Of a stretch of 42,647 bases of DNA, positions 1 to 42,647 are shown piece after piece (the stretch's first letter is position 1; each line of letters opens with the position of its first letter). The position numbers and the translations under genes are program-made. Location of the stretch: IMG/VR virus record IMGVR_UViG_3300020202_000131, positions 1-42,647 of that record. One strand, 5' to 3'. This DNA is from a virus. Under the pieces are notes generated by a model. The model made no database searches, had not been told where the DNA came from, and worked only from the letters and a program-made list of their open reading frames with translations.

Positions 1-130
1 CCCTTGGAATCCCGGCACGAGGGCGCGGGTTTCACATTGCCGCCATCACGGCTTATTAGCATTTAGGTCCTTTTCGGTTTCATTCGGTTCTACCTTGAGC
101 TCCTCGGGTACTTTTCCGTTCTTGATCTCG
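1..130. repeat. Terminal direct repeat, left copy (circular or redundant ends)
   Basis: Bases 5-130 are identical to 42522-42647. Bases 1-3 also match 42518-42520, with one mismatch at position 4 (T versus A). Repetition of about 127 bases at contig ends is typical of a circular genome opened at an arbitrary point by a k-mer assembler, and the true unique length would be about 42,517. A genuine short terminal repeat in the virion cannot be excluded. The repeat contains the 3' end of the DUF3310 gene. Confidence 0.95.
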
Positions 131-330
131 AGGAGCCAAATCTTGCGCTGGAGGTAACATGCGGCTTTCTTAAGGTCCTGGAGCTCTTCGCCCTTATGGG
201 GCGCCCGGGTAACGTATTTAATGACGTTCCCGAGGTGGTAGCCGAGATTCTGGTCCTCGATGAAGTTGATAACTTCGATCTTCCCAGCATTGTAATGCTT
301 GGGCTTTTTAACTGGGTCATAGTCAGTCAC
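46..330 (-). CDS. DUF3310 family phage protein
   Basis: A 94-residue protein starting with GTG (328-330). It has the DUF3310 signature: a KPKHYN motif near residue 9, then IEVINFIEDQNLGYHLGNV and KYVTRAPHKG by residue 46. DUF3310 is found in many tailed phages, and a DUF3310-containing protein of T7 (gp1.7) is known as a nucleotide kinase. No kinase activity is implied here beyond family membership. The start overlaps the end of the upstream gene by 8 bases. It is the last gene before the circular junction in the leftward late unit. Its 3' end is repeated at the other contig end because of the terminal redundancy. Confidence 0.88.
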   Translation of the reverse strand: MTDYDPVKKPKHYNAGKIEVINFIEDQNLGYHLGNVIKYVTRAPHKGEELQDLKKAACYLQRKIWLLEIKNGKVPEELKVEPNETEKDLNANKP

Positions 331-547
331 GGTGTTTAAACCCGGTCCCCCGACCCACCGGCCGGTAGCCCTTGATGGGCGGTACCGGTCTAAAGCTTTC
401 GTCTTTACGAGCCACCGAGCGCGGACCCGCGGGCATTTTTAATAGGTCTCGATCCGGCCGCGTGTCGGGTACGGAAAAGGATCGCGCGTGCGCCTTCCGC
501 GGCGTCATGGCGTCTTCGATCATATCGGTGAGCGTGCGCTTCTTCAT
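323..547 (-). CDS. Hypothetical protein, 74 aa, basic, Pro/Arg-rich
   Basis: Not recognised. The ATG at 545-547 lies just inside the 3' end of the probable small terminase gene, and the stop overlaps the DUF3310 start, so it sits in a coupled chain. The product is rich in Arg, Lys and Pro and has no membrane segment. It is probably intrinsically disordered and could bind nucleic acid. The position beside the terminase gene is the only functional hint. Confidence 0.6.
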   Translation of the reverse strand: MKKRTLTDMIEDAMTPRKAHARSFSVPDTRPDRDLLKMPAGPRSVARKDESFRPVPPIKGYRPVGRGTGFKHRD

Positions 548-1125
548 GCCTTCCCATCGCTCTGCACAAAATTGATCTGCGTATTGTTCATCACCTGGGG
601 CCCCGTCTCTTTATACCACCCCTTAGACTTCCCGAACTCCCGCCATACCGCAACCTGTACCTGCGTCGCCTGAACCCTCCCCTGCATCACGTCCACGCCC
701 CAGGCTTCCCATTTGGGCGCGTCCATCCAGTTGACCTTCCCTTTATCCTGGAACTTCTGGCCAATGTAGGATGCGACATGCGGCTTGCGCAGCCAGCGCT
801 TTACCGCGTTTACGGAATATTTACGGAAACTCCCATGCGCCCCCCGAATCGCATTGAGCGCACGGGTAGCTTCCGTTTCGTTAAAGGTCTCCAGGTAGGC
901 GTCCACAACAATCTGCTCGGTCTTCGATAAGTAAAATTGGTTCCCCGTCTTGTAGTCATACATGGGATAGCGGATGAGCGAGGGCTTTACGTATTCGCGG
1001 ACCGCGAAATCCTTGGGTGGCTCGCTTTTAGCCGCTACAGGTGGGGTGGTGGTGGGGGGCGCCACTACCCCTTGTGGTGGGGTATTCGCCGCTTCTAGGC
1101 CCGTTTCCGCTTGATTTTCGGCCAT
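544..1125 (-). CDS. Probable terminase small subunit (DNA-binding)
   Basis: 193 residues from the ATG at 1123-1125, which has GGAGA about eight bases upstream. A longer frame reaching 1239 would overlap a neighbouring tiny gene. A Pro/Thr-rich, Ala-rich tail (about residues 10-40) precedes a compact helical region starting with SKTEQIVVDAYLETFNETEA and continuing to YSVNAVKRWLRKPHVASYIG (about 67-122). This arrangement resembles the helix-turn-helix DNA-recognition domain of phage small terminases ('x-F-x-x-N-x-T-x-A ... S-V-x-x-W-L-x-x-P'). The C-terminal part would be the oligomerisation and large-subunit contact region. Its place upstream of HNH and TerL in the same transcription unit fits. 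Alternatively it is another HTH regulator. Confidence 0.62.
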   Translation of the reverse strand: MAENQAETGLEAANTPPQGVVAPPTTTPPVAAKSEPPKDFAVREYVKPSLIRYPMYDYKTGNQFYLSKTEQIVVDAYLETFNETEATRALNAIRGAHGSFRKYSVNAVKRWLRKPHVASYIGQKFQDKGKVNWMDAPKWEAWGVDVMQGRVQATQVQVAVWREFGKSKGWYKETGPQVMNNTQINFVQSDGKA

Positions 1126-1139
1126 CGTAGCGGTCTCCA

Positions 1140-1277
1140 TTAAAGCGTGATGCCCCGAACTATAGCCATGATCTGCTCCGAGATCTCTTTCTTGTTCTCC
1201 TTCTCCCCATCCCGATCCCTTAAAATCATCTCCGCCCAACCCCAGGCGTCTTCATATTCCCAGGCAATATCCATCAT
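1140..1277 (-). CDS. Small hypothetical protein, 45 aa, acidic helical
   Basis: Starts with ATGATG at 1272-1277, and the first ATG overlaps the TAA of the upstream gene (TAATG), which implies translational coupling. The sequence is amphipathic, with Trp-rich residues 6-15 followed by a charged stretch. No family recognised. Short open frames in this chain are credible because each shares its start with the preceding stop. Confidence 0.55.
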   Translation of the reverse strand: MMDIAWEYEDAWGWAEMILRDRDGEKENKKEISEQIMAIVRGITL

Positions 1278-1501
1278 TACCGGATCCCCACGAATTCAAA
1301 CACAGCCGCACGGTCATCATCGATTGTCCGACATTCGAACACGAGCTCTCTTACGGTGGTGTGATCGTAGGGAATGTCCTTACCGATGTTCACCGTGGCA
1401 CGTACGGGCTCGCGCAGGGGCATCCGGAACTTCATGCCGGGCCATGCGCCCTTAATATTTATCCACCCCTCCAGGGGCCCCAGGCGAAGCTTGGATTTCA
1501 T
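1277..1501 (-). CDS. Hypothetical protein, 74 aa
   Basis: The ATG at 1499-1501 overlaps the upstream stop (ATGA), and the TAA at 1277-1279 overlaps the next start (TAATG). The C-terminal half (IPYDHTTVRELVFECRT, then DDDRAAVFEFVG) alternates hydrophobic and charged residues as in a small beta-sheet protein. No signal peptide or cysteine motif. Function unknown. Confidence 0.6.
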   Translation of the reverse strand: MKSKLRLGPLEGWINIKGAWPGMKFRMPLREPVRATVNIGKDIPYDHTTVRELVFECRTIDDDRAAVFEFVGIR

Positions 1502-1689
1502 TGGCCTAACCCGGCGTACATTCTCTGCGGATTGGTTGGGCTTCCACGAAACCCATATCCCTTCCCGGCATGACCACTATCCGGGTTATTGTCCTTTTTG
1601 TTCGAGTATTTCGTATGACCGACACAGTAGGTTGCGTGCGGGTGACGTGCCGGGTCACCACAAAAACATTCGTTTGCTAAAAGCCTCAC
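1498..1689 (-). CDS. Small Cys/His-containing protein, 63 aa
   Basis: The preferred start is GTG at 1687-1689. It overlaps the stop of the tiny membrane-peptide gene upstream (GTGA) and has a GGGG tract just before it. The frame is open to 1737, but that would overlap the neighbour. It holds CFCGD, then HPHATYC and GHTKY, which could coordinate a metal, and a Gly/Pro-rich tail. Family not recognised. Confidence 0.5.
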   Translation of the reverse strand: MRLLANECFCGDPARHPHATYCVGHTKYSNKKDNNPDSGHAGKGYGFRGSPTNPQRMYAGLGQ

Positions 1690-1769
1690 GAAGGACCCCA
1701 GGCGATAATAGCGAACAGAATTAGATTGAGTACCCACAACGATATCGTGGCCGCTGTGTCTGCGTTCAT
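1686..1769 (-). CDS. Tiny single-span membrane peptide, 27 aa
   Basis: ATG at 1767-1769 with AGGGA about nine bases upstream. The TGA overlaps the GTG of the following gene. Residues 9-25 (ISLWVLNLILFAIIAWG) form one hydrophobic helix. Several similar one-helix peptides occur in this genome (17313, 17709, 20644, 10154), so it may be a holin-like or envelope-associated peptide. Function unknown. Confidence 0.45.
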   Translation of the reverse strand: MNADTAATISLWVLNLILFAIIAWGPS

Positions 1770-1799
1770 CACATCCACATCCCTGGACCGATGCGCAAG

Positions 1800-1925
1800 T
1801 TAGTCGGCATAGCCCCAGGCAATAGCTTCGATCTGATCCCAGACGCCAGAGAGGTAATAATCTTTTTCATCCACGAGGTATAGCTGGCCATTCTGGATAA
1901 TCCCGCGGACATATCGCGCACTCAC
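1800..1925 (-). CDS. Small hypothetical protein, 41 aa
   Basis: The GTG at 1923-1925 overlaps the TGA of the lipoprotein gene (GTGA). The product has an aromatic-rich, acidic C-terminal half ending WGYAD. No family recognised. Coupling to the lipoprotein is the main support. Confidence 0.5.
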   Translation of the reverse strand: MSARYVRGIIQNGQLYLVDEKDYYLSGVWDQIEAIAWGYAD

Positions 1926-2110
1926 TTAACCTTGTCGATCTCGTTGCGAATGTAGCCCTTGAGAGCTTCGCAAGTAGACGGACAATCTGCGATCTCCAGG
2001 AGCTCCGAGAGATCCTTCTTAATCTGCTCGCGTACGGCGCCTGCGGTGGAGCATCCGGTGAGGAAGAGTCCGCCCAGGAGAATCCCGATGATTGAGAGGA
2101 ATTGAGTCAT
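1922..2110 (-). CDS. Small lipoprotein, possible outer-membrane spanin
   Basis: 62 residues. An N-terminal hydrophobic stretch (FLSIIGILLGGLFLTGC) ends in a lipobox L-T-G-C with Cys20, so export and lipidation are expected. The mature part is about 43 residues with two further Cys and a charged helix. Size and lipobox suit an o-spanin (Rz1-type) or a superinfection-exclusion lipoprotein. No partner i-spanin is nested with it, so the spanin idea is weak. The ATG at 2108-2110 overlaps the stop of the upstream frame. Confidence 0.68.
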   Translation of the reverse strand: MTQFLSIIGILLGGLFLTGCSTAGAVREQIKKDLSELLEIADCPSTCEALKGYIRNEIDKVK

Positions 2111-2301
2111 TGTGTAACCTCCGGTAACCTATTTTTGAGGTCGCGCCTGAATGCGACCAACTTGAATTTAAATGACCTATTGGAACTCCCCCCGGTACGG
2201 GTGGGGTCCTCGCCGCCATTGGCCTGCCCATTAGCTTGCTCATTAGCTCTTATCCCTTGTCGCCTGTTGTGCGGCCGCCCAAACCAGAGCCAAAATAACA
2301 A
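2107..2301 (-). CDS. Hypothetical protein, 64 aa, TTG start
   Basis: The frame runs from TTG at 2299-2301 to a TGA overlapping the lipoprotein ATG. A short hydrophobic start (LLFWLWF) is followed by a basic Asn/Gly/Arg-rich region. There is no strong ribosome site, and a 6-bp inverted repeat (2139-2144 with 2153-2158) lies inside it. It could be a real coupled gene or a leader region. I favour a gene only weakly. Confidence 0.35.
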   Translation of the reverse strand: MLFWLWFGRPHNRRQGIRANEQANGQANGGEDPTRTGGSSNRSFKFKLVAFRRDLKNRLPEVTQ

Positions 2302-2331
2302 GAGCGGAACATGATACTATCGACGGTAAAA

Positions 2332-2709
2332 TCATATTTGAGACGGTAATATATTATTCTTACTTCTATCAAAACCGCCCGCATTTTCCGCTAACAGTCT
2401 ATATGCTTCACCCATTATTTCAACGGGCAGACAAATTCCATTACGTTTTGGAAACAGCACTCCGTTTAAATCGCGGACCCAAACGCGCAAATCAGCATAA
2501 TCCCTTCCCTTGAAAACCTTAAAGCATAACTTTAAGACTGAGCGGTCATTTATCGCAATCTCATATTCACTTATAGCTACACTCTCATTACCCCAATTAC
2601 TTTTATTACCTTTATTACCTTGTATACCTTTATTACCTTGTATACCTTGAGGAGCACCCTTATTACCTTGTATACCTTGTGTACCTTGAGGAGAACTTTT
2701 GATTAACAT
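2332..2709 (-). CDS. PC4-like (transcriptional coactivator p15) protein with collagen-like repeat linker
   Basis: 125 residues. Residues 48-108 match the PC4/p15 ssDNA-binding fold seen in bacterial and phage proteins: a strand pattern beginning SEYEIAINDRSVLKLCF, then a DLRVWV strand, the characteristic NGVLFPKRNGICLP turn, and a closing helix. Residues 8-38 are G-x-x repeats (GTQGIQGNKG and variants) encoded by a tandem DNA repeat. PC4-like proteins bind single-stranded DNA and can affect transcription or replication. Lying second in the leftward late unit, it is a candidate late regulator or DNA-binding accessory. The start is uncertain because no good ribosome site precedes the ATG at 2707-2709. 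Functional starts inside the repeat cannot be excluded. Confidence 0.72.
   Translation of the reverse strand: MLIKSSPQGTQGIQGNKGAPQGIQGNKGIQGNKGNKSNWGNESVAISEYEIAINDRSVLKLCFKVFKGRDYADLRVWVRDLNGVLFPKRNGICLPVEIMGEAYRLLAENAGGFDRSKNNILPSQI
2600..2695. repeat. Tandem AT-rich repeat encoding collagen-like linker
   Basis: On the plus strand, units built from TTATTACC, TTGTATACC and CCTTGAGGAG recur. The clearest block is at about 2608-2652, with further copies to 2695. The unit lengths are multiples of three, so gain or loss of units changes linker length and not the frame. It lies inside the 5' part of the PC4-like gene. Confidence 0.8.
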
Positions 2710-2803
2710 TTGTTAGCTAAAATATTTATGGAGTAAATCTGTATTATCATTGCTATTAGAATATGTATTAATAGAAATACAATGTATTACCAGATGCGCG
2801 GCC

Positions 2804-2977
2804 TTACGCATTGGGGTAGACTCCCAAGGATTGAATAGGGAATAAAACATCAGAAAATATAGATAAAGGTATTCCAATCGAAAACCATTGAAACAAAGTA
2901 TAAATTGCAAAAGCTAAAGCCGATATTGCTAAAAATATTGATACACCAAGAATAAAACTAAGTAACTTATCAATCAT
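2804..2977 (-). CDS. Small membrane protein, 57 aa, first gene of the leftward late unit
   Basis: ATG at 2975-2977 preceded by GGCGAG. Residues 5-31 form a strong hydrophobic helix (LLSFILGVSIFLAISALAFA and on), followed by a second moderately hydrophobic stretch to residue 47. A small holin-like or envelope protein is possible. An overlapping frame (2713-2910) is poorer in composition and start. The 90 bases between this gene and the PC4-like gene contain nothing convincing. Confidence 0.6.
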   Translation of the reverse strand: MIDKLLSFILGVSIFLAISALAFAIYTLFQWFSIGIPLSIFSDVLFPIQSLGVYPNA

Positions 2978-3207
2978 CTCGCCACGCTAACAGGCTCTTT
3001 GGGCATCACCATTTCTCATGATCCAAATATAACAGGCGGACGGCGCGAATAATAGATAGGCATGAGTGTCCGATACTGTATGACGCTACGTAACATTTAT
3101 GTAACGGATTTATGACGGGAAAAAATATTTTATTTTACCACTTGACAAATATCAACACTTCTGCTAAACTATTGATAGAAGGATAAACCGCTAAACAGGA
3201 GGGAATA
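2978..3207. promoter_or_regulatory. Divergent control region between early rightward and late leftward units
   Basis: No gene is seen. Rightward promoter: -35 TTGACA at 3142-3147, 17-base spacer, -10 TAAACT at 3165-3170, then AGGAGGG before the ATG at 3208. Leftward, an extended -10 (TGTTATATT on the minus strand, TATATT at 3026-3031) has no good -35, as expected for a promoter that needs an activator. Repeated GTAACATTTATGTAAC-like and ATTTTA sequences (about 3088-3140) look like operator sites and resemble those near 12.0 and 16.9 kb. Confidence 0.65.
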
Positions 3208-3462
3208 ATGACAACAAAAGAAAAAGTATCGCATACGCCGGGACCGTGGCTAGTAATGGGAAATCAACGTAACGGGCACTTTGATTACGTTTTACCAGAA
3301 TCGCAAAATGAGGAATTCCAAGCGAATTGCCGCCTCATCGCCGCCGCGCCGGAGCTTTTAGAGGCCGCCCGCATGGTATTAGACGAAACAAATGCGGGAT
3401 TATGGGATTGCCTGCCAGTTGAAAAGCTTAAAGCCGCCATCGCCAAGGCGGAGGGGAGGTAA
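3208..3462 (+). CDS. HTPGPW-family small phage protein
   Basis: 84 residues. It starts after a strong AGGAGGG site and is the first gene behind the promoter at 3142-3170. It has the HTPGPW motif at residues 9-14 and the NCRLIAAAPELLEA segment, a combination common in small proteins of phages and prophages of unknown function. A more divergent relative lies at 5557-5895. Expected to be an early gene. Confidence 0.72.
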   Translation: MTTKEKVSHTPGPWLVMGNQRNGHFDYVLPESQNEEFQANCRLIAAAPELLEAARMVLDETNAGLWDCLPVEKLKAAIAKAEGR

Positions 3463-3464
3463 TT

Positions 3465-3638
3465 ATGATCTGTTGCGAAAAGCTCCGCATCAATGGCGTG
3501 CTAACCCATGAGACCGGATGTCCCGAAGCGTGGCGGGATTATGGCGTAGTTTGTAAGTGGTGCGGTATGCGTTTTGAGCCGGAGCAAGCCGGGCAGATTC
3601 TTTGCTCCGAAGATTGCGCCAACGCCTATTGGGGATAG
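3465..3638 (+). CDS. Small zinc-finger-like protein, 57 aa
   Basis: ATG at 3465-3467 with GGGGAGG just upstream, inside the end of the previous gene. Cysteine pairs at residues 3-4, CKWC (30-33) and C..DC (48, 52) suggest a treble-clef or zinc-ribbon fold. No known family. It ends before a pair of hairpins (3646-3691). Confidence 0.6.
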   Translation: MICCEKLRINGVLTHETGCPEAWRDYGVVCKWCGMRFEPEQAGQILCSEDCANAYWG

Positions 3639-3645
3639 CAGAGGG

Positions 3646-3691
3646 CGGCCCTTATGGGCCGTAATGCGCGGGCCCGGTCCCAAGTCCGGGC
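3646..3691 (+). other. Two tandem hairpins between early genes
   Basis: CGGCCC/GGGCCG (3646-3651 with 3656-3661, four-base loop) is followed by GCCCGG/CCGGGC (3672-3677 with 3686-3691). After these comes an A-rich stretch and the ribosome site of the next gene. There is no T-run, so this is more likely an RNA processing or stability element than a terminator. Confidence 0.45.
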
Positions 3692-3706
3692 AAAAAGGAG
3701 AGGGCA

Positions 3707-3901
3707 ATGCTTAATTATAAGAATTGGTACACATTCAAGTTTAGGGGTAAAGAGTTTTTGGCTCTTTATACAAACGGGAATGAGGTTTTTATTTATGGTC
3801 CGGGTTTTCAAAACTACGGATCATATTTCTCCGTTGAATCATTCAAGAAAATGTATTTCACAATGGGAGAATCTCTAAATCTCTCAAATGCTGTAGCTTA
3901 A
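3707..3901 (+). CDS. Hypothetical protein, 64 aa
   Basis: ATG at 3707 after AGGAGAGGG. The product is aromatic-rich (YKNWYTFKFRGKEFLALY near the start) and would form a small beta protein. No family recognised. It is AT-richer than the following genes. Confidence 0.6.
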   Translation: MLNYKNWYTFKFRGKEFLALYTNGNEVFIYGPGFQNYGSYFSVESFKKMYFTMGESLNLSNAVA

Positions 3902-3919
3902 AATGGAGGTACTGCTAAA

Positions 3920-4054
3920 ATGAAGACTCCCCATGAAGTACTGTCGCGGATCATCGCGGAGAATGAAGTCAGGTTATCGGATGAAGTTATGGAGCAAGAG
4001 GCGGGAACTATCGTTTATTACGATAGATTCTTAGGTGAATGGGTGGCGTTATGA
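3920..4054 (+). CDS. Small hypothetical protein, 44 aa
   Basis: ATG at 3920 with GGAGG ten bases upstream. Its TGA overlaps the next ATG (4051-4054). Acidic helical protein ending in a small aromatic strand. Unknown function. Confidence 0.55.
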   Translation: MKTPHEVLSRIIAENEVRLSDEVMEQEAGTIVYYDRFLGEWVAL

Positions 4055-4911
4055 AGCACGTATTTAAAAACCATTCCGAAGTCTGCCATATTTGGGCACA
4101 ACAAACGCAAGAGGAAGGACGGGCCAGTCGCATTTTCTTTGACGGTCCCTCTATCTTCTCTTATGGCCGCCATTTTGAAATGGCGCGGTTTATCACCCCG
4201 GAAGTGGTATTTATCACGACCAGGGGCTATTCCGTTTCTACGGCAAAGCACCTAAAATACGTCCAAACAGCGGTAAGCCATGAAACGGTCTTCACGGTCC
4301 CATCCTTCGATGACCATAATGAAAATGTGAAGCATTACATTTCATTAGTCTATGAGTTGGCAGGGAAGGCCGCCCGGAGCCGTAAAAATGCGGAATGGAT
4401 AATTCAGGATATAGACAGAAATGTCCGGGCCCTTGAATCCTATCTAAGAATATTCGAAAAGAATATTTCGGATGATAGCAGGGGGGCGGCGGGGGCCACT
4501 CTTAAGGAAATAGCGGGGCGCGATTTTTCCGCTATAGCCAAAAGGCAGGCCGCCGCGGCTAAACTTGAGCGCGAAAAGCGAGCGCGTGAAATCGCGGAGC
4601 GGCTTGAAAAATGGAAGCGCGGGGAATATCATGGGGCCATTCATGACGGGCCAATGGCGTTACGCCTGCATGATGGTGAAATTCAAACTTCATTGGGCGC
4701 ACGAGTACCTATCAAAGAAGCCGTTGACCTATTCCTTGATATTACAAACGGCCGGCCGGTCCATGGGCGAAGCATTGGGCGGTATACCGTAACGGGATTT
4801 GATGGTGAAATCCTTACCGTTGGATGTCATAGAATCCCCATGACAGAAATGGAGCGGATGTATCGGGTATTAAGAATCGGGCATAATCTATCTATAGCGG
4901 AGGTGAAATAA
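4051..4911 (+). CDS. Conserved phage protein with SYGxHFxxA motif
   Basis: 286 residues from the ATG at 4051 (ATGA overlap), preferred over the frame's upstream start at 4039. The N-terminal domain has VCHIWAQQTQEEG, then SIFSYGRHFEMARF (about 35-48) and YSVSTAKHLKYV. This pattern recurs in proteins of unknown function in many phages and plasmids. Residues about 170-205 are an Ala/Arg/Glu-rich coiled coil, and the C-terminal part (about 205-286) is a separate beta-rich domain ending IGHNLSIAEVK. Role unknown; its place in the early operon suggests a host-interaction or DNA-metabolism gene. Confidence 0.7.
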   Translation: MKHVFKNHSEVCHIWAQQTQEEGRASRIFFDGPSIFSYGRHFEMARFITPEVVFITTRGYSVSTAKHLKYVQTAVSHETVFTVPSFDDHNENVKHYISLVYELAGKAARSRKNAEWIIQDIDRNVRALESYLRIFEKNISDDSRGAAGATLKEIAGRDFSAIAKRQAAAAKLEREKRAREIAERLEKWKRGEYHGAIHDGPMALRLHDGEIQTSLGARVPIKEAVDLFLDITNGRPVHGRSIGRYTVTGFDGEILTVGCHRIPMTEMERMYRVLRIGHNLSIAEVK

Positions 4912-4912
4912 C

Positions 4913-5560
4913 ATGGATGCTATTGAAACTATGGAGCATAGGGGTCTGACTGTTAAGATCTACCAGGATGTAGATGCAGAAAGCCCCCGCGTTTGGGATA
5001 ATGCCGGGATCATGGCGTTATTTCATAAACGGTATACCCTACCGAATGAAAGCAAGTTAAGCTCCGATAATTTCAACGGTTGGGAGGAAATGGAAAAACA
5101 TATTCGGGAAGAGTTGGGCGGACTCGTCGTTCTGCCCGTCTATATGTATGACCATTCAGGAATAACGATAAGCACTTCCCCCTTTTCGTGCCCATGGGAT
5201 TCCGGGCGCATTGGGTTTATTTATGCGACAAAAGAAACCATCCTGAAAGAATGGGGAAAGAAGGGGAGCGGGCGCGTTACAAAAAAGATGTTAGAAACCG
5301 CCCGGCGCGTATTGGAGGGGGAAATTGAGACATTCGACCAATACATTACCGGGGACGTTTACGGCTATCGGGTTGAGGATGCCAGCGGGAATCACTTAGA
5401 CTCATGTTGGGGATTCTATGGAATGGAGGATGCTATCGGACAAGGTAGGGACATGGCGGAGTATCATAGTGTGGAATTAATGAAGGCGCGGGCGGCTAAG
5501 GTGAAGGCTTTTATTAAAAACCACGTACCGCTAGAAAGGCGCGAGGAGGTATTGAAATGA
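4913..5560 (+). CDS. Conserved phage protein of unknown function (DSCWGFYG family)
   Basis: 215 residues, one base after the previous stop. It carries landmarks of a widespread uncharacterised phage/plasmid family: SPRVWDNAGIM near residue 25, VYMYDHSGITIST and FSCPWDSGRIGFIYATKE near 80-105, FDQYITGDVYGYRVED near 140, and DSCWGFYG near 167. These proteins often sit beside SYGxHF-type genes, as here, so the two may act together. No catalytic role is established that I know of. Confidence 0.75.
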   Translation: MDAIETMEHRGLTVKIYQDVDAESPRVWDNAGIMALFHKRYTLPNESKLSSDNFNGWEEMEKHIREELGGLVVLPVYMYDHSGITISTSPFSCPWDSGRIGFIYATKETILKEWGKKGSGRVTKKMLETARRVLEGEIETFDQYITGDVYGYRVEDASGNHLDSCWGFYGMEDAIGQGRDMAEYHSVELMKARAAKVKAFIKNHVPLERREEVLK

Positions 5561-5895
5561 AACCCAAATCAAAACCAAAGCATACGCCGACGCCGTGGCA
5601 GATCACGGACTATCAGGGCGATGACAAACGGGTTATTATTGGGCCTGACAATGAGCTGATAGCAGATTGCTATCCTGACTCATCGGAGGATTATAATATC
5701 CCCGAAAATTATATGAATAACGCCGCGCTCATCCTCCGCGCCGTCAATTCGCATGAGGGGCTATTGGGATTCGTAAAAATGATTATGCAGTATGTTGAGG
5801 AGAACGAGGAAATCCACGGATCTGATGCCGTTGATTTTTTGTGCGAAATGTCCGAAATTGGTAAGGCTATCATCAAGAAAGCGGAGGGAAAATAA
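5557..5895 (+). CDS. HTPxPW-family protein, divergent paralogue of 3208-3462
   Basis: 112 residues. The ATG at 5557 overlaps the preceding stop (ATGA). HTPTPW at residues 9-14, then an NNAALILRAVNSHEGLLGFV segment replacing the LIAAAPELLEA segment of the first copy. Both end in KAEGK/KAEGR. The duplication within one operon suggests related but distinct roles. Function unknown. Confidence 0.7.
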   Translation: MKPKSKPKHTPTPWQITDYQGDDKRVIIGPDNELIADCYPDSSEDYNIPENYMNNAALILRAVNSHEGLLGFVKMIMQYVEENEEIHGSDAVDFLCEMSEIGKAIIKKAEGK

Positions 5896-5896
5896 T

Positions 5897-6121
5897 ATGA
5901 GCGGGATTAAAACGTTCGCGGAACATTCCCAAATCGGGAACGATGGAGTATTTTTTGTCATTTGCGTAAAAGAAGATTTACAGGAAATGGCAAAGGAACA
6001 TATCGGGAGAGAACTAATTGAATCCGAAATAGAGGCTATCTACGAGGATTTTAATGATAACCATGAATGGCGGGATGAGTTGCGCTCCGCCATTGATCGT
6101 GCTGTTGCGAAGCGTAAATGA
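5897..6121 (+). CDS. Hypothetical protein, 74 aa, acidic
   Basis: ATG at 5897-5899 with GGAGGG ten bases upstream inside the previous gene. The frame is open further upstream, but this start fits best. Contains an acidic helix (EDLQEMAKEHIGRELIESE) and ends DRAVAKRK. Its TGA overlaps the next ATG. Confidence 0.62.
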   Translation: MSGIKTFAEHSQIGNDGVFFVICVKEDLQEMAKEHIGRELIESEIEAIYEDFNDNHEWRDELRSAIDRAVAKRK

Positions 6122-6282
6122 CCCTCCGCACATTCGCCGTCATCCGACACGGGCGCGAAGTAGATCTGGTATACTTTGTCGGCCCGGAGTATACCGTAGA
6201 TACCGTGAAAGACTACCTGTTGCGCGAAGGGAAGGAGCCGCCGCCGTTTGAGGTTAAACTTATAAAGGAGAAAACTATATGA
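6118..6282 (+). CDS. Small hypothetical protein, 54 aa
   Basis: Coupled at both ends: ATGA with the preceding gene and ATGA with the following one. Mixed alpha/beta composition with a YFVGPEYTVDTVKDYLL stretch and a Pro-Pro-Pro turn. No family recognised. Confidence 0.6.
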   Translation: MTLRTFAVIRHGREVDLVYFVGPEYTVDTVKDYLLREGKEPPPFEVKLIKEKTI

Positions 6283-6575
6283 GCCGCGAACTATCGGAAT
6301 ACCAAAAAGCACTCCGAAAAGAGCGCGAATGGGAGGACCGCGTAAAAATATATTCCCGATGTTCTTGGTGCGGCGAGCCATTAGAGGGGCGCGGTGAGTT
6401 ATGTTCGCGGGATCAGGTGCGCTTAGGGTTGCGGCCCCGGCCCAAAAAGATAGGAAGCGTTCGGGGGCCGGGACGCCCAAGGAAGCGTAAATTCCTATTC
6501 GGGAAAGCCGAGCGGCGCATCAAGGCGATCATTTCAAATAGAGCAAGACTAAAAAGGGGGAGTTATGGCAAGTGA
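6279..6575 (+). CDS. Zinc-finger and AT-hook-like DNA-binding protein
   Basis: 98 residues. A charged helix is followed by CSWCGEPL ... LCSRDQ (about 28-45), consistent with a zinc knuckle. A basic GPGRPRKRK segment (about 64-72) resembles an AT-hook core. The tail is strongly basic. I infer binding to DNA or RNA. The next gene starts 11 bases before its end. Confidence 0.58.
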   Translation: MSRELSEYQKALRKEREWEDRVKIYSRCSWCGEPLEGRGELCSRDQVRLGLRPRPKKIGSVRGPGRPRKRKFLFGKAERRIKAIISNRARLKRGSYGK

Positions 6576-6759
6576 GAAGGAGTTACGGCGCAAGCTGGAT
6601 GCCTTCATGGAGGGCAAGACAAAGCAGGGGGCCGCGCGTGAGCTTGGGATTAGCACTCAATACTTGTGGGATATCCTAAATAACAAGCGATCCGTGGCAG
6701 TCCCGGCGATCCTGACGAAGTTCGGGTATAAAAAGGTGGTGAGCATTGAGAAAAAATAG
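6565..6759 (+). CDS. Cro/XRE-like helix-turn-helix protein, 64 aa
   Basis: ATG at 6565 after AAAGGGGGAG. Residues 20-44 (GAARELGISTQYLWDILN) form a clear helix-turn-helix of the XRE/Cro type, with no extra domain. Small size and place at the end of the first early transcription unit suggest a Cro-like regulator. It lies directly upstream of a promoter with an inverted repeat (6764-6803), which it could control. Confidence 0.7.
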   Translation: MASEKELRRKLDAFMEGKTKQGAARELGISTQYLWDILNNKRSVAVPAILTKFGYKKVVSIEKK

Positions 6760-6763
6760 TCCC

Positions 6764-6803
6764 TTGACAAAGTAAGGCCCTCGGCTATACTTAACGAGCC
6801 GAG
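6764..6803 (+). promoter_or_regulatory. Sigma70-like promoter with inverted repeat around -10
   Basis: -35 TTGACA (6764-6769), 16-base spacer, -10 TATACT (6786-6791). CTCGGC (6780-6785) and GCCGAG (6798-6803) form an inverted repeat flanking the -10, so it could be a repressor operator. It precedes the gene at 6829. Confidence 0.68.
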
Positions 6804-6828
6804 CATCTTCGGGAGGGAAGGAGCGCGT

Positions 6829-7041
6829 ATGGAGTGGACAGAAGCAGAGCAGGAAGTCTTAACGGAGCAGGACGTTCGGGACGCGGTAAATAAGTTGTTG
6901 GCCGAATGGAAAACCCAGGACGGGCGCATCAACATCGCCGACATGAGCCGCACGGAGATAGACTTTACAATCCATCTACTCCGAAAATACCGGGCTACGA
7001 AGTTCGGGTTTAGCGCGACGGAACTGCGGGGCGCGGCCTAA
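6829..7041 (+). CDS. Hypothetical protein, 70 aa, last rightward early gene
   Basis: ATG at 6829 after GGAAGGAG. Acidic helical N-terminus (EAEQEVLTEQDVRDAVNKLL), then a short segment ending ELRGAA. It has its own promoter and is followed by a terminator 19 bases after the stop, so it may be expressed alone, for example during lysogeny. Unknown function. Confidence 0.6.
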   Translation: MEWTEAEQEVLTEQDVRDAVNKLLAEWKTQDGRINIADMSRTEIDFTIHLLRKYRATKFGFSATELRGAA

Positions 7042-7059
7042 TAGGTAAGCTAATAAAAG

Positions 7060-7099
7060 GCCCCGTGCGTTCGTGGGGAGCGCACGGGGCTTATCTTTT
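7060..7099. terminator. Hairpin terminator between convergent units
   Basis: GCCCCGTGCG (7060-7069) pairs with CGCACGGGGC (7081-7090), followed on the plus strand by TTATCTTTT. On the minus strand the stem is followed by CTTTTATT. It can therefore serve both the rightward early unit and the leftward unit that ends at 7098. Confidence 0.85.
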
Positions 7100-7253
7100 A
7101 AGATTCTTCGAGAATAAGCGAGGCCACCGCAACAGCGACCAAAAAGAGAGCGCAAATGATTACAGCCAAGCACCATCCGACCACGTTCATGATGAAGATT
7201 GTTTCAAGCACCCAGGCAGCACCCGTAAATCCCGGCGGATAAACGTCGATCAT
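7098..7253 (-). CDS. Small single-span membrane protein, 51 aa
   Basis: The ATG at 7251-7253 overlaps the stop of the SGNH gene (ATGA). A strong hydrophobic helix spans about residues 18-47 (VVGWCLAVIICALFLVAVAV within it), with a short Glu-Glu-Ser tail. Linked to the exported SGNH-type enzyme, it might anchor or assist it. Last gene before the terminator. Confidence 0.6.
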   Translation of the reverse strand: MIDVYPPGFTGAAWVLETIFIMNVVGWCLAVIICALFLVAVAVASLILEES

Positions 7254-8452
7254 TTCAGTATTCCCTCCTCCTTGATATACTTGGCTAATAGCTTGCCGAC
7301 CATTTCATTACCTGCCGGGCTCAAATGCCCGTCAATCTTCCAGAAAAAATCTACGTTAGGATCAAAAGCCCCCTGCCGGGTCTTGGATTGGTCCGCATAG
7401 GGGCGCAGCCTGGAGGCAAGGTCTATAAAGTAGATCCCATTCGTGCGGCAAAATTCCCCCACGATTCGGAATGGTTGGTGATAGTCCAGGTCTGGCGATG
7501 GACGGTCTAGGCAAGAGTATACCAACTCCCCAACGGGAATTCCGGCGATCAATAGCTCGGCGCCAATCTCATTAGCATAGTCTTGGAACGCCTGAATGTT
7601 CGCAAGGTGCGCGGTCCAAGCTTTCGCAAGCCGCGGTGATCTGTCGATTGGCGTATAGGCATGGAACGCGGGGTGCTTGGGCTTTTCCTGGCCACCCGAT
7701 GCGGTGGCGAAGCCCACCAGTCGCCCGGCTTCCTTCCCAATAGCCCCCAGGACCGTGTATTTTGTTATCTTGTTTAAAATGTATGTCCCTATGTGTCCGC
7801 CCTTTGGATCTCCGTATCTCTCAAAGTTCTCAATCTCCTGCCTCATCTCGGCTTCGGTCTTCCGTTCAAATTCGTAGGTTTCGGGATTGATGTTCTTGGT
7901 TGTGGGGACGATGTAGCCGTTAATGACGTTGAAAGACGGGAAGAAATGGTCATCCATGAAGTCGTTGAACAGATACCCAACGATGATTAGTTTCGGGGCT
8001 TTACCTACCTTTCGGACAATCTTCTTGGCCTTCATTAGCTCCTGTTTGGTTCCGTAGCCGGAGACCCCGGCCTTTATGATTGGAAAATCTATTTCTCGCT
8101 CCAAAACCGTGCCAAACTTCTTTTCAAATGGTCCGTAGGCCCATGTGAAGCTATCCCCGACCAAAAGGATATAGTCTCTCCCCCCAACGGCCGGACGCGA
8201 ACTTACTCCGTCGCCATATCCTTGGGTTCCCATCCAGTCCGTCCAAAAATCCAGCTTCGTGTCCCTGATCCAATAGGGAGTATTCGGGAGGTTCTCTGCC
8301 ATGTCGTAACCGGCCACAGGATCAGGGACCATCCTTCCCCCTTTGGAGATGGGGTAGAGTTGGGGCTTGACGAACTTGTCATGCAACGGAGTGAATTGAA
8401 GGACGGATTCAAAGAGAAGGATGGAGACAAGGGGAATCCAGAGATACTTCAT
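7250..8452 (-). CDS. SGNH/GDSL-type hydrolase or acyltransferase-like protein, membrane-anchored or exported
   Basis: 400 residues with a typical N-terminal signal anchor (residues 3-20). The SGNH blocks are visible: GDSF at 99-102 (nucleophile Ser101), a Gly in AGVSGYG near 128-133, an Asn-Asp in YLFND (N163), and DGHLSPAG with Asp374/His376. This arrangement resembles SGNH enzymes acting on cell-surface polysaccharides, such as AlgX-like or peptidoglycan O-acetyl enzymes, and the predicted topology puts the enzyme outside the cytoplasm. In a phage it could change the receptor or O-antigen acetylation and exclude superinfecting phages. Substrate unknown. GGGGGG precedes the ATG. Confidence 0.8.
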   Translation of the reverse strand: MKYLWIPLVSILLFESVLQFTPLHDKFVKPQLYPISKGGRMVPDPVAGYDMAENLPNTPYWIRDTKLDFWTDWMGTQGYGDGVSSRPAVGGRDYILLVGDSFTWAYGPFEKKFGTVLEREIDFPIIKAGVSGYGTKQELMKAKKIVRKVGKAPKLIIVGYLFNDFMDDHFFPSFNVINGYIVPTTKNINPETYEFERKTEAEMRQEIENFERYGDPKGGHIGTYILNKITKYTVLGAIGKEAGRLVGFATASGGQEKPKHPAFHAYTPIDRSPRLAKAWTAHLANIQAFQDYANEIGAELLIAGIPVGELVYSCLDRPSPDLDYHQPFRIVGEFCRTNGIYFIDLASRLRPYADQSKTRQGAFDPNVDFFWKIDGHLSPAGNEMVGKLLAKYIKEEGILK

Positions 8453-8607
8453 CCCCCCTCCTTTTGCCGCGAGTTCTTCCTCCGCTTGATCCGCTTTGGC
8501 TTCTTGTTTTGATAATAAGCTATGGTTTCCGCTAACCTCTTTCTAAATTCAGGGCTTGCGAGATTATTTACAACCCAACCACTTAGTAAATCCTCTGGCC
8601 TTAACAT
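8449..8607 (-). CDS. Small basic protein, 52 aa
   Basis: ATG at 8605-8607 (AAGGA upstream). Its TGA overlaps the SGNH start (ATGA). An N-terminal helix (LRPEDLLSGWVVNNLASPEF) is followed by a Lys/Arg-rich tail. The tail-coding bases share an 18-base identity (8478-8495) with the end of the gene at 9042-9206 (9053-9070). Function unknown. Confidence 0.58.
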   Translation of the reverse strand: MLRPEDLLSGWVVNNLASPEFRKRLAETIAYYQNKKPKRIKRRKNSRQKEGG

Positions 8608-8614
8608 TCCTTAC

Positions 8615-8809
8615 TCACTTCCCCTCCACTTCCCGCTTGAGGCAGTCATAGTTGTCCCTGTCTAACATATCGTAGGCTCTCTCTAGCAATTCCAGCTTCC
8701 CTTTCTTGACGGCGGCGTCAATGAAGTCCAATATCATGTCTTTCGTTGCGCCATTGCCCATCATCTTACAGAAGCCTTCTTCATCAAAACCTCGATTCCG
8801 TGTCGTCAT
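8615..8809 (-). CDS. Hypothetical protein, 64 aa
   Basis: The ATG at 8807-8809 overlaps the upstream stop (ATGA). All-helical, charged protein with KDMILDFIDAAVKKGKLELL in the middle, suggesting a small alpha-hairpin or protein-binding module. No family recognised. Confidence 0.6.
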   Translation of the reverse strand: MTTRNRGFDEEGFCKMMGNGATKDMILDFIDAAVKKGKLELLERAYDMLDRDNYDCLKREVEGK

Positions 8810-9045
8810 GGCTTCCCCCTCCGATAAGCCTGGATGTCTTGGAGGACTTTCTTCGCAAGACCATAAGGACCAATCAATTCCATTTGTGCTTTAAACGCCA
8901 GTTCGCCTGAAAGCAAATCGAGTGCAAGTTCCGCTTGCCGCAAAAGCTCCTCGGTGGCTGCGAGACGGGATTTTAATTCCCTGTATTCATTCGGGATATT
9001 CCATATTGGTTTATCTTCTGGTAATTCGGGTCCAAATACGCTCAC
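8806..9045 (-). CDS. Coiled-coil protein, 79 aa
   Basis: The GTG at 9043-9045 overlaps the preceding TGA (GTGA). Residues about 20-50 (REL KSRLAATEELLRQAELALD) form a heptad-like coiled coil, as in many small phage early proteins of unknown role. The C-terminus is basic. Confidence 0.6.
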   Translation of the reverse strand: MSVFGPELPEDKPIWNIPNEYRELKSRLAATEELLRQAELALDLLSGELAFKAQMELIGPYGLAKKVLQDIQAYRRGKP

Positions 9046-9206
9046 TTACCCCTCCTCCGCTTGATCCGCTCAAATTTCTTGCACTCACATTCATATTTCG
9101 TACAGATTTCATGTGTCTGACCACAGAATGGGACGCATTTCCAAAAATGGTAATTGCTATGACCACAGTTTGCACACTTCCCCCGTCCTGGCGAATAGCG
9201 GGTCAT
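9042..9206 (-). CDS. Small zinc-ribbon protein, 54 aa
   Basis: The preferred start is ATG at 9204-9206, overlapping the stop of the Lar-like gene (ATGA). The frame is open to 9320 but would cover that gene. CANCGHSNYHFWKC, CGQTHEICTKYEC and C follow the start, giving six or seven Cys and three His, consistent with one or two zinc sites. The tail is ERIKRRRGK. Possibly nucleic-acid binding. Confidence 0.6.
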   Translation of the reverse strand: MTRYSPGRGKCANCGHSNYHFWKCVPFCGQTHEICTKYECECKKFERIKRRRGK

Positions 9207-9403
9207 GGGCGTTGGTTCCATCGTGCAATAGCCTGTTCTCGGGTCCAATTTGGATTTGTCTGATTCCCGCAATGTCGGCAGAATACTCGCCACATTGATT
9301 TTATTTCTGGATGTCCGCATGGTTGTATAATAGGAACCTCGACTACCTGAACTTCCTGGTCGTCTGTCCCGTCAAATGGACATGGCTTTATTTCTTCCCC
9401 CAT
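9203..9403 (-). CDS. Lar-like restriction-alleviation family protein with a degenerate zinc site
   Basis: 66 residues. It shows the Lar-family layout: KPCPFDGTDD at the start, a central CRHCGNQT, and the C-terminal signature WTREQAIARWNQRP. In most members the first knuckle is CPFCG; here the second Cys is Asp, leaving three canonical cysteines. Lar of lambdoid prophages modulates type I restriction, but most family members are untested. Its overlap with 9042-9206 indicates translational coupling. Confidence 0.7.
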   Translation of the reverse strand: MGEEIKPCPFDGTDDQEVQVVEVPIIQPCGHPEIKSMWRVFCRHCGNQTNPNWTREQAIARWNQRP

Positions 9404-9404
9404 C

Positions 9405-9809
9405 CTATTTCTTCCCCTGCTGGCGGGAGGTGGGGGGCGGTAAGCCTTGCTCGATCAGATAAATGAGCATCTTGGCGCGGGCATCGGCTTCGTTTGGATC
9501 GTATTCCTCGTGGTCAACGGTATTATTGAGACGATATTGAAGAACCCACCCACGATTTAGATGCCCGCCGACAAGGATCGCGCCTTTTACTCGGATTGGC
9601 AACATCTCCCCCATCTCGGCCACTGTGAAGGCGGAGACCATATCCCCCCTATCAATCGCTTCTTTATGCGGGTGGAAGGTTTCACGTGACTTACATCCCG
9701 GGTACATGGAATTAACCCCGAACCAATAAAAATAGCTCTCTTGCTTGATGCCCAATTCCTTGAGCCGCTTGGCGAGCTCCAGGCTGACGACTTGATATTC
9801 GAGCTTCAT
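9405..9809 (-). CDS. Conserved phage protein (SLELAKRLKELG family)
   Basis: 134 residues from the ATG at 9807-9809, which overlaps the upstream stop (ATGA) and has GGGGG before it. Starts KLEYQVVSLELAKRLKELG, then SYFYWFGVN, AFTVAEMGEMLPIRVKG near 75-90, and ADARAKMLIYLIEQGL before a Gln/Lys tail. This combination recurs in phage and prophage proteins of unknown function. It is typical of accessory early operons. Confidence 0.72.
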   Translation of the reverse strand: MKLEYQVVSLELAKRLKELGIKQESYFYWFGVNSMYPGCKSRETFHPHKEAIDRGDMVSAFTVAEMGEMLPIRVKGAILVGGHLNRGWVLQYRLNNTVDHEEYDPNEADARAKMLIYLIEQGLPPPTSRQQGKK

Positions 9810-10108
9810 CCCCCCTCCGTCTCTCGATGGGCCTTGAGCTTGGAGATGAATTCTTCCCATCCACAGTTACACTTCCCGCCCCAAGGTTGCGATGTTTCGT
9901 GATATACCGCATATATAGTGCAGGCTGAAAAGTGCGCCCCATATTTCACCGCCTCCTCGATCAGACGGGATTGGGAGGAGAGCTTCTTTTCTACAAACTT
10001 AGCTACGGCGCGATATTCGTCCCTTTGCCATTCTGCGAGATCGCTCCATTGCCATTGCTCGTCGGAAAAAAAGCTTGAAATCTCTATGGCTAACCTATCG
10101 TCGCTCAA
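9806..10108 (-). CDS. Hypothetical protein, 100 aa
   Basis: The frame begins at TTG 10106-10108. No good ribosome site is seen, and an upstream ATT with GATGGGA in front (about 10132) is possible. Residues 17-45 are Trp-rich and helical (EQWQWSDLAEWQRDEYRAVA). A C-terminal C-x-C-x-W motif with CTIYAVYH before it may bind metal. Unknown function. Confidence 0.55.
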   Translation of the reverse strand: MSDDRLAIEISSFFSDEQWQWSDLAEWQRDEYRAVAKFVEKKLSSQSRLIEEAVKYGAHFSACTIYAVYHETSQPWGGKCNCGWEEFISKLKAHRETEGG

Positions 10109-10153
10109 ATCTTTATTTATATTCGGTTTCGGCCAAATGGTCCCATCCCATCG

Positions 10154-10276
10154 TTATCTAATTTTTCCACGGAACACCTGGACAATAGAAATGATTAGAA
10201 AAATAATTATATTGATAAGGAAAATATTAACGGCAAAGGCAACCCAACAGGGGGAGTGTTGGAAATGACTAATCAT
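10154..10276 (-). CDS. Single-span membrane peptide, 40 aa
   Basis: ATG at 10274-10276 preceded by AGGGG, inside the end of the upstream gene (overlap 8 bases). Residues 10-33 are a strong hydrophobic helix (WVAFAVNIFLINIIIFLIIS) with a basic C-terminus. Role unknown; possibly envelope-associated. Confidence 0.55.
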   Translation of the reverse strand: MISHFQHSPCWVAFAVNIFLINIIIFLIISIVQVFRGKIR

Positions 10277-10379
10277 CCCCTAGATCTCCAAGATCGGATG
10301 CGCTCATGTCGAAATATTCCTTCGCAAACCGATATTCGGCATCTATTAGCTCTGCTAAAATATTTTGCTTTTGTCTCAC
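10269..10379 (-). CDS. Small acidic protein, 36 aa
   Basis: The GTG at 10377-10379 overlaps the preceding TGA (GTGA). Helical, with an Asp-rich C-terminus (SASDLGDLGDD). No family recognised. Kept because of double coupling. Confidence 0.48.
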   Translation of the reverse strand: MRQKQNILAELIDAEYRFAKEYFDMSASDLGDLGDD

Positions 10380-10723
10380 TTCGCCTCCTTGAGGGCGGCT
10401 TGGGCTGTTATCCATGGCTCCTTATGGTCTACAGGATGGATTTCTTCGTCGATGCAGGGCGTATCAGTATGCTCACACGATCTGACGGCCCAATTATCTT
10501 CGTTTGCATAGAATTCCAGCCCCTCCCGATACCTCGCTGCCTCTGCCTTCGCCTTCTCAAGCTCGGATTTGAGAGAGGAGAATTCGGATTCTTCTGTCCA
10601 CCAATCGGCAACAACATTCGTTCCGCCCGGTCCATCGTAGGCTCTATGATTGCCTTTATGCCCTTCCAACAATTCACATCTATGCGACCCTGGACTTATG
10701 GATTTACAGATTTCTTCTTTCAT
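10376..10723 (-). CDS. Hypothetical coiled-coil protein, 115 aa
   Basis: ATG at 10721-10723 with CGGGGAAG upstream. An in-frame extension to 10765 comes from the 41-bp repeat and is not needed. The N-terminal part has Cys/His residues (EEICKSISPGSHRCELLEGH), followed by an RAYDGPGG turn and a coiled coil (SSLKSELEKAKAEAARYREG). The C-terminal HTDTPCID region resembles short phage proteins with a Cys-His knuckle. Function unknown. Confidence 0.6.
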   Translation of the reverse strand: MKEEICKSISPGSHRCELLEGHKGNHRAYDGPGGTNVVADWWTEESEFSSLKSELEKAKAEAARYREGLEFYANEDNWAVRSCEHTDTPCIDEEIHPVDHKEPWITAQAALKEAK

Positions 10724-10731
10724 CGCTTCCC

Positions 10732-10772
10732 CGCCTCGTTGGCTCCGCGCTTCATGGCCTCTCAATTACCGC
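10732..10772. repeat. 41-bp direct repeat, copy 1
   Basis: Identical to 10967-11007, offset 235 bases. Read leftward it encodes the last codons of the gene at 10752-10955 (VIERP, stop) and the beginning of a small frame (MKRGANEA). The same stop/start architecture occurs in the other copy, so a gene boundary has been duplicated. Confidence 0.95.
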
Positions 10773-10955
10773 TAGTCCGGCTTCCTTCAAAAGAGTGATT
10801 GTATTAAACCATCGGGAAGAATTTTTCTTGTTAAGTTCTTGCACCCGAAACACAGATCCAAGTTCAACTCCGTCGGCGCACGAATCAAGATATTTAATTG
10901 CGGCTTCTTTATGGGTTTCAGCGTGTATTTTCTTGTTGTTTATGACGTAAACCAC
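10752..10955 (-). CDS. Hypothetical protein, 67 aa, in a repeat-flanked cassette
   Basis: GTG at 10953-10955 with AGGAGAAGG upstream. A longer frame to 11000 runs back into repeat copy 2. The product (VYVINNKKIHAETHKEAAIK near the start, ending AVIERP) looks like a small alpha/beta protein. The gene is bounded by the two 41-bp repeats, as if inserted or duplicated by recombination. Its last six residues are identical to those of the neighbouring gene 10987-11145. Confidence 0.6.
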   Translation of the reverse strand: MVYVINNKKIHAETHKEAAIKYLDSCADGVELGSVFRVQELNKKNSSRWFNTITLLKEAGLAVIERP

Positions 10956-10966
10956 TGCCTTCTCCT

Positions 10967-11007
10967 CGCCTCGTTGGCTCCGCGCTTCATGGCCTCTCAA
11001 TTACCGC
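10967..11007. repeat. 41-bp direct repeat, copy 2
   Basis: Perfect copy of 10732-10772. It covers the AVIERP-stop end of the gene at 10987-11145 and the start of a 16-codon frame (MKRGANEA...) that ends before the 10752-10955 start. See copy 1. Confidence 0.95.
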
Positions 11008-11145
11008 ACGCCTCCGTGCGGGTATTGGTCCCCACCTATTAGCCGGGAATACCTTTCGACAATCCCGGCATTTGCTTACGTACCGGCCGTCAATAAGATC
11101 CAGCTCGTACCCCGGATGCTTACAGTGCTTCGCTAGGTATTTCAT
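10987..11145 (-). CDS. Small zinc-binding-like protein, 52 aa
   Basis: The ATG at 11143-11145 overlaps the Fic gene stop (ATGA). HCKHPGYEL and KCRDCRKVF supply C-x2-H and C-x2-C pairs suited to a zinc ribbon, followed by RWGP and an Arg-rich tail. It ends in AVIERP within repeat copy 2. Unknown function; possible nucleic-acid binding. Confidence 0.6.
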   Translation of the reverse strand: MKYLAKHCKHPGYELDLIDGRYVSKCRDCRKVFPANRWGPIPARRRAVIERP

Positions 11146-11600
11146 CGGAACCACATGTAATACATGTGCCGATCGACCGCCCTAATACATAGGGGCTCAT
11201 AGCCGGCTTTCCGGCGCTGCCAGTTTAATATTATGCGCCCCGTTCGCCCATTACCATCCACAAAGGGGTGGATCCTCTCGAATTCCACGTGTGCCAAGTT
11301 GATCTCAATTTCCTCCTGTTTATGTGGCCGTAGGCCATTCACCCTCACCCATTGAGCTACCAACTCTGGCACGTGAGCCCAAGGGGCCCCTTCTCTCTCT
11401 CCTACCCAAACCCGACATGTGCGGAAGCATCCAGCATCCGCTCCCAGCTTCTTCCACATGATGCGTTTGTGGAGGCGGAGAATATTGGAGACCGTCAGGG
11501 GGCGATCCTTTACCCAATTCCATGCGGCGAGCGACCGGATATCCTCCTCTTCTTCGTCGACATCCTCAATTAGGTTGCTTTGGCGAATCCACTCTTCCAT
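11142..11600 (-). CDS. Fic/Doc-family protein (predicted AMP-transferase-like)
   Basis: 152 residues from the ATG at 11598-11600, which has GGGGAG upstream. The Fic core motif HPFVDGNGRTGR lies at about residues 111-122 and retains the catalytic His and the anion-binding Gly-Asn-Gly. Fic enzymes usually transfer AMP or another phosphate-containing group to a protein hydroxyl. Near the N-terminus, SNLIED resembles the inhibitory S-x-x-x-E-G/N helix of class II Fic proteins, with Asp in the last position. The protein is short for the family, so the helical core is near minimal. No separate antitoxin is visible. In a phage it may modify host translation or a defence factor. Confidence 0.85.
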   Translation of the reverse strand: MEEWIRQSNLIEDVDEEEEDIRSLAAWNWVKDRPLTVSNILRLHKRIMWKKLGADAGCFRTCRVWVGEREGAPWAHVPELVAQWVRVNGLRPHKQEEIEINLAHVEFERIHPFVDGNGRTGRIILNWQRRKAGYEPLCIRAVDRHMYYMWFR

Positions 11601-11754
11601 ATTCAATCTCCCCGCATTCGCAACGCATTATGAGCGCAATAGCATCCTCACGTTCGACAACCTGAATTAAGAGAAACCTGTGCTGGTGGGGTTTGCTGTG
11701 GGCACACCCGGTTAGAACTAGGAGCAACAACGTCAACCAATGGCGTTTGCTCAA
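11566..11754 (-). CDS. Small lipoprotein, 62 aa
   Basis: The most plausible start is TTG at 11752-11754, directly before HWLTLLLLVLTGC, a signal sequence with an L-T-G-C lipobox at Cys17. The longer frame to 11898 is unlikely because it buries the signal. The mature part has a C-E-C pair and ends GEIEYGRVDSPKQPN, overlapping the Fic gene by 35 bases. No clear ribosome site. Expected to be exported and lipid-anchored. Confidence 0.5.
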   Translation of the reverse strand: MSKRHWLTLLLLVLTGCAHSKPHQHRFLLIQVVEREDAIALIMRCECGEIEYGRVDSPKQPN

Positions 11755-12007
11755 AAACCGCGGCTTGGATGGCGGGGATAGTTTTCGGTAGTCTTGCGAC
11801 TCTATCCACACGCCACCCGAGCCAAATTCTGGTCGGGATAGCGGGCGAATGGAGAAACAAAGAGCCCCACCCACCAACCAATCCCGACCGCGACTCAAGG
11901 CGGGACCGCCGGACCCCTCTGCAAGGCACCGACTCCATCGGCCCTATGTGCGCTGCTCCGGCCAACAGGATCGCACAGGAGTACCAAGTGCCCGCCTTAA
12001 TCTGTGA
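11755..12007 (-). other. Leader region without a convincing gene
   Basis: About 250 bases between the promoter at 12011-12038 and the lipoprotein gene. Frames are open on the minus strand (to 11898 and 11965), but start codons are poor and composition is not protein-like. It may be a long untranslated leader or the remains of a gene. Confidence 0.4.
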
Positions 12008-12038
12008 AACATTTTACAAAAATGTTACAACTTGTCAA
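12008..12038 (-). promoter_or_regulatory. Leftward promoter with palindromic operator over -10
   Basis: On the minus strand: -35 TTGACA (12033-12038), 16-base spacer, -10 TAAAAT (12011-12016). AACATTTT (12008-12015) and AAAATGTT (12019-12026) form a perfect 8+8 palindrome with a 3-base centre covering the -10. This is the expected shape of a repressor site controlling the accessory segment below. ATTTTACAAA (12011-12020) also occurs at 16932-16941. Confidence 0.75.
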
Positions 12039-12253
12039 TAGACCCGTAGATATTTCTTCCCCTCCACCATCCCAATGCGCCTGGCATATTGAATTAGCTT
12101 ATAGGCCGCCCGGAGACCAAACCCCAACTCCCTGGCCTTCTCTTGGAGCGGCAAATAGATCTTGGGGATCTCCCCGGATAACAACTGATAGCGGAGTTTA
12201 ATGTAATGCAAAATAAGCTCTTCGGCCTTCTCGGCTTGAATAGGCGGGTTCAC
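12035..12253 (-). CDS. Small winged-helix-like protein, 72 aa
   Basis: The GTG at 12251-12253 overlaps the initiator gene stop (GTGA). Residues 36-70 (LPLQEKARELGFGLRAAYKL, then IQYARRIGMVEGKKYLRVY) look like a recognition helix plus wing. Probably a DNA-binding accessory to the replication initiator. The promoter at 12011-12038 begins at its 3' end. Confidence 0.55.
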   Translation of the reverse strand: MNPPIQAEKAEELILHYIKLRYQLLSGEIPKIYLPLQEKARELGFGLRAAYKLIQYARRIGMVEGKKYLRVY

Positions 12254-13185
12254 TTAGATGCTACCTCCTGGCGTTCCTTCCAAACCTCCACCATAAGGGC
12301 AGGTAGAAGGGTGTCTTTGAGTTTTGCGGCAAATTGGCCCGCTGGTAGCCTTTTAACGGCTTCGGCATGGATTGCCTCGTACTCCTGGGTCGGAAGCGAT
12401 TTTAGGGCCATTAGCGATCGATTAAAGGCCATTTCCTGGGACTTGACTTCTTCCATTTGTTTTGCTAGGCGCTCATACCCCTTCGTGTCGTAGCTGGGGC
12501 CGGCCTTGGGCTGCTGTGACGCGAAGCCACTCTGCTTCTTCTTCCATGTCCGGACGGTGGCCTGCCAATCCTTCATAGGGGCCCGCCCTATAAGCCAGCC
12601 GTTGCTCTCATAGTGGTCCACGAAAAGCTGCCCATCCAGCGGGAAGCCGATCTTCTTAGCATACTCCGCTACCTGCTCTGCTGTTGGCTTTACGAACTTG
12701 GGACGGGGCGGCTTGTCCGCACCTATCTTTTTTATTGGTATGGTTAGGTTAGGTAAGGTGTTATCGGCAGCCGATATACTGCCGATAGGCTGCCGATTGG
12801 CATCGCCATATATTTTGCCATGTAATGCCCATATTTTCCTTAATCTTTCACGGTTTCTGTTTGAGTACTTTCCGCGCAGGAAGGTTCCGGCAAAGTCGAG
12901 CCAGTCGTGGATTAGGTGTTGGTTTCCTGTTGAATCGACCCAGGAATGTCTTCGTAGGCAGTCAAACATGCGTTCTGCGGTGGCTATCTTAAAGCCCATA
13001 ATCTCTGCTAAATACTCCGCTCCCCAAGAGGAAACGTCCCCATCCTCGCAGACCTCGATGGCGTGACCCCAAAACATTCCAAGATACCCGAGTGCTTCTG
13101 GTACAGACCATCCAATCTCCTTCCTAAAGTCGTGGAACTTTTTAAGCCGAATTATCCTAACTGGGTGAAATTCTATCCAGGCCAA
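12250..13185 (-). CDS. Phage replication initiator / replisome organizer-like protein
   Basis: 311 residues. TTG start at 13183-13185 directly after the upstream stop and behind AAGGGGGG. The N-terminal 120 residues (IGWSVPEALGYLGMFWGHAI, later AERMFDCLRRHSWVDSTG, then HDWLDFAGTF) resemble the winged-helix domain of phage replication organisers. A Pro/Lys linker leads to a second module at about 163-218: FVKPTAEQVAEYAKKIG, then DHYESNGWLIGRAPMKDWQA and TVRTWKK. This is the common C-terminal region of phage replication proteins that contacts the host helicase loader system. The rest is coiled coil. The initiator probably binds an origin within or near this gene. Confidence 0.8.
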   Translation of the reverse strand: MAWIEFHPVRIIRLKKFHDFRKEIGWSVPEALGYLGMFWGHAIEVCEDGDVSSWGAEYLAEIMGFKIATAERMFDCLRRHSWVDSTGNQHLIHDWLDFAGTFLRGKYSNRNRERLRKIWALHGKIYGDANRQPIGSISAADNTLPNLTIPIKKIGADKPPRPKFVKPTAEQVAEYAKKIGFPLDGQLFVDHYESNGWLIGRAPMKDWQATVRTWKKKQSGFASQQPKAGPSYDTKGYERLAKQMEEVKSQEMAFNRSLMALKSLPTQEYEAIHAEAVKRLPAGQFAAKLKDTLLPALMVEVWKERQEVASK

Positions 13186-13413
13186 TCAACCCCCCTTAAT
13201 GCCGTATAGAAGTTTTAGTGCCGACTTGATGCTCGTGTGGAATACCAATGGTTTTGGTTTCTCCCACATATTTGTATCACCCACCCTCCTGTAGGCGTTA
13301 AACCCATCCATAAAAAGAGCCTTGCCGTATGTGATTAAAAACCGTTTGTCCGGGGAAACCCAGACGACATCAAGCCCTTCATCTGTTTTCCCAATAACTG
13401 GAATGAAGGCCAT
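13186..13413 (-). CDS. Hypothetical protein, 75 aa
   Basis: The ATG at 13411-13413 overlaps the DUF1064 stop (TAATG). Beta-rich sequence (IPVIGKTDEGLDVVWVSPDK, then RFLITYGKALF). No family recognised. Lies between nuclease-like and initiator genes. Confidence 0.6.
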   Translation of the reverse strand: MAFIPVIGKTDEGLDVVWVSPDKRFLITYGKALFMDGFNAYRRVGDTNMWEKPKPLVFHTSIKSALKLLYGIKGG

Positions 13414-13718
13414 TAAATCTCTTCGATCTTTATCGGGTACTCCGCCTCCACCATTTTCTTTTTAGCGATATAAAGTGGGGTCCTCATCCCTTTTGCATCG
13501 TAAAAGCGGCAACTCCCATCCACAAAAAAAACCAGGAAATCAACAACATAGCGGACGCCGCCAGCAAGATGTAGCGGGACCTGCCGGAGAAAGAATAGTA
13601 CCTCTCCAGCAGCCTTTCTAAGCTTAAGCTGTTCATACGCCTTCGCCTCCTTTTTGCTTGGGAACTTGATCCCGTCGCGCTCCGTTCTTACCGCGTTGAA
13701 CTTGTGTCTTGGCCACAT
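13413..13718 (-). CDS. DUF1064 family nuclease-like protein
   Basis: 101 residues. The ATG at 13716-13718 is chosen because GGAGGAAT lies upstream; the frame is open to 13772. The family layout is clear: KFNAVRTERDGIKFPSKKEA (Glu24), LKLRKAAGEVLFFLRQV, YVVDFLVFF (Asp60) and FYDAKGM (Asp74, Lys76). These Glu/Asp/Asp-x-Lys positions correspond to a PD-(D/E)XK-type nuclease fold. DUF1064 occurs beside replication genes in phages and may process branched DNA. Activity is not established for most members. Confidence 0.8.
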   Translation of the reverse strand: MWPRHKFNAVRTERDGIKFPSKKEAKAYEQLKLRKAAGEVLFFLRQVPLHLAGGVRYVVDFLVFFVDGSCRFYDAKGMRTPLYIAKKKMVEAEYPIKIEEI

Positions 13719-13854
13719 CCCCCGATTCCTCCTCATACTCGTAGTCGCAACTTTGCCTCTTAAAACATCCACAGCAAGTCGAGGGCTCCAGCCCCCGCTT
13801 AAATTGCGCCCAATGGTAGGCGCATAGGTAGTGCGTTATCCCGTGATCGCTCAT
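13633..13854 (-). CDS. Small Cys-rich protein, 73 aa
   Basis: ATG at 13852-13854 with AAAGGA upstream, overlapping the previous stop (ATGA). CAYHW, then CCGCFKRQSC, may bind zinc. The C-terminal third is basic and overlaps the DUF1064 gene by 86 bases in another frame. That makes the end less certain, although the start is well supported. Confidence 0.5.
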   Translation of the reverse strand: MSDHGITHYLCAYHWAQFKRGLEPSTCCGCFKRQSCDYEYEEESGDVAKTQVQRGKNGARRDQVPKQKGGEGV

Positions 13855-14024
13855 CTGTCCTTTACCTGCCTAAGTTCATTATTTTTAATCCAAGACTCCT
13901 CATCCATCCCGAAGAATGTTGGGCGGAAGTAGGAGCATTTACAAAAGCGGCCAGTGCAAACGCGCCTAGCGCCCCCTTCCTGGTCGTGCCAATTCTCCGG
14001 GTCCCCACAAACGCAGACCCTCAC
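13851..14024 (-). CDS. Small zinc-binding-like protein, 57 aa
   Basis: The GTG at 14022-14024 overlaps the preceding TGA (GTGA). CVCGDPENWH at residues 4-13 and CTGRFCKC at 23-30 give five Cys and a His arranged like a small zinc ribbon. The C-terminus is charged. Third in a run of Cys-rich mini-genes (13633, 13851, 14021). Confidence 0.58.
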   Translation of the reverse strand: MRVCVCGDPENWHDQEGGARRVCTGRFCKCSYFRPTFFGMDEESWIKNNELRQVKDR

Positions 14025-14158
14025 AGGAGCTCCACCCGCCCGCAGTCGTCACACATACGCACCCCGATTAGGTGGGTGGTCGTCATTTTCCGGTGGCGGC
14101 AGAAGATCCCAAGAAGAAAAGACTTGATTATAGTAAGCAAATAGCGTATGTTATTCAT
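14021..14158 (-). CDS. Small Cys-containing protein, 45 aa
   Basis: ATG at 14156-14158, followed by a hydrophobic start (IRYLLTIIKSFLLGIFC) that could be a membrane-associating helix. Then basic residues and a C-terminal CDDCGRVELL zinc-knuckle half. It lies just downstream of the hairpin at 14167-14205. Unknown function. Confidence 0.5.
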   Translation of the reverse strand: MNNIRYLLTIIKSFLLGIFCRHRKMTTTHLIGVRMCDDCGRVELL

Positions 14159-14166
14159 AAAAGTAG

Positions 14167-14205
14167 ACCAGGGGAGACCGATCCCACAATCGGCCTCCGC
14201 CTGGT
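14167..14205 (-). other. Stem-loop between genes, possible attenuator
   Basis: ACCAGG (14167-14172) pairs with CCTGGT (14200-14205), and CCGAT (14178-14182) with ATCGG (14189-14193), with partial pairing between. In the direction of transcription (minus) it is followed by CTACTTTTATG, a weak T-run. It may therefore cause partial termination before the run of Cys-rich mini-genes. Confidence 0.5.
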
Positions 14206-14211
14206 TAAATT

Positions 14212-14505
14212 TTACCTCCTATACGGATTGCTCTTCCTGTCACGCTCGGCCGCGTCCACAATAATATCGGCAATAAACTTAGTAAGCGCTGCGTTCTCCT
14301 TGCGAAGCTGCGCGATCTCGGCCTCCTCGGCGATGCAGGGTGGTGGGGTATGGTTTATCCACGCATGCGTAGTAAAAGCAATGGTTCCGCCTTTCGGTTC
14401 CCACAGCACCGGAGCAGGATAACTAGCCGGAACCTGAACCTCCCAGGTAATTCCCCAAACAAACCCCGGGAACAGTGAAGCGAATAGGATAGCTAATCGC
14501 TTCAT
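14212..14505 (-). CDS. Exported protein with coiled coil, 97 aa
   Basis: N-terminal signal peptide MKRLAILFASLFPGFVWG with cleavage plausible after Gly18. The mature part begins ITWEVQVPASYPAP, and residues 58-85 (CIAEEAEIAQLRKENAALTK and on) form a coiled coil. Start overlaps the preceding stop. Exported proteins are unusual inside a replication operon. Possible roles are periplasmic inhibition of another phage or a spanin-like function. No family recognised. Confidence 0.62.
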   Translation of the reverse strand: MKRLAILFASLFPGFVWGITWEVQVPASYPAPVLWEPKGGTIAFTTHAWINHTPPPCIAEEAEIAQLRKENAALTKFIADIIVDAAERDRKSNPYRR

Positions 14506-14705
14506 TTTGAAGCCTCCGCAATCCGAAAGGCGATCTCTTCAAGGCTTTGATCGACCGTGAAAACATACCCATCGGCCCGCACATTAAATGCGCGGTGACC
14601 GTAAGGACCATTGTGGAAGGAATAGAAGCTAGAGATAGAGCTTGCCTTAAGAATAATCCTATTATCTCCGTCTGAGAACTGAACAAACCCTTTGGGTATC
14701 TGCAT
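14502..14705 (-). CDS. Hypothetical beta-rich protein, 67 aa
   Basis: The ATG at 14703-14705 overlaps the exonuclease stop (TAATG). Alternating strands (FVQFSDGDNRIILKASSISS, then FNVRADGYVFTVDQS) end with a helix EEIAFRIAEA. The pattern resembles small FlbD-like proteins in outline only, and I do not assign it. Confidence 0.6.
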   Translation of the reverse strand: MQIPKGFVQFSDGDNRIILKASSISSFYSFHNGPYGHRAFNVRADGYVFTVDQSLEEIAFRIAEASK

Positions 14706-15469
14706 TACGCTGCCCTCCTTTTATACTCACTCGGATGCCTCTTTTCGAACATGTTCCGCTCGGCGTAGAAATCCTTAGCCACTAGGAATGCTTTAAATTC
14801 CCGCTCATAATCGCATTCCAGTGGAATACATTTGAATACACCGCCCCGCGGTAGGTGCAGGATTGCCAAATGATCCACTGGTTGCCCCATGTCCTCGAGC
14901 GCATACTTGAGGCCCACAAGCTGCGGGAGCCATTCCTGTTTCGTCTTCTCGGATGTTTTGACGTCCACCAAATACACATGGTTATCCTTGGCGCGATAGA
15001 GCGCGTCCAGGATTCCGGCGTACCGATGTTTCTCGTATGCGACCTGGAGCTCAGAGGCGAGCCATTCAGCCACAACGAACTTTTCCCACTCCAGAAATTG
15101 AATCACCCCTAGAGCAAATCCATGTCCGGCATCGGCTATAAGGGAGGGAGCGGCTTCCGCCGGAGCCCTCCCATTTAGCCGTTCCTTAATATAGCGCTCG
15201 ATATGTGAGTGTAGCTGGATGCCAATGTCGGCCGTCCGATCGCGCTTGTCCCTCCAAGCGTCGCGGGCAACCAATAGGGCTTCCGCGGAGATCGTGGTAC
15301 CAACGATGCTCTTTAGTTTTTCATACATCATCTTGACGCCCCACGGGATTCGCCAGTCGCCCCTGTCAAACATGGCGGCTATTGAAGAGCATCCCGGGAC
15401 CTCCTCACCATTTAGGATATGGTGGTGGCCATCAGGGAGAAACTTGAGATCCAGGGGGCGGAGGTTCAT
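14705..15469 (-). CDS. PD-(D/E)XK superfamily nuclease (phage exonuclease-like)
   Basis: 254 residues. Core motifs: a helix with GIQLHSHIERYI (about 83-94), Glu140 in ASELQVAYEK, Asp155 in YAGILDALYR, DVKTSEKT with Asp169/Lys171, and a downstream Gln183...Tyr189 helix. This is the RecB/Cas4-type arrangement of single-strand or double-strand exonucleases used in phage recombination. The neighbouring ssDNA-binding-like protein fits a recombination/replication module. No annealing protein of a known family is visible. Confidence 0.78.
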   Translation of the reverse strand: MNLRPLDLKFLPDGHHHILNGEEVPGCSSIAAMFDRGDWRIPWGVKMMYEKLKSIVGTTISAEALLVARDAWRDKRDRTADIGIQLHSHIERYIKERLNGRAPAEAAPSLIADAGHGFALGVIQFLEWEKFVVAEWLASELQVAYEKHRYAGILDALYRAKDNHVYLVDVKTSEKTKQEWLPQLVGLKYALEDMGQPVDHLAILHLPRGGVFKCIPLECDYEREFKAFLVAKDFYAERNMFEKRHPSEYKRRAA

Positions 15470-15505
15470 AAAATCCGGGCCTGCGTACGCCGGGCGATCA
15501 TAAGG

Positions 15506-15775
15506 TCACCTAACCTTCGGGCTCTTCATGCGCTTATTGCGGTTGCGCCCCGCACGCACTTCCACCCTGACGGTGTCGCCGGTGCCGTTCCTCGTCGCAC
15601 CCCGACGCAGAGGCAGGCCATATCGTTTTTGTTTCCTAAGTTTATGCTTTGACATACCCAGTACAATTTCATCCCACGCCCTTCTAAAATGTTCGGCTGT
15701 GGCGATATCCCAGAGACCAGCAACCGTTCGGTTGAATTTTCTTGACGCTTGGTTTAGTCTCCGTCTACCTCCCAT
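15506..15775 (-). CDS. Hypothetical basic protein, 89 aa
   Basis: ATG at 15773-15775 directly at the end of the upstream gene. Very basic (Arg/Lys about one in four), with a central helix (LWDIATAEHFRRAWDEIVLG) and a basic tail. A small nucleic-acid-binding protein is plausible. An alternative frame (15526-15723) is judged a shadow. Confidence 0.55.
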   Translation of the reverse strand: MGGRRRLNQASRKFNRTVAGLWDIATAEHFRRAWDEIVLGMSKHKLRKQKRYGLPLRRGATRNGTGDTVRVEVRAGRNRNKRMKSPKVR

Positions 15776-16306
15776 TCATTCCCCGACTTCTGCGGTAGCG
15801 GTTTCGGGTACGGCTTTAGCCTGAATATCGGCAATCCACTGCGGGATTTCGCGGCCGGTATCCGGCGTGATCTTCACCATCCCCTTGGGGAGCTGCGAGA
15901 TTGCGGAGATTTTCGCCCGGGTTTGCCCATCCTGCCCCTGGTAATGGATGATATTAAGGAGACAGTTGGCACCGATCAGGTTGTCCAGGTCGAATCCGGC
16001 GAGCTCTTCATCCGTAAACGCCTTGCCGCGCCAAGCCGTTAGGTCCTTCCGGAGATTACTCTTTTTGCTCAGGCTGTGGGTGTAATCCTTAAAGATCTTA
16101 AAGCGCTTGCCGTTAAAGTCGTCGTTTGACTCAATGCGGGCCTCGAGCTCGAAGCCGATCTTGAGCTTATGCTGAATGCGCGACTCGCCCTTGAAATCCG
16201 ACTGCTGCCGGCCGAGATCCCAGACATCGAAACAGACGGCCTGGATATTCTCCTGGGGCGGCAGATGAATCACCCGAGATTTTCCTTCGCTTACAATAAT
16301 TGGCAT
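15776..16306 (-). CDS. Probable phage ssDNA-binding protein
   Basis: 176 residues. The conserved block DYTHSLSKKSNLRKDLTAWR, GKAFTDEELAGFDLDNLIGA, NCLLNIIHYQGQDGQTRAKI and LPKGM is typical of a family of phage proteins next to recombination genes, with an OB-fold-like beta pattern. Members are commonly regarded as ssDNA-binding or replication accessory proteins. The C-terminal tail is acidic (ETATAEVGE), as in SSBs that recruit partners. Proposed role: protecting single strands for the neighbouring exonuclease. Confidence 0.7.
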   Translation of the reverse strand: MPIIVSEGKSRVIHLPPQENIQAVCFDVWDLGRQQSDFKGESRIQHKLKIGFELEARIESNDDFNGKRFKIFKDYTHSLSKKSNLRKDLTAWRGKAFTDEELAGFDLDNLIGANCLLNIIHYQGQDGQTRAKISAISQLPKGMVKITPDTGREIPQWIADIQAKAVPETATAEVGE

Positions 16307-16525
16307 TTAATCCTCCCTCCCTGCGTATCTTTTTAAAGTCGAATCCTGCTGGTCTTCGGGCGACAAGTAGTAGACCGTGTTCCGCGTCTCTACCTTAATA
16401 GACACGATATCGGAGGTGTGAATAGCCTCGCCAGGCCTAAACCGCGGATCATAATAGATGTCGCCAAAAACCCGCCCATCGCCAATACGCCAGTTCTTGA
16501 TTGTACCACCCTGCTTTTTCATCAC
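16307..16525 (-). CDS. Hypothetical protein, 72 aa
   Basis: ATG at 16523-16525 with AAGGAGGGG upstream. Beta-rich (NWRIGDGRVFGDIYYDPRF, then VSIKVETRNTVYYLSPE). No family recognised. Lies between the excisionase-like and ssDNA-binding genes. Confidence 0.62.
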   Translation of the reverse strand: MMKKQGGTIKNWRIGDGRVFGDIYYDPRFRPGEAIHTSDIVSIKVETRNTVYYLSPEDQQDSTLKRYAGRED

Positions 16526-16531
16526 CCCTCC

Positions 16532-16720
16532 TTATGTGTACCTGCTAAGATGCCGCAGAATGGAAGCGCTGGAAATCACGTAGGCTCTTCCATCAATCTT
16601 CCCGCGGATCTTCTTCTGCGCCAGAAGCCGGTAGGTCTTCCGCCTCCCCATGGAAAAATACTGGCGAACCTGCCGAACGCTTATAAATGGCGGAAGCTCT
16701 AGGATCTTGACGTCATCCAT
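16532..16720 (-). CDS. Excisionase-like helix-turn-helix protein
   Basis: 62 residues from the ATG at 16718-16720, preceded by AAGGAG; the open frame to 16753 adds no support. FISVRQVRQYFSMGRRKTYR forms the first helices, then LLAQKKIRGKIDGRAYVIS, the layout of MerR/Xis-type proteins that bend DNA for excision. It is the first gene of the leftward early unit, opposite the repressor and integrase unit, as expected for xis. It could also be a transcription regulator. Confidence 0.68.
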   Translation of the reverse strand: MDDVKILELPPFISVRQVRQYFSMGRRKTYRLLAQKKIRGKIDGRAYVISSASILRHLSRYT

Positions 16721-16734
16721 GGCGTGCTCCTTCT

Positions 16735-16786
16735 GCCCAAATAGTTTGGGCAAAGTATTGACAAATTAATTGATGTTTGGTAAGAT
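16735..16786. promoter_or_regulatory. Intergenic switch: rightward promoter and TTTGGGC inverted repeat
   Basis: Rightward promoter: -35 TTGACA (16758-16763), 17-base spacer, -10 TAAGAT (16781-16786). GCCCAAA (16735-16741) and TTTGGGC (16745-16751) make a perfect inverted repeat next to the excisionase-like gene. Paired TTTGGGC elements also lie downstream of the integrase. A leftward promoter for the excisionase unit must also be here, but I cannot pick one with confidence. Confidence 0.62.
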
Positions 16787-16931
16787 ACAGGTATGAACTT
16801 CTCAGCGGCAAGGGTGGTCCCACAATGGGCATTGCGCGTTTCGTCCTTTTTTCTTTGGTTAGGCGCCCGCTGTGTGGGGCAACTTGCGCCTAGGGTCAAT
16901 CCTATAAAAGGGATTGCGGGATGTCAAGAAA
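16787..16931 (+). other. Structured leader upstream of the repressor-like gene
   Basis: Inverted repeats TAGGCGC/GCGCCTA (16860-16866 with 16886-16892) and CAATCC/GGATTG (16897-16902 with 16911-16916) would fold in the transcript. A frame beginning at the predicted transcription start (ATG 16793) is open to 16999 but is not protein-like. The region may hold a regulatory RNA. Confidence 0.42.
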
Positions 16932-16970
16932 ATTTTACAAATATTTTACATAACATCAATACTGCTAAAA
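16932..16970 (+). promoter_or_regulatory. Operator-like ATTTTACA repeats with a weak promoter
   Basis: ATTTTACAAA (16932-16941) and ATTTTACAT (from 16943) are tandem half-sites like the operator at 12008-12026. A TAAAAT (16965-16970) preceded by ATCAATACTGC closely resembles the early promoter's ATCAACACTTCTGCTAAACT at 3151-3170. The repressor ATG follows at 16972, so this may be an autoregulatory site. Confidence 0.5.
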
Positions 16971-16971
16971 T

Positions 16972-17313
16972 ATGCTTAAAATACCGTCGAGAGACCTAGA
17001 GAAACTAATTGACGCCGCGCTTGCGAAACATCAATGGACACAGGAGCGGCTTGCGGAAGAATTAGACACTTCCCCGGAAACCGTATCCCGCTGGAAGGCT
17101 GGCTCTGGCATCCACAAGGTTCACTATGAAGAGCTTAAGCGCCTGGCAAATGAGGAAGTTTCGGAGACGCCAGTAGAGCCCGTGGGCCAATCGGTGCGCA
17201 TCCCATTTGACGTCACCATCCCCCGCGGCACCCTGAAAATTTCAATGGATCCGAATGGGAACATTCGCATCCATGGAGAGCTCGTGGCGAAGCTGGGTAA
17301 AAAGGAGGAATAA
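16972..17313 (+). CDS. XRE-family helix-turn-helix protein, probable phage repressor
   Basis: 113 residues. The HTH is at about 22-48 (WTQERLAEELDTSPETVSRW then KAG), matching Cro/CI-type domains. After an acidic linker, a short beta segment (VRIPFDVTIPRGTLKISMD) replaces the usual peptidase-type dimerisation domain, so no LexA-like autocleavage is expected. It is upstream of the integrase and opposite the excisionase unit. The ATG sits two bases after a possible -10, so the real promoter is probably the one at 16758-16786, giving a long leader. An alternative leaderless start is possible. Confidence 0.72.
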   Translation: MLKIPSRDLEKLIDAALAKHQWTQERLAEELDTSPETVSRWKAGSGIHKVHYEELKRLANEEVSETPVEPVGQSVRIPFDVTIPRGTLKISMDPNGNIRIHGELVAKLGKKEE

Positions 17314-17399
17314 TGTTTGGGTGGTTGGCGCTTATTTGTCTCTTGCTTGACCAGGAGGACCTGGCCGTGATCTTCATTATCTTATGGTTCATATTTTAA
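17313..17399 (+). CDS. Tiny membrane peptide, 28 aa
   Basis: The ATG at 17313-17315 overlaps the repressor stop (TAATG) and has AGGAGG in front. Two short hydrophobic stretches are separated by DQED. No family recognised. Candidate envelope peptide expressed with the lysogeny genes. Confidence 0.5.
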   Translation: MFGWLALICLLLDQEDLAVIFIILWFIF

Positions 17400-17409
17400 G
17401 GAGGGGCTT

Positions 17410-17712
17410 ATGCTTGGCGATAAATACATCCTTATAGGGAAGAATCCGGTAAAAACTGATGATGATAATTTATGGGCTCAATGGTTTAATGATATAATCG
17501 CCCAGGATCGGGCTGGGGAATTTTTCATCATTACGACATTTTTGGGGTTAGACTATAACCGCAATCCGGGGGAGCGTCCGATCCTATTTGAAACCGCTGT
17601 ATATAATGGCCTGGGAGAGCGCCAAGTTGTGTATTGCCGGTACTATTCGGAGCATGACGAGGCCGAGGCGGGGCATGGCGCGGTCGTGGCGGCGCTTGGG
17701 GGTACCCAATGA
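17410..17712 (+). CDS. Hypothetical protein, 100 aa
   Basis: ATG at 17410 after AAGGAGGGG. Compact alpha/beta sequence (KYILIGKNPVKTDDDNLWAQ, then EFFIITTFLGLDYN and FETAVYNGLGERQVVYCRYY) ending in an Ala/His/Gly tail. It looks like a conserved phage protein, but I do not recognise the family. Located between repressor and integrase, so possibly expressed in lysogens. Confidence 0.62.
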   Translation: MLGDKYILIGKNPVKTDDDNLWAQWFNDIIAQDRAGEFFIITTFLGLDYNRNPGERPILFETAVYNGLGERQVVYCRYYSEHDEAEAGHGAVVAALGGTQ

Positions 17713-17810
17713 TCCTCCTTTTGATTGCCGCCGGATGCTTCTTTACGGGGCACATAGCCGTGGGGCTTGGGTTTATTGTTTTATGGGTAATGTTCGGAAG
17801 GGAGGACTAA
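17709..17810 (+). CDS. Tiny membrane peptide, 33 aa
   Basis: The ATG at 17709 overlaps the previous stop (ATGA). Two hydrophobic segments (MILLLIAAGCFF and IAVGLGFIVLWVMF) form a short hairpin or one long span. Stop lies two bases before the integrase ATG. Possible superinfection-exclusion peptide, by position only. Confidence 0.52.
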   Translation: MILLLIAAGCFFTGHIAVGLGFIVLWVMFGRED

Positions 17811-17811
17811 T

Positions 17812-18927
17812 ATGGCTTGGTTAGAATTCCGCAAAACTAAAAACGGGGTAGCAAGGAAGCAAAATAAGAAGACGGGGCAGTGGGAGACCGGAAGCTGGTA
17901 TGGCTTGGGGCGCGATCCTAAAACCGGGGAGCGGATAAGTATGCCGGTTGGCGTCCGGGAAAACTGGCGGAAGGTGCGCGACGAAATTGAGGCTATTGAA
18001 ACCGGGGCGGTTGAGCGTACCCCCACATCCCCCACGCTTAGGGAGGCGTATCGAGATTTCGAGCAAATCGTTCTAAGGCGTGGCGGCTCCCCCCTAACCT
18101 GGGTGAACTATAAACAGGCCCTAGATAAGCTGGTAAAGTTTTTAGGGGAAAGCGCGGAGATTCACACTATTACAACAAAGGATCTTAAGCGCTTTAAGAT
18201 TCATCTCCTGGACAGCCATACCGTTAATGGCATGTTCTCTATCCTTGGGCCCGTCCGTACGTTTTTTTCTGCATGTGTTGAGCAGGAGTTTATTAAGGTA
18301 AACCCGGCATCAAAAATAACGAAAGGGTTAAAACCTCAGAAGGTGGCTACCTTCCTAACCGATGAGCAGGTCAAGTGTGTGCTCGCCCAAATCGACACCG
18401 CCGGCGTTTGGAAAGATGTGCGCGGCGAGTTTAGGGATATCATAAATACCGTGCTCTTAACCGGAATGCGTGAGAGTGATGTGGCCAACTTCAAATGCTC
18501 CTGGGTGCAAGATGGAATGATCTATATTACCAATGGGAAGGGCAATAAATCGCGAACGATTCCTGTCGTTCCCATGCTGGCCAACCTATTAGCGAAATAC
18601 CTGAATAGGGGAAACGAGTATGTGTTCCAGGGCTGGCAGAGGAGCCACCGGCTGAGCCTGTACTGGTGGCGGCTATATAGGGCGGCCCAAAAGAAGTGCC
18701 CCGGGCTACCTAAGCGGTGCCGCTTCCACGACCTCCGACATACGTTTGCCAAAAACTTTCTAAGCGGCGGTGGGGACCTAAAACGCCTCCAAATGATCCT
18801 TGGGCATTCTAAAATCGGGGTCACCGCGGACATCTATGGCCACCTAGACGTCGCTGACCTTGTAGAGGATATGGGGCGGGTTAGGGCTGGCTGGAGCCAA
18901 AATGAGCCCGCCCTTAAGGTGGTCTAG
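17812..18927 (+). CDS. int: Tyrosine-family site-specific integrase
   Basis: 371 residues, AGGGAGG upstream. An N-terminal basic segment may bind arm sites; the SAM-like core-binding domain is at about 73-165, and the catalytic domain follows. Catalytic residues: Arg220 (LLTGMRE), Lys243 or 246, His306-x-x-Arg309 (HDLRH), His332 (LGHS) and Tyr342 (IYGH). It catalyses integration into, and with an excisionase excision from, the host chromosome. The attachment site should be close, and candidates are the TTTGGGC repeats and tRNA-Cys downstream. Confidence 0.93.
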   Translation: MAWLEFRKTKNGVARKQNKKTGQWETGSWYGLGRDPKTGERISMPVGVRENWRKVRDEIEAIETGAVERTPTSPTLREAYRDFEQIVLRRGGSPLTWVNYKQALDKLVKFLGESAEIHTITTKDLKRFKIHLLDSHTVNGMFSILGPVRTFFSACVEQEFIKVNPASKITKGLKPQKVATFLTDEQVKCVLAQIDTAGVWKDVRGEFRDIINTVLLTGMRESDVANFKCSWVQDGMIYITNGKGNKSRTIPVVPMLANLLAKYLNRGNEYVFQGWQRSHRLSLYWWRLYRAAQKKCPGLPKRCRFHDLRHTFAKNFLSGGGDLKRLQMILGHSKIGVTADIYGHLDVADLVEDMGRVRAGWSQNEPALKVV

Positions 18928-19142
18928 TCATTTGGGCAAAAATTTGGGCTGGATTGCGGAATACGCGGGCCTAAAGAGGCACCTAAAGGCACAATGGAAA
19001 ATCCGCTCCCGCCACAATTCACCGACGAGAAAGTGGGTTATTGTAGGTAGATCGAGGGAAATTAAATGGTGCGGTTTTTTGACGATCAACTAATATACAA
19101 ATCTTTTTATTCGTGCTTTCGCCCGTCGGTGATGTCGAATTT
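18928..19142. other. Integrase-downstream intergenic region, attP candidate
   Basis: No gene is seen in these 215 bases. They begin with the first CATTTGGGC...TTTGGGCTGG element and are AT-rich toward the right. Position directly 3' of the integrase is the usual place for an attP core and arms. The core itself cannot be identified without the host sequence. Confidence 0.5.
18929..18952. repeat. Paired TTTGGGC element, copy 1 (candidate integrase arm site)
   Basis: CATTTGGGC, AAAAA, TTTGGGCTGG. Two TTTGGGC heptamers in direct orientation, 12 bases apart. Copy 2 is at 19151-19173 with a one-base shorter spacer. Confidence 0.6.
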
Positions 19143-19346
19143 TCAGTTTTCATTTGGGCTATATTTGGGCTGGTTGACAGGTTTTGGGATATTAAAGAAC
19201 TTTCGAAAGGCCATTGCTACTACCCGTAGGATGGTCTCGTTAAGATCCTCCGGGTTTCCACGCTCAAAGTGCACCCATATCCGCTCCGCGGTGGGACGGT
19301 CGTAGCCCTCTTCTTTAAGGATGCGCATGAACCTGGTTTTAGTCAT
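19143..19346 (-). CDS. Hypothetical protein, 67 aa
   Basis: ATG at 19344-19346 preceded by GGGGG, nine bases downstream of the tRNA-Cys on the same strand. The helical first two-thirds (TRFMRILKEEGYDRPTAERI, later LRVVAMAFRKFF) look protein-like. The C-terminus (QPKYSPNEN) is encoded by the second TTTGGGC pair. No family recognised. Confidence 0.52.
   Translation of the reverse strand: MTKTRFMRILKEEGYDRPTAERIWVHFERGNPEDLNETILRVVAMAFRKFFNIPKPVNQPKYSPNEN
19151..19173. repeat. Paired TTTGGGC element, copy 2 (candidate integrase arm site)
   Basis: CATTTGGGC, TATA, TTTGGGCTGG. Matches copy 1 at 18929-18952 apart from the spacer. It overlaps the 3' end of the gene at 19143-19346. Confidence 0.6.
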
Positions 19347-19355
19347 TGAGCCCCC

Positions 19356-19433
19356 TGGACGTACGGGCGGGATTCGAACCCGCGAATGATGGTTTTGCAG
19401 ACCACCCCCTTAAGGCCACTTGGGTACCGTACG
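19356..19433 (-). tRNA. tRNA-Cys (anticodon GCA), CCA encoded
   Basis: On the minus strand, 7-bp acceptor CGTACGG (19427-19433) pairs with CCGTACG (19360-19366). The D-arm stem is CCC/GGG, the anticodon stem GTGGT/ACCAT with loop CTGCAAA (anticodon GCA), and the T-arm GCGGG-TTCGAAT-CCCGC. The discriminator is U73, usual for tRNA-Cys, and CCA is encoded at 19356-19358. All standard parts are present, so it should be functional. It lies between integrase and late-gene ends. It could supply Cys for the many zinc proteins or be linked to integration at a host tRNA. Confidence 0.93.
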
Positions 19434-19455
19434 AATATTTTTCATTGCTGTAGGA

Positions 19456-19485
19456 ATCATATCTAATTTGGTATACTCTTTGCAA
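19456..19485. promoter_or_regulatory. Overlapping divergent promoters for tRNA-Cys and the gene at 19511
   Basis: Leftward: -35 TTGCAA (19480-19485), 18-base spacer, -10 TATGAT (19456-19461 on the minus strand) in front of the tRNA. Rightward: an extended -10 TGGTATACT with TATACT at 19472-19477 and no good -35. The two cannot fire freely at once. Confidence 0.58.
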
Positions 19486-19510
19486 GCTTAGCACAAAAAG
19501 GAGGCCACAC

Positions 19511-19858
19511 TTGAAACAGGTAATCATAATCGAGAAAGCAGACATAGAGAAGTTAAGAGAGGGAAAAACAATGTCGTTAAACGAATCTATTGACATTGCG
19601 TTTGAGGTGCGCGGGCAAGGAAGTAGTGGCGGATTAAAACGAAACACCATTCTTGACGCGATCGCATCTAACCCTGGACTCGCACCAGCAAAACTTGCCG
19701 AACTTGTCGAATCAACCCCCAATAGAATATACTCGCACATAACACATCTTAAAAAAGCTGGTCGTATTTACAAAGACCACAATAAGGGTGGCTGGTTTAT
19801 TAAGAATGGTAATGGCCATAAATCTATAAGGGGGGTCTCTAGCAATGGCCACAAATAA
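19511..19858 (+). CDS. Winged-helix DNA-binding protein, 115 aa
   Basis: TTG start at 19511 behind AAAAGGAGG. The N-terminal half (KQVIIIEKADIEKLREGKTM) is a small alpha/beta part. Residues 45-95 (RNTILDAIASNPGLAPAKLA, ELVESTPNRIYSHITHLKKA, GRIYKDHNKGGWF) form a typical winged helix-turn-helix with a beta wing. Predicted transcription regulator on a separate rightward unit near the tRNA. Confidence 0.72.
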   Translation: MKQVIIIEKADIEKLREGKTMSLNESIDIAFEVRGQGSSGGLKRNTILDAIASNPGLAPAKLAELVESTPNRIYSHITHLKKAGRIYKDHNKGGWFIKNGNGHKSIRGVSSNGHK

Positions 19859-20126
19859 GCAGCAGGTCATCACTGCCTCCGACATTGAGCGCGACCTTAA
19901 GATCAATACAATCCGCGGCCCACTAAAACGCAGGTGCAGTCAGTGTGGGCAGGGGTACTTTAGAAGGAATTTAGCAGAGGTCTGGACTACCCGGAATCTC
20001 GGAAGGCGTTACGGGTGGCATAAAGAGATAGCCAAAGTATGTATAAAGTGTCAGGATGAGAATGAGAGCAAGAGGATTCTGACGATCTGCGACGTGCAGT
20101 TTAGTAAGCTGGTAAAGAAGGCTTAA
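19845..20126 (+). CDS. Zinc-ribbon protein, 93 aa
   Basis: The ATG at 19845 overlaps the end of the regulator gene by 14 bases. CSQCG near residue 31 and CIKC near residue 67 form a four-cysteine zinc ribbon with a basic loop between (RRNLAEVWTTRNLGRRYG). Probably nucleic-acid binding. It is convergent with the late unit: its stop overlaps the DUF1353 stop by four bases. Confidence 0.65.
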   Translation: MATNKQQVITASDIERDLKINTIRGPLKRRCSQCGQGYFRRNLAEVWTTRNLGRRYGWHKEIAKVCIKCQDENESKRILTICDVQFSKLVKKA

Positions 20127-20506
20127 TTTCCCAACTTCTTACAGCGCTTGGCTCCGCTCCACCAGGCCGGCCAGCCCGCCACAGTTACGGCGGCATACAT
20201 CATATTCTTGCGCCAGGGGGCTATGCCAGTAACCCCCATAGCTTCCCGGAAGGTCCTGTCGGCCTGAGACTTGGTGCATGGTTTGGTCTGGTAGAGCCAA
20301 TCATGTATCACTGCGGCTGCATGAGCGGTATTGCCAGCCAACAGATAGGCCAATGGGAGCCGCGGGACCGATGCAAAGTCGGTGATAAAACCAGCTCGGA
20401 CATTCACCGGGCCCACGATATCGCTTTCGTATCGGAGATCCTCGGTAAGCTTCCAGGTCTCCTCGTCAATCGCCTGGACGATCAGCGGGTCTAAAAACCT
20501 AGCCAT
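20123..20506 (-). CDS. DUF1353 family phage protein
   Basis: 127 residues. Conserved features: VRAGFITDFASVPRLPLAYL (about 37-56), AVIHDWLYQTKPCTKSQADR (about 66-85), FREAMGVTGIAPWRKNMMY and AVTVAGWPAW near the C-terminus. DUF1353 proteins are frequent near phage lysis or tail genes and are often annotated only as conserved. The HDWLY and TDFASVPR motifs suggest a metal-dependent fold, but activity is unproven. It is the last gene of the leftward late unit. Confidence 0.85.
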   Translation of the reverse strand: MARFLDPLIVQAIDEETWKLTEDLRYESDIVGPVNVRAGFITDFASVPRLPLAYLLAGNTAHAAAVIHDWLYQTKPCTKSQADRTFREAMGVTGIAPWRKNMMYAAVTVAGWPAWWSGAKRCKKLGN

Positions 20507-20643
20507 TAGTCGCCGCAGTCACCACACTTAATGGTCGCCCCACACTTGGGACAGTTAATCCGCGTGCCACAGCAAGCCGCAATAGCCGTTAAAGTCGTTC
20601 CGCACTTACACTCGATCTCAATACCTTCCACCATTACTTCCAT
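20506..20643 (-). CDS. Small double zinc-ribbon protein, 45 aa
   Basis: ATG at 20641-20643, with AGGGGG upstream inside the preceding tiny gene. Its TAA overlaps the DUF1353 ATG (TAATG). Eight cysteines: CKC, CC, CPKC and CGDC, enough for two zinc knuckles. Function unknown. Confidence 0.65.
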   Translation of the reverse strand: MEVMVEGIEIECKCGTTLTAIAACCGTRINCPKCGATIKCGDCGD

Positions 20644-20715
20644 TTAGTCCCCCTTGATAATGATTTTATAGACCAGAAAATAAAATATGATCGCAGCCGC
20701 CAATGTCCATGCCAT
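20644..20715 (-). CDS. Tiny membrane peptide, 23 aa
   Basis: ATG at 20713-20715, directly after the DUF5675 gene; its TAA abuts the next ATG. Residues 2-20 are hydrophobic (AWTLAAAIIFYFLVYKIII). In the lysis-end neighbourhood it could assist a holin, but this is inference. Confidence 0.5.
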   Translation of the reverse strand: MAWTLAAAIIFYFLVYKIIIKGD

Positions 20716-21111
20716 TTAAGCGCTCCTTATGGTAAGCTGGAATTGGTCCTCCCCCTCAAGATGCTTCATGAAGCGGTGGAATCCCAGGCCCGAATCGGTA
20801 ATTGCCCATTGCTTATTGATCTCCGCGAACCCGACACCCACCAGGATGCAGCCGCGAGAGTCCGACATAGCGTGGTTCCCCTTATGGAACAAGATGTGTG
20901 TGCGGCCGGATACCGGGATCTCGAAAGTCTCCCCGAATTTGGGCGATATCATGCGACACGGGATATAATTCCCCTCGGGAATGCACGAGATATTAGGCTG
21001 GTTGTCTAGCCAGAGGCGCTCCATGGTCGTGCAGATGATGCCGTCGCCCTGGAGTACCCCAGGAGTCCCATCTGGCGTCGGGGTAAACCGAACCAGCGTG
21101 AGGTGCTTCAT
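20716..21111 (-). CDS. DUF5675 family phage protein
   Basis: 131 residues. Family landmarks: TMERLWLDNQPNISCIPEG (about 29-47), PKFGETFEIPVSGRTHILFH and KGNHAMSDSRGCILVG (about 57-92). DUF5675 proteins are common in phages. The conserved His, Cys and Gly pattern is reminiscent of murein-active or peptide-processing folds, but no activity is established. Its position after a membrane/coiled-coil gene makes it a lysis-module candidate. Start overlaps the upstream stop (ATGA). Confidence 0.85.
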   Translation of the reverse strand: MKHLTLVRFTPTPDGTPGVLQGDGIICTTMERLWLDNQPNISCIPEGNYIPCRMISPKFGETFEIPVSGRTHILFHKGNHAMSDSRGCILVGVGFAEINKQWAITDSGLGFHRFMKHLEGEDQFQLTIRSA

Positions 21112-21305
21112 TTGCTCCGGAGCATTTGCTTAATATCGTCAAGCTGTTTGGAGATCGAAGCATAGTTTGCCCGGAGCTCCGCGATATTTGTCTTAGCTTC
21201 TACGACGCCGGCGCCAATCCACCAGCACCAACCAAGGATTATTGTCTGGAGGACGCCTACCAGGAACATTATGATTTTAGACTTATCTCCGTTGCTTTCT
21301 GCCAC
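21108..21305 (-). CDS. Membrane protein with coiled coil, holin or spanin candidate
   Basis: 65 residues from GTG at 21303-21305, with GGAGG upstream. The frame is open to 21356, but that lies inside the preceding gene. Residues 11-33 are one transmembrane helix (IIMFLVGVLQTIILGWCWWI), followed by a periplasmic or cytoplasmic coiled coil (AKTNIAELRANYASISKQLD). Size and layout fit an XhlA-like holin accessory or an i-spanin. No canonical endolysin is adjacent. Confidence 0.62.
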   Translation of the reverse strand: MAESNGDKSKIIMFLVGVLQTIILGWCWWIGAGVVEAKTNIAELRANYASISKQLDDIKQMLRSK

Positions 21306-22695
21306 GTTTATCCTCCCCGGATTTGGCCACGGCGCCTGTCTCCATACCGAGGCCAATAGTTTTTTTCGAGCTCATTTGGTTTCCCAAAAAATCAGCAAGC
21401 CCCATGCGCCTAAATGGGGATTTGGCCAGGTCCACAACATTATCTGCGGTTTTAGTGAACCCCCTGGCTGCCTCCGGGATGGCGGAGGTCCGCACATCAA
21501 TTAGTTCGTGCTGTAGCCCAAGCTTCTTATCTAGCGTCGGAGAAATAGCCCCAAGCTTCTCGCGCAGGGCGATCCACATAGCCCTCTGTGCCTCAGTTAT
21601 TTCCGGAATAGCCGATGTATCCTTATTAAAAGACTTCCCAATCTCATCACCCAGGAAAACGCGCTCAATATTGGCGTTCATGAAATCCATAAAGTCACCC
21701 ATTCTTCTCATAAAGTTATTTTTATATTCAATAAGCGACTGGACGACCGGGTGATCGGTGGTGTTGTATCTCCTTGCCGCCTGCTGTATAACCGGATTCA
21801 TCGCATCGGCTACCTCTTTAGTTACGATGCTATTGGGCGGGATCGCCGGTGCGGAGGTTAGATCTGGTTTAATGCGGTTGGGCGCACCAGCCACCTGCTG
21901 GGCACTAGTCTTCGATACGTTAGAGATTTCACCTTCGATCTCTCCGCCCAGCTTATTTATGGCCCGCGTTGCCGCTTTTTCCATTTTTTCCTTATTGCTC
22001 GTGGCAAGGTTTGCCACGCCCTTATCCATATCAAGCGCAACCTCTCCAACCCTGGGCTGCCCCTTCATATATCGGCTTTCACGAATAAGCTTTGGTGCCT
22101 GGAGGTTGCGGTTAGCGATTTCTGTTTGAATCCCCCGCGTTGCTCGGCTCACCATCGGACCAGCAATACCCATGCCGGCCTCCAGGGCAAAGTCTGAGGG
22201 CCGCGTAGGCATTAGCTCTGCGGCGGTTGCCAGCGTCCCACCGCCCATGGCCGCTGCGTTTCGGACAACGTTTGCGGCGCCACTAGGAAGATACTCAGAT
22301 GCCGCCCCTGAGACATCGGAAACAATATTTCCAACAGAACCTAACGTTGCCTCCTTAAACTTCCTCCCAGCACCCTCCAGCCACCGGCGCTTCTCGTCAA
22401 GTATCTGTATGGGGTTGGTCGTTGTCGATGTCGGGAACGGATTGAGGAATTTTGTGACAGAGGCGGCTGCTGCCGGGGTGCTTGCCACGTTTACATCCCC
22501 CTCCCTAGAAACAATATCGGATGCAAACTTAGCAGTCGCCTGGGCCGGCCCAGCATAACGGCCGAGCAGACCGTCGCTTCGATCCATAGGTGGCGGTGCC
22601 TTTTCGCCGCGCATAGCCAGCTTAACGGCATAGATATTTTCCGGTGTCGGGTTGTCTATTTTTACTTTTTTACCATCGATAATAACAGTTGCCAT
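21283..22695 (-). CDS. Probable internal/ejection virion protein, 470 aa
   Basis: ATG at 22693-22695 right after the upstream stop; the ten extra codons to 22725 are not needed. The sequence begins ATVIIDGKKVKIDNPTPENI, then Ala/Gly/Ser-rich helical stretches (about 100-200) and long amphipathic helices (about 230-420), with a basic tail. This composition is common in podovirus proteins ejected with the DNA. No lytic domain is recognisable. Assignment is by position after the nozzle genes and composition only. Confidence 0.58.
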   Translation of the reverse strand: MATVIIDGKKVKIDNPTPENIYAVKLAMRGEKAPPPMDRSDGLLGRYAGPAQATAKFASDIVSREGDVNVASTPAAAASVTKFLNPFPTSTTTNPIQILDEKRRWLEGAGRKFKEATLGSVGNIVSDVSGAASEYLPSGAANVVRNAAAMGGGTLATAAELMPTRPSDFALEAGMGIAGPMVSRATRGIQTEIANRNLQAPKLIRESRYMKGQPRVGEVALDMDKGVANLATSNKEKMEKAATRAINKLGGEIEGEISNVSKTSAQQVAGAPNRIKPDLTSAPAIPPNSIVTKEVADAMNPVIQQAARRYNTTDHPVVQSLIEYKNNFMRRMGDFMDFMNANIERVFLGDEIGKSFNKDTSAIPEITEAQRAMWIALREKLGAISPTLDKKLGLQHELIDVRTSAIPEAARGFTKTADNVVDLAKSPFRRMGLADFLGNQMSSKKTIGLGMETGAVAKSGEDKRGRKQRR

Positions 22696-22696
22696 T

Positions 22697-23779
22697 TTAT
22701 TCAAAAACCTCAGCCACGGTTCCATCGGGAAGTGTTATTTTTTTACTACCGCCAGGCGGGGGGACATCTTGACCACCACTAACACCGAACAATTCCTTAA
22801 GCCCAGGCGATGTCTCTTCCTCGTCGGCAATTCTACCCTCAAGCTCCTCGATTACGGAAAGAATACGATTAAGGTTTGTCTCTGTTGGGAGTAAAACTTC
22901 CGGCATAATTGGGGCAAAGATTTGCTTTTCAGTCGGAGTAAACGCCGTGCCACCCATTTGCCGACCAAAGAGGGCGAAGTTTGTCCTAAGATCATTTAAA
23001 ACCCTCTGGCGTTCCGGCGGTAGGGTCCCGACATATTCCTTGAATTTTGCGATCGGGTAGTTTAAAAGTCCGGTGACATCAATATTATTTGCGATGGCGT
23101 AATTGAACCCCTCCTGCAATTTATGTGCGAGCCTTAGACTTCTACGGAAATCGTTGTACCTGAGCTTTACTGATGGCTCAACGTTTACTCGCTCCATTTC
23201 CTTCTGCCTACCGGTAATAGCGGCCTCCTTAGCTGGGCCAGTACCAATAACTGCGCCAGTGTTTGCTGAGACCTCTACATACCCGGGTTGTGGAATTTCA
23301 CTCACATCTCGCGTCTTAAGGTTCACGTAAAGCTTATTGCCGCCCTTCTGCCCCGACCGATAATACTCCGCCTGCGCTCGCTTGAGATCCTCGCTCGCTA
23401 GTTTATCTAGTTCCTCTGGCGTAAGTTTCGACCTATCAATGCCCGATACTGTTCGATAAGACACGTTCACCGGGCGCTTAAAGTCCGGCAAAGGCGGCCC
23501 CTCCACCGGAGTTTCCGTGGTAACCGTCTGAGATGTCATATAGTTAGACATCGGCGTATTCCCCCGGCGCAGACTCTCCGCCTCTTGCGCCAACTTGGAC
23601 ATCTCCTGAGTCGTCTTTTGGCGGTCTAGGTTGGCTTTCTTAATCGCCAGCACATCCGAGATCGTTTTATCGACGATCCCAGCGCCCGCATTAATCTTAT
23701 CCAGGGTGTACCCGCCGGGATCCCGGCCGCCGGACTCGTAGAAGGCCAGCTTTTGAATCATGTCTGCTAAATCAGCCAT
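22697..23779 (-). CDS. Probable internal virion protein, 360 aa
   Basis: ATG at 23777-23779 after AAGGAGAAATTC. Predominantly helical, with an N-terminal coiled coil (about 35-75), a region with DRSKLTPEELDKLASEDLKR, and a middle helical domain (KLRYNDFRRSLRLAHKLQEG). The C-terminal Pro/Gly linker leads to a short KKITLPDGTVAEVFE beta tail. Large helical proteins in this position of P22/T7-like phages are ejection proteins. I infer the same role. Confidence 0.58.
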   Translation of the reverse strand: MADLADMIQKLAFYESGGRDPGGYTLDKINAGAGIVDKTISDVLAIKKANLDRQKTTQEMSKLAQEAESLRRGNTPMSNYMTSQTVTTETPVEGPPLPDFKRPVNVSYRTVSGIDRSKLTPEELDKLASEDLKRAQAEYYRSGQKGGNKLYVNLKTRDVSEIPQPGYVEVSANTGAVIGTGPAKEAAITGRQKEMERVNVEPSVKLRYNDFRRSLRLAHKLQEGFNYAIANNIDVTGLLNYPIAKFKEYVGTLPPERQRVLNDLRTNFALFGRQMGGTAFTPTEKQIFAPIMPEVLLPTETNLNRILSVIEELEGRIADEEETSPGLKELFGVSGGQDVPPPGGSKKITLPDGTVAEVFE

Positions 23780-23790
23780 TGAATTTCTCC

Positions 23791-24825
23791 TTATCTAAAG
23801 CCGGAGTATACTTTTCCGGCCGTGCCAGCCACGTTAAGGGCGGTATTAAGATAATCGACCCAGTCCTTCTTCCCGGCATTAGCTTGGGCCTGGCCGAGAC
23901 GCTCGGCAACCCCCAACTCCCTCCGCTTGAGCCCCTGATTAAAAAGGGTGTCATCCCGGTTAGCCGAGAACGTCTTGCCGAATTGGTAGGCATTCTGTGA
24001 GCGGTCCTTATTGCGCTGTAATAGGTCCTCGATCGTCTTGCTTAGGTCGATGGTCCCCCTGGCACGCTCAGACTCCAGCGTATTAAGCCCGGAGGCCAGG
24101 TCGCGTCCGCGGGCGCCTTCGATCTTGTCGAGCGTGTAGCGGGAATTGGGGCTGGTGAGCATCCCCTGGCCGGCGAGATCCTCCGCGGCGCGCTGCTTAG
24201 CCGGTCCGTAGACCGTGTCGTCATAACCCGCCACAAGATTAGACCGGCCGGCATTGTAAACCTTGTCGAGCTGTTGGGTAAGAGCCATTAGCCGTTGCTC
24301 CTCGGCGCTCTTGGCGGCCCCGAGCGTCCCCGGGTTTACCAGAGCATCGGGATTCCCCATGATATACTCGTCCGCCAGGGAGTTAATTTGGTCGGGAGCC
24401 ATACCCTGGATGAACTTGGACGCAAAGCTCGGCGTTAGATTGGAGGCGACAAATTGGCGCACTTGATCCTCGGTTGGGAGAGACCCAGTTTGCGCCAAGA
24501 CGCGATCGGCGAATGCGGAAGCTAATGCGCGTGTACCACCGACGTATACATCATCTCGGTTATTATCCCGGAGCGGCTGCCCGAGGGCTTCATAGCCCTG
24601 GTCGAACGTGTTCCCGTAGGCGCGGGCGCCCTCAGTGTTGTAGATTGGGTTAATAAGATCGGCCACCCCCTGGTTACGGGTCGTCCGGCTCGTGAATGTA
24701 TGCCGGCGATCTGGCCCCGGGTCTTGCTGCCTACCAGCGTTTTTTTGGTCAATCGAATCCTTCCACAACGCAGTGGCCGGACTTATCCGAGAAACCACCG
24801 TTGCTACGTCACCCCAAAATCCCAT
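23791..24825 (-). CDS. Probable internal/tail-associated virion protein, 344 aa
   Basis: ATG at 24823-24825, six bases after the previous stop and preceded by TAGGAGG. Helical throughout, with YGNTFDQGYEALGQPLRDNN, SLADEYIMGNPDALVNPGT and a repetitive region YGPAKQRAAEDLAGQGMLTS leading to GARGRDLASGLNTLESERAR. The last motif type is frequent in long phage structural proteins. The C-terminal 20 residues (YLNTALNVAGTAGKVYSGF) are mildly hydrophobic, as in membrane-penetrating ejection proteins. Function inferred from position. Confidence 0.6.
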   Translation of the reverse strand: MGFWGDVATVVSRISPATALWKDSIDQKNAGRQQDPGPDRRHTFTSRTTRNQGVADLINPIYNTEGARAYGNTFDQGYEALGQPLRDNNRDDVYVGGTRALASAFADRVLAQTGSLPTEDQVRQFVASNLTPSFASKFIQGMAPDQINSLADEYIMGNPDALVNPGTLGAAKSAEEQRLMALTQQLDKVYNAGRSNLVAGYDDTVYGPAKQRAAEDLAGQGMLTSPNSRYTLDKIEGARGRDLASGLNTLESERARGTIDLSKTIEDLLQRNKDRSQNAYQFGKTFSANRDDTLFNQGLKRRELGVAERLGQAQANAGKKDWVDYLNTALNVAGTAGKVYSGFR

Positions 24826-24831
24826 ATATTC

Positions 24832-25107
24832 CTACCTCCTAACCGTAATGCACGAGCCGCTAACCGCATAGAGCTCTTGGCCAGCTCGCCACATCATCTT
24901 GACCGCGCCAGAGCTGAAAATCACCACTTCTCCATCTTTCATGTCCGTCAAATTCGGCGTCGAGCTCACGATCTCAAACTGCGCAGGCTGCGCCTGGCCG
25001 TATAGGTTCGTGAATTCCGAGTCAATCTTCCCCTGGCTGTCATGCGAGTTGTGGATAGGCCCGAACGCACATAAGCCAATGGCCGCCAACAGGATCCATG
25101 GCCTCAT
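24832..25107 (-). CDS. Small virion-region protein with signal peptide, 91 aa
   Basis: The ATG at 25105-25107 overlaps the nozzle gene stop (ATGA). N-terminal MRPWILLAAIGLCAFGP is a short signal sequence; cleavage near residue 15-20 is plausible. The mature part has the pattern STPNLTDMKDGEVVIFSSGA, then VKMMWRAGQELYAVSG, seen in small phage tail or capsid-surface proteins (a DGEVV turn and a short beta-sandwich). The signal peptide is unusual for such a protein. Confidence 0.62.
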   Translation of the reverse strand: MRPWILLAAIGLCAFGPIHNSHDSQGKIDSEFTNLYGQAQPAQFEIVSSTPNLTDMKDGEVVIFSSGAVKMMWRAGQELYAVSGSCITVRR

Positions 25108-27443
25108 TTGTTCGAAAGCGACTTCGCCGGCTCATAAAGGATATTCACGTTGTTGATGCCAAGCCCGATATCTGTCTCCCCATTCTGGAGGCGCAGCCGG
25201 ATCGTCTTAGCCTTCCGGGTTACCCCAGTTATCTCCCTGGAATAGCGGCCGCTGCCAGCGATCGAGAATGTGGAGTAGGAGAAATCACCCTCATCGCGGG
25301 AGGTTCCAATGGTCATTACGCCTCCGCCGGATTTGGTGCCATCTATTAGGTATTTAAGAATGTTCTTGTCGAAGAAATAGTCGCCCAATGGGAGGTCTGG
25401 GGTATCGTAAATCGAGACGATGGGGCTACCATTGAAATTGGTGCCGTAGTCCAGGCGATACACTGTTCCGCCGGTAACGGCGCCCCCGTAGAGCACGTTT
25501 CCGGCCTTGGCGTAGCAGTTAATCGGCAGGCCAACAATGGGCATCCAGGCGTCTGGGTTCGTGTTTGTAATTTTCGACTTGACATAGGTGAGCCGGAGCG
25601 TCGGGTCTGACGTGGTCGTCACCGTAAGCCAATAGCGATTAAGCCAATCCATGGCAAAGGCCCGGGCGTCCGTGGCCTGGCCCTCAATATGAGAGATTGT
25701 CACGTTATCCACGTTGGAATGAGGGTCCGCCACCGATTGAATTGTGGAGGCCCACTGGATGTATTTATTGATCGTCGGCGCATTGATGACTACGCCGGGG
25801 GAGATGCCCTGCCAGGTCTGCGTGGTAATATTAATAACGCTGGTGGAGGTCCGGTAGTAATAAGAAATAGCCCCGCCATTCGTATTTCGTGCGGAATCAA
25901 AGTTCCCCCAGGCGGTAATCGTGTTCATCGTGGAGACGTCCGATATGAATTGGCCTGTGGTGGCGGCCAAGAGCTTTATCGTCGAGAATCCGGTGAATGT
26001 GGAGGTGTAGAAATCGTAGGAGCACCCGCTGTCTAGCCCGGATGTCGCCTCGATGCGTATTTGGAACTGGGATCCGCTTAGGTCTGAGGATGTAAAGAGC
26101 ACCGGGACACTAAAGTTGTAGGTGATTTCATTGAAGTTTGTGTCTACCGGCATCCGCGTAAAGTCCGTGGTTTCCCCTGTCCGGTTGTTCTTAATAGTGA
26201 TCTTAACGTTGGGCGAGCAGCCACCCGGCGTACCGCGCGATACCAATGTTAGCGAGGTCGGATAGCCGAAGAAATTTAGGGGAACCGTCTCTGTGGATAG
26301 GCGTACGCGGTAGTCATACAGGGAGAGCCCGGGATTGGATAGCGAAATATGCGGGTTATTGTTCGCCGCGTAAGACGCGGGCGTCGGGTAGGTCGATCTA
26401 TTCATGTAAAACGGCTCCGTAGAAACCGTCAGAAGACCGGACAGCGTCGCCGTCGTGCCGGAAAATTGCCCCCGGCTAAATTCCGCCTGGCTGTCCCAGG
26501 AGTCCGTGACGATATTGGTTACCCCCTTATTAATTCTGGTAATATCGGGTTGAATTAGATCGCTAACACGCTCAATGTTGCGATAAACGCCTGTCTGCCC
26601 GAGAAAATGGCTCTGGCCGTCCAGAACGCGCACGGAATCATTGGAGACTACGCCGATATTCGCCTCCTCTTTGCGAGCCTTATAGTCCGAAGAGTTGTCT
26701 CCGTAAATCGTATAGATGCTATGCTCTTTGCCGGCTCGCAGTTGCCCCTGATAGATCCAAAGGGCTGTCCCGATCTGCCCATCCCCGCGGCCAACCGGCA
26801 CAACATTGATGGATGGCCAGGCAAACTGGTTATCCGGCGCAATAACGACGTTATCCGTCGTGATTACAGCGCTAAAGTAGAGGTCTGAGGCGGCATTAGG
26901 TGCGCCAAACCCCCAAACGCGGTCCTGGTAATATGCCCCGTAGCGGAATTTAGGCACATTGGGGGTCCCGTTGGACCCATTTAGGATGACTTTTGAAGTT
27001 CCGTCCCATGTTTGGACAAAATCTACCCCGTTAAACCCCCACATTTTATTGCGTACCTGGATCCAATTAAGGAGCGAGCCGGTATTAGAGGCGGAACTAA
27101 CCAGCACCCACGTGCTAAAGTCTGACGTCTCCAGGGTAACGCTGGAGTCGGTCACCAAAAACGTGGTTTGCCCGCTCTCCCGAACGAAAGGGAAAATTCC
27201 GGTAACCTTGGAGAGTGTTGCGCTCGAACCAAGAGCCACGTAGCCATTGATCCGCTCGATCTTCCCGTTATCAATGAATACATTCTGCATGTAGGGACTA
27301 TATTTCTTATCCAGCTTATGGCTGGGTAGCACGGTATTGAGGCCACCGCTAAAATCGTCGATCAGCTCCTGGTCGATACTAGGAGCAATGGCCGCCCCGA
27401 GGAGCGGAAGTGCTATTAGAAGGACCTGCCAGCGCTTTAGCAT
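25104..27443 (-). CDS. Tail nozzle / packaged-DNA stabilisation-like beta-propeller protein with signal peptide
   Basis: 779 residues. It starts with an apparent Sec signal (WQVLLIALPLLGAAIA, ending near residue 20), followed immediately by IDDFSGGLNTVLPSHKLDKK and YSPYMQNVFIDNGKIERING. That opening is typical of podovirus nozzle proteins (P22 gp10 / T7 gp12-like), which normally begin near FSGGLNT without a leader. Repeated W and G-x-D strand motifs follow (NKMWGFNGVDFVQTWDG, DRVWGFGAP, HFLGQTGVYR), as in a propeller. The C-terminal half is beta-sandwich-like. The start has GGAAGAGG upstream and overlaps the adaptor gene stop. Confidence 0.78.
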   Translation of the reverse strand: MLKRWQVLLIALPLLGAAIAPSIDQELIDDFSGGLNTVLPSHKLDKKYSPYMQNVFIDNGKIERINGYVALGSSATLSKVTGIFPFVRESGQTTFLVTDSSVTLETSDFSTWVLVSSASNTGSLLNWIQVRNKMWGFNGVDFVQTWDGTSKVILNGSNGTPNVPKFRYGAYYQDRVWGFGAPNAASDLYFSAVITTDNVVIAPDNQFAWPSINVVPVGRGDGQIGTALWIYQGQLRAGKEHSIYTIYGDNSSDYKARKEEANIGVVSNDSVRVLDGQSHFLGQTGVYRNIERVSDLIQPDITRINKGVTNIVTDSWDSQAEFSRGQFSGTTATLSGLLTVSTEPFYMNRSTYPTPASYAANNNPHISLSNPGLSLYDYRVRLSTETVPLNFFGYPTSLTLVSRGTPGGCSPNVKITIKNNRTGETTDFTRMPVDTNFNEITYNFSVPVLFTSSDLSGSQFQIRIEATSGLDSGCSYDFYTSTFTGFSTIKLLAATTGQFISDVSTMNTITAWGNFDSARNTNGGAISYYYRTSTSVINITTQTWQGISPGVVINAPTINKYIQWASTIQSVADPHSNVDNVTISHIEGQATDARAFAMDWLNRYWLTVTTTSDPTLRLTYVKSKITNTNPDAWMPIVGLPINCYAKAGNVLYGGAVTGGTVYRLDYGTNFNGSPIVSIYDTPDLPLGDYFFDKNILKYLIDGTKSGGGVMTIGTSRDEGDFSYSTFSIAGSGRYSREITGVTRKAKTIRLRLQNGETDIGLGINNVNILYEPAKSLSNK

Positions 27444-28132
27444 CCAGCCTCTTCCGGCTCGACGTATGAGCCCCAGTGAAACCCGGTCCCCTCGGAATCC
27501 TTAATGATGACGGATTCTAGCTTTTTTGCGTCAGCTATTACGGACGCCTTAATTGCTAACCCGTGGTCCCGATTATTTAGTTTCCCCATATAACAAAGGT
27601 GCACGGCGTAATCCTTGACCAAATCGTGGTAAACGGTGGGTAAATCCAACTCCGCAGACTCGCTGGAGGCTGCCGGCCGGTAAACGTAGCTCAAATAAAC
27701 CTTCTTCCCGACGGCGGATTCGGCAGTAGAGGGCCGCGGGTGGATCAATAGGTTCGACCCGTCGCGCACAAGATACTGCGGGCGCCCCTGGCTGTCGGTT
27801 GTCGTCTCCAGCCACATGGGTGAGATCTCAGCAAGCTCCTCCTCGGGGATGATCCTAAGCGGCAGGACATCTCCCGGGATGCTGGGATCCCCAAAATAGG
27901 CCTTCGTGGGCAGTATTAGGTCGCTGGCGTAGGTGCTAATGGCGTAGGAAGCCGTATTGGCTGTTACCTGAAAATTGGTTCGCTTGATCGGCTTTTTGAC
28001 CAGAGCCCCGAGATACCGCACGCCCTGGTCAATAAAACCGTTCAATTCGGCATCGGTGAAATCGGACGTGCTCGCCTCCGGCTGAGAGATCGCCTGACGA
28101 ATAAGTGTTCGGGTATCCGATTGTGTCGCCAT
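27437..28132 (-). CDS. Head-tail adaptor protein
   Basis: 231 residues. The N-terminal helix with TLIRQAISQPEASTSDFTDA and ELNGFIDQGVRYLGALVKKP is typical of portal-proximal adaptors (P22 gp4 / T7 gp11-like), as are the beta segment YAISTYASDLILPTKAYFG and the VYHDLVKDYAVHLCYM helix near residue 165-185. It would form the ring joining portal to nozzle. Gene order coat, accessory, adaptor, nozzle agrees. The stop overlaps the nozzle ATG by a few bases. Confidence 0.75.
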   Translation of the reverse strand: MATQSDTRTLIRQAISQPEASTSDFTDAELNGFIDQGVRYLGALVKKPIKRTNFQVTANTASYAISTYASDLILPTKAYFGDPSIPGDVLPLRIIPEEELAEISPMWLETTTDSQGRPQYLVRDGSNLLIHPRPSTAESAVGKKVYLSYVYRPAASSESAELDLPTVYHDLVKDYAVHLCYMGKLNNRDHGLAIKASVIADAKKLESVIIKDSEGTGFHWGSYVEPEEAGC

Positions 28133-28133
28133 A

Positions 28134-28508
28134 TTAGGCCACCGCTTCCTCTAGTTCCTTGAGATTTTTCTTGATGACCTTGCGATCCGCCTCATCAAGA
28201 GATTTCTCCAGTTCCTTATATTTAACCTGCGCCTTAACGTAAGCCGTGCTAACAGAAGCTTTGATTGCCTGCGCCTCACGGTTTGCCTCGGCCACGATTG
28301 CGTCCGCCGTTTCAACCGCCTTCCGGATGCGCTCCTCGGCTTCAACGTTCTGCCGGGCCAGCTCCGTGTTCCGTTCCTGGAGCTGAGAATGTTGCGTCTC
28401 TAAGGTTCGATAATTCAGCATCTCCTGCTGCGCAAGAGGCGCCAGCTTAGTAATGAGCGCCCCAAACTGCTTGAGATACTGGTCCAGCGTTTCAATGCGT
28501 CCTGCCAT
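28134..28508 (-). CDS. Coiled-coil protein, 124 aa
   Basis: ATG at 28506-28508 with AAGGAGG upstream. Almost entirely heptad repeats (from about residue 35 to 120: QLQERNTELARQNVEAEERI and on). A structural or assembly protein between coat and adaptor is likely. No homologous family named. Confidence 0.62.
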   Translation of the reverse strand: MAGRIETLDQYLKQFGALITKLAPLAQQEMLNYRTLETQHSQLQERNTELARQNVEAEERIRKAVETADAIVAEANREAQAIKASVSTAYVKAQVKYKELEKSLDEADRKVIKKNLKELEEAVA

Positions 28509-28519
28509 GTGTTCCTCCT

Positions 28520-28789
28520 TTATGGTCTTACGTCTACTTGCTTATCCGTAATCTTTCCGCGTTCCAGCTTCCCGGTCACATAATCCTTGCCTTTAACGGT
28601 ATCCGGCAACATTACCCGCTTATCCAGCTCTCGCAGGCGGGCCCGGGATACATTTTTCATCGTATGCAGCGAGTCGGTTTCCACGAGCGTTGGGAAGCCA
28701 AAGATCTTATCCTTCTCGCATCCCGGACAAACGTTGATCTTGTATCCGGCCTCGAAAATAATCCAACAGACATCGCATCTATTCGTCAT
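28520..28789 (-). CDS. Zinc-finger-like small protein, 89 aa
   Basis: The preferred start is ATG at 28787-28789; upstream codons fall in the terminator hairpin. CDVCW and CPGCEKDKIF (about residues 5-27) give a CxxC...CxxC zinc ribbon. A Lys/Arg-rich C-terminal half includes NVSRARLRELDKRVMLPDTV. Unknown function; may be an assembly factor or regulator. Confidence 0.6.
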   Translation of the reverse strand: MTNRCDVCWIIFEAGYKINVCPGCEKDKIFGFPTLVETDSLHTMKNVSRARLRELDKRVMLPDTVKGKDYVTGKLERGKITDKQVDVRP

Positions 28790-28801
28790 AAAATTGTGCG
28801 G

Positions 28802-28830
28802 TGGGGAGCCCCGCTTAGCAGGGCTCCCCA
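28802..28830 (-). terminator. Strong hairpin after the coat gene pair
   Basis: TGGGGAGCCC (28802-28811) pairs perfectly with GGGCTCCCCA (28821-28830), loop nine bases. On the minus strand it is followed by CCGCACAATTTT. Placed after the coat and 28846 genes, it may reduce downstream transcription so that coat protein is made in excess. Confidence 0.78.
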
Positions 28831-28845
28831 ACCGCTATGCTCTAA

Positions 28846-29361
28846 TTACTGAAAGACGTAAAAGAGCGCTCCCAGAGTGTGGAAGTCGGACCTACTCGGC
28901 CGGAGAATCAGGCCCTTATTAAACCGCATGGGTTTAGGGGTGCCAGAGAATCCAGACGCATAGGCGCCGGGCCCACCGCTCGAGGCGTTGACGTTGTATA
29001 GCCGTACCATAGGACCAGTGTTCTTCCCTGAGTCCGCAGACGTGGAATCAAACACATCGCAGAAGTCGGACGTTGTTCCGGAACCAAAAATGATTCCATA
29101 GAACGAGCCCGACATGCCGCCAGAAAGACTCTTTTCCAGCGGAACCCCAACGTTGCCCGGGAGGGTGACGGTGGAATAACCCACGCCAGTTCCGGAAACG
29201 AGGAAGCTTATAGTCCAGGTGCTAATGTCAACTCCGCCGTAATCAGCCGTTGCCAAAGTGTTCTGGTCGCCACGAGGGAGTCCCCTCATGTCGGCATTAG
29301 CCACTCCGACGCACAGCAAAAACACGGCAGCTACTAATGTTTTAAACTTCTTCACGTTCAC
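28846..29361 (-). CDS. Exported or virion-surface protein downstream of coat gene, 171 aa
   Basis: N-terminal signal peptide: basic MNVKKFK, hydrophobic TLVAAVFLLCVGV, then ANA before Asp24, a textbook signal-peptidase site. The mature part is Gly/Ser/Thr-rich with beta-type sequence (STWTISFLVSGTGVGYSTVT, SGTTSDFCDVFDSTSADSGK). A decoration or spike protein would normally sit here, yet a secreted form is not expected for one assembled in the cytoplasm. Co-transcribed with coat and ended by the terminator at 28802-28830. Confidence 0.68.
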   Translation of the reverse strand: MNVKKFKTLVAAVFLLCVGVANADMRGLPRGDQNTLATADYGGVDISTWTISFLVSGTGVGYSTVTLPGNVGVPLEKSLSGGMSGSFYGIIFGSGTTSDFCDVFDSTSADSGKNTGPMVRLYNVNASSGGPGAYASGFSGTPKPMRFNKGLILRPSRSDFHTLGALFYVFQ

Positions 29362-29375
29362 TACCTCCTTAAGGT

Positions 29376-30239
29376 TTAAGCTGCGCTGTTGATGACCACG
29401 AAGTGGTCACTCCTGATTACGTTCTGTCCATACAACGACTGCGCGACGAAGAGGTCCGCCAGGACCAGGTTCGACGTGGTTCTCGTACGCTCGATGTCGA
29501 CATTCTTCTGCCAGGCGATCGCAATAGCGCTCTTGTGGATCAAGAGGTTCTTTTTGACGGCCGGGGTTCCGGTTTCGACAATGGACGTAGAGAGATACAC
29601 GGGCGAGCCAAGCAAGGGGAACACGTAGCCGGTCGTCAGGACGTTTTTAGAAACGCCCGCCGAGTCGGCCGAGGTCAGCTGCTGCTCATTCAGAAGCCCG
29701 TTGTAATAAGCCACCGGGTGCAAGCACCAGGAAAGCTCCTCCAGCGGGATGTTCTGATTAGCGAGCCGCAGCATCGCTTCTTGCGCCAGCGTCTTGTCAA
29801 AGTTCGCAGGCGAGCTCGTGCTACCGACAGAGTTGCCAGCCGCAACGCTCGAGTGGAGCGCAGCAATCTGGGCATCATATCTGGCAGCAAAGGCCGCGCC
29901 GGCGGCAGAGGGGAATTTCGAGTCCGGGGTCCAGAAGGACTGGGCCTGAGCCCGGTCCAGGACGCGGATCGCAATTTGCTCCCACTGGTTCAGTGAAACA
30001 TCCGAAGTCGTTGGTGTATAGTTCTGAGGAGTGAAGCTTCCGTCCGCGGCCACAGTTCCAACGGTGTACCGCTGGTCAATGGTCACGTGGATGACATCAC
30101 CCTTCTTATTCGCAATACCGCTCTTGTTCGCCACGCGGTTCAAAATGACACCCTTGGCGTAACGAGCGTCTTCGATCTTCTCGTCCCACAGCTCTTTGAC
30201 AGTCGCGTTTAATGCGGTGTTATCAAAGTCATTAGCCAC
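29376..30239 (-). CDS. Major capsid (coat) protein, HK97-fold type
   Basis: 287 residues, GTG start with GAGGTAAAC in front. The N-terminal arm NATVKELWDEKIEDARYAKG is followed by KKGDVIHVTIDQRYTVGTVA, NYTPTTSDVSLNQWEQIAIR, RVLDRAQAQSF, FDKTLAQEAMLRLANQNIPL, the LSWCLHPVAYYNGLLNEQQL segment, SPVYLSTSIVE, and RTTSNLVLADLFVAQSLYGQ at the end. This order of elements (E-loop region, A-domain helix, P-domain strand) is characteristic of compact podovirus or siphovirus coat proteins. The scaffold gene is directly upstream. Confidence 0.87.
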   Translation of the reverse strand: MANDFDNTALNATVKELWDEKIEDARYAKGVILNRVANKSGIANKKGDVIHVTIDQRYTVGTVAADGSFTPQNYTPTTSDVSLNQWEQIAIRVLDRAQAQSFWTPDSKFPSAAGAAFAARYDAQIAALHSSVAAGNSVGSTSSPANFDKTLAQEAMLRLANQNIPLEELSWCLHPVAYYNGLLNEQQLTSADSAGVSKNVLTTGYVFPLLGSPVYLSTSIVETGTPAVKKNLLIHKSAIAIAWQKNVDIERTRTTSNLVLADLFVAQSLYGQNVIRSDHFVVINSAA

Positions 30240-30274
30240 TTTTGTTTACCTCAAAAGTAACTGCAAGCTATTCT

Positions 30275-31159
30275 CTATTTCTTAGTGACAAGCCGCTCGA
30301 TTTCGCCCAATACCTGCCTTCTGCGTTCCATGAATTTTTCATCCTGGCGCAGAGATGGATTTGCGTCTAGCTGGTCGTTGAGTTTCTTCTTTTCAGCCAA
30401 TAGGTCTTGCTCGGAGACGGACCGCTTGTCTCCCATACCTGGATTTCCAGTGCCGGTTCCCCCCATTAGCGTCTTTTTAAGGACGGTTGGGTTGGTTGGC
30501 TTTTGGGCTTCTCCAAGTTCCATTAGGGCGTATTTGACCGCCAGGTCTGGATTGGTCTTAGAGAGTTCATTCAGGCCGGATTCAATAAGGAATTCCTTAA
30601 TGCGGTGTGCGCGTTCGGGATCCTTAGCGATTCGCTCCTGGAGCGTTTCCTTTGAGTCTGGGCTTGTTTTTGGGAATAGCTTTTCCAACGCCTCTTGCTG
30701 TTTGCGCTCTTGTTCGGCCACGGCGGCAGATTCTCTCCAGCCGGTAAAATCCTGCTTGAGGGCAGCGATTTGAGCATCATAATGGTCACGCAGGGCTTTT
30801 TCCCTTGCGGCCAAAATGCGCTTATGTTCCGGTGAGAAATGCGCCGGGTCAAAGTCGGGCACATCCGGGGCGACAGGTGGTTTTTGGTTTAAAGACGCCT
30901 GTTCCTCTCTCCATTTACGGAGAGCGGCAACTTCTTCTTTAAGTTCTCGGACTGCTTGTCGTTCACGGTAATAATCCGAGGCGGGGCGCCTTCTTGTCGG
31001 CTCCGGTACTTGAGGCACTTTGCTACCAGCTTCGACCTCGCTGGCGGTTGCCGGTTGAGGCTCCGGGGCCGCTTGCGCGGGTTGCGGAGTCTCCAACGCC
31101 GGGGGTTCAGACCCGGTACCCTCAACAACGGGGGCAGTTATAATTTCGTCAGGTGACAT
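30275..31159 (-). CDS. Capsid scaffolding protein
   Basis: 294 residues with GAGGAGAAAAC upstream of the ATG. A Pro/Ala/Glu-rich disordered N-terminal half is followed by coiled-coil (YYRERQAVRELKEEVAALRK), then a conserved-looking central block (SPEHKRILAAREKALRDHYD). The acidic/basic C-terminal region includes VSEQDLLAEKKKLNDQLDAN. Composition, length and place immediately upstream of the coat gene fit a scaffold that leaves before DNA packaging. Confidence 0.8.
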   Translation of the reverse strand: MSPDEIITAPVVEGTGSEPPALETPQPAQAAPEPQPATASEVEAGSKVPQVPEPTRRRPASDYYRERQAVRELKEEVAALRKWREEQASLNQKPPVAPDVPDFDPAHFSPEHKRILAAREKALRDHYDAQIAALKQDFTGWRESAAVAEQERKQQEALEKLFPKTSPDSKETLQERIAKDPERAHRIKEFLIESGLNELSKTNPDLAVKYALMELGEAQKPTNPTVLKKTLMGGTGTGNPGMGDKRSVSEQDLLAEKKKLNDQLDANPSLRQDEKFMERRRQVLGEIERLVTKK

Positions 31160-31174
31160 TTAGTTTTCTCCTCT

Positions 31175-31939
31175 TTAGCTTGTTACGGCCTCCCGCTCGC
31201 ACGGGGAATCTTGATTAGGAGCTACTACATTAAAAACGTGGGTATCGTAAGACTTTCGCAGGCCGTTCTTTACCTCGATGACATCGTCCCAGGTGTACTC
31301 GTACGGCCCAATATGGCCCAATTTGATCGTCGTGTCGCACCAAATCTTGTAGCCAAGCTTCCGCGCTTTCTCGCAGAAGTACCAATCTTCCGACATGTCT
31401 TCCCAGGTGCCGTCGATGAGCATCTTTTCGTGCTGGAAAAACGGATAATACGCCGTCGTCCCATGCTTGCAGAGTGGCGCGATGTTTTCATTGATGAGCC
31501 TATTGAGCACCTCCCTGCGGATCACCATGCAGCCGGTTGAGATGGAACGCACCTCGTGAATCTTTCCGTTCTTCCCAAACTCAATCGTCTCTGTACCTAA
31601 TGGGCGGATGGCGAATCCGGGCTTAATTTTTGATTTCGTCACATACGCGGCGCCGACGACGTCCAGTTTAAGCTGGTGCGCCTCGTGCATTAGCTTGGTC
31701 GCATCGAATGGAGAAATGACGATGTCATCGTCAATAAACATCAATAGCTCATCCGTCGTAGCCTTTAAGAACTGGGTGGCTGCCCGTGAGCGTGAGCGCG
31801 AAATCAGCGCGTCGCCATCCACAAGGCGTACGGTCACCCTGGGATTGGGGCAGCCCTCCAGGGCTCGCAGGTTCTCGTAGGTTTGCGCTTGGATCTCCCG
31901 GTGAGCGCAGACGGCTACGGTGACGGAAAAGTCGCTCAT
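31175..31939 (-). CDS. GT-A family glycosyltransferase embedded in the capsid region
   Basis: 254 residues. N-terminal nucleotide-binding half: VTVAVCAHREIQAQTYENLR, VRLVDGDALISRSRS and the metal-binding ELLMFIDDDIVISPF (acidic residues 70-72). Acceptor-side motifs: RSISTGCMVIRREVL near 131-145, EDMSEDWYFCEKARKLGYKI near 180-199 with the W-E-D type acidic cluster, and LGHIGPY with His209. This matches retaining or inverting GT2-like enzymes using nucleotide sugars. It lies between a coiled-coil gene and the scaffold, so it may glycosylate virion or exported proteins. Start overlaps the upstream stop (TAATG). Confidence 0.85.
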   Translation of the reverse strand: MSDFSVTVAVCAHREIQAQTYENLRALEGCPNPRVTVRLVDGDALISRSRSRAATQFLKATTDELLMFIDDDIVISPFDATKLMHEAHQLKLDVVGAAYVTKSKIKPGFAIRPLGTETIEFGKNGKIHEVRSISTGCMVIRREVLNRLINENIAPLCKHGTTAYYPFFQHEKMLIDGTWEDMSEDWYFCEKARKLGYKIWCDTTIKLGHIGPYEYTWDDVIEVKNGLRKSYDTHVFNVVAPNQDSPCEREAVTS

Positions 31940-32358
31940 TATTGGGCGGCCGCCAGGATTGCCTGTTTTTTGCTCTCAAGCTCTTGGAGCTTCCCAAGAT
32001 ACTCAGAGTAAAGGGTGGCGTATTTCTCCTTAGCCGCGTCCGCGTCTGCCCGAGCCTGTTCGGCCTGGAAAAGCCGGGTCTTAAGCTCGGCTCGATCCGC
32101 CGTAACCTGCTCCTCCTTAAGCCTCAGCTCTCGAACCCGGTCGTCGATTTTACGCTTCGACTCAATCTCCGCCGTGCCAATAGCTTCCTGAATGGCGGCT
32201 TTTTTCCCCTCCAGGGCGGCAACCTCAGCCGTGAGAGACGCCTTCTTAGACTCCAGGAAGGAAAGATTACCCTCGGCCACAGAAACCTTCGAATCGATCG
32301 CCTTCAGATCCTTCAGGCACTCCTTTGCAACCTCCTCCAACCTCTTAAGTGACTCCAT
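31939..32358 (-). CDS. Long coiled-coil protein, 139 aa
   Basis: ATG at 32356-32358, GGAGG upstream. Heptads cover nearly all of it (SKVSVAEGNLSFLESKKASL and on to the end). No tail or DNA-binding motif. It could be an assembly chaperone or a structural rod. It is coupled to the glycosyltransferase downstream. Confidence 0.62.
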   Translation of the reverse strand: MESLKRLEEVAKECLKDLKAIDSKVSVAEGNLSFLESKKASLTAEVAALEGKKAAIQEAIGTAEIESKRKIDDRVRELRLKEEQVTADRAELKTRLFQAEQARADADAAKEKYATLYSEYLGKLQELESKKQAILAAAQ

Positions 32359-32393
32359 GTTTAATTCCTCCAGTTATTACGCCTGCTTAAAGA

Positions 32394-33491
32394 CTATTGC
32401 GAAAAAGTAAATCCTCTGTCCGTGTAAACCTTGTCAATCCTTAATCCCATAAAGGCCGTCATGGTCGAAGTGTCCACCCAAGAAGCGTTCCCCGTCGGGT
32501 TTTTGGCGTGAGTGGCCCCTGCGTGTTCTCCAAAAGGTGTTCCTCCTCTAGCTGTTGCGGAGGGGAGAACCAAATCATAGGTAGTGACGTTCGTCACGCT
32601 TGTTGGGCGAATGACGAGGCGGTATTTTTTCCCGGCGGTTAAATCTACAGGCTCTGGCCAGGTGAATAAACTAACCTGGGAGCCCGTCAAAGCGCGGGCC
32701 GCATTTACAAACCCCAAATTGGCAAGCTCAGTTACTCCGTCGGTATCATAAAGAACGAGTTGCCCATCCCCGTCCTGGTCCATCCAGACCCAAGCCCCCA
32801 CCGAACGGGCGGAGAAAGGCATGGTCAACCAATTTCCGCGCTCGTCCAGAGTTGACGAATTGTTGAATGTGTTGGAGTTAATCACCTTGAGGGGCAGCAA
32901 ACCCTGAACGTGATAGAAGCTCCCATCCGAATACTCCAATCCTAGGGTGATGTTGGTGAGCCCCTTGGTCCATCCAGTTCCGATATTCGTCACGCTATAC
33001 GGAAGGTTAGTCTCATCGTCGCTCAGGCCGTTTATCGCCATTGATCCGGGGGCGCTGACCGAGTTTGTGATAATGAAGGCCACCGTTGATCCCGCCGTGA
33101 CCGTTGTCGCGGTAAAAGTAGAAATAACGTGCATCGAGTCCTGTCCGGCGTCAATCGTATGAGTTACCGTAACAATGGGGTCTTCTGTGTTAGGGACTCC
33201 ATTCGTCGAGAATATGGTGTAAAATCCGACGGTCATATCGGCCCCCGTCGTAACCGTTGCAGTTCTCCAATGAGCTTTTACAAGTTGCGCTCCTGGGGCC
33301 ACATGGGGAAACTGAAAAACGGAGCCATAGGATTCTCCCCCTGCATCCAAGGTTGCCATTGGTATCGTTGATGGATCCCCATTGACTCGACGGCTCGTGA
33401 TGGGAGGAACATCCAAGTATTGATTCGCCGCTCCAAAGAGTGAAAACGGATTTAAGAAAAGCGAAAGTAGGAATAGCCGTTTTATGTTCAT
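32394..33491 (-). CDS. Exported beta-sandwich protein, 365 aa
   Basis: Signal peptide: MNIKRLFLLSLFLNPFSLFGA, with cleavage after Ala20/21. The mature part is rich in Ser/Thr/Gly with jelly-roll-type strands (GSVFQFPHVAPGAQLVKAHW, TVGFYTIFSTNG, GAWVWMDQDGDGQLVLYDTD). A DGDGQLVLYDTDG motif hints at a Ca-binding turn. Similar modules occur in phage receptor-binding and carbohydrate-binding proteins. It overlaps the neighbouring gene by four bases and belongs to the exported cassette between portal and scaffold. Confidence 0.68.
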   Translation of the reverse strand: MNIKRLFLLSLFLNPFSLFGAANQYLDVPPITSRRVNGDPSTIPMATLDAGGESYGSVFQFPHVAPGAQLVKAHWRTATVTTGADMTVGFYTIFSTNGVPNTEDPIVTVTHTIDAGQDSMHVISTFTATTVTAGSTVAFIITNSVSAPGSMAINGLSDDETNLPYSVTNIGTGWTKGLTNITLGLEYSDGSFYHVQGLLPLKVINSNTFNNSSTLDERGNWLTMPFSARSVGAWVWMDQDGDGQLVLYDTDGVTELANLGFVNAARALTGSQVSLFTWPEPVDLTAGKKYRLVIRPTSVTNVTTYDLVLPSATARGGTPFGEHAGATHAKNPTGNASWVDTSTMTAFMGLRIDKVYTDRGFTFSQ

Positions 33492-33808
33492 CGTGGCGGA
33501 AGGATAAACTGCCTTGTTTGAAGATAGGTACGGATGGCCGACAGAGTATTGGCCCCGCCGTCATCTAAATGGTCCCGAATCCGCGCTTTGATTTGGATTA
33601 AGACAAACAATTCGTTCCCCTGCTTGTCCTCAGATTCGACAAGGGGAGCCCTGATTTCTTCGAGCGTAAATTCATACTTTCTTCCCGTGGTATTTCCGAC
33701 GATGCGGTAATGGTCGCACCCACTCGCCCCGTTGGCTGTCACGGTAATCAGCTCGGCAAGGGCCGGGGAGGGAGCCAGCAAAAGCAAAATCAATAGGAGC
33801 TTTTTCAT
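33488..33808 (-). CDS. Exported small protein, 106 aa
   Basis: Signal peptide MKKLLLILLLLAPSPALA followed by ELITVTANG; cleavage after Ala18 is clear. The mature part (TVTANGASGCDHYRIVGNTT, then GRKYEFTLEEIRAPLVESED, NELFVLIQIKARIRDHLDDG) is a compact beta/alpha protein. Four-base overlaps with both neighbours show coupling. Function unknown. Confidence 0.7.
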   Translation of the reverse strand: MKKLLLILLLLAPSPALAELITVTANGASGCDHYRIVGNTTGRKYEFTLEEIRAPLVESEDKQGNELFVLIQIKARIRDHLDDGGANTLSAIRTYLQTRQFILPPR

Positions 33809-36800
33809 TTCGTTAGAGCGTAAATCTGTAAATTGATCCTCGTCACCGTGGCCGGAGCCGTGTCTACGTTGAATGAGTAAACATCTCCCTCGTTAAAAGA
33901 CCTGTCCCATCCGGTCAAAACATGGTCCCGATTCTTCTGCGCCGTTCCCGAAAATCCGGGGCAGGCTGCGCTGCAAACGGATGTGACGGGCGGGAAGTTC
34001 TCAAAGGAGGCTTTCTTAATGTTCACCCGAATCGAGCCCGCCTGATCTCCCAGGATGGTGTAGCTCGAAATCGTCCCGGCGTAGCCCATGGAGACAAAGC
34101 CGTAAGTGCTGGTTGCGATAACTCCCCCCGCGCCGTCAATCGTTACGCCGAACACTCGGGTTTTGGTGGCACTCGAGAGGTCGATATAGGCCGTCGTCGC
34201 GGCGGCTAGGGGAGGTTTAAGCAAGAATGGGCCGCTTGAAAAATTGAAAGTCGCTACGGAGTTGGAGGAGATTTGAGTCGTTCCGTTTAAGACTTCGATG
34301 GACGCTCCGCCGCCCCCACCGCCGCCCGTGTTATCTGTCCCGTCCGCAAAACCCGCCGGAACGTCTTTTAAGGAGTTCCAAGAAACCATGTTCGTTGCGG
34401 CGTTTATGGTGTTCGTGTTGTCCGCCAATTCGGAGGTTGTAGATTTTAAAATATCCGTCATTGTTGACGTAAAGACTGGGAGAGACATTTCCCCAATGAA
34501 AAGCTCATTATTGATGGTTGTAGAAGCTCCCCGGAATTCCACCAATCGGGAATTCGAGCCGGTGGAAAGCGCAAGAATCGAAGCGTCTGCCTTGGTGGAC
34601 ATGGTGGCGATCAGAACCCCCACGTCAGGAGAGGGAATCACCCCGCCCAGGGAAATGGTCTGCGCTCCCCTCCCAAACCGCATTTTTTCCACGTTGTTTA
34701 GGTAAAACATGAGATTTAGGTCGGTATTTCTTTGATAGAGCCCGGTTGTGGCATCTCCGGCGAAAGAGTATTGCACAATCCCATTTGTGTTTGGATTGGC
34801 GAGAAAAGAGGCATTCGCCGCAAGGGTGAGATTGTCAGTAAAGGTCATCCGATCCGCCCCGTCCTTCGTAAAGATAAATCCGCCCGTCGTTCCGTAAAGG
34901 CCGTCGTTTCTCCCATTGCTAATGATCCATGATAGGGACGGGCTGCCAGCGGAGCCCGCGGCCAGAGTAAGCTGGTGAGTCGTGGATTGATGCACAATAA
35001 ACCCGGCCGTGGAGGTAATGACGCCCTGCACGTTCCAGGACGACTTCACAATCCCCTGCCCAGTCACGGTCATGGATGGAACTGTCATGTATTCACGAAT
35101 GGCAACGGTCGAGAAGGATTGGCCTGCGGTCCAGGTAAAGGAGGCGTTATGGATGGTCACGGAGGCGAATGTGGAATCAAAAGCGTAGTTTGCGCCTACC
35201 AGCGTCCAGGTCGTAACGGCTACCGCTTGCGCCCCATTGTAAATCGCACCGGACCCACCGCCACCCCCGCCACCTCCATTGATGGTGACGGTTACAGTAG
35301 ATCCGGACTGGGAAGACGCGACCCCCTCTCCTCTAAAATCAATTACGGTTACATGGGAACCGGGAACTCCGCCCTCATCAGAAACCACGACGGTTTGCTG
35401 GTTCAATAGGTGGACATTGGCGGAGGTTGTGGACATAAATTGGGAGACCTGTACCTGGCCGATCATTAGCCCGGTGGAGTTGGAAATTCCAAAGCCATAC
35501 GCATTGATCGGGGAGGTGTCTATAACCGGAATCCCGTTAAAGATGTTCCCTAGGCTGTGATATTTAATCCCGTGGCCATCTCCACGCCCAACGAAGCTTT
35601 CGAGGTTGTAAACCTTGTTATCAGAAAGTGTCGTGTTATAATCCACAAAGTTCGCCTGCCGGAAGAATGACCAGTTAATTCTTACGGGAGCGGAGACCAC
35701 GTTATTGCTAATGGAAACGCCGGTCCTAGGCGGCGTGTCTAAGCCGCGGGAATAAATAACGGTTCCACCTTGGCCACCCGCGGAGCTTCTAAAGATAAAG
35801 TAATTGTTGGAAATTGCGGTAAAAGTAGAGGATCCTGTCGGAACTGGCTCGTCGCTGCCATCTAAAACCACAATTCCGTAATCGTTTTTATCCAGATTGT
35901 TAGCACCTAGAATAAACTTATTCCCATCCACGACAGTATTTCTCCCGGTCCCAACCGATACGGCAATAGCATGGACCCCCTCAAAGAGGTTATCTTCAAC
36001 GCTCGTGTTTATGGAGCGGACGTTTGACCAAATCGTTTCGTATAGGGAGGCCTGGTAGGATGGCGACGAGAAGTGGTTTTCGTACGTCCAGCTATCCGAG
36101 GAGTCGATAACCTTAATAGCCCCGCATTGCCCCTGGAACGTCCGGCCGGCGCACCCATGGTATTCCTTAAACCAGTTGTGGTGAATTTTCGTATTGGAGG
36201 AGTGTTCTACCGATAGAATTGCTCCCCCGTTGGTATAGTTCGCCATCGCCTGCGCTCCCACGATAGTGTTGTAGGCGAATTCAGAATTATTTTTCATCTC
36301 CACCAGGCGAGAAGTAAAGACTCTGGAGCCGGCGTCCAGCATGAATCCTTCCATGTAGCCGTAATTTGTGATGAGGGTCTTGGAGTCGTGATTTAAAACA
36401 AAGTTGGTCCCCGAAGAATTCCTGGCGGCAAAGAGGCTTACCTTATAAGGAATGGAGGTTTCTGTGGCGTCATAGGTTCCTGAGCGGACAAAGATATTTA
36501 AGGGAACGGTGTTTGTGGAGGTAAGGGATGCGCCCCGATCTGAAAGCGCCTTATTAAGGGCCAGGTGGAAGATAGAATTCGCGTAATCCACCCCCACGGC
36601 CCCGGTCGTTCCTATAATGATGTCATAAGTCCTTGGGGTCGCAAAAGTAACGGAAGACATGCCGTTCGAATTAACGATCGAGGCTCCGGGGAAGGCCAGG
36701 GTCGAGAAAGATACGGTATTTGCGGTGTTATAAATCGCTGCCCCACCGCCCCCGCCGCCGCCACTCCCGCAGCCGGTGCAATTCCCATTAATCGTCACGT

Positions 36801-36963
36801 CTCCGTCAAACGTGGTCGAGGATTTAAAGGTCTGCGAGCCGGTCCAAGTGTTAGTGGAGCGCAATAGGGCCTTGGGGTCTGGAGTCAAATTAATCCCCCC
36901 AGCCCCGGCGGCAAAAGCCGCCGAGGGGGATAGGCCGAGGAGAAAAATGATCCATTTTTTCAT
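33805..36963 (-). CDS. Tail fibre or spike with beta-helix and signal peptide, 1052 aa
   Basis: Signal peptide MKKWIIFLLGLSPSAAFA, then mature AGAGGINLTPDPKALL. Three Gly-rich linkers (about residues 66-74, 563-571, 879-886) separate modules. Module one begins IYNTANTVSFSTLAFPGASI and contains a right-handed beta-helix of the pectate-lyase type (roughly 95-480), with landmark TYDIIIGTTGAVGVDYANSI and repeated N-x-F coils (NTKIHHNWFKEYHGCAGRTF, NTSVEDNLFEGVHA, NTVVDGNKFILGAN). Later modules are Ser/Thr-rich fibre segments. Such proteins bind or cut host polysaccharide. A signal peptide on one is unexpected. The stop overlaps the next gene by four bases. Confidence 0.8.
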   Translation of the reverse strand: MKKWIIFLLGLSPSAAFAAGAGGINLTPDPKALLRSTNTWTGSQTFKSSTTFDGDVTINGNCTGCGSGGGGGGGAAIYNTANTVSFSTLAFPGASIVNSNGMSSVTFATPRTYDIIIGTTGAVGVDYANSIFHLALNKALSDRGASLTSTNTVPLNIFVRSGTYDATETSIPYKVSLFAARNSSGTNFVLNHDSKTLITNYGYMEGFMLDAGSRVFTSRLVEMKNNSEFAYNTIVGAQAMANYTNGGAILSVEHSSNTKIHHNWFKEYHGCAGRTFQGQCGAIKVIDSSDSWTYENHFSSPSYQASLYETIWSNVRSINTSVEDNLFEGVHAIAVSVGTGRNTVVDGNKFILGANNLDKNDYGIVVLDGSDEPVPTGSSTFTAISNNYFIFRSSAGGQGGTVIYSRGLDTPPRTGVSISNNVVSAPVRINWSFFRQANFVDYNTTLSDNKVYNLESFVGRGDGHGIKYHSLGNIFNGIPVIDTSPINAYGFGISNSTGLMIGQVQVSQFMSTTSANVHLLNQQTVVVSDEGGVPGSHVTVIDFRGEGVASSQSGSTVTVTINGGGGGGGGSGAIYNGAQAVAVTTWTLVGANYAFDSTFASVTIHNASFTWTAGQSFSTVAIREYMTVPSMTVTGQGIVKSSWNVQGVITSTAGFIVHQSTTHQLTLAAGSAGSPSLSWIISNGRNDGLYGTTGGFIFTKDGADRMTFTDNLTLAANASFLANPNTNGIVQYSFAGDATTGLYQRNTDLNLMFYLNNVEKMRFGRGAQTISLGGVIPSPDVGVLIATMSTKADASILALSTGSNSRLVEFRGASTTINNELFIGEMSLPVFTSTMTDILKSTTSELADNTNTINAATNMVSWNSLKDVPAGFADGTDNTGGGGGGGASIEVLNGTTQISSNSVATFNFSSGPFLLKPPLAAATTAYIDLSSATKTRVFGVTIDGAGGVIATSTYGFVSMGYAGTISSYTILGDQAGSIRVNIKKASFENFPPVTSVCSAACPGFSGTAQKNRDHVLTGWDRSFNEGDVYSFNVDTAPATVTRINLQIYALTK

Positions 36964-37263
36964 TTAGTAGCCGATTGCCACATGCACCGTCACGTTAGCT
37001 CCAATCACAAACCCTAATGAGGATGCGTTGTTTGCGATTGGGTATGGAAGGGAGAGGTCGAATTGAAGCGCCTGGCCGTCGGAGATCGGGAAGGCATCTG
37101 CATCGGCGTCAGCCGTGTTGAACTTAAACGTCACGTCGCCACCTTTGGGCATGATGATAAAAGTCTTAACCGGCACCGGAAAAGTTATTTCTGTCCCTGG
37201 CGAAGCAGTCGCCGTGAAGGTTTTAGTTTTTCCGTTGCGCCCGGAGGCTTGGAACGTCGGCAT
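36964..37263 (-). CDS. Small beta-sandwich virion-like protein, 99 aa
   Basis: The ATG overlaps the preceding stop (TAATG). It is the only member of this cassette without a signal peptide. Sequence begins PTFQASGRNGKTKTFTATAS and PGTEITFPVPVKTFIIMPKG, then GDVTFKFNTADADA, typical of a compact trimer-forming sandwich. Possibly a decoration or fibre-base protein. Confidence 0.6.
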   Translation of the reverse strand: MPTFQASGRNGKTKTFTATASPGTEITFPVPVKTFIIMPKGGDVTFKFNTADADADAFPISDGQALQFDLSLPYPIANNASSLGFVIGANVTVHVAIGY

Positions 37264-37661
37264 TATCTATTCCTGTAAATGATTTGTATGCAGGCCGGGA
37301 TTCCATCCCCGGAATGATTATGAACGCCGAGCCAGGAGGATGTTTGAACCTCATAAAACCACTGATTTTGGGTTTGAGCCCGCACGGTATCGATTAGCTT
37401 GGAGTGTATTGCCAGGGTAGATCCAACGCCGTCATAGACGGAGAATTTTGCATCCCCCGTCCCGGCCGAAGATACTTTTATGGAATATAGCGATGCGGGC
37501 GACGGGCTGGAAATCCAAACGCTGTGGAGCTGGCTGTTGGCGCACGTAAAGGATGATGTATACACCGCCTCGGAAAAATACGGCACGGCCCCCTTAATGG
37601 GCTGCGCGTAGAGCTCCCCGGCAAGGGCCAGAAGCCCCAAAACTAGATATAACTTCTTCAT
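37263..37661 (-). CDS. Exported beta-sandwich protein, 132 aa
   Basis: Signal peptide MKKLYLVLGLLALAGELYA with cleavage after Ala19, mature QPIKGAVPYFSEAVYTSSFT. Two cysteines at about 41 and 124 could form a disulphide, fitting an exported protein. The core (HSVWISSPSPASLYSIKVSS, AKFSVYDGVGSTLAIHSKLI) resembles small phage sheath/host-surface proteins. Coupled with 36964-37263 and 37661-37879. Confidence 0.66.
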   Translation of the reverse strand: MKKLYLVLGLLALAGELYAQPIKGAVPYFSEAVYTSSFTCANSQLHSVWISSPSPASLYSIKVSSAGTGDAKFSVYDGVGSTLAIHSKLIDTVRAQTQNQWFYEVQTSSWLGVHNHSGDGIPACIQIIYRNR

Positions 37662-37879
37662 TACATTCCTCCGATCATTCCGGCCAATCCGTCGGCTGGG
37701 GCGGCAGGCGCCGCCTCTTCCTCGGGGTCCAAAATGGATTTAAGATCTAAAAGCTCTTCCCGGAGTTGCGTCAGGGTCTCCGGGGTAATCATTTCGGGTT
37801 TAGCAATATAGCTATCCACCCGGGCAATAATCCCGTCGATCCCCTGCGGCTCATCAGCCGCCTCAGTCTCCATAGTCAT
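37661..37879 (-). CDS. Small acidic protein, 72 aa
   Basis: The preferred start is ATG at 37877-37879, behind AGGAGG. A start at 37897 is possible but lies inside the upstream gene. Acidic, with a central helix (EMITPETLTQLREELLDLKS), a Pro/Ala linker and a Gly-Met tail. Likely an assembly or scaffold-like accessory. Unknown function. Confidence 0.6.
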   Translation of the reverse strand: MTMETEAADEPQGIDGIIARVDSYIAKPEMITPETLTQLREELLDLKSILDPEEEAAPAAPADGLAGMIGGM

Positions 37880-38252
37880 TGGTTGTTCCTCCTGCATCTC
37901 GTGCCTCCTTACGGGTATCTTTTTGCATCCTCATCATGTCGGCCTGCAAAACTATCTTTTGCGGGATTCCAACAGCTATGTCAAAACCGTCCAGGATAGA
38001 GAAATCGTTGCTACAAAGGTCTTTCTGCGCCCTGGAGCGTGCGTGGGCCTTGCCTTTTTCCTCAATCGACAGGCGCATGGATTCAAAGTAGCCGTTAAGC
38101 ACTTTCCAGGCAAAATTGTCGTTTTCTGTGCCACATTTCGAACACGGGATCTTCCCGTTCATCATTTGCTTGACATGGACGGCATTTACGAAGTCTTCGT
38201 CCTCAAATTCGATGACTGGCAGGTGCGTTTTCTTATTCCAAGCTACTTTCAT
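37863..38252 (-). CDS. Hypothetical protein after portal gene, 129 aa
   Basis: The ATG at 38250-38252 overlaps the portal stop (ATGA). Beta start (VAWNKKTHLPVIEFEDEDFV), a CSKCG pair near residue 37, helix FAWKVLNGYFESMRLSIEEK, and a charged Met-rich C-terminus. It may be an assembly factor for the connector. No family recognised. Confidence 0.6.
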   Translation of the reverse strand: MKVAWNKKTHLPVIEFEDEDFVNAVHVKQMMNGKIPCSKCGTENDNFAWKVLNGYFESMRLSIEEKGKAHARSRAQKDLCSNDFSILDGFDIAVGIPQKIVLQADMMRMQKDTRKEARDAGGTTNDYGD

Positions 38253-40156
38253 GCGCTAGCCTCCAAATCCGGCTGATCTGCGCCCATTGGCGACGTCGGA
38301 ATCGGCCCAATCGGCGTCTGTTGAAAATTTTGATCCAATCCGGCTCCGGCAGCCTCTCCGGCGACCTCATTAGGTAGCCCGGGGGCCATCCCACCGCCAT
38401 TTTTGTTCGCCATCATGGTCATTTGGTCAATTAGCGGCATGGGCTCCTTAAGAAGCCGCGGATTCATGCCGAGACGACGGAAAAGCTCCTCAAAAAGAGG
38501 AGCAACCGCATTAATGGACGCCGGAACGAAGTTTCTTACCGAAGTGCACATCTGTAAGGTCTCCAATAGCTTCTGGATCCCCTCCGGACGGAAATCTTTA
38601 TCGGTGACGATCTTAACCTTAAAGCCCACGTTGACCGGGAGCTTGTTTTTGTCGACCAAAATCGGCTTTTTTGTCCCGGTAAGCCCAACCCAGATGGGAG
38701 AATCCATATAATTCAGGTTATTGAGGTGAGAAACCTCGAGGTGTTCGCGGATTAGGCTCTCCCCGATGATTTCGGCATGCACGGAGGCCGCCCGGATGGC
38801 TTCTGTCTGCGACAAACCCGCCTCCGTTGCGGAAATTCCCTTGGAATACTGCGCCTGGAGGTTCGTTTGAGCCCCAATGATGTTCCGGAAGTCTTCCCGG
38901 CGAAGATTTATCATCTCCAGGGCGACCTTAAAGGCGTTAGGATCGGGAGTGAGGGGTGCCAGCTGGTTGATATCCTCCAGCTCAATGGTTTTTAGTGGCT
39001 CCCACACCATTTGCTTCTCGGAATAACCCGAATACTTCCCGATCTTGAACATCATTAGCGTAAACGCGGTAAGCAAATCGTTCGTCATGGACTCATTAAG
39101 GTCCATTTCGCGCTGCAACTTGCGGGCAATCTGAAAAATACCGTAGCCCATGGGCTCATCTTCGAAATCTTTATAGGTCGCGGTAAGAAAACGGGTGCGC
39201 CAGTCGCCATATTGGGTCATGTGGAGCTTGCAAATGTCTTGTCCATCCAGGATCCCGGCGGACCAATCCACAAAATCGGGGTCCACATCGGGGCCAAGAG
39301 AGGCCGCAAGCGCCCGAATTACCGGATTGTCGGTCTCAAGGCGCCCGTGGTAATTGATGGATTCAAAAATTTGGGCGTCCATCTCGTTATAGCCGGCGCG
39401 TGCGCGGGATTGTTTAATGCGGTTGTAGGTCCCCGAGAGCGAGGCGGGGATCCCGTTGCCCCAATCGGCAATATGGCGCTCCACTTTGGCGCGATCCCAG
39501 TATTCCGTATCGAGAGAGGCAATGTTTTTGAGCATCCACTTGGAAAGGAAATCAATCGTAAAGACAAAGTCGCTATCCCGAATATCCCCCACACTCGTAT
39601 CAAACCCCACGCGGATCATCGGTCTAAACTGAAAATCGGTATACTCCATGCTCTTGCGGGAAAACCCATAGGGCTTAGACACCAGCGGCTGCTCGATCAT
39701 CACGGTTCCGACGTTTGCTAAGGATCGCGTGGTGCGCAGAAGCTTGCGCTTAAATTGGGAGACTTCTTTTTGCCGTAAGAGAACGCCTTCCGTGGCGTAG
39801 AGCTCCTCTTCGCTAACCTCCATGCCCAGCGGATTGAGCCCCATCTTAACGGCTTCAAAATACGGGTCCGCGGCGGTGAGCATTCGCTGCCAGACGGTAG
39901 CCAGCGTCTCGGCGCCGCGGTGGGTTTCCCCACTCTTAGAATTGAAAAGCTGTTTCGGCTTTTTTTCTTTGGAAATCGATGGCTTAATTCGCCAGGAGTC
40001 CGTCCCCTTAAAATACGCCTCAAAAAACTTCTCCATCCGGCGCTCCCACATCTGCACCTTATCCATGATTTCGTCACGGATCTTGTCCAAATGCTCCTGG
40101 GGTTGCTCCGCTAAAACAAACGGCTTCGGGGTTATAACGTTAAAATCAAATGCCAT
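38249..40156 (-). CDS. Portal protein, podovirus head-tail connector type
   Basis: 635 residues, AAGGAG upstream. Landmarks of the podovirus head-tail connecting protein family: KVQMWERRMEKFFEAYFKGT near 31-50, GETHRGAETLATVWQRMLTA near 76-95, the DPYFEAVKM turn, VGFDTSVGDIRDSDFVFTID near 182-201, the clip-region block, and the C-terminal ADMTMM/Gly-Ala tail. The dodecamer would form the DNA channel and the docking site for terminase. It is directly downstream of the large terminase gene. The C-terminal 45 residues are disordered. Confidence 0.88.
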   Translation of the reverse strand: MAFDFNVITPKPFVLAEQPQEHLDKIRDEIMDKVQMWERRMEKFFEAYFKGTDSWRIKPSISKEKKPKQLFNSKSGETHRGAETLATVWQRMLTAADPYFEAVKMGLNPLGMEVSEEELYATEGVLLRQKEVSQFKRKLLRTTRSLANVGTVMIEQPLVSKPYGFSRKSMEYTDFQFRPMIRVGFDTSVGDIRDSDFVFTIDFLSKWMLKNIASLDTEYWDRAKVERHIADWGNGIPASLSGTYNRIKQSRARAGYNEMDAQIFESINYHGRLETDNPVIRALAASLGPDVDPDFVDWSAGILDGQDICKLHMTQYGDWRTRFLTATYKDFEDEPMGYGIFQIARKLQREMDLNESMTNDLLTAFTLMMFKIGKYSGYSEKQMVWEPLKTIELEDINQLAPLTPDPNAFKVALEMINLRREDFRNIIGAQTNLQAQYSKGISATEAGLSQTEAIRAASVHAEIIGESLIREHLEVSHLNNLNYMDSPIWVGLTGTKKPILVDKNKLPVNVGFKVKIVTDKDFRPEGIQKLLETLQMCTSVRNFVPASINAVAPLFEELFRRLGMNPRLLKEPMPLIDQMTMMANKNGGGMAPGLPNEVAGEAAGAGLDQNFQQTPIGPIPTSPMGADQPDLEASA

Positions 40157-40164
40157 AGTGCTCC

Positions 40165-41526
40165 TTAGTACGCATTTAGCTCCGCCCGAATGCTCGATGC
40201 GTATTCATGCTCGCGCTTGGGGAATAGGATCGGGTCATTGATGTTGAAAATTTGGGGGTTGCGGGCAGGTTCCGGGGAGTCGCTGACCGCATTAAGCACC
40301 CCATTAAAAACGAGATCATGCAGGCGAACGAGGAGGTAGCGGAGGGCATCGCAGCAGTCATCTCCGGTCTTATCGCCCCACTGGAGGTTGCGGAGCTCGT
40401 AGATGAGCGACTTGCAGCGCGGATCGATGCGAATCATTCCCTTCTTAAAAAATCTCTTAACTATGTCTACGCCGCGGCCGCCCTTCTCGTCTGCGCCACG
40501 ACGATCACCGTCTACACAGTTGAGACCGCATCGCAAGAATTCATCCTTAACGCTGCGATTCGTCACAACATCGCGCCGGTTTGCGCTCGGGTCTAAAACA
40601 GACCAAACGATCGGCGTGTCACCGGTTTTTTCGTGCACGATGCGACACACCTCTTCGATCACCAGCCCAGAGCGCGCAAATTCGTCGTAGATGTGCACGA
40701 TATTTCTCGCGGAATCTACCTTCGCCCAGAGGCAAACACTTGGGTGGTCCAGGCCCCAATCTAAGCCCCTGTACGTCGGTAAATTTTTAGTTTCATCCGT
40801 CAATAAAAATGGTTTTACGTCGCGGTCGTACTGGAACTCAGAATATTTTTGGCCCGCATGATCGCTCTCGATGGCCATGTACTCAAGGTTCCACGTGTCT
40901 TCCGGAAGGTCGTCTTTAAGCTTTTGGATTTCCTCCCGAGGGAGCGTTGGATTATCGAGGAGCGTGAAGTGGAATGCAGACCAATCTTGGTCACCGTTAT
41001 CCATGCGCTGTTTCGCACGGGCGTGAAAATCGCTAAACCAGTTGCGTCCTTTCGGGTTGGGGGAAGAAATAAAATCTGCCGTGCCGGCACCGGATGTGCC
41101 CAGGAGTTGTCCGCGTAAAATCTTGTCCCAAATATGTTCCCGGCAGAAGGCCGCCTCGTCCATTAAAAGATGTTGTAGCTGAGGACCCCGAAGTGAATCT
41201 TCGTGATCTGCACCCTTAAGAAATATGCGACACCCATTCCAGAGCTCGACGAAAAGGTCGGTTTCGATTTTTCTCTTGATAAGTTGCGGGGGTAGGAGAT
41301 TGATTAGTTCCCACCAAATAATTGATTTGGCCTGGGAATAGAATGGTGCTACAGCCCAAATCGTTCCGCCCGGTAGTTGGCCGGCTCTTTGGATCATGCG
41401 ATAGATGCCAAGCTTCGATTTGCCAAAACGCTTCCCCGCGCAAACCACGTTCCATCGTCGCGCATTGTCATGAATGAGTTGTTGATTTATGTGGAGTTTG
41501 AAATTTAGCTTAATATCAAGCGACAT
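40165..41526 (-). CDS. Terminase large subunit (packaging ATPase and nuclease)
   Basis: 453 residues. Walker A AGKRFGKSKLG (GKRFGKS at 31-37), Walker B LLMDEAAF (Asp123-Glu124), coupling motif SSPNPKG (about 154-160). The RNase H-like nuclease domain shows GLDWGLDHPSV (Asp256), the SVLDPSAN segment (Asp312) and GDDCCDALRYLL (Asp389/390, Asp393). The enzyme pumps DNA into the prohead through the portal and cuts the concatemer. Overlaps the HNH gene by 11 bases. Size is normal for the family. Confidence 0.94.
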   Translation of the reverse strand: MSLDIKLNFKLHINQQLIHDNARRWNVVCAGKRFGKSKLGIYRMIQRAGQLPGGTIWAVAPFYSQAKSIIWWELINLLPPQLIKRKIETDLFVELWNGCRIFLKGADHEDSLRGPQLQHLLMDEAAFCREHIWDKILRGQLLGTSGAGTADFISSPNPKGRNWFSDFHARAKQRMDNGDQDWSAFHFTLLDNPTLPREEIQKLKDDLPEDTWNLEYMAIESDHAGQKYSEFQYDRDVKPFLLTDETKNLPTYRGLDWGLDHPSVCLWAKVDSARNIVHIYDEFARSGLVIEEVCRIVHEKTGDTPIVWSVLDPSANRRDVVTNRSVKDEFLRCGLNCVDGDRRGADEKGGRGVDIVKRFFKKGMIRIDPRCKSLIYELRNLQWGDKTGDDCCDALRYLLVRLHDLVFNGVLNAVSDSPEPARNPQIFNINDPILFPKREHEYASSIRAELNAY

Positions 41527-41920
41527 TTAGCTCGGCCTTCCACCGCGGGCGAATGTATTTTTGGGCAATTTTCTTAAACTCCTCATGCGTAAAGAAATCG
41601 TTCTTGAGTCGATTGCAGTTCCAGCAGCAGGGCACCATATTGTCGGGCGAGTAGGCCTTCCTCGAGTCTTTTCTGTCGATTGAAAAGGACAGAGGCACGT
41701 CGCCACGCATGCTTTTTCCGCCCAGCCTTAAATCCCTTAGTCCGCAATATTCGCACTCCTTCTTTTGCGCTAGGTACCATTGCGCAAACGTCTGCCGATC
41801 CATAAGAAATGGCAGGCCCAGCTTTAATGATCGCCTCTTGATGTCTTTCCATTTATAAAGCTCCGGGTGCTCCCGATACCGCCGCCTAAAATCTTCCCGC
41901 CAAGCCTGGCGCTTATCCAC
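41516..41920 (-). CDS. HNH endonuclease next to terminase
   Basis: 134 residues from GTG at 41918-41920, which overlaps the upstream gene end; the frame is open to 42001. Core: CEYCGLRDLRLGG, then FSIDRKDSRKAYSPDNMVPC, CWNCNRLKNDFFTHEEF. The C-x2-C/C-x2-C zinc pairs and the D-x-K...N pattern follow the HNH fold, with the first His position apparently replaced by Asp (SIDR). In HK97-like phages an HNH protein assists terminase in cos cleavage. The position between small and large terminase genes agrees. Confidence 0.75.
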   Translation of the reverse strand: MDKRQAWREDFRRRYREHPELYKWKDIKRRSLKLGLPFLMDRQTFAQWYLAQKKECEYCGLRDLRLGGKSMRGDVPLSFSIDRKDSRKAYSPDNMVPCCWNCNRLKNDFFTHEEFKKIAQKYIRPRWKAELNVA

Positions 41921-42086
41921 GCTTCTTGGCGCGACGCTTGGCGATTCCGTACTTCGTGCACCCACAAGGCATCCGGGAAAGCGTCTTTTGCTTCCCGTCA
42001 TCCTTAAGGTAGAGATGCTGCTGCGTATCGCAGTAGATCTTTAAGTAGCCCTCGTCCAGAATTAGGTCGCGTCTCAGCTTAGCCAT
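41913..42086 (-). CDS. Small basic protein, 57 aa
   Basis: ATG at 42084-42086 directly after the structured region. The TAA is eight bases inside the HNH start. Short strands (ILDEGYLKIYCDTQQHLYLK), then a PCGC motif and a Lys/Arg-rich tail. Probable nucleic-acid-binding protein; unknown family. Confidence 0.58.
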   Translation of the reverse strand: MAKLRRDLILDEGYLKIYCDTQQHLYLKDDGKQKTLSRMPCGCTKYGIAKRRAKKRG

Positions 42087-42095
42087 AAAATTCTT

Positions 42096-42163
42096 TTGTG
42101 GGGGTTCGAGGGGAAAGGAGCGGGTCTTCGGGTAAGGCCGCTGAAACCTCTACACCCCCACAA
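42096..42163. other. Long stem structure in the pre-terminase gap, inner element
   Basis: TTGTGGGGGT (42096-42105) pairs with ACCCCCACAA (42154-42163), and further inward pairs GAGG/CCTC and AGCGG/CCGCT exist on the minus strand. It looks tRNA-like in outline but lacks a T-arm. It lies in the only large non-coding gap near the terminase genes and may be a 5' leader structure or part of the packaging site. Confidence 0.6.
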
Positions 42164-42168
42164 AAAGG

Positions 42169-42232
42169 ACCACCCCTAGCATGGATAAGTCCCCCGAATT
42201 CGTACGGGGACTCTCACTCTGCTAGGGGTGGT
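42169..42232. terminator. Nested perfect hairpin (bidirectional terminator or packaging-site element)
   Basis: ACCACCCCTAGCA (42169-42181) pairs perfectly with TGCTAGGGGTGGT (42220-42232). Inside, GTCCCC (42189-42194) pairs with GGGGAC (42206-42211), making a Y-shaped structure. T-rich stretches follow on both sides (TTAGTTTT on plus, CCTTTTTG on minus), so it can stop transcription either way. The gap 42087-42281 holds no gene, and its place between terminase genes also suits a cos/pac site. Confidence 0.65.
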
Positions 42233-42281
42233 TTAGTTTTGTGTGCTTTAAATAACCGTGGCTTATCTAATCAGCTCTAAA

Positions 42282-42464
42282 TTAAACTACCTCCTTGACC
42301 GGGACCACCCGGAAGTCAAGATCGTCCTGCTCGTTGCGAATGGCCTCCGCCAAAATACAGGCGGCGTAGATAATCGCAAAGTCCTGCGGCAGCGGACCAC
42401 GCTCCCCGACGAGCGCCCCGAACTGCTTCCAGTGCCGCATAAATAGACTCTTTGCGTCAGCCAT
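42282..42464 (-). CDS. Hypothetical protein, 60 aa
   Basis: ATG at 42462-42464 after GAGGAAGA. A compact helical protein (HWKQFGALVGERGPLPQDFA, IIYAACILAEAIRNEQDDLD). The last gene before the structured terminator region. Unknown function. Confidence 0.62.
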   Translation of the reverse strand: MADAKSLFMRHWKQFGALVGERGPLPQDFAIIYAACILAEAIRNEQDDLDFRVVPVKEVV

Positions 42465-42552
42465 TCTTCCTCAAATTATGGGAGATCGTTTTATAGCGCG
42501 AGGCATTGATGGGATCTCCCATGGAATCCCGGCACGAGGGCGCGGGTTTCAC
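42457..42552 (-). CDS. Tiny protein spanning the circular junction, 31 aa
   Basis: GTG at 42550-42552 (or an internal ATG at 42520-42522), with GGCGG in front; the TGA overlaps the next ATG region by eight bases. Basic, no motif. The internal ATG exists only in this end copy because of the T/A mismatch with position 4 of the left copy, so the sequence here should be treated with care. Confidence 0.35.
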   Translation of the reverse strand: MKPAPSCRDSMGDPINASRYKTISHNLRKNG

Positions 42553-42647
42553 ATTGCCGCCATCACGGCTTATTAGCATTTAGGTCCTTTTCGGTTTCAT
42601 TCGGTTCTACCTTGAGCTCCTCGGGTACTTTTCCGTTCTTGATCTCG
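42518..42647. repeat. Terminal direct repeat, right copy
   Basis: Copy of 1-130 with a single mismatch (position 42521 versus 4). It ends inside a truncated second copy of the DUF3310 gene, so that fragment should not be counted as a separate gene. Confidence 0.95.

Follow-up and report, generated by a model that had tools for sequence, protein, structure and literature searches.

Sec-type signal peptides on the exterior virion proteins of a short-tailed phage suggest a tail made and joined outside the cell interior

The virion module of a short-tailed phage

The window, by which we mean the whole stretch of 42,647 bases that was analysed, corresponds to an entire virus record and is the genome of a short-tailed phage, in which an integrase is also encoded. 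Its virion module is encoded on the minus strand and runs from terminase and portal through coat, SU10-type adaptor and nozzle to three proteins at 21283-24825 (Table 1). The features of short-tailed Caudoviricetes are present, namely TerL, a portal (weak match to phrog_332), an HK97-type coat and an SU10-type adaptor followed by the nozzle, and no tail tube or tape measure gene was recognised among the scanned virion genes, for which missing profile matches are weak evidence. The 25104 product is the tail nozzle, as judged from its family, its place after the SU10-type adaptor and its modelled fold. The top Foldseek matches of the nozzle model were tail or nozzle complexes of the short-tailed phages Pan3, Pa223, Pam1, VP1, SU10, PhiM1, T7 and P22, a ranking that derives from a model of low confidence (mean pLDDT 48). 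The structure model of the 32394 product (mean pLDDT 41) was set aside as fold evidence.

The products at 23791 and 22697 have homologues in the related genome G004, and a small exterior-looking protein at 36964-37263 is devoid of a leader. Exact 8-mers of TerL, the adaptor and the 91 amino acid protein revealed no close relatives in viral contigs, and tblastn against INPHARED with the nozzle, portal, adaptor and 91 amino acid protein produced no match. Closeness to the Kuravirus/SU10 group was not found, as nozzle, adaptor and portal match no phage record by tblastn, and a search of genome contigs for a host with two alignments was likewise without a match.

Table 1. Features of the virion module. 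SP score, result of the rule-based signal peptide scorer; scores near 8 are uncertain, and the scorer is unable to separate a long signal peptide from an anchor.
Feature	Position	Strand	Evidence
Terminase large subunit, without leader	40165..41526	-	phrog_2 1.5e-29; SP score -0.3
Portal protein, without leader	38249..40156	-	phrog_332 4.3e-5 (weak); 40% identity to G004 portal; SP score -0.5
132-aa protein, leader MKKLYLVLGLLALAGELYA	37263..37661	-	SP score 10.0; strong Shine-Dalgarno; matching leader gene G004 19122-19619
Tail fibre/tailspike, 1052 aa, leader MKKWIIFLLGLSPSAAFA	33805..36963	-	C-terminal domain phrog_10330 virion structural protein 1.3e-15; SP score 10.1
106-aa protein, leader MKKLLLILLLLAPSPALA	33488..33808	-	SP score 12.6
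Beta-rich exterior protein, 365 aa, leader	32394..33491	-	SP score 9.1; homologue L078 5091-6197
Scaffold-like protein, without leader	30275..31159	-	upstream of coat gene; composition; SP score -0.9
Major coat protein, without leader	29376..30239	-	phrog_267 8.4e-19; SP score -6.7
171-aa protein adjoining coat gene, leader; decoration-like by position	28846..29361	-	SP score 12.3; strong Shine-Dalgarno
SU10-type adaptor, without leader	27437..28132	-	PF24175 1.8e-17; SP score -1.95
Predicted tail nozzle (hub), Sec leader MLKRWQVLLIALPLLGAAIA	25104..27443	-	phrog_3287 4.5e-9; Foldseek; SP score 9.2
Nozzle signal peptide (predicted), about 18-20 codons	27390..27443	-	no ATG/GTG/TTG before FSGGLN; missing from nearly all other nozzle homologues
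91-aa tail protein directly downstream of nozzle, leader MRPWILLAAIGLCAFG...	24832..25107	-	SP score 8.2; weakest cleavage site
Internal/ejection-type proteins (n = 3), without leader	21283-22725, 22697-23779, 23791-24825	-	position after nozzle; SP scores -1.1, -4.0, 1.5

Seven leaders with the properties of signal peptides

Signal peptides were evaluated with a rule-based scorer that was written for this analysis and considers the charge of the n-region, the hydrophobic core and the residues at positions -3 and -1. Eighteen known E. coli signal peptides reached at least 8.17, while shuffled N-termini had a 99th percentile of 7.9. As stated in the original prediction, seven open reading frames (ORFs) of the minus strand begin with a Sec-type signal peptide (scores 8.2 to 12.6). 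The neighbouring head, packaging, adaptor and internal proteins are without leaders; no other ORF of the virion module reaches 8 at its first start. Shuffles of each leader's own composition matched its score in at most 2 of 500 cases. A positively charged n-region and an uncharged hydrophobic core are present in all seven; the Ala-x-Ala-type end, which had also been claimed for all of them, is clear as small residues at -3 and -1 in six, but poor in 24832. This leader is the weakest of the seven and its best site lies directly before FGP; in its homologue in G004 (12487-12807; 29% identity over 65 aa, E 1.4e-6), a leader is likewise recognisable by eye and when an internal start is used. The nozzle leader would have a proline at +1 if cleaved after AIA. 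By reading, the lipobox L-[AS]-[GA]-C of SPase II leaders is absent from all seven leader ends.

A score of at least 8 was obtained for 7 of the 37 minus-strand ORFs of the window with 90 or more amino acids and, as background, for 14 of 679 genes from 99 other nozzle loci (Fisher p = 4e-5). None of 61 virion proteins from T7, SU10, P22 and lambda reached this value, and the exported lambda proteins Lom and Bor scored 10.5 and 9.0. The leaders have a median length of 20 amino acids, which suits a diderm host, and export of the exterior proteins via Sec is well supported by these sequence properties.

Spread of the leader among nozzle homologues and related genomes

More than 100 IMG/VR nozzle loci were fetched by using a DNA pattern for the nozzle motif. 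Nearly all of these nozzles start 4-30 residues before FSGGLN and have no leader, which marks the leader as an addition to the nozzle. The L155, L146 and L133 nozzles, however, have a leader positioned as in the nozzle of the window. A profile of L155 and L146 detected eight loci besides L155, one of which is L146's own contig again, and an adaptor profile contributed about a dozen further contigs; within the lineage defined by these two profiles, essentially all nozzles begin with a signal peptide. Searching for a hydrophobic N-terminus combined with the motif added L192, L197, L199, L209 and L210. The nozzle leader recurs in the A1/A3 lineage and also in L133, L192, L199, L209 and L210. Leader-bearing nozzles are found in at least five divergent groups and on more than 20 contigs. 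In a tree of 143 nozzles, the 21 that scored as leader-bearing fall into several groups within one half and require 3 to 7 changes, although the deep forks are weak and do not decide between a single and a multiple origin of the leader.

Among twelve compared members of the main lineage, mean identity is 22% in the leader versus 53% in the mature nozzle, yet none of them has lost the hydrophobic core. A conserved function combined with a freely varying sequence is the usual signature of signal peptides. For the original prediction, the comparison of homologues is mixed but favourable: leaderless homologues occur in other groups, whereas in relatives the leader is kept in kind, though not in sequence, at 36-58% nozzle identity.

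The L192 nozzle locus belongs to G004 (33,961 bases), which shares with the window 41% identity in the terminase, 40% in the portal, 33% in both coat and adaptor and 36% in the nozzle. In G004, leaders are present on the nozzle, the small protein after the nozzle, the gene after the coat, a gene located between portal and scaffold, and three fibre-region genes. A search of viral metagenomes for relatives of the same gene order, as had been proposed, recovered the same leader-bearing classes in a partly different arrangement: the fibre-region genes of G004 follow the internal proteins, whereas those of the window are located between portal and scaffold. Because the relocated genes still have leaders, the leader tracks the kind of protein and not its map position. 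The C-terminal fibre domain of the 33805 product recurs on a leader-bearing fibre in G004, and a leader gene is found at or near the place of 28846 in G004 (16874-17320), L172, L176, L178, L210 and G005. In the nearly whole genomes G010 and G005, leaders cluster within the virion module. No leaders are present in cultured relatives recognised by their coat protein (Roseobacter CRP-902) or in ct7ZZ929.

Leaders follow the division between outside and inside of the virion

Grouping the proteins of the leader-bearing lineage by family showed a nearly all-or-none distribution of leaders: 56 of 59 exterior proteins bear one, versus 1 of 62 among the adaptor, head and internal proteins (Fisher p ~1e-29, a guide only, because related sequences are not independent). 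On the exterior side, leaders were counted on 24 of 25 fibres, on 21 of 23 nozzles in one family, with a score of 7.9 for the remaining two, on all 6 nozzles in another, and on 5 of 5 small post-fibre proteins. On the other side, a single leader among 24 adaptors stands next to none in coat, portal, internal and other head-region families. Overall, 82 of 203 genes in the lineage have a leader-like score, against the 14 of 679 genes in the 99 other nozzle loci. The leader-bearing proteins include undoubted fibres, i.e., collar-domain proteins, proteins with the Mtd second domain, and a tailspike that combines a beta-helix with an S74 chaperone, while ejection proteins with lysozyme or pesticin domains lack a leader. 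The leaders, their conservation and this outside/inside division can be read directly from the sequences, and the idea of exported tail proteins in a tailed phage has survived every sequence test and describes a trait shared by several phage groups.

Proposed assembly route and alternative explanations

In this virus and its scattered relatives, export tags mark the proteins of the tail exterior and are missing from head, packaging and internal proteins, a pattern that suggests production and joining of the tail outside the cell interior. For translocation, cleavage, and where and when the parts are joined, we infer the following. The host Sec machinery would move the nozzle, the fibres and the smaller exterior proteins across the inner membrane and the leaders would be removed. 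In the cytoplasm, the leaderless coat, scaffold, portal, terminase, internal proteins and adaptor would give rise to heads that are packed with DNA. These heads would meet the exported tail parts either on failure of the inner membrane at lysis or in the periplasm, and the virion would be completed at that site. That the leaders are working, cleavable Sec signal peptides, and that exported exterior proteins are joined by DNA-filled heads at lysis or in the periplasm, is the simplest reading, and one that we judge could as readily be right as wrong. For a two-compartment virion, in which the cytoplasm yields adaptor-capped heads packed with DNA, the periplasm receives an exterior of nozzle, fibres and head-associated surface proteins via Sec, and the two are joined only once the inner membrane has failed, our confidence falls slightly short of even. 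Heads and tail parts of P22 and lambda are known to join in vitro, which makes assembly outside the cell interior plausible. In known podoviruses, the nozzle is added in the cytoplasm soon after packaging and helps to hold the DNA; heads without a nozzle would therefore need another plug. A phage-encoded export helper was not recognised.

The original prediction had offered three readings, i.e., a tail or adhesion apparatus finished in the periplasm or on the surface, proteins that coat the infected cell, and N-terminal membrane-insertion segments used at infection. An action on the infected cell, such as receptor masking, superinfection exclusion or surface change, by fibres and small proteins that are not part of virions, or of which only a cytoplasmic fraction is built in, seems unlikely to us. 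It is true that exported non-virion proteins can sit among tail genes, as exemplified by lambda Lom between J and Stf, and that many leader-bearing proteins here are without an assigned function. Nevertheless, the nozzle, which is a virion part, is leader-bearing in at least five groups, leaders also occur on collar-domain fibres, Mtd-domain proteins and the S74-chaperone tailspike, and they follow virion classes rather than single genes; coating of the cell could thus hold for fibres, but it leaves the nozzle unexplained. Uncleaved leaders, which would anchor tail parts in the inner membrane during assembly or insert into the target membrane upon infection, are in our view decidedly unlikely. 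The charge orientation places the mature part outside, the median length of 20 amino acids and the mostly SPase I-type sites with small residues at -1 and -3 are typical of cleaved signal peptides, and ejection proteins, which do enter membranes, are leaderless. Membrane-insertion segments therefore fit poorly, even though several leaders are strongly hydrophobic, the sites of 24832 and of the nozzle are ambiguous and the scorer is blind to the difference between a long signal peptide and an anchor. Of the three, completion of the tail or adhesion apparatus beyond the cytoplasm is the best fit, since the set of leader-bearing proteins follows the outside/inside division of the virion.

Very little credence is given to a role of the leaders in folding, in which the periplasm would be needed for disulfides or periplasmic chaperones, with joining afterwards at lysis. 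A Cys pair is present just after the leader in some nozzles (CSKGC in L161, CTRNC in L165), but cysteines are similarly frequent in exported and non-exported proteins (0.78 vs 0.71 per 100 aa), odd counts prevail and the nozzle of the window contains only three; a need for disulfides as the reason for the leaders is not supported by these counts. The possibility that the leaders are prediction artefacts or wrong starts, i.e., hydrophobic codons upstream of the true starts, is rejected as hardly credible. Homologues of other groups do start downstream, but in the nozzle of the window the leader start is followed by no further ATG, GTG or TTG before the conserved FSGGLN motif is reached, strong Shine-Dalgarno sequences directly precede the leader starts of 28846 (TTAAGGAGGTA-GTG) and 37263 (CGGAGGAATGTA-ATG), and the leader is conserved in kind among the relatives, which together largely refute such an artefact. 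Several of the other leader starts overlap the upstream stop codon.

Meaning of a proposed Sec-exported tail and comparison with known systems

According to textbook knowledge, tailed phages are assembled wholly in the cytoplasm, and to our knowledge no tailed phage makes and joins its tail outside the cell interior. Searches of the open literature, most subscription papers being outside that coverage, retrieved no description of tail proteins that a tailed phage exports via Sec, an absence that is not proof. The nozzle, the fibres and Sec leaders are each known, and it is their combination, as predicted here from metagenomic contigs by sequence only, that appears not to have been described. 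According to one paper, the variable receptor proteins of phages differ from those of bacteria in having no signal peptide, and this absence has been taken as a mark of the phage-borne forms (PMC6199706). Building the virion in two compartments, if true, would represent an assembly route undescribed for any tailed phage. If the leaders work, assembly of the tail can be divided among compartments, receptor-binding proteins can leave the cytoplasm ahead of lysis, and defences in the cytoplasm that recognise tail proteins would miss the exported ones. Furthermore, signal-peptide-bearing fibre-like genes on metagenomic contigs may then be viral virion genes and not host adhesins.

The virus resembles SU10 (Kuravirus) and P22/T7-type short tails in its PF24175 adaptor, in a beta-propeller-like nozzle core encoded after the adaptor gene, in fibres on nozzle or adaptor and in internal ejection proteins; a leader is not mentioned in the consulted passages of the SU10 tail paper (PMC9509320). 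Different from SU10, T7 and P22, none of whose tested virion proteins has a signal peptide, the exterior set is equipped with them here.

Filamentous phages (M13/fd) also have virion proteins with Sec signal peptides; their coat proteins carry them and assembly is completed at the inner membrane. They extrude ssDNA without a preformed head, and genes, capsid and packaging are unrelated to those of the present virus with its TerL, portal and HK97-type coat. Lambda Lom and Bor and the superinfection-exclusion lipoproteins are likewise phage-encoded and exported by a signal peptide, with Lom inside the tail gene region, but they are not virion parts. Loss of an N-terminal leader from a virion protein, as predicted here, also occurs in P22 gp7, from which OpdA removes a 20-residue leader, and in the processing of the lambda portal B. 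Both, however, score below 6 and are not Sec-like, and these proteins are cytoplasmic or internal.

The exported set varies, which counts against the export model: in the uncultivated podovirus ctLwi270 (MW202554, L235; Manatee Spring) and in IMG/VR L078, leaders are restricted to fibres and small proteins, and the nozzle is leaderless, unlike in the window. These two thus show the trait in partial form. As a conjecture, the trait may have begun with receptor-binding proteins, the nozzle being added later. In both cases the likeness to the present virus lies in the fibres: ctLwi270 has a collar-domain fibre with a Sec leader after the nozzle, and the beta-rich fibre of L078, which is homologous to the 32394 product (28% over 323 aa, E 4e-19), also begins with a Sec leader.

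Partial forms of the leader trait

In two nozzle loci on other contigs, L078 and L235 (MW202554, uncultivated podovirus ctLwi270), a nozzle without a leader is found together with fibres and small proteins that carry predicted Sec signal peptides. Both loci represent a partial form of the leader trait. One of them, L235, is a deposited GenBank genome. In a further locus, L210, a good Shine-Dalgarno sequence is followed by two hydrophobic segments and then by the adaptor frame, which encodes either an exported adaptor or a small membrane protein fused to the adaptor.

Additional putative envelope and integration genes

The lipoprotein-like product in the window is possibly an outer-membrane spanin. 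The SGNH hydrolase-acyltransferase, encoded outside the virion module, possibly modifies surface polysaccharide. The glycosyltransferase-like gene lies within this module, between the scaffold gene and the fibre genes, and has relatives in several further nozzle loci, including L078. In L176, the coat gene is followed by a leader-bearing gene, and a membrane gene is located immediately 3' of the latter; the Wzy_C match refers to the L176 protein, and the L178 and L179 genes were likened to it by appearance and position. Because a tyrosine-type integrase gene is located close to tRNA-Cys, the window phage may be temperate, with the tRNA-Cys gene as a possible attachment site.

Features of the window and of related loci
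Feature	Locus	Position	Strand	Match or context
Leader-bearing fibre/small-protein genes	L078	5091-6197, 3382-4682
Leader-bearing fibre/small-protein genes	L235 (MW202554)	1430-2221, 8985-9479, 13521-14546
Adaptor gene	L210	5465-6235		two hydrophobic segments precede adaptor frame
Small lipoprotein-like reading, LSKRHWLTLLLLVLTGCAHS	window	within 11566-11898	-	internal TTG start
GDSL/AlgX-like SGNH hydrolase-acyltransferase	window	7250-8452	-	PF00657, PF16822
Glycosyltransferase-like gene	window	31175-31939	-	phrog_1574, 1.6e-17
Membrane protein with O-antigen ligase domain	L176	6187-7284		Wzy_C, PF04932
Membrane gene resembling that of L176	L178	986-2212		equivalent position
Membrane gene resembling that of L176	L179	2412-3374		equivalent position
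Tyrosine-type integrase	window	17812-18927	+	PF00589, 3.3e-23
tRNA-Cys gene	window	19356-19433	-	near integrase gene
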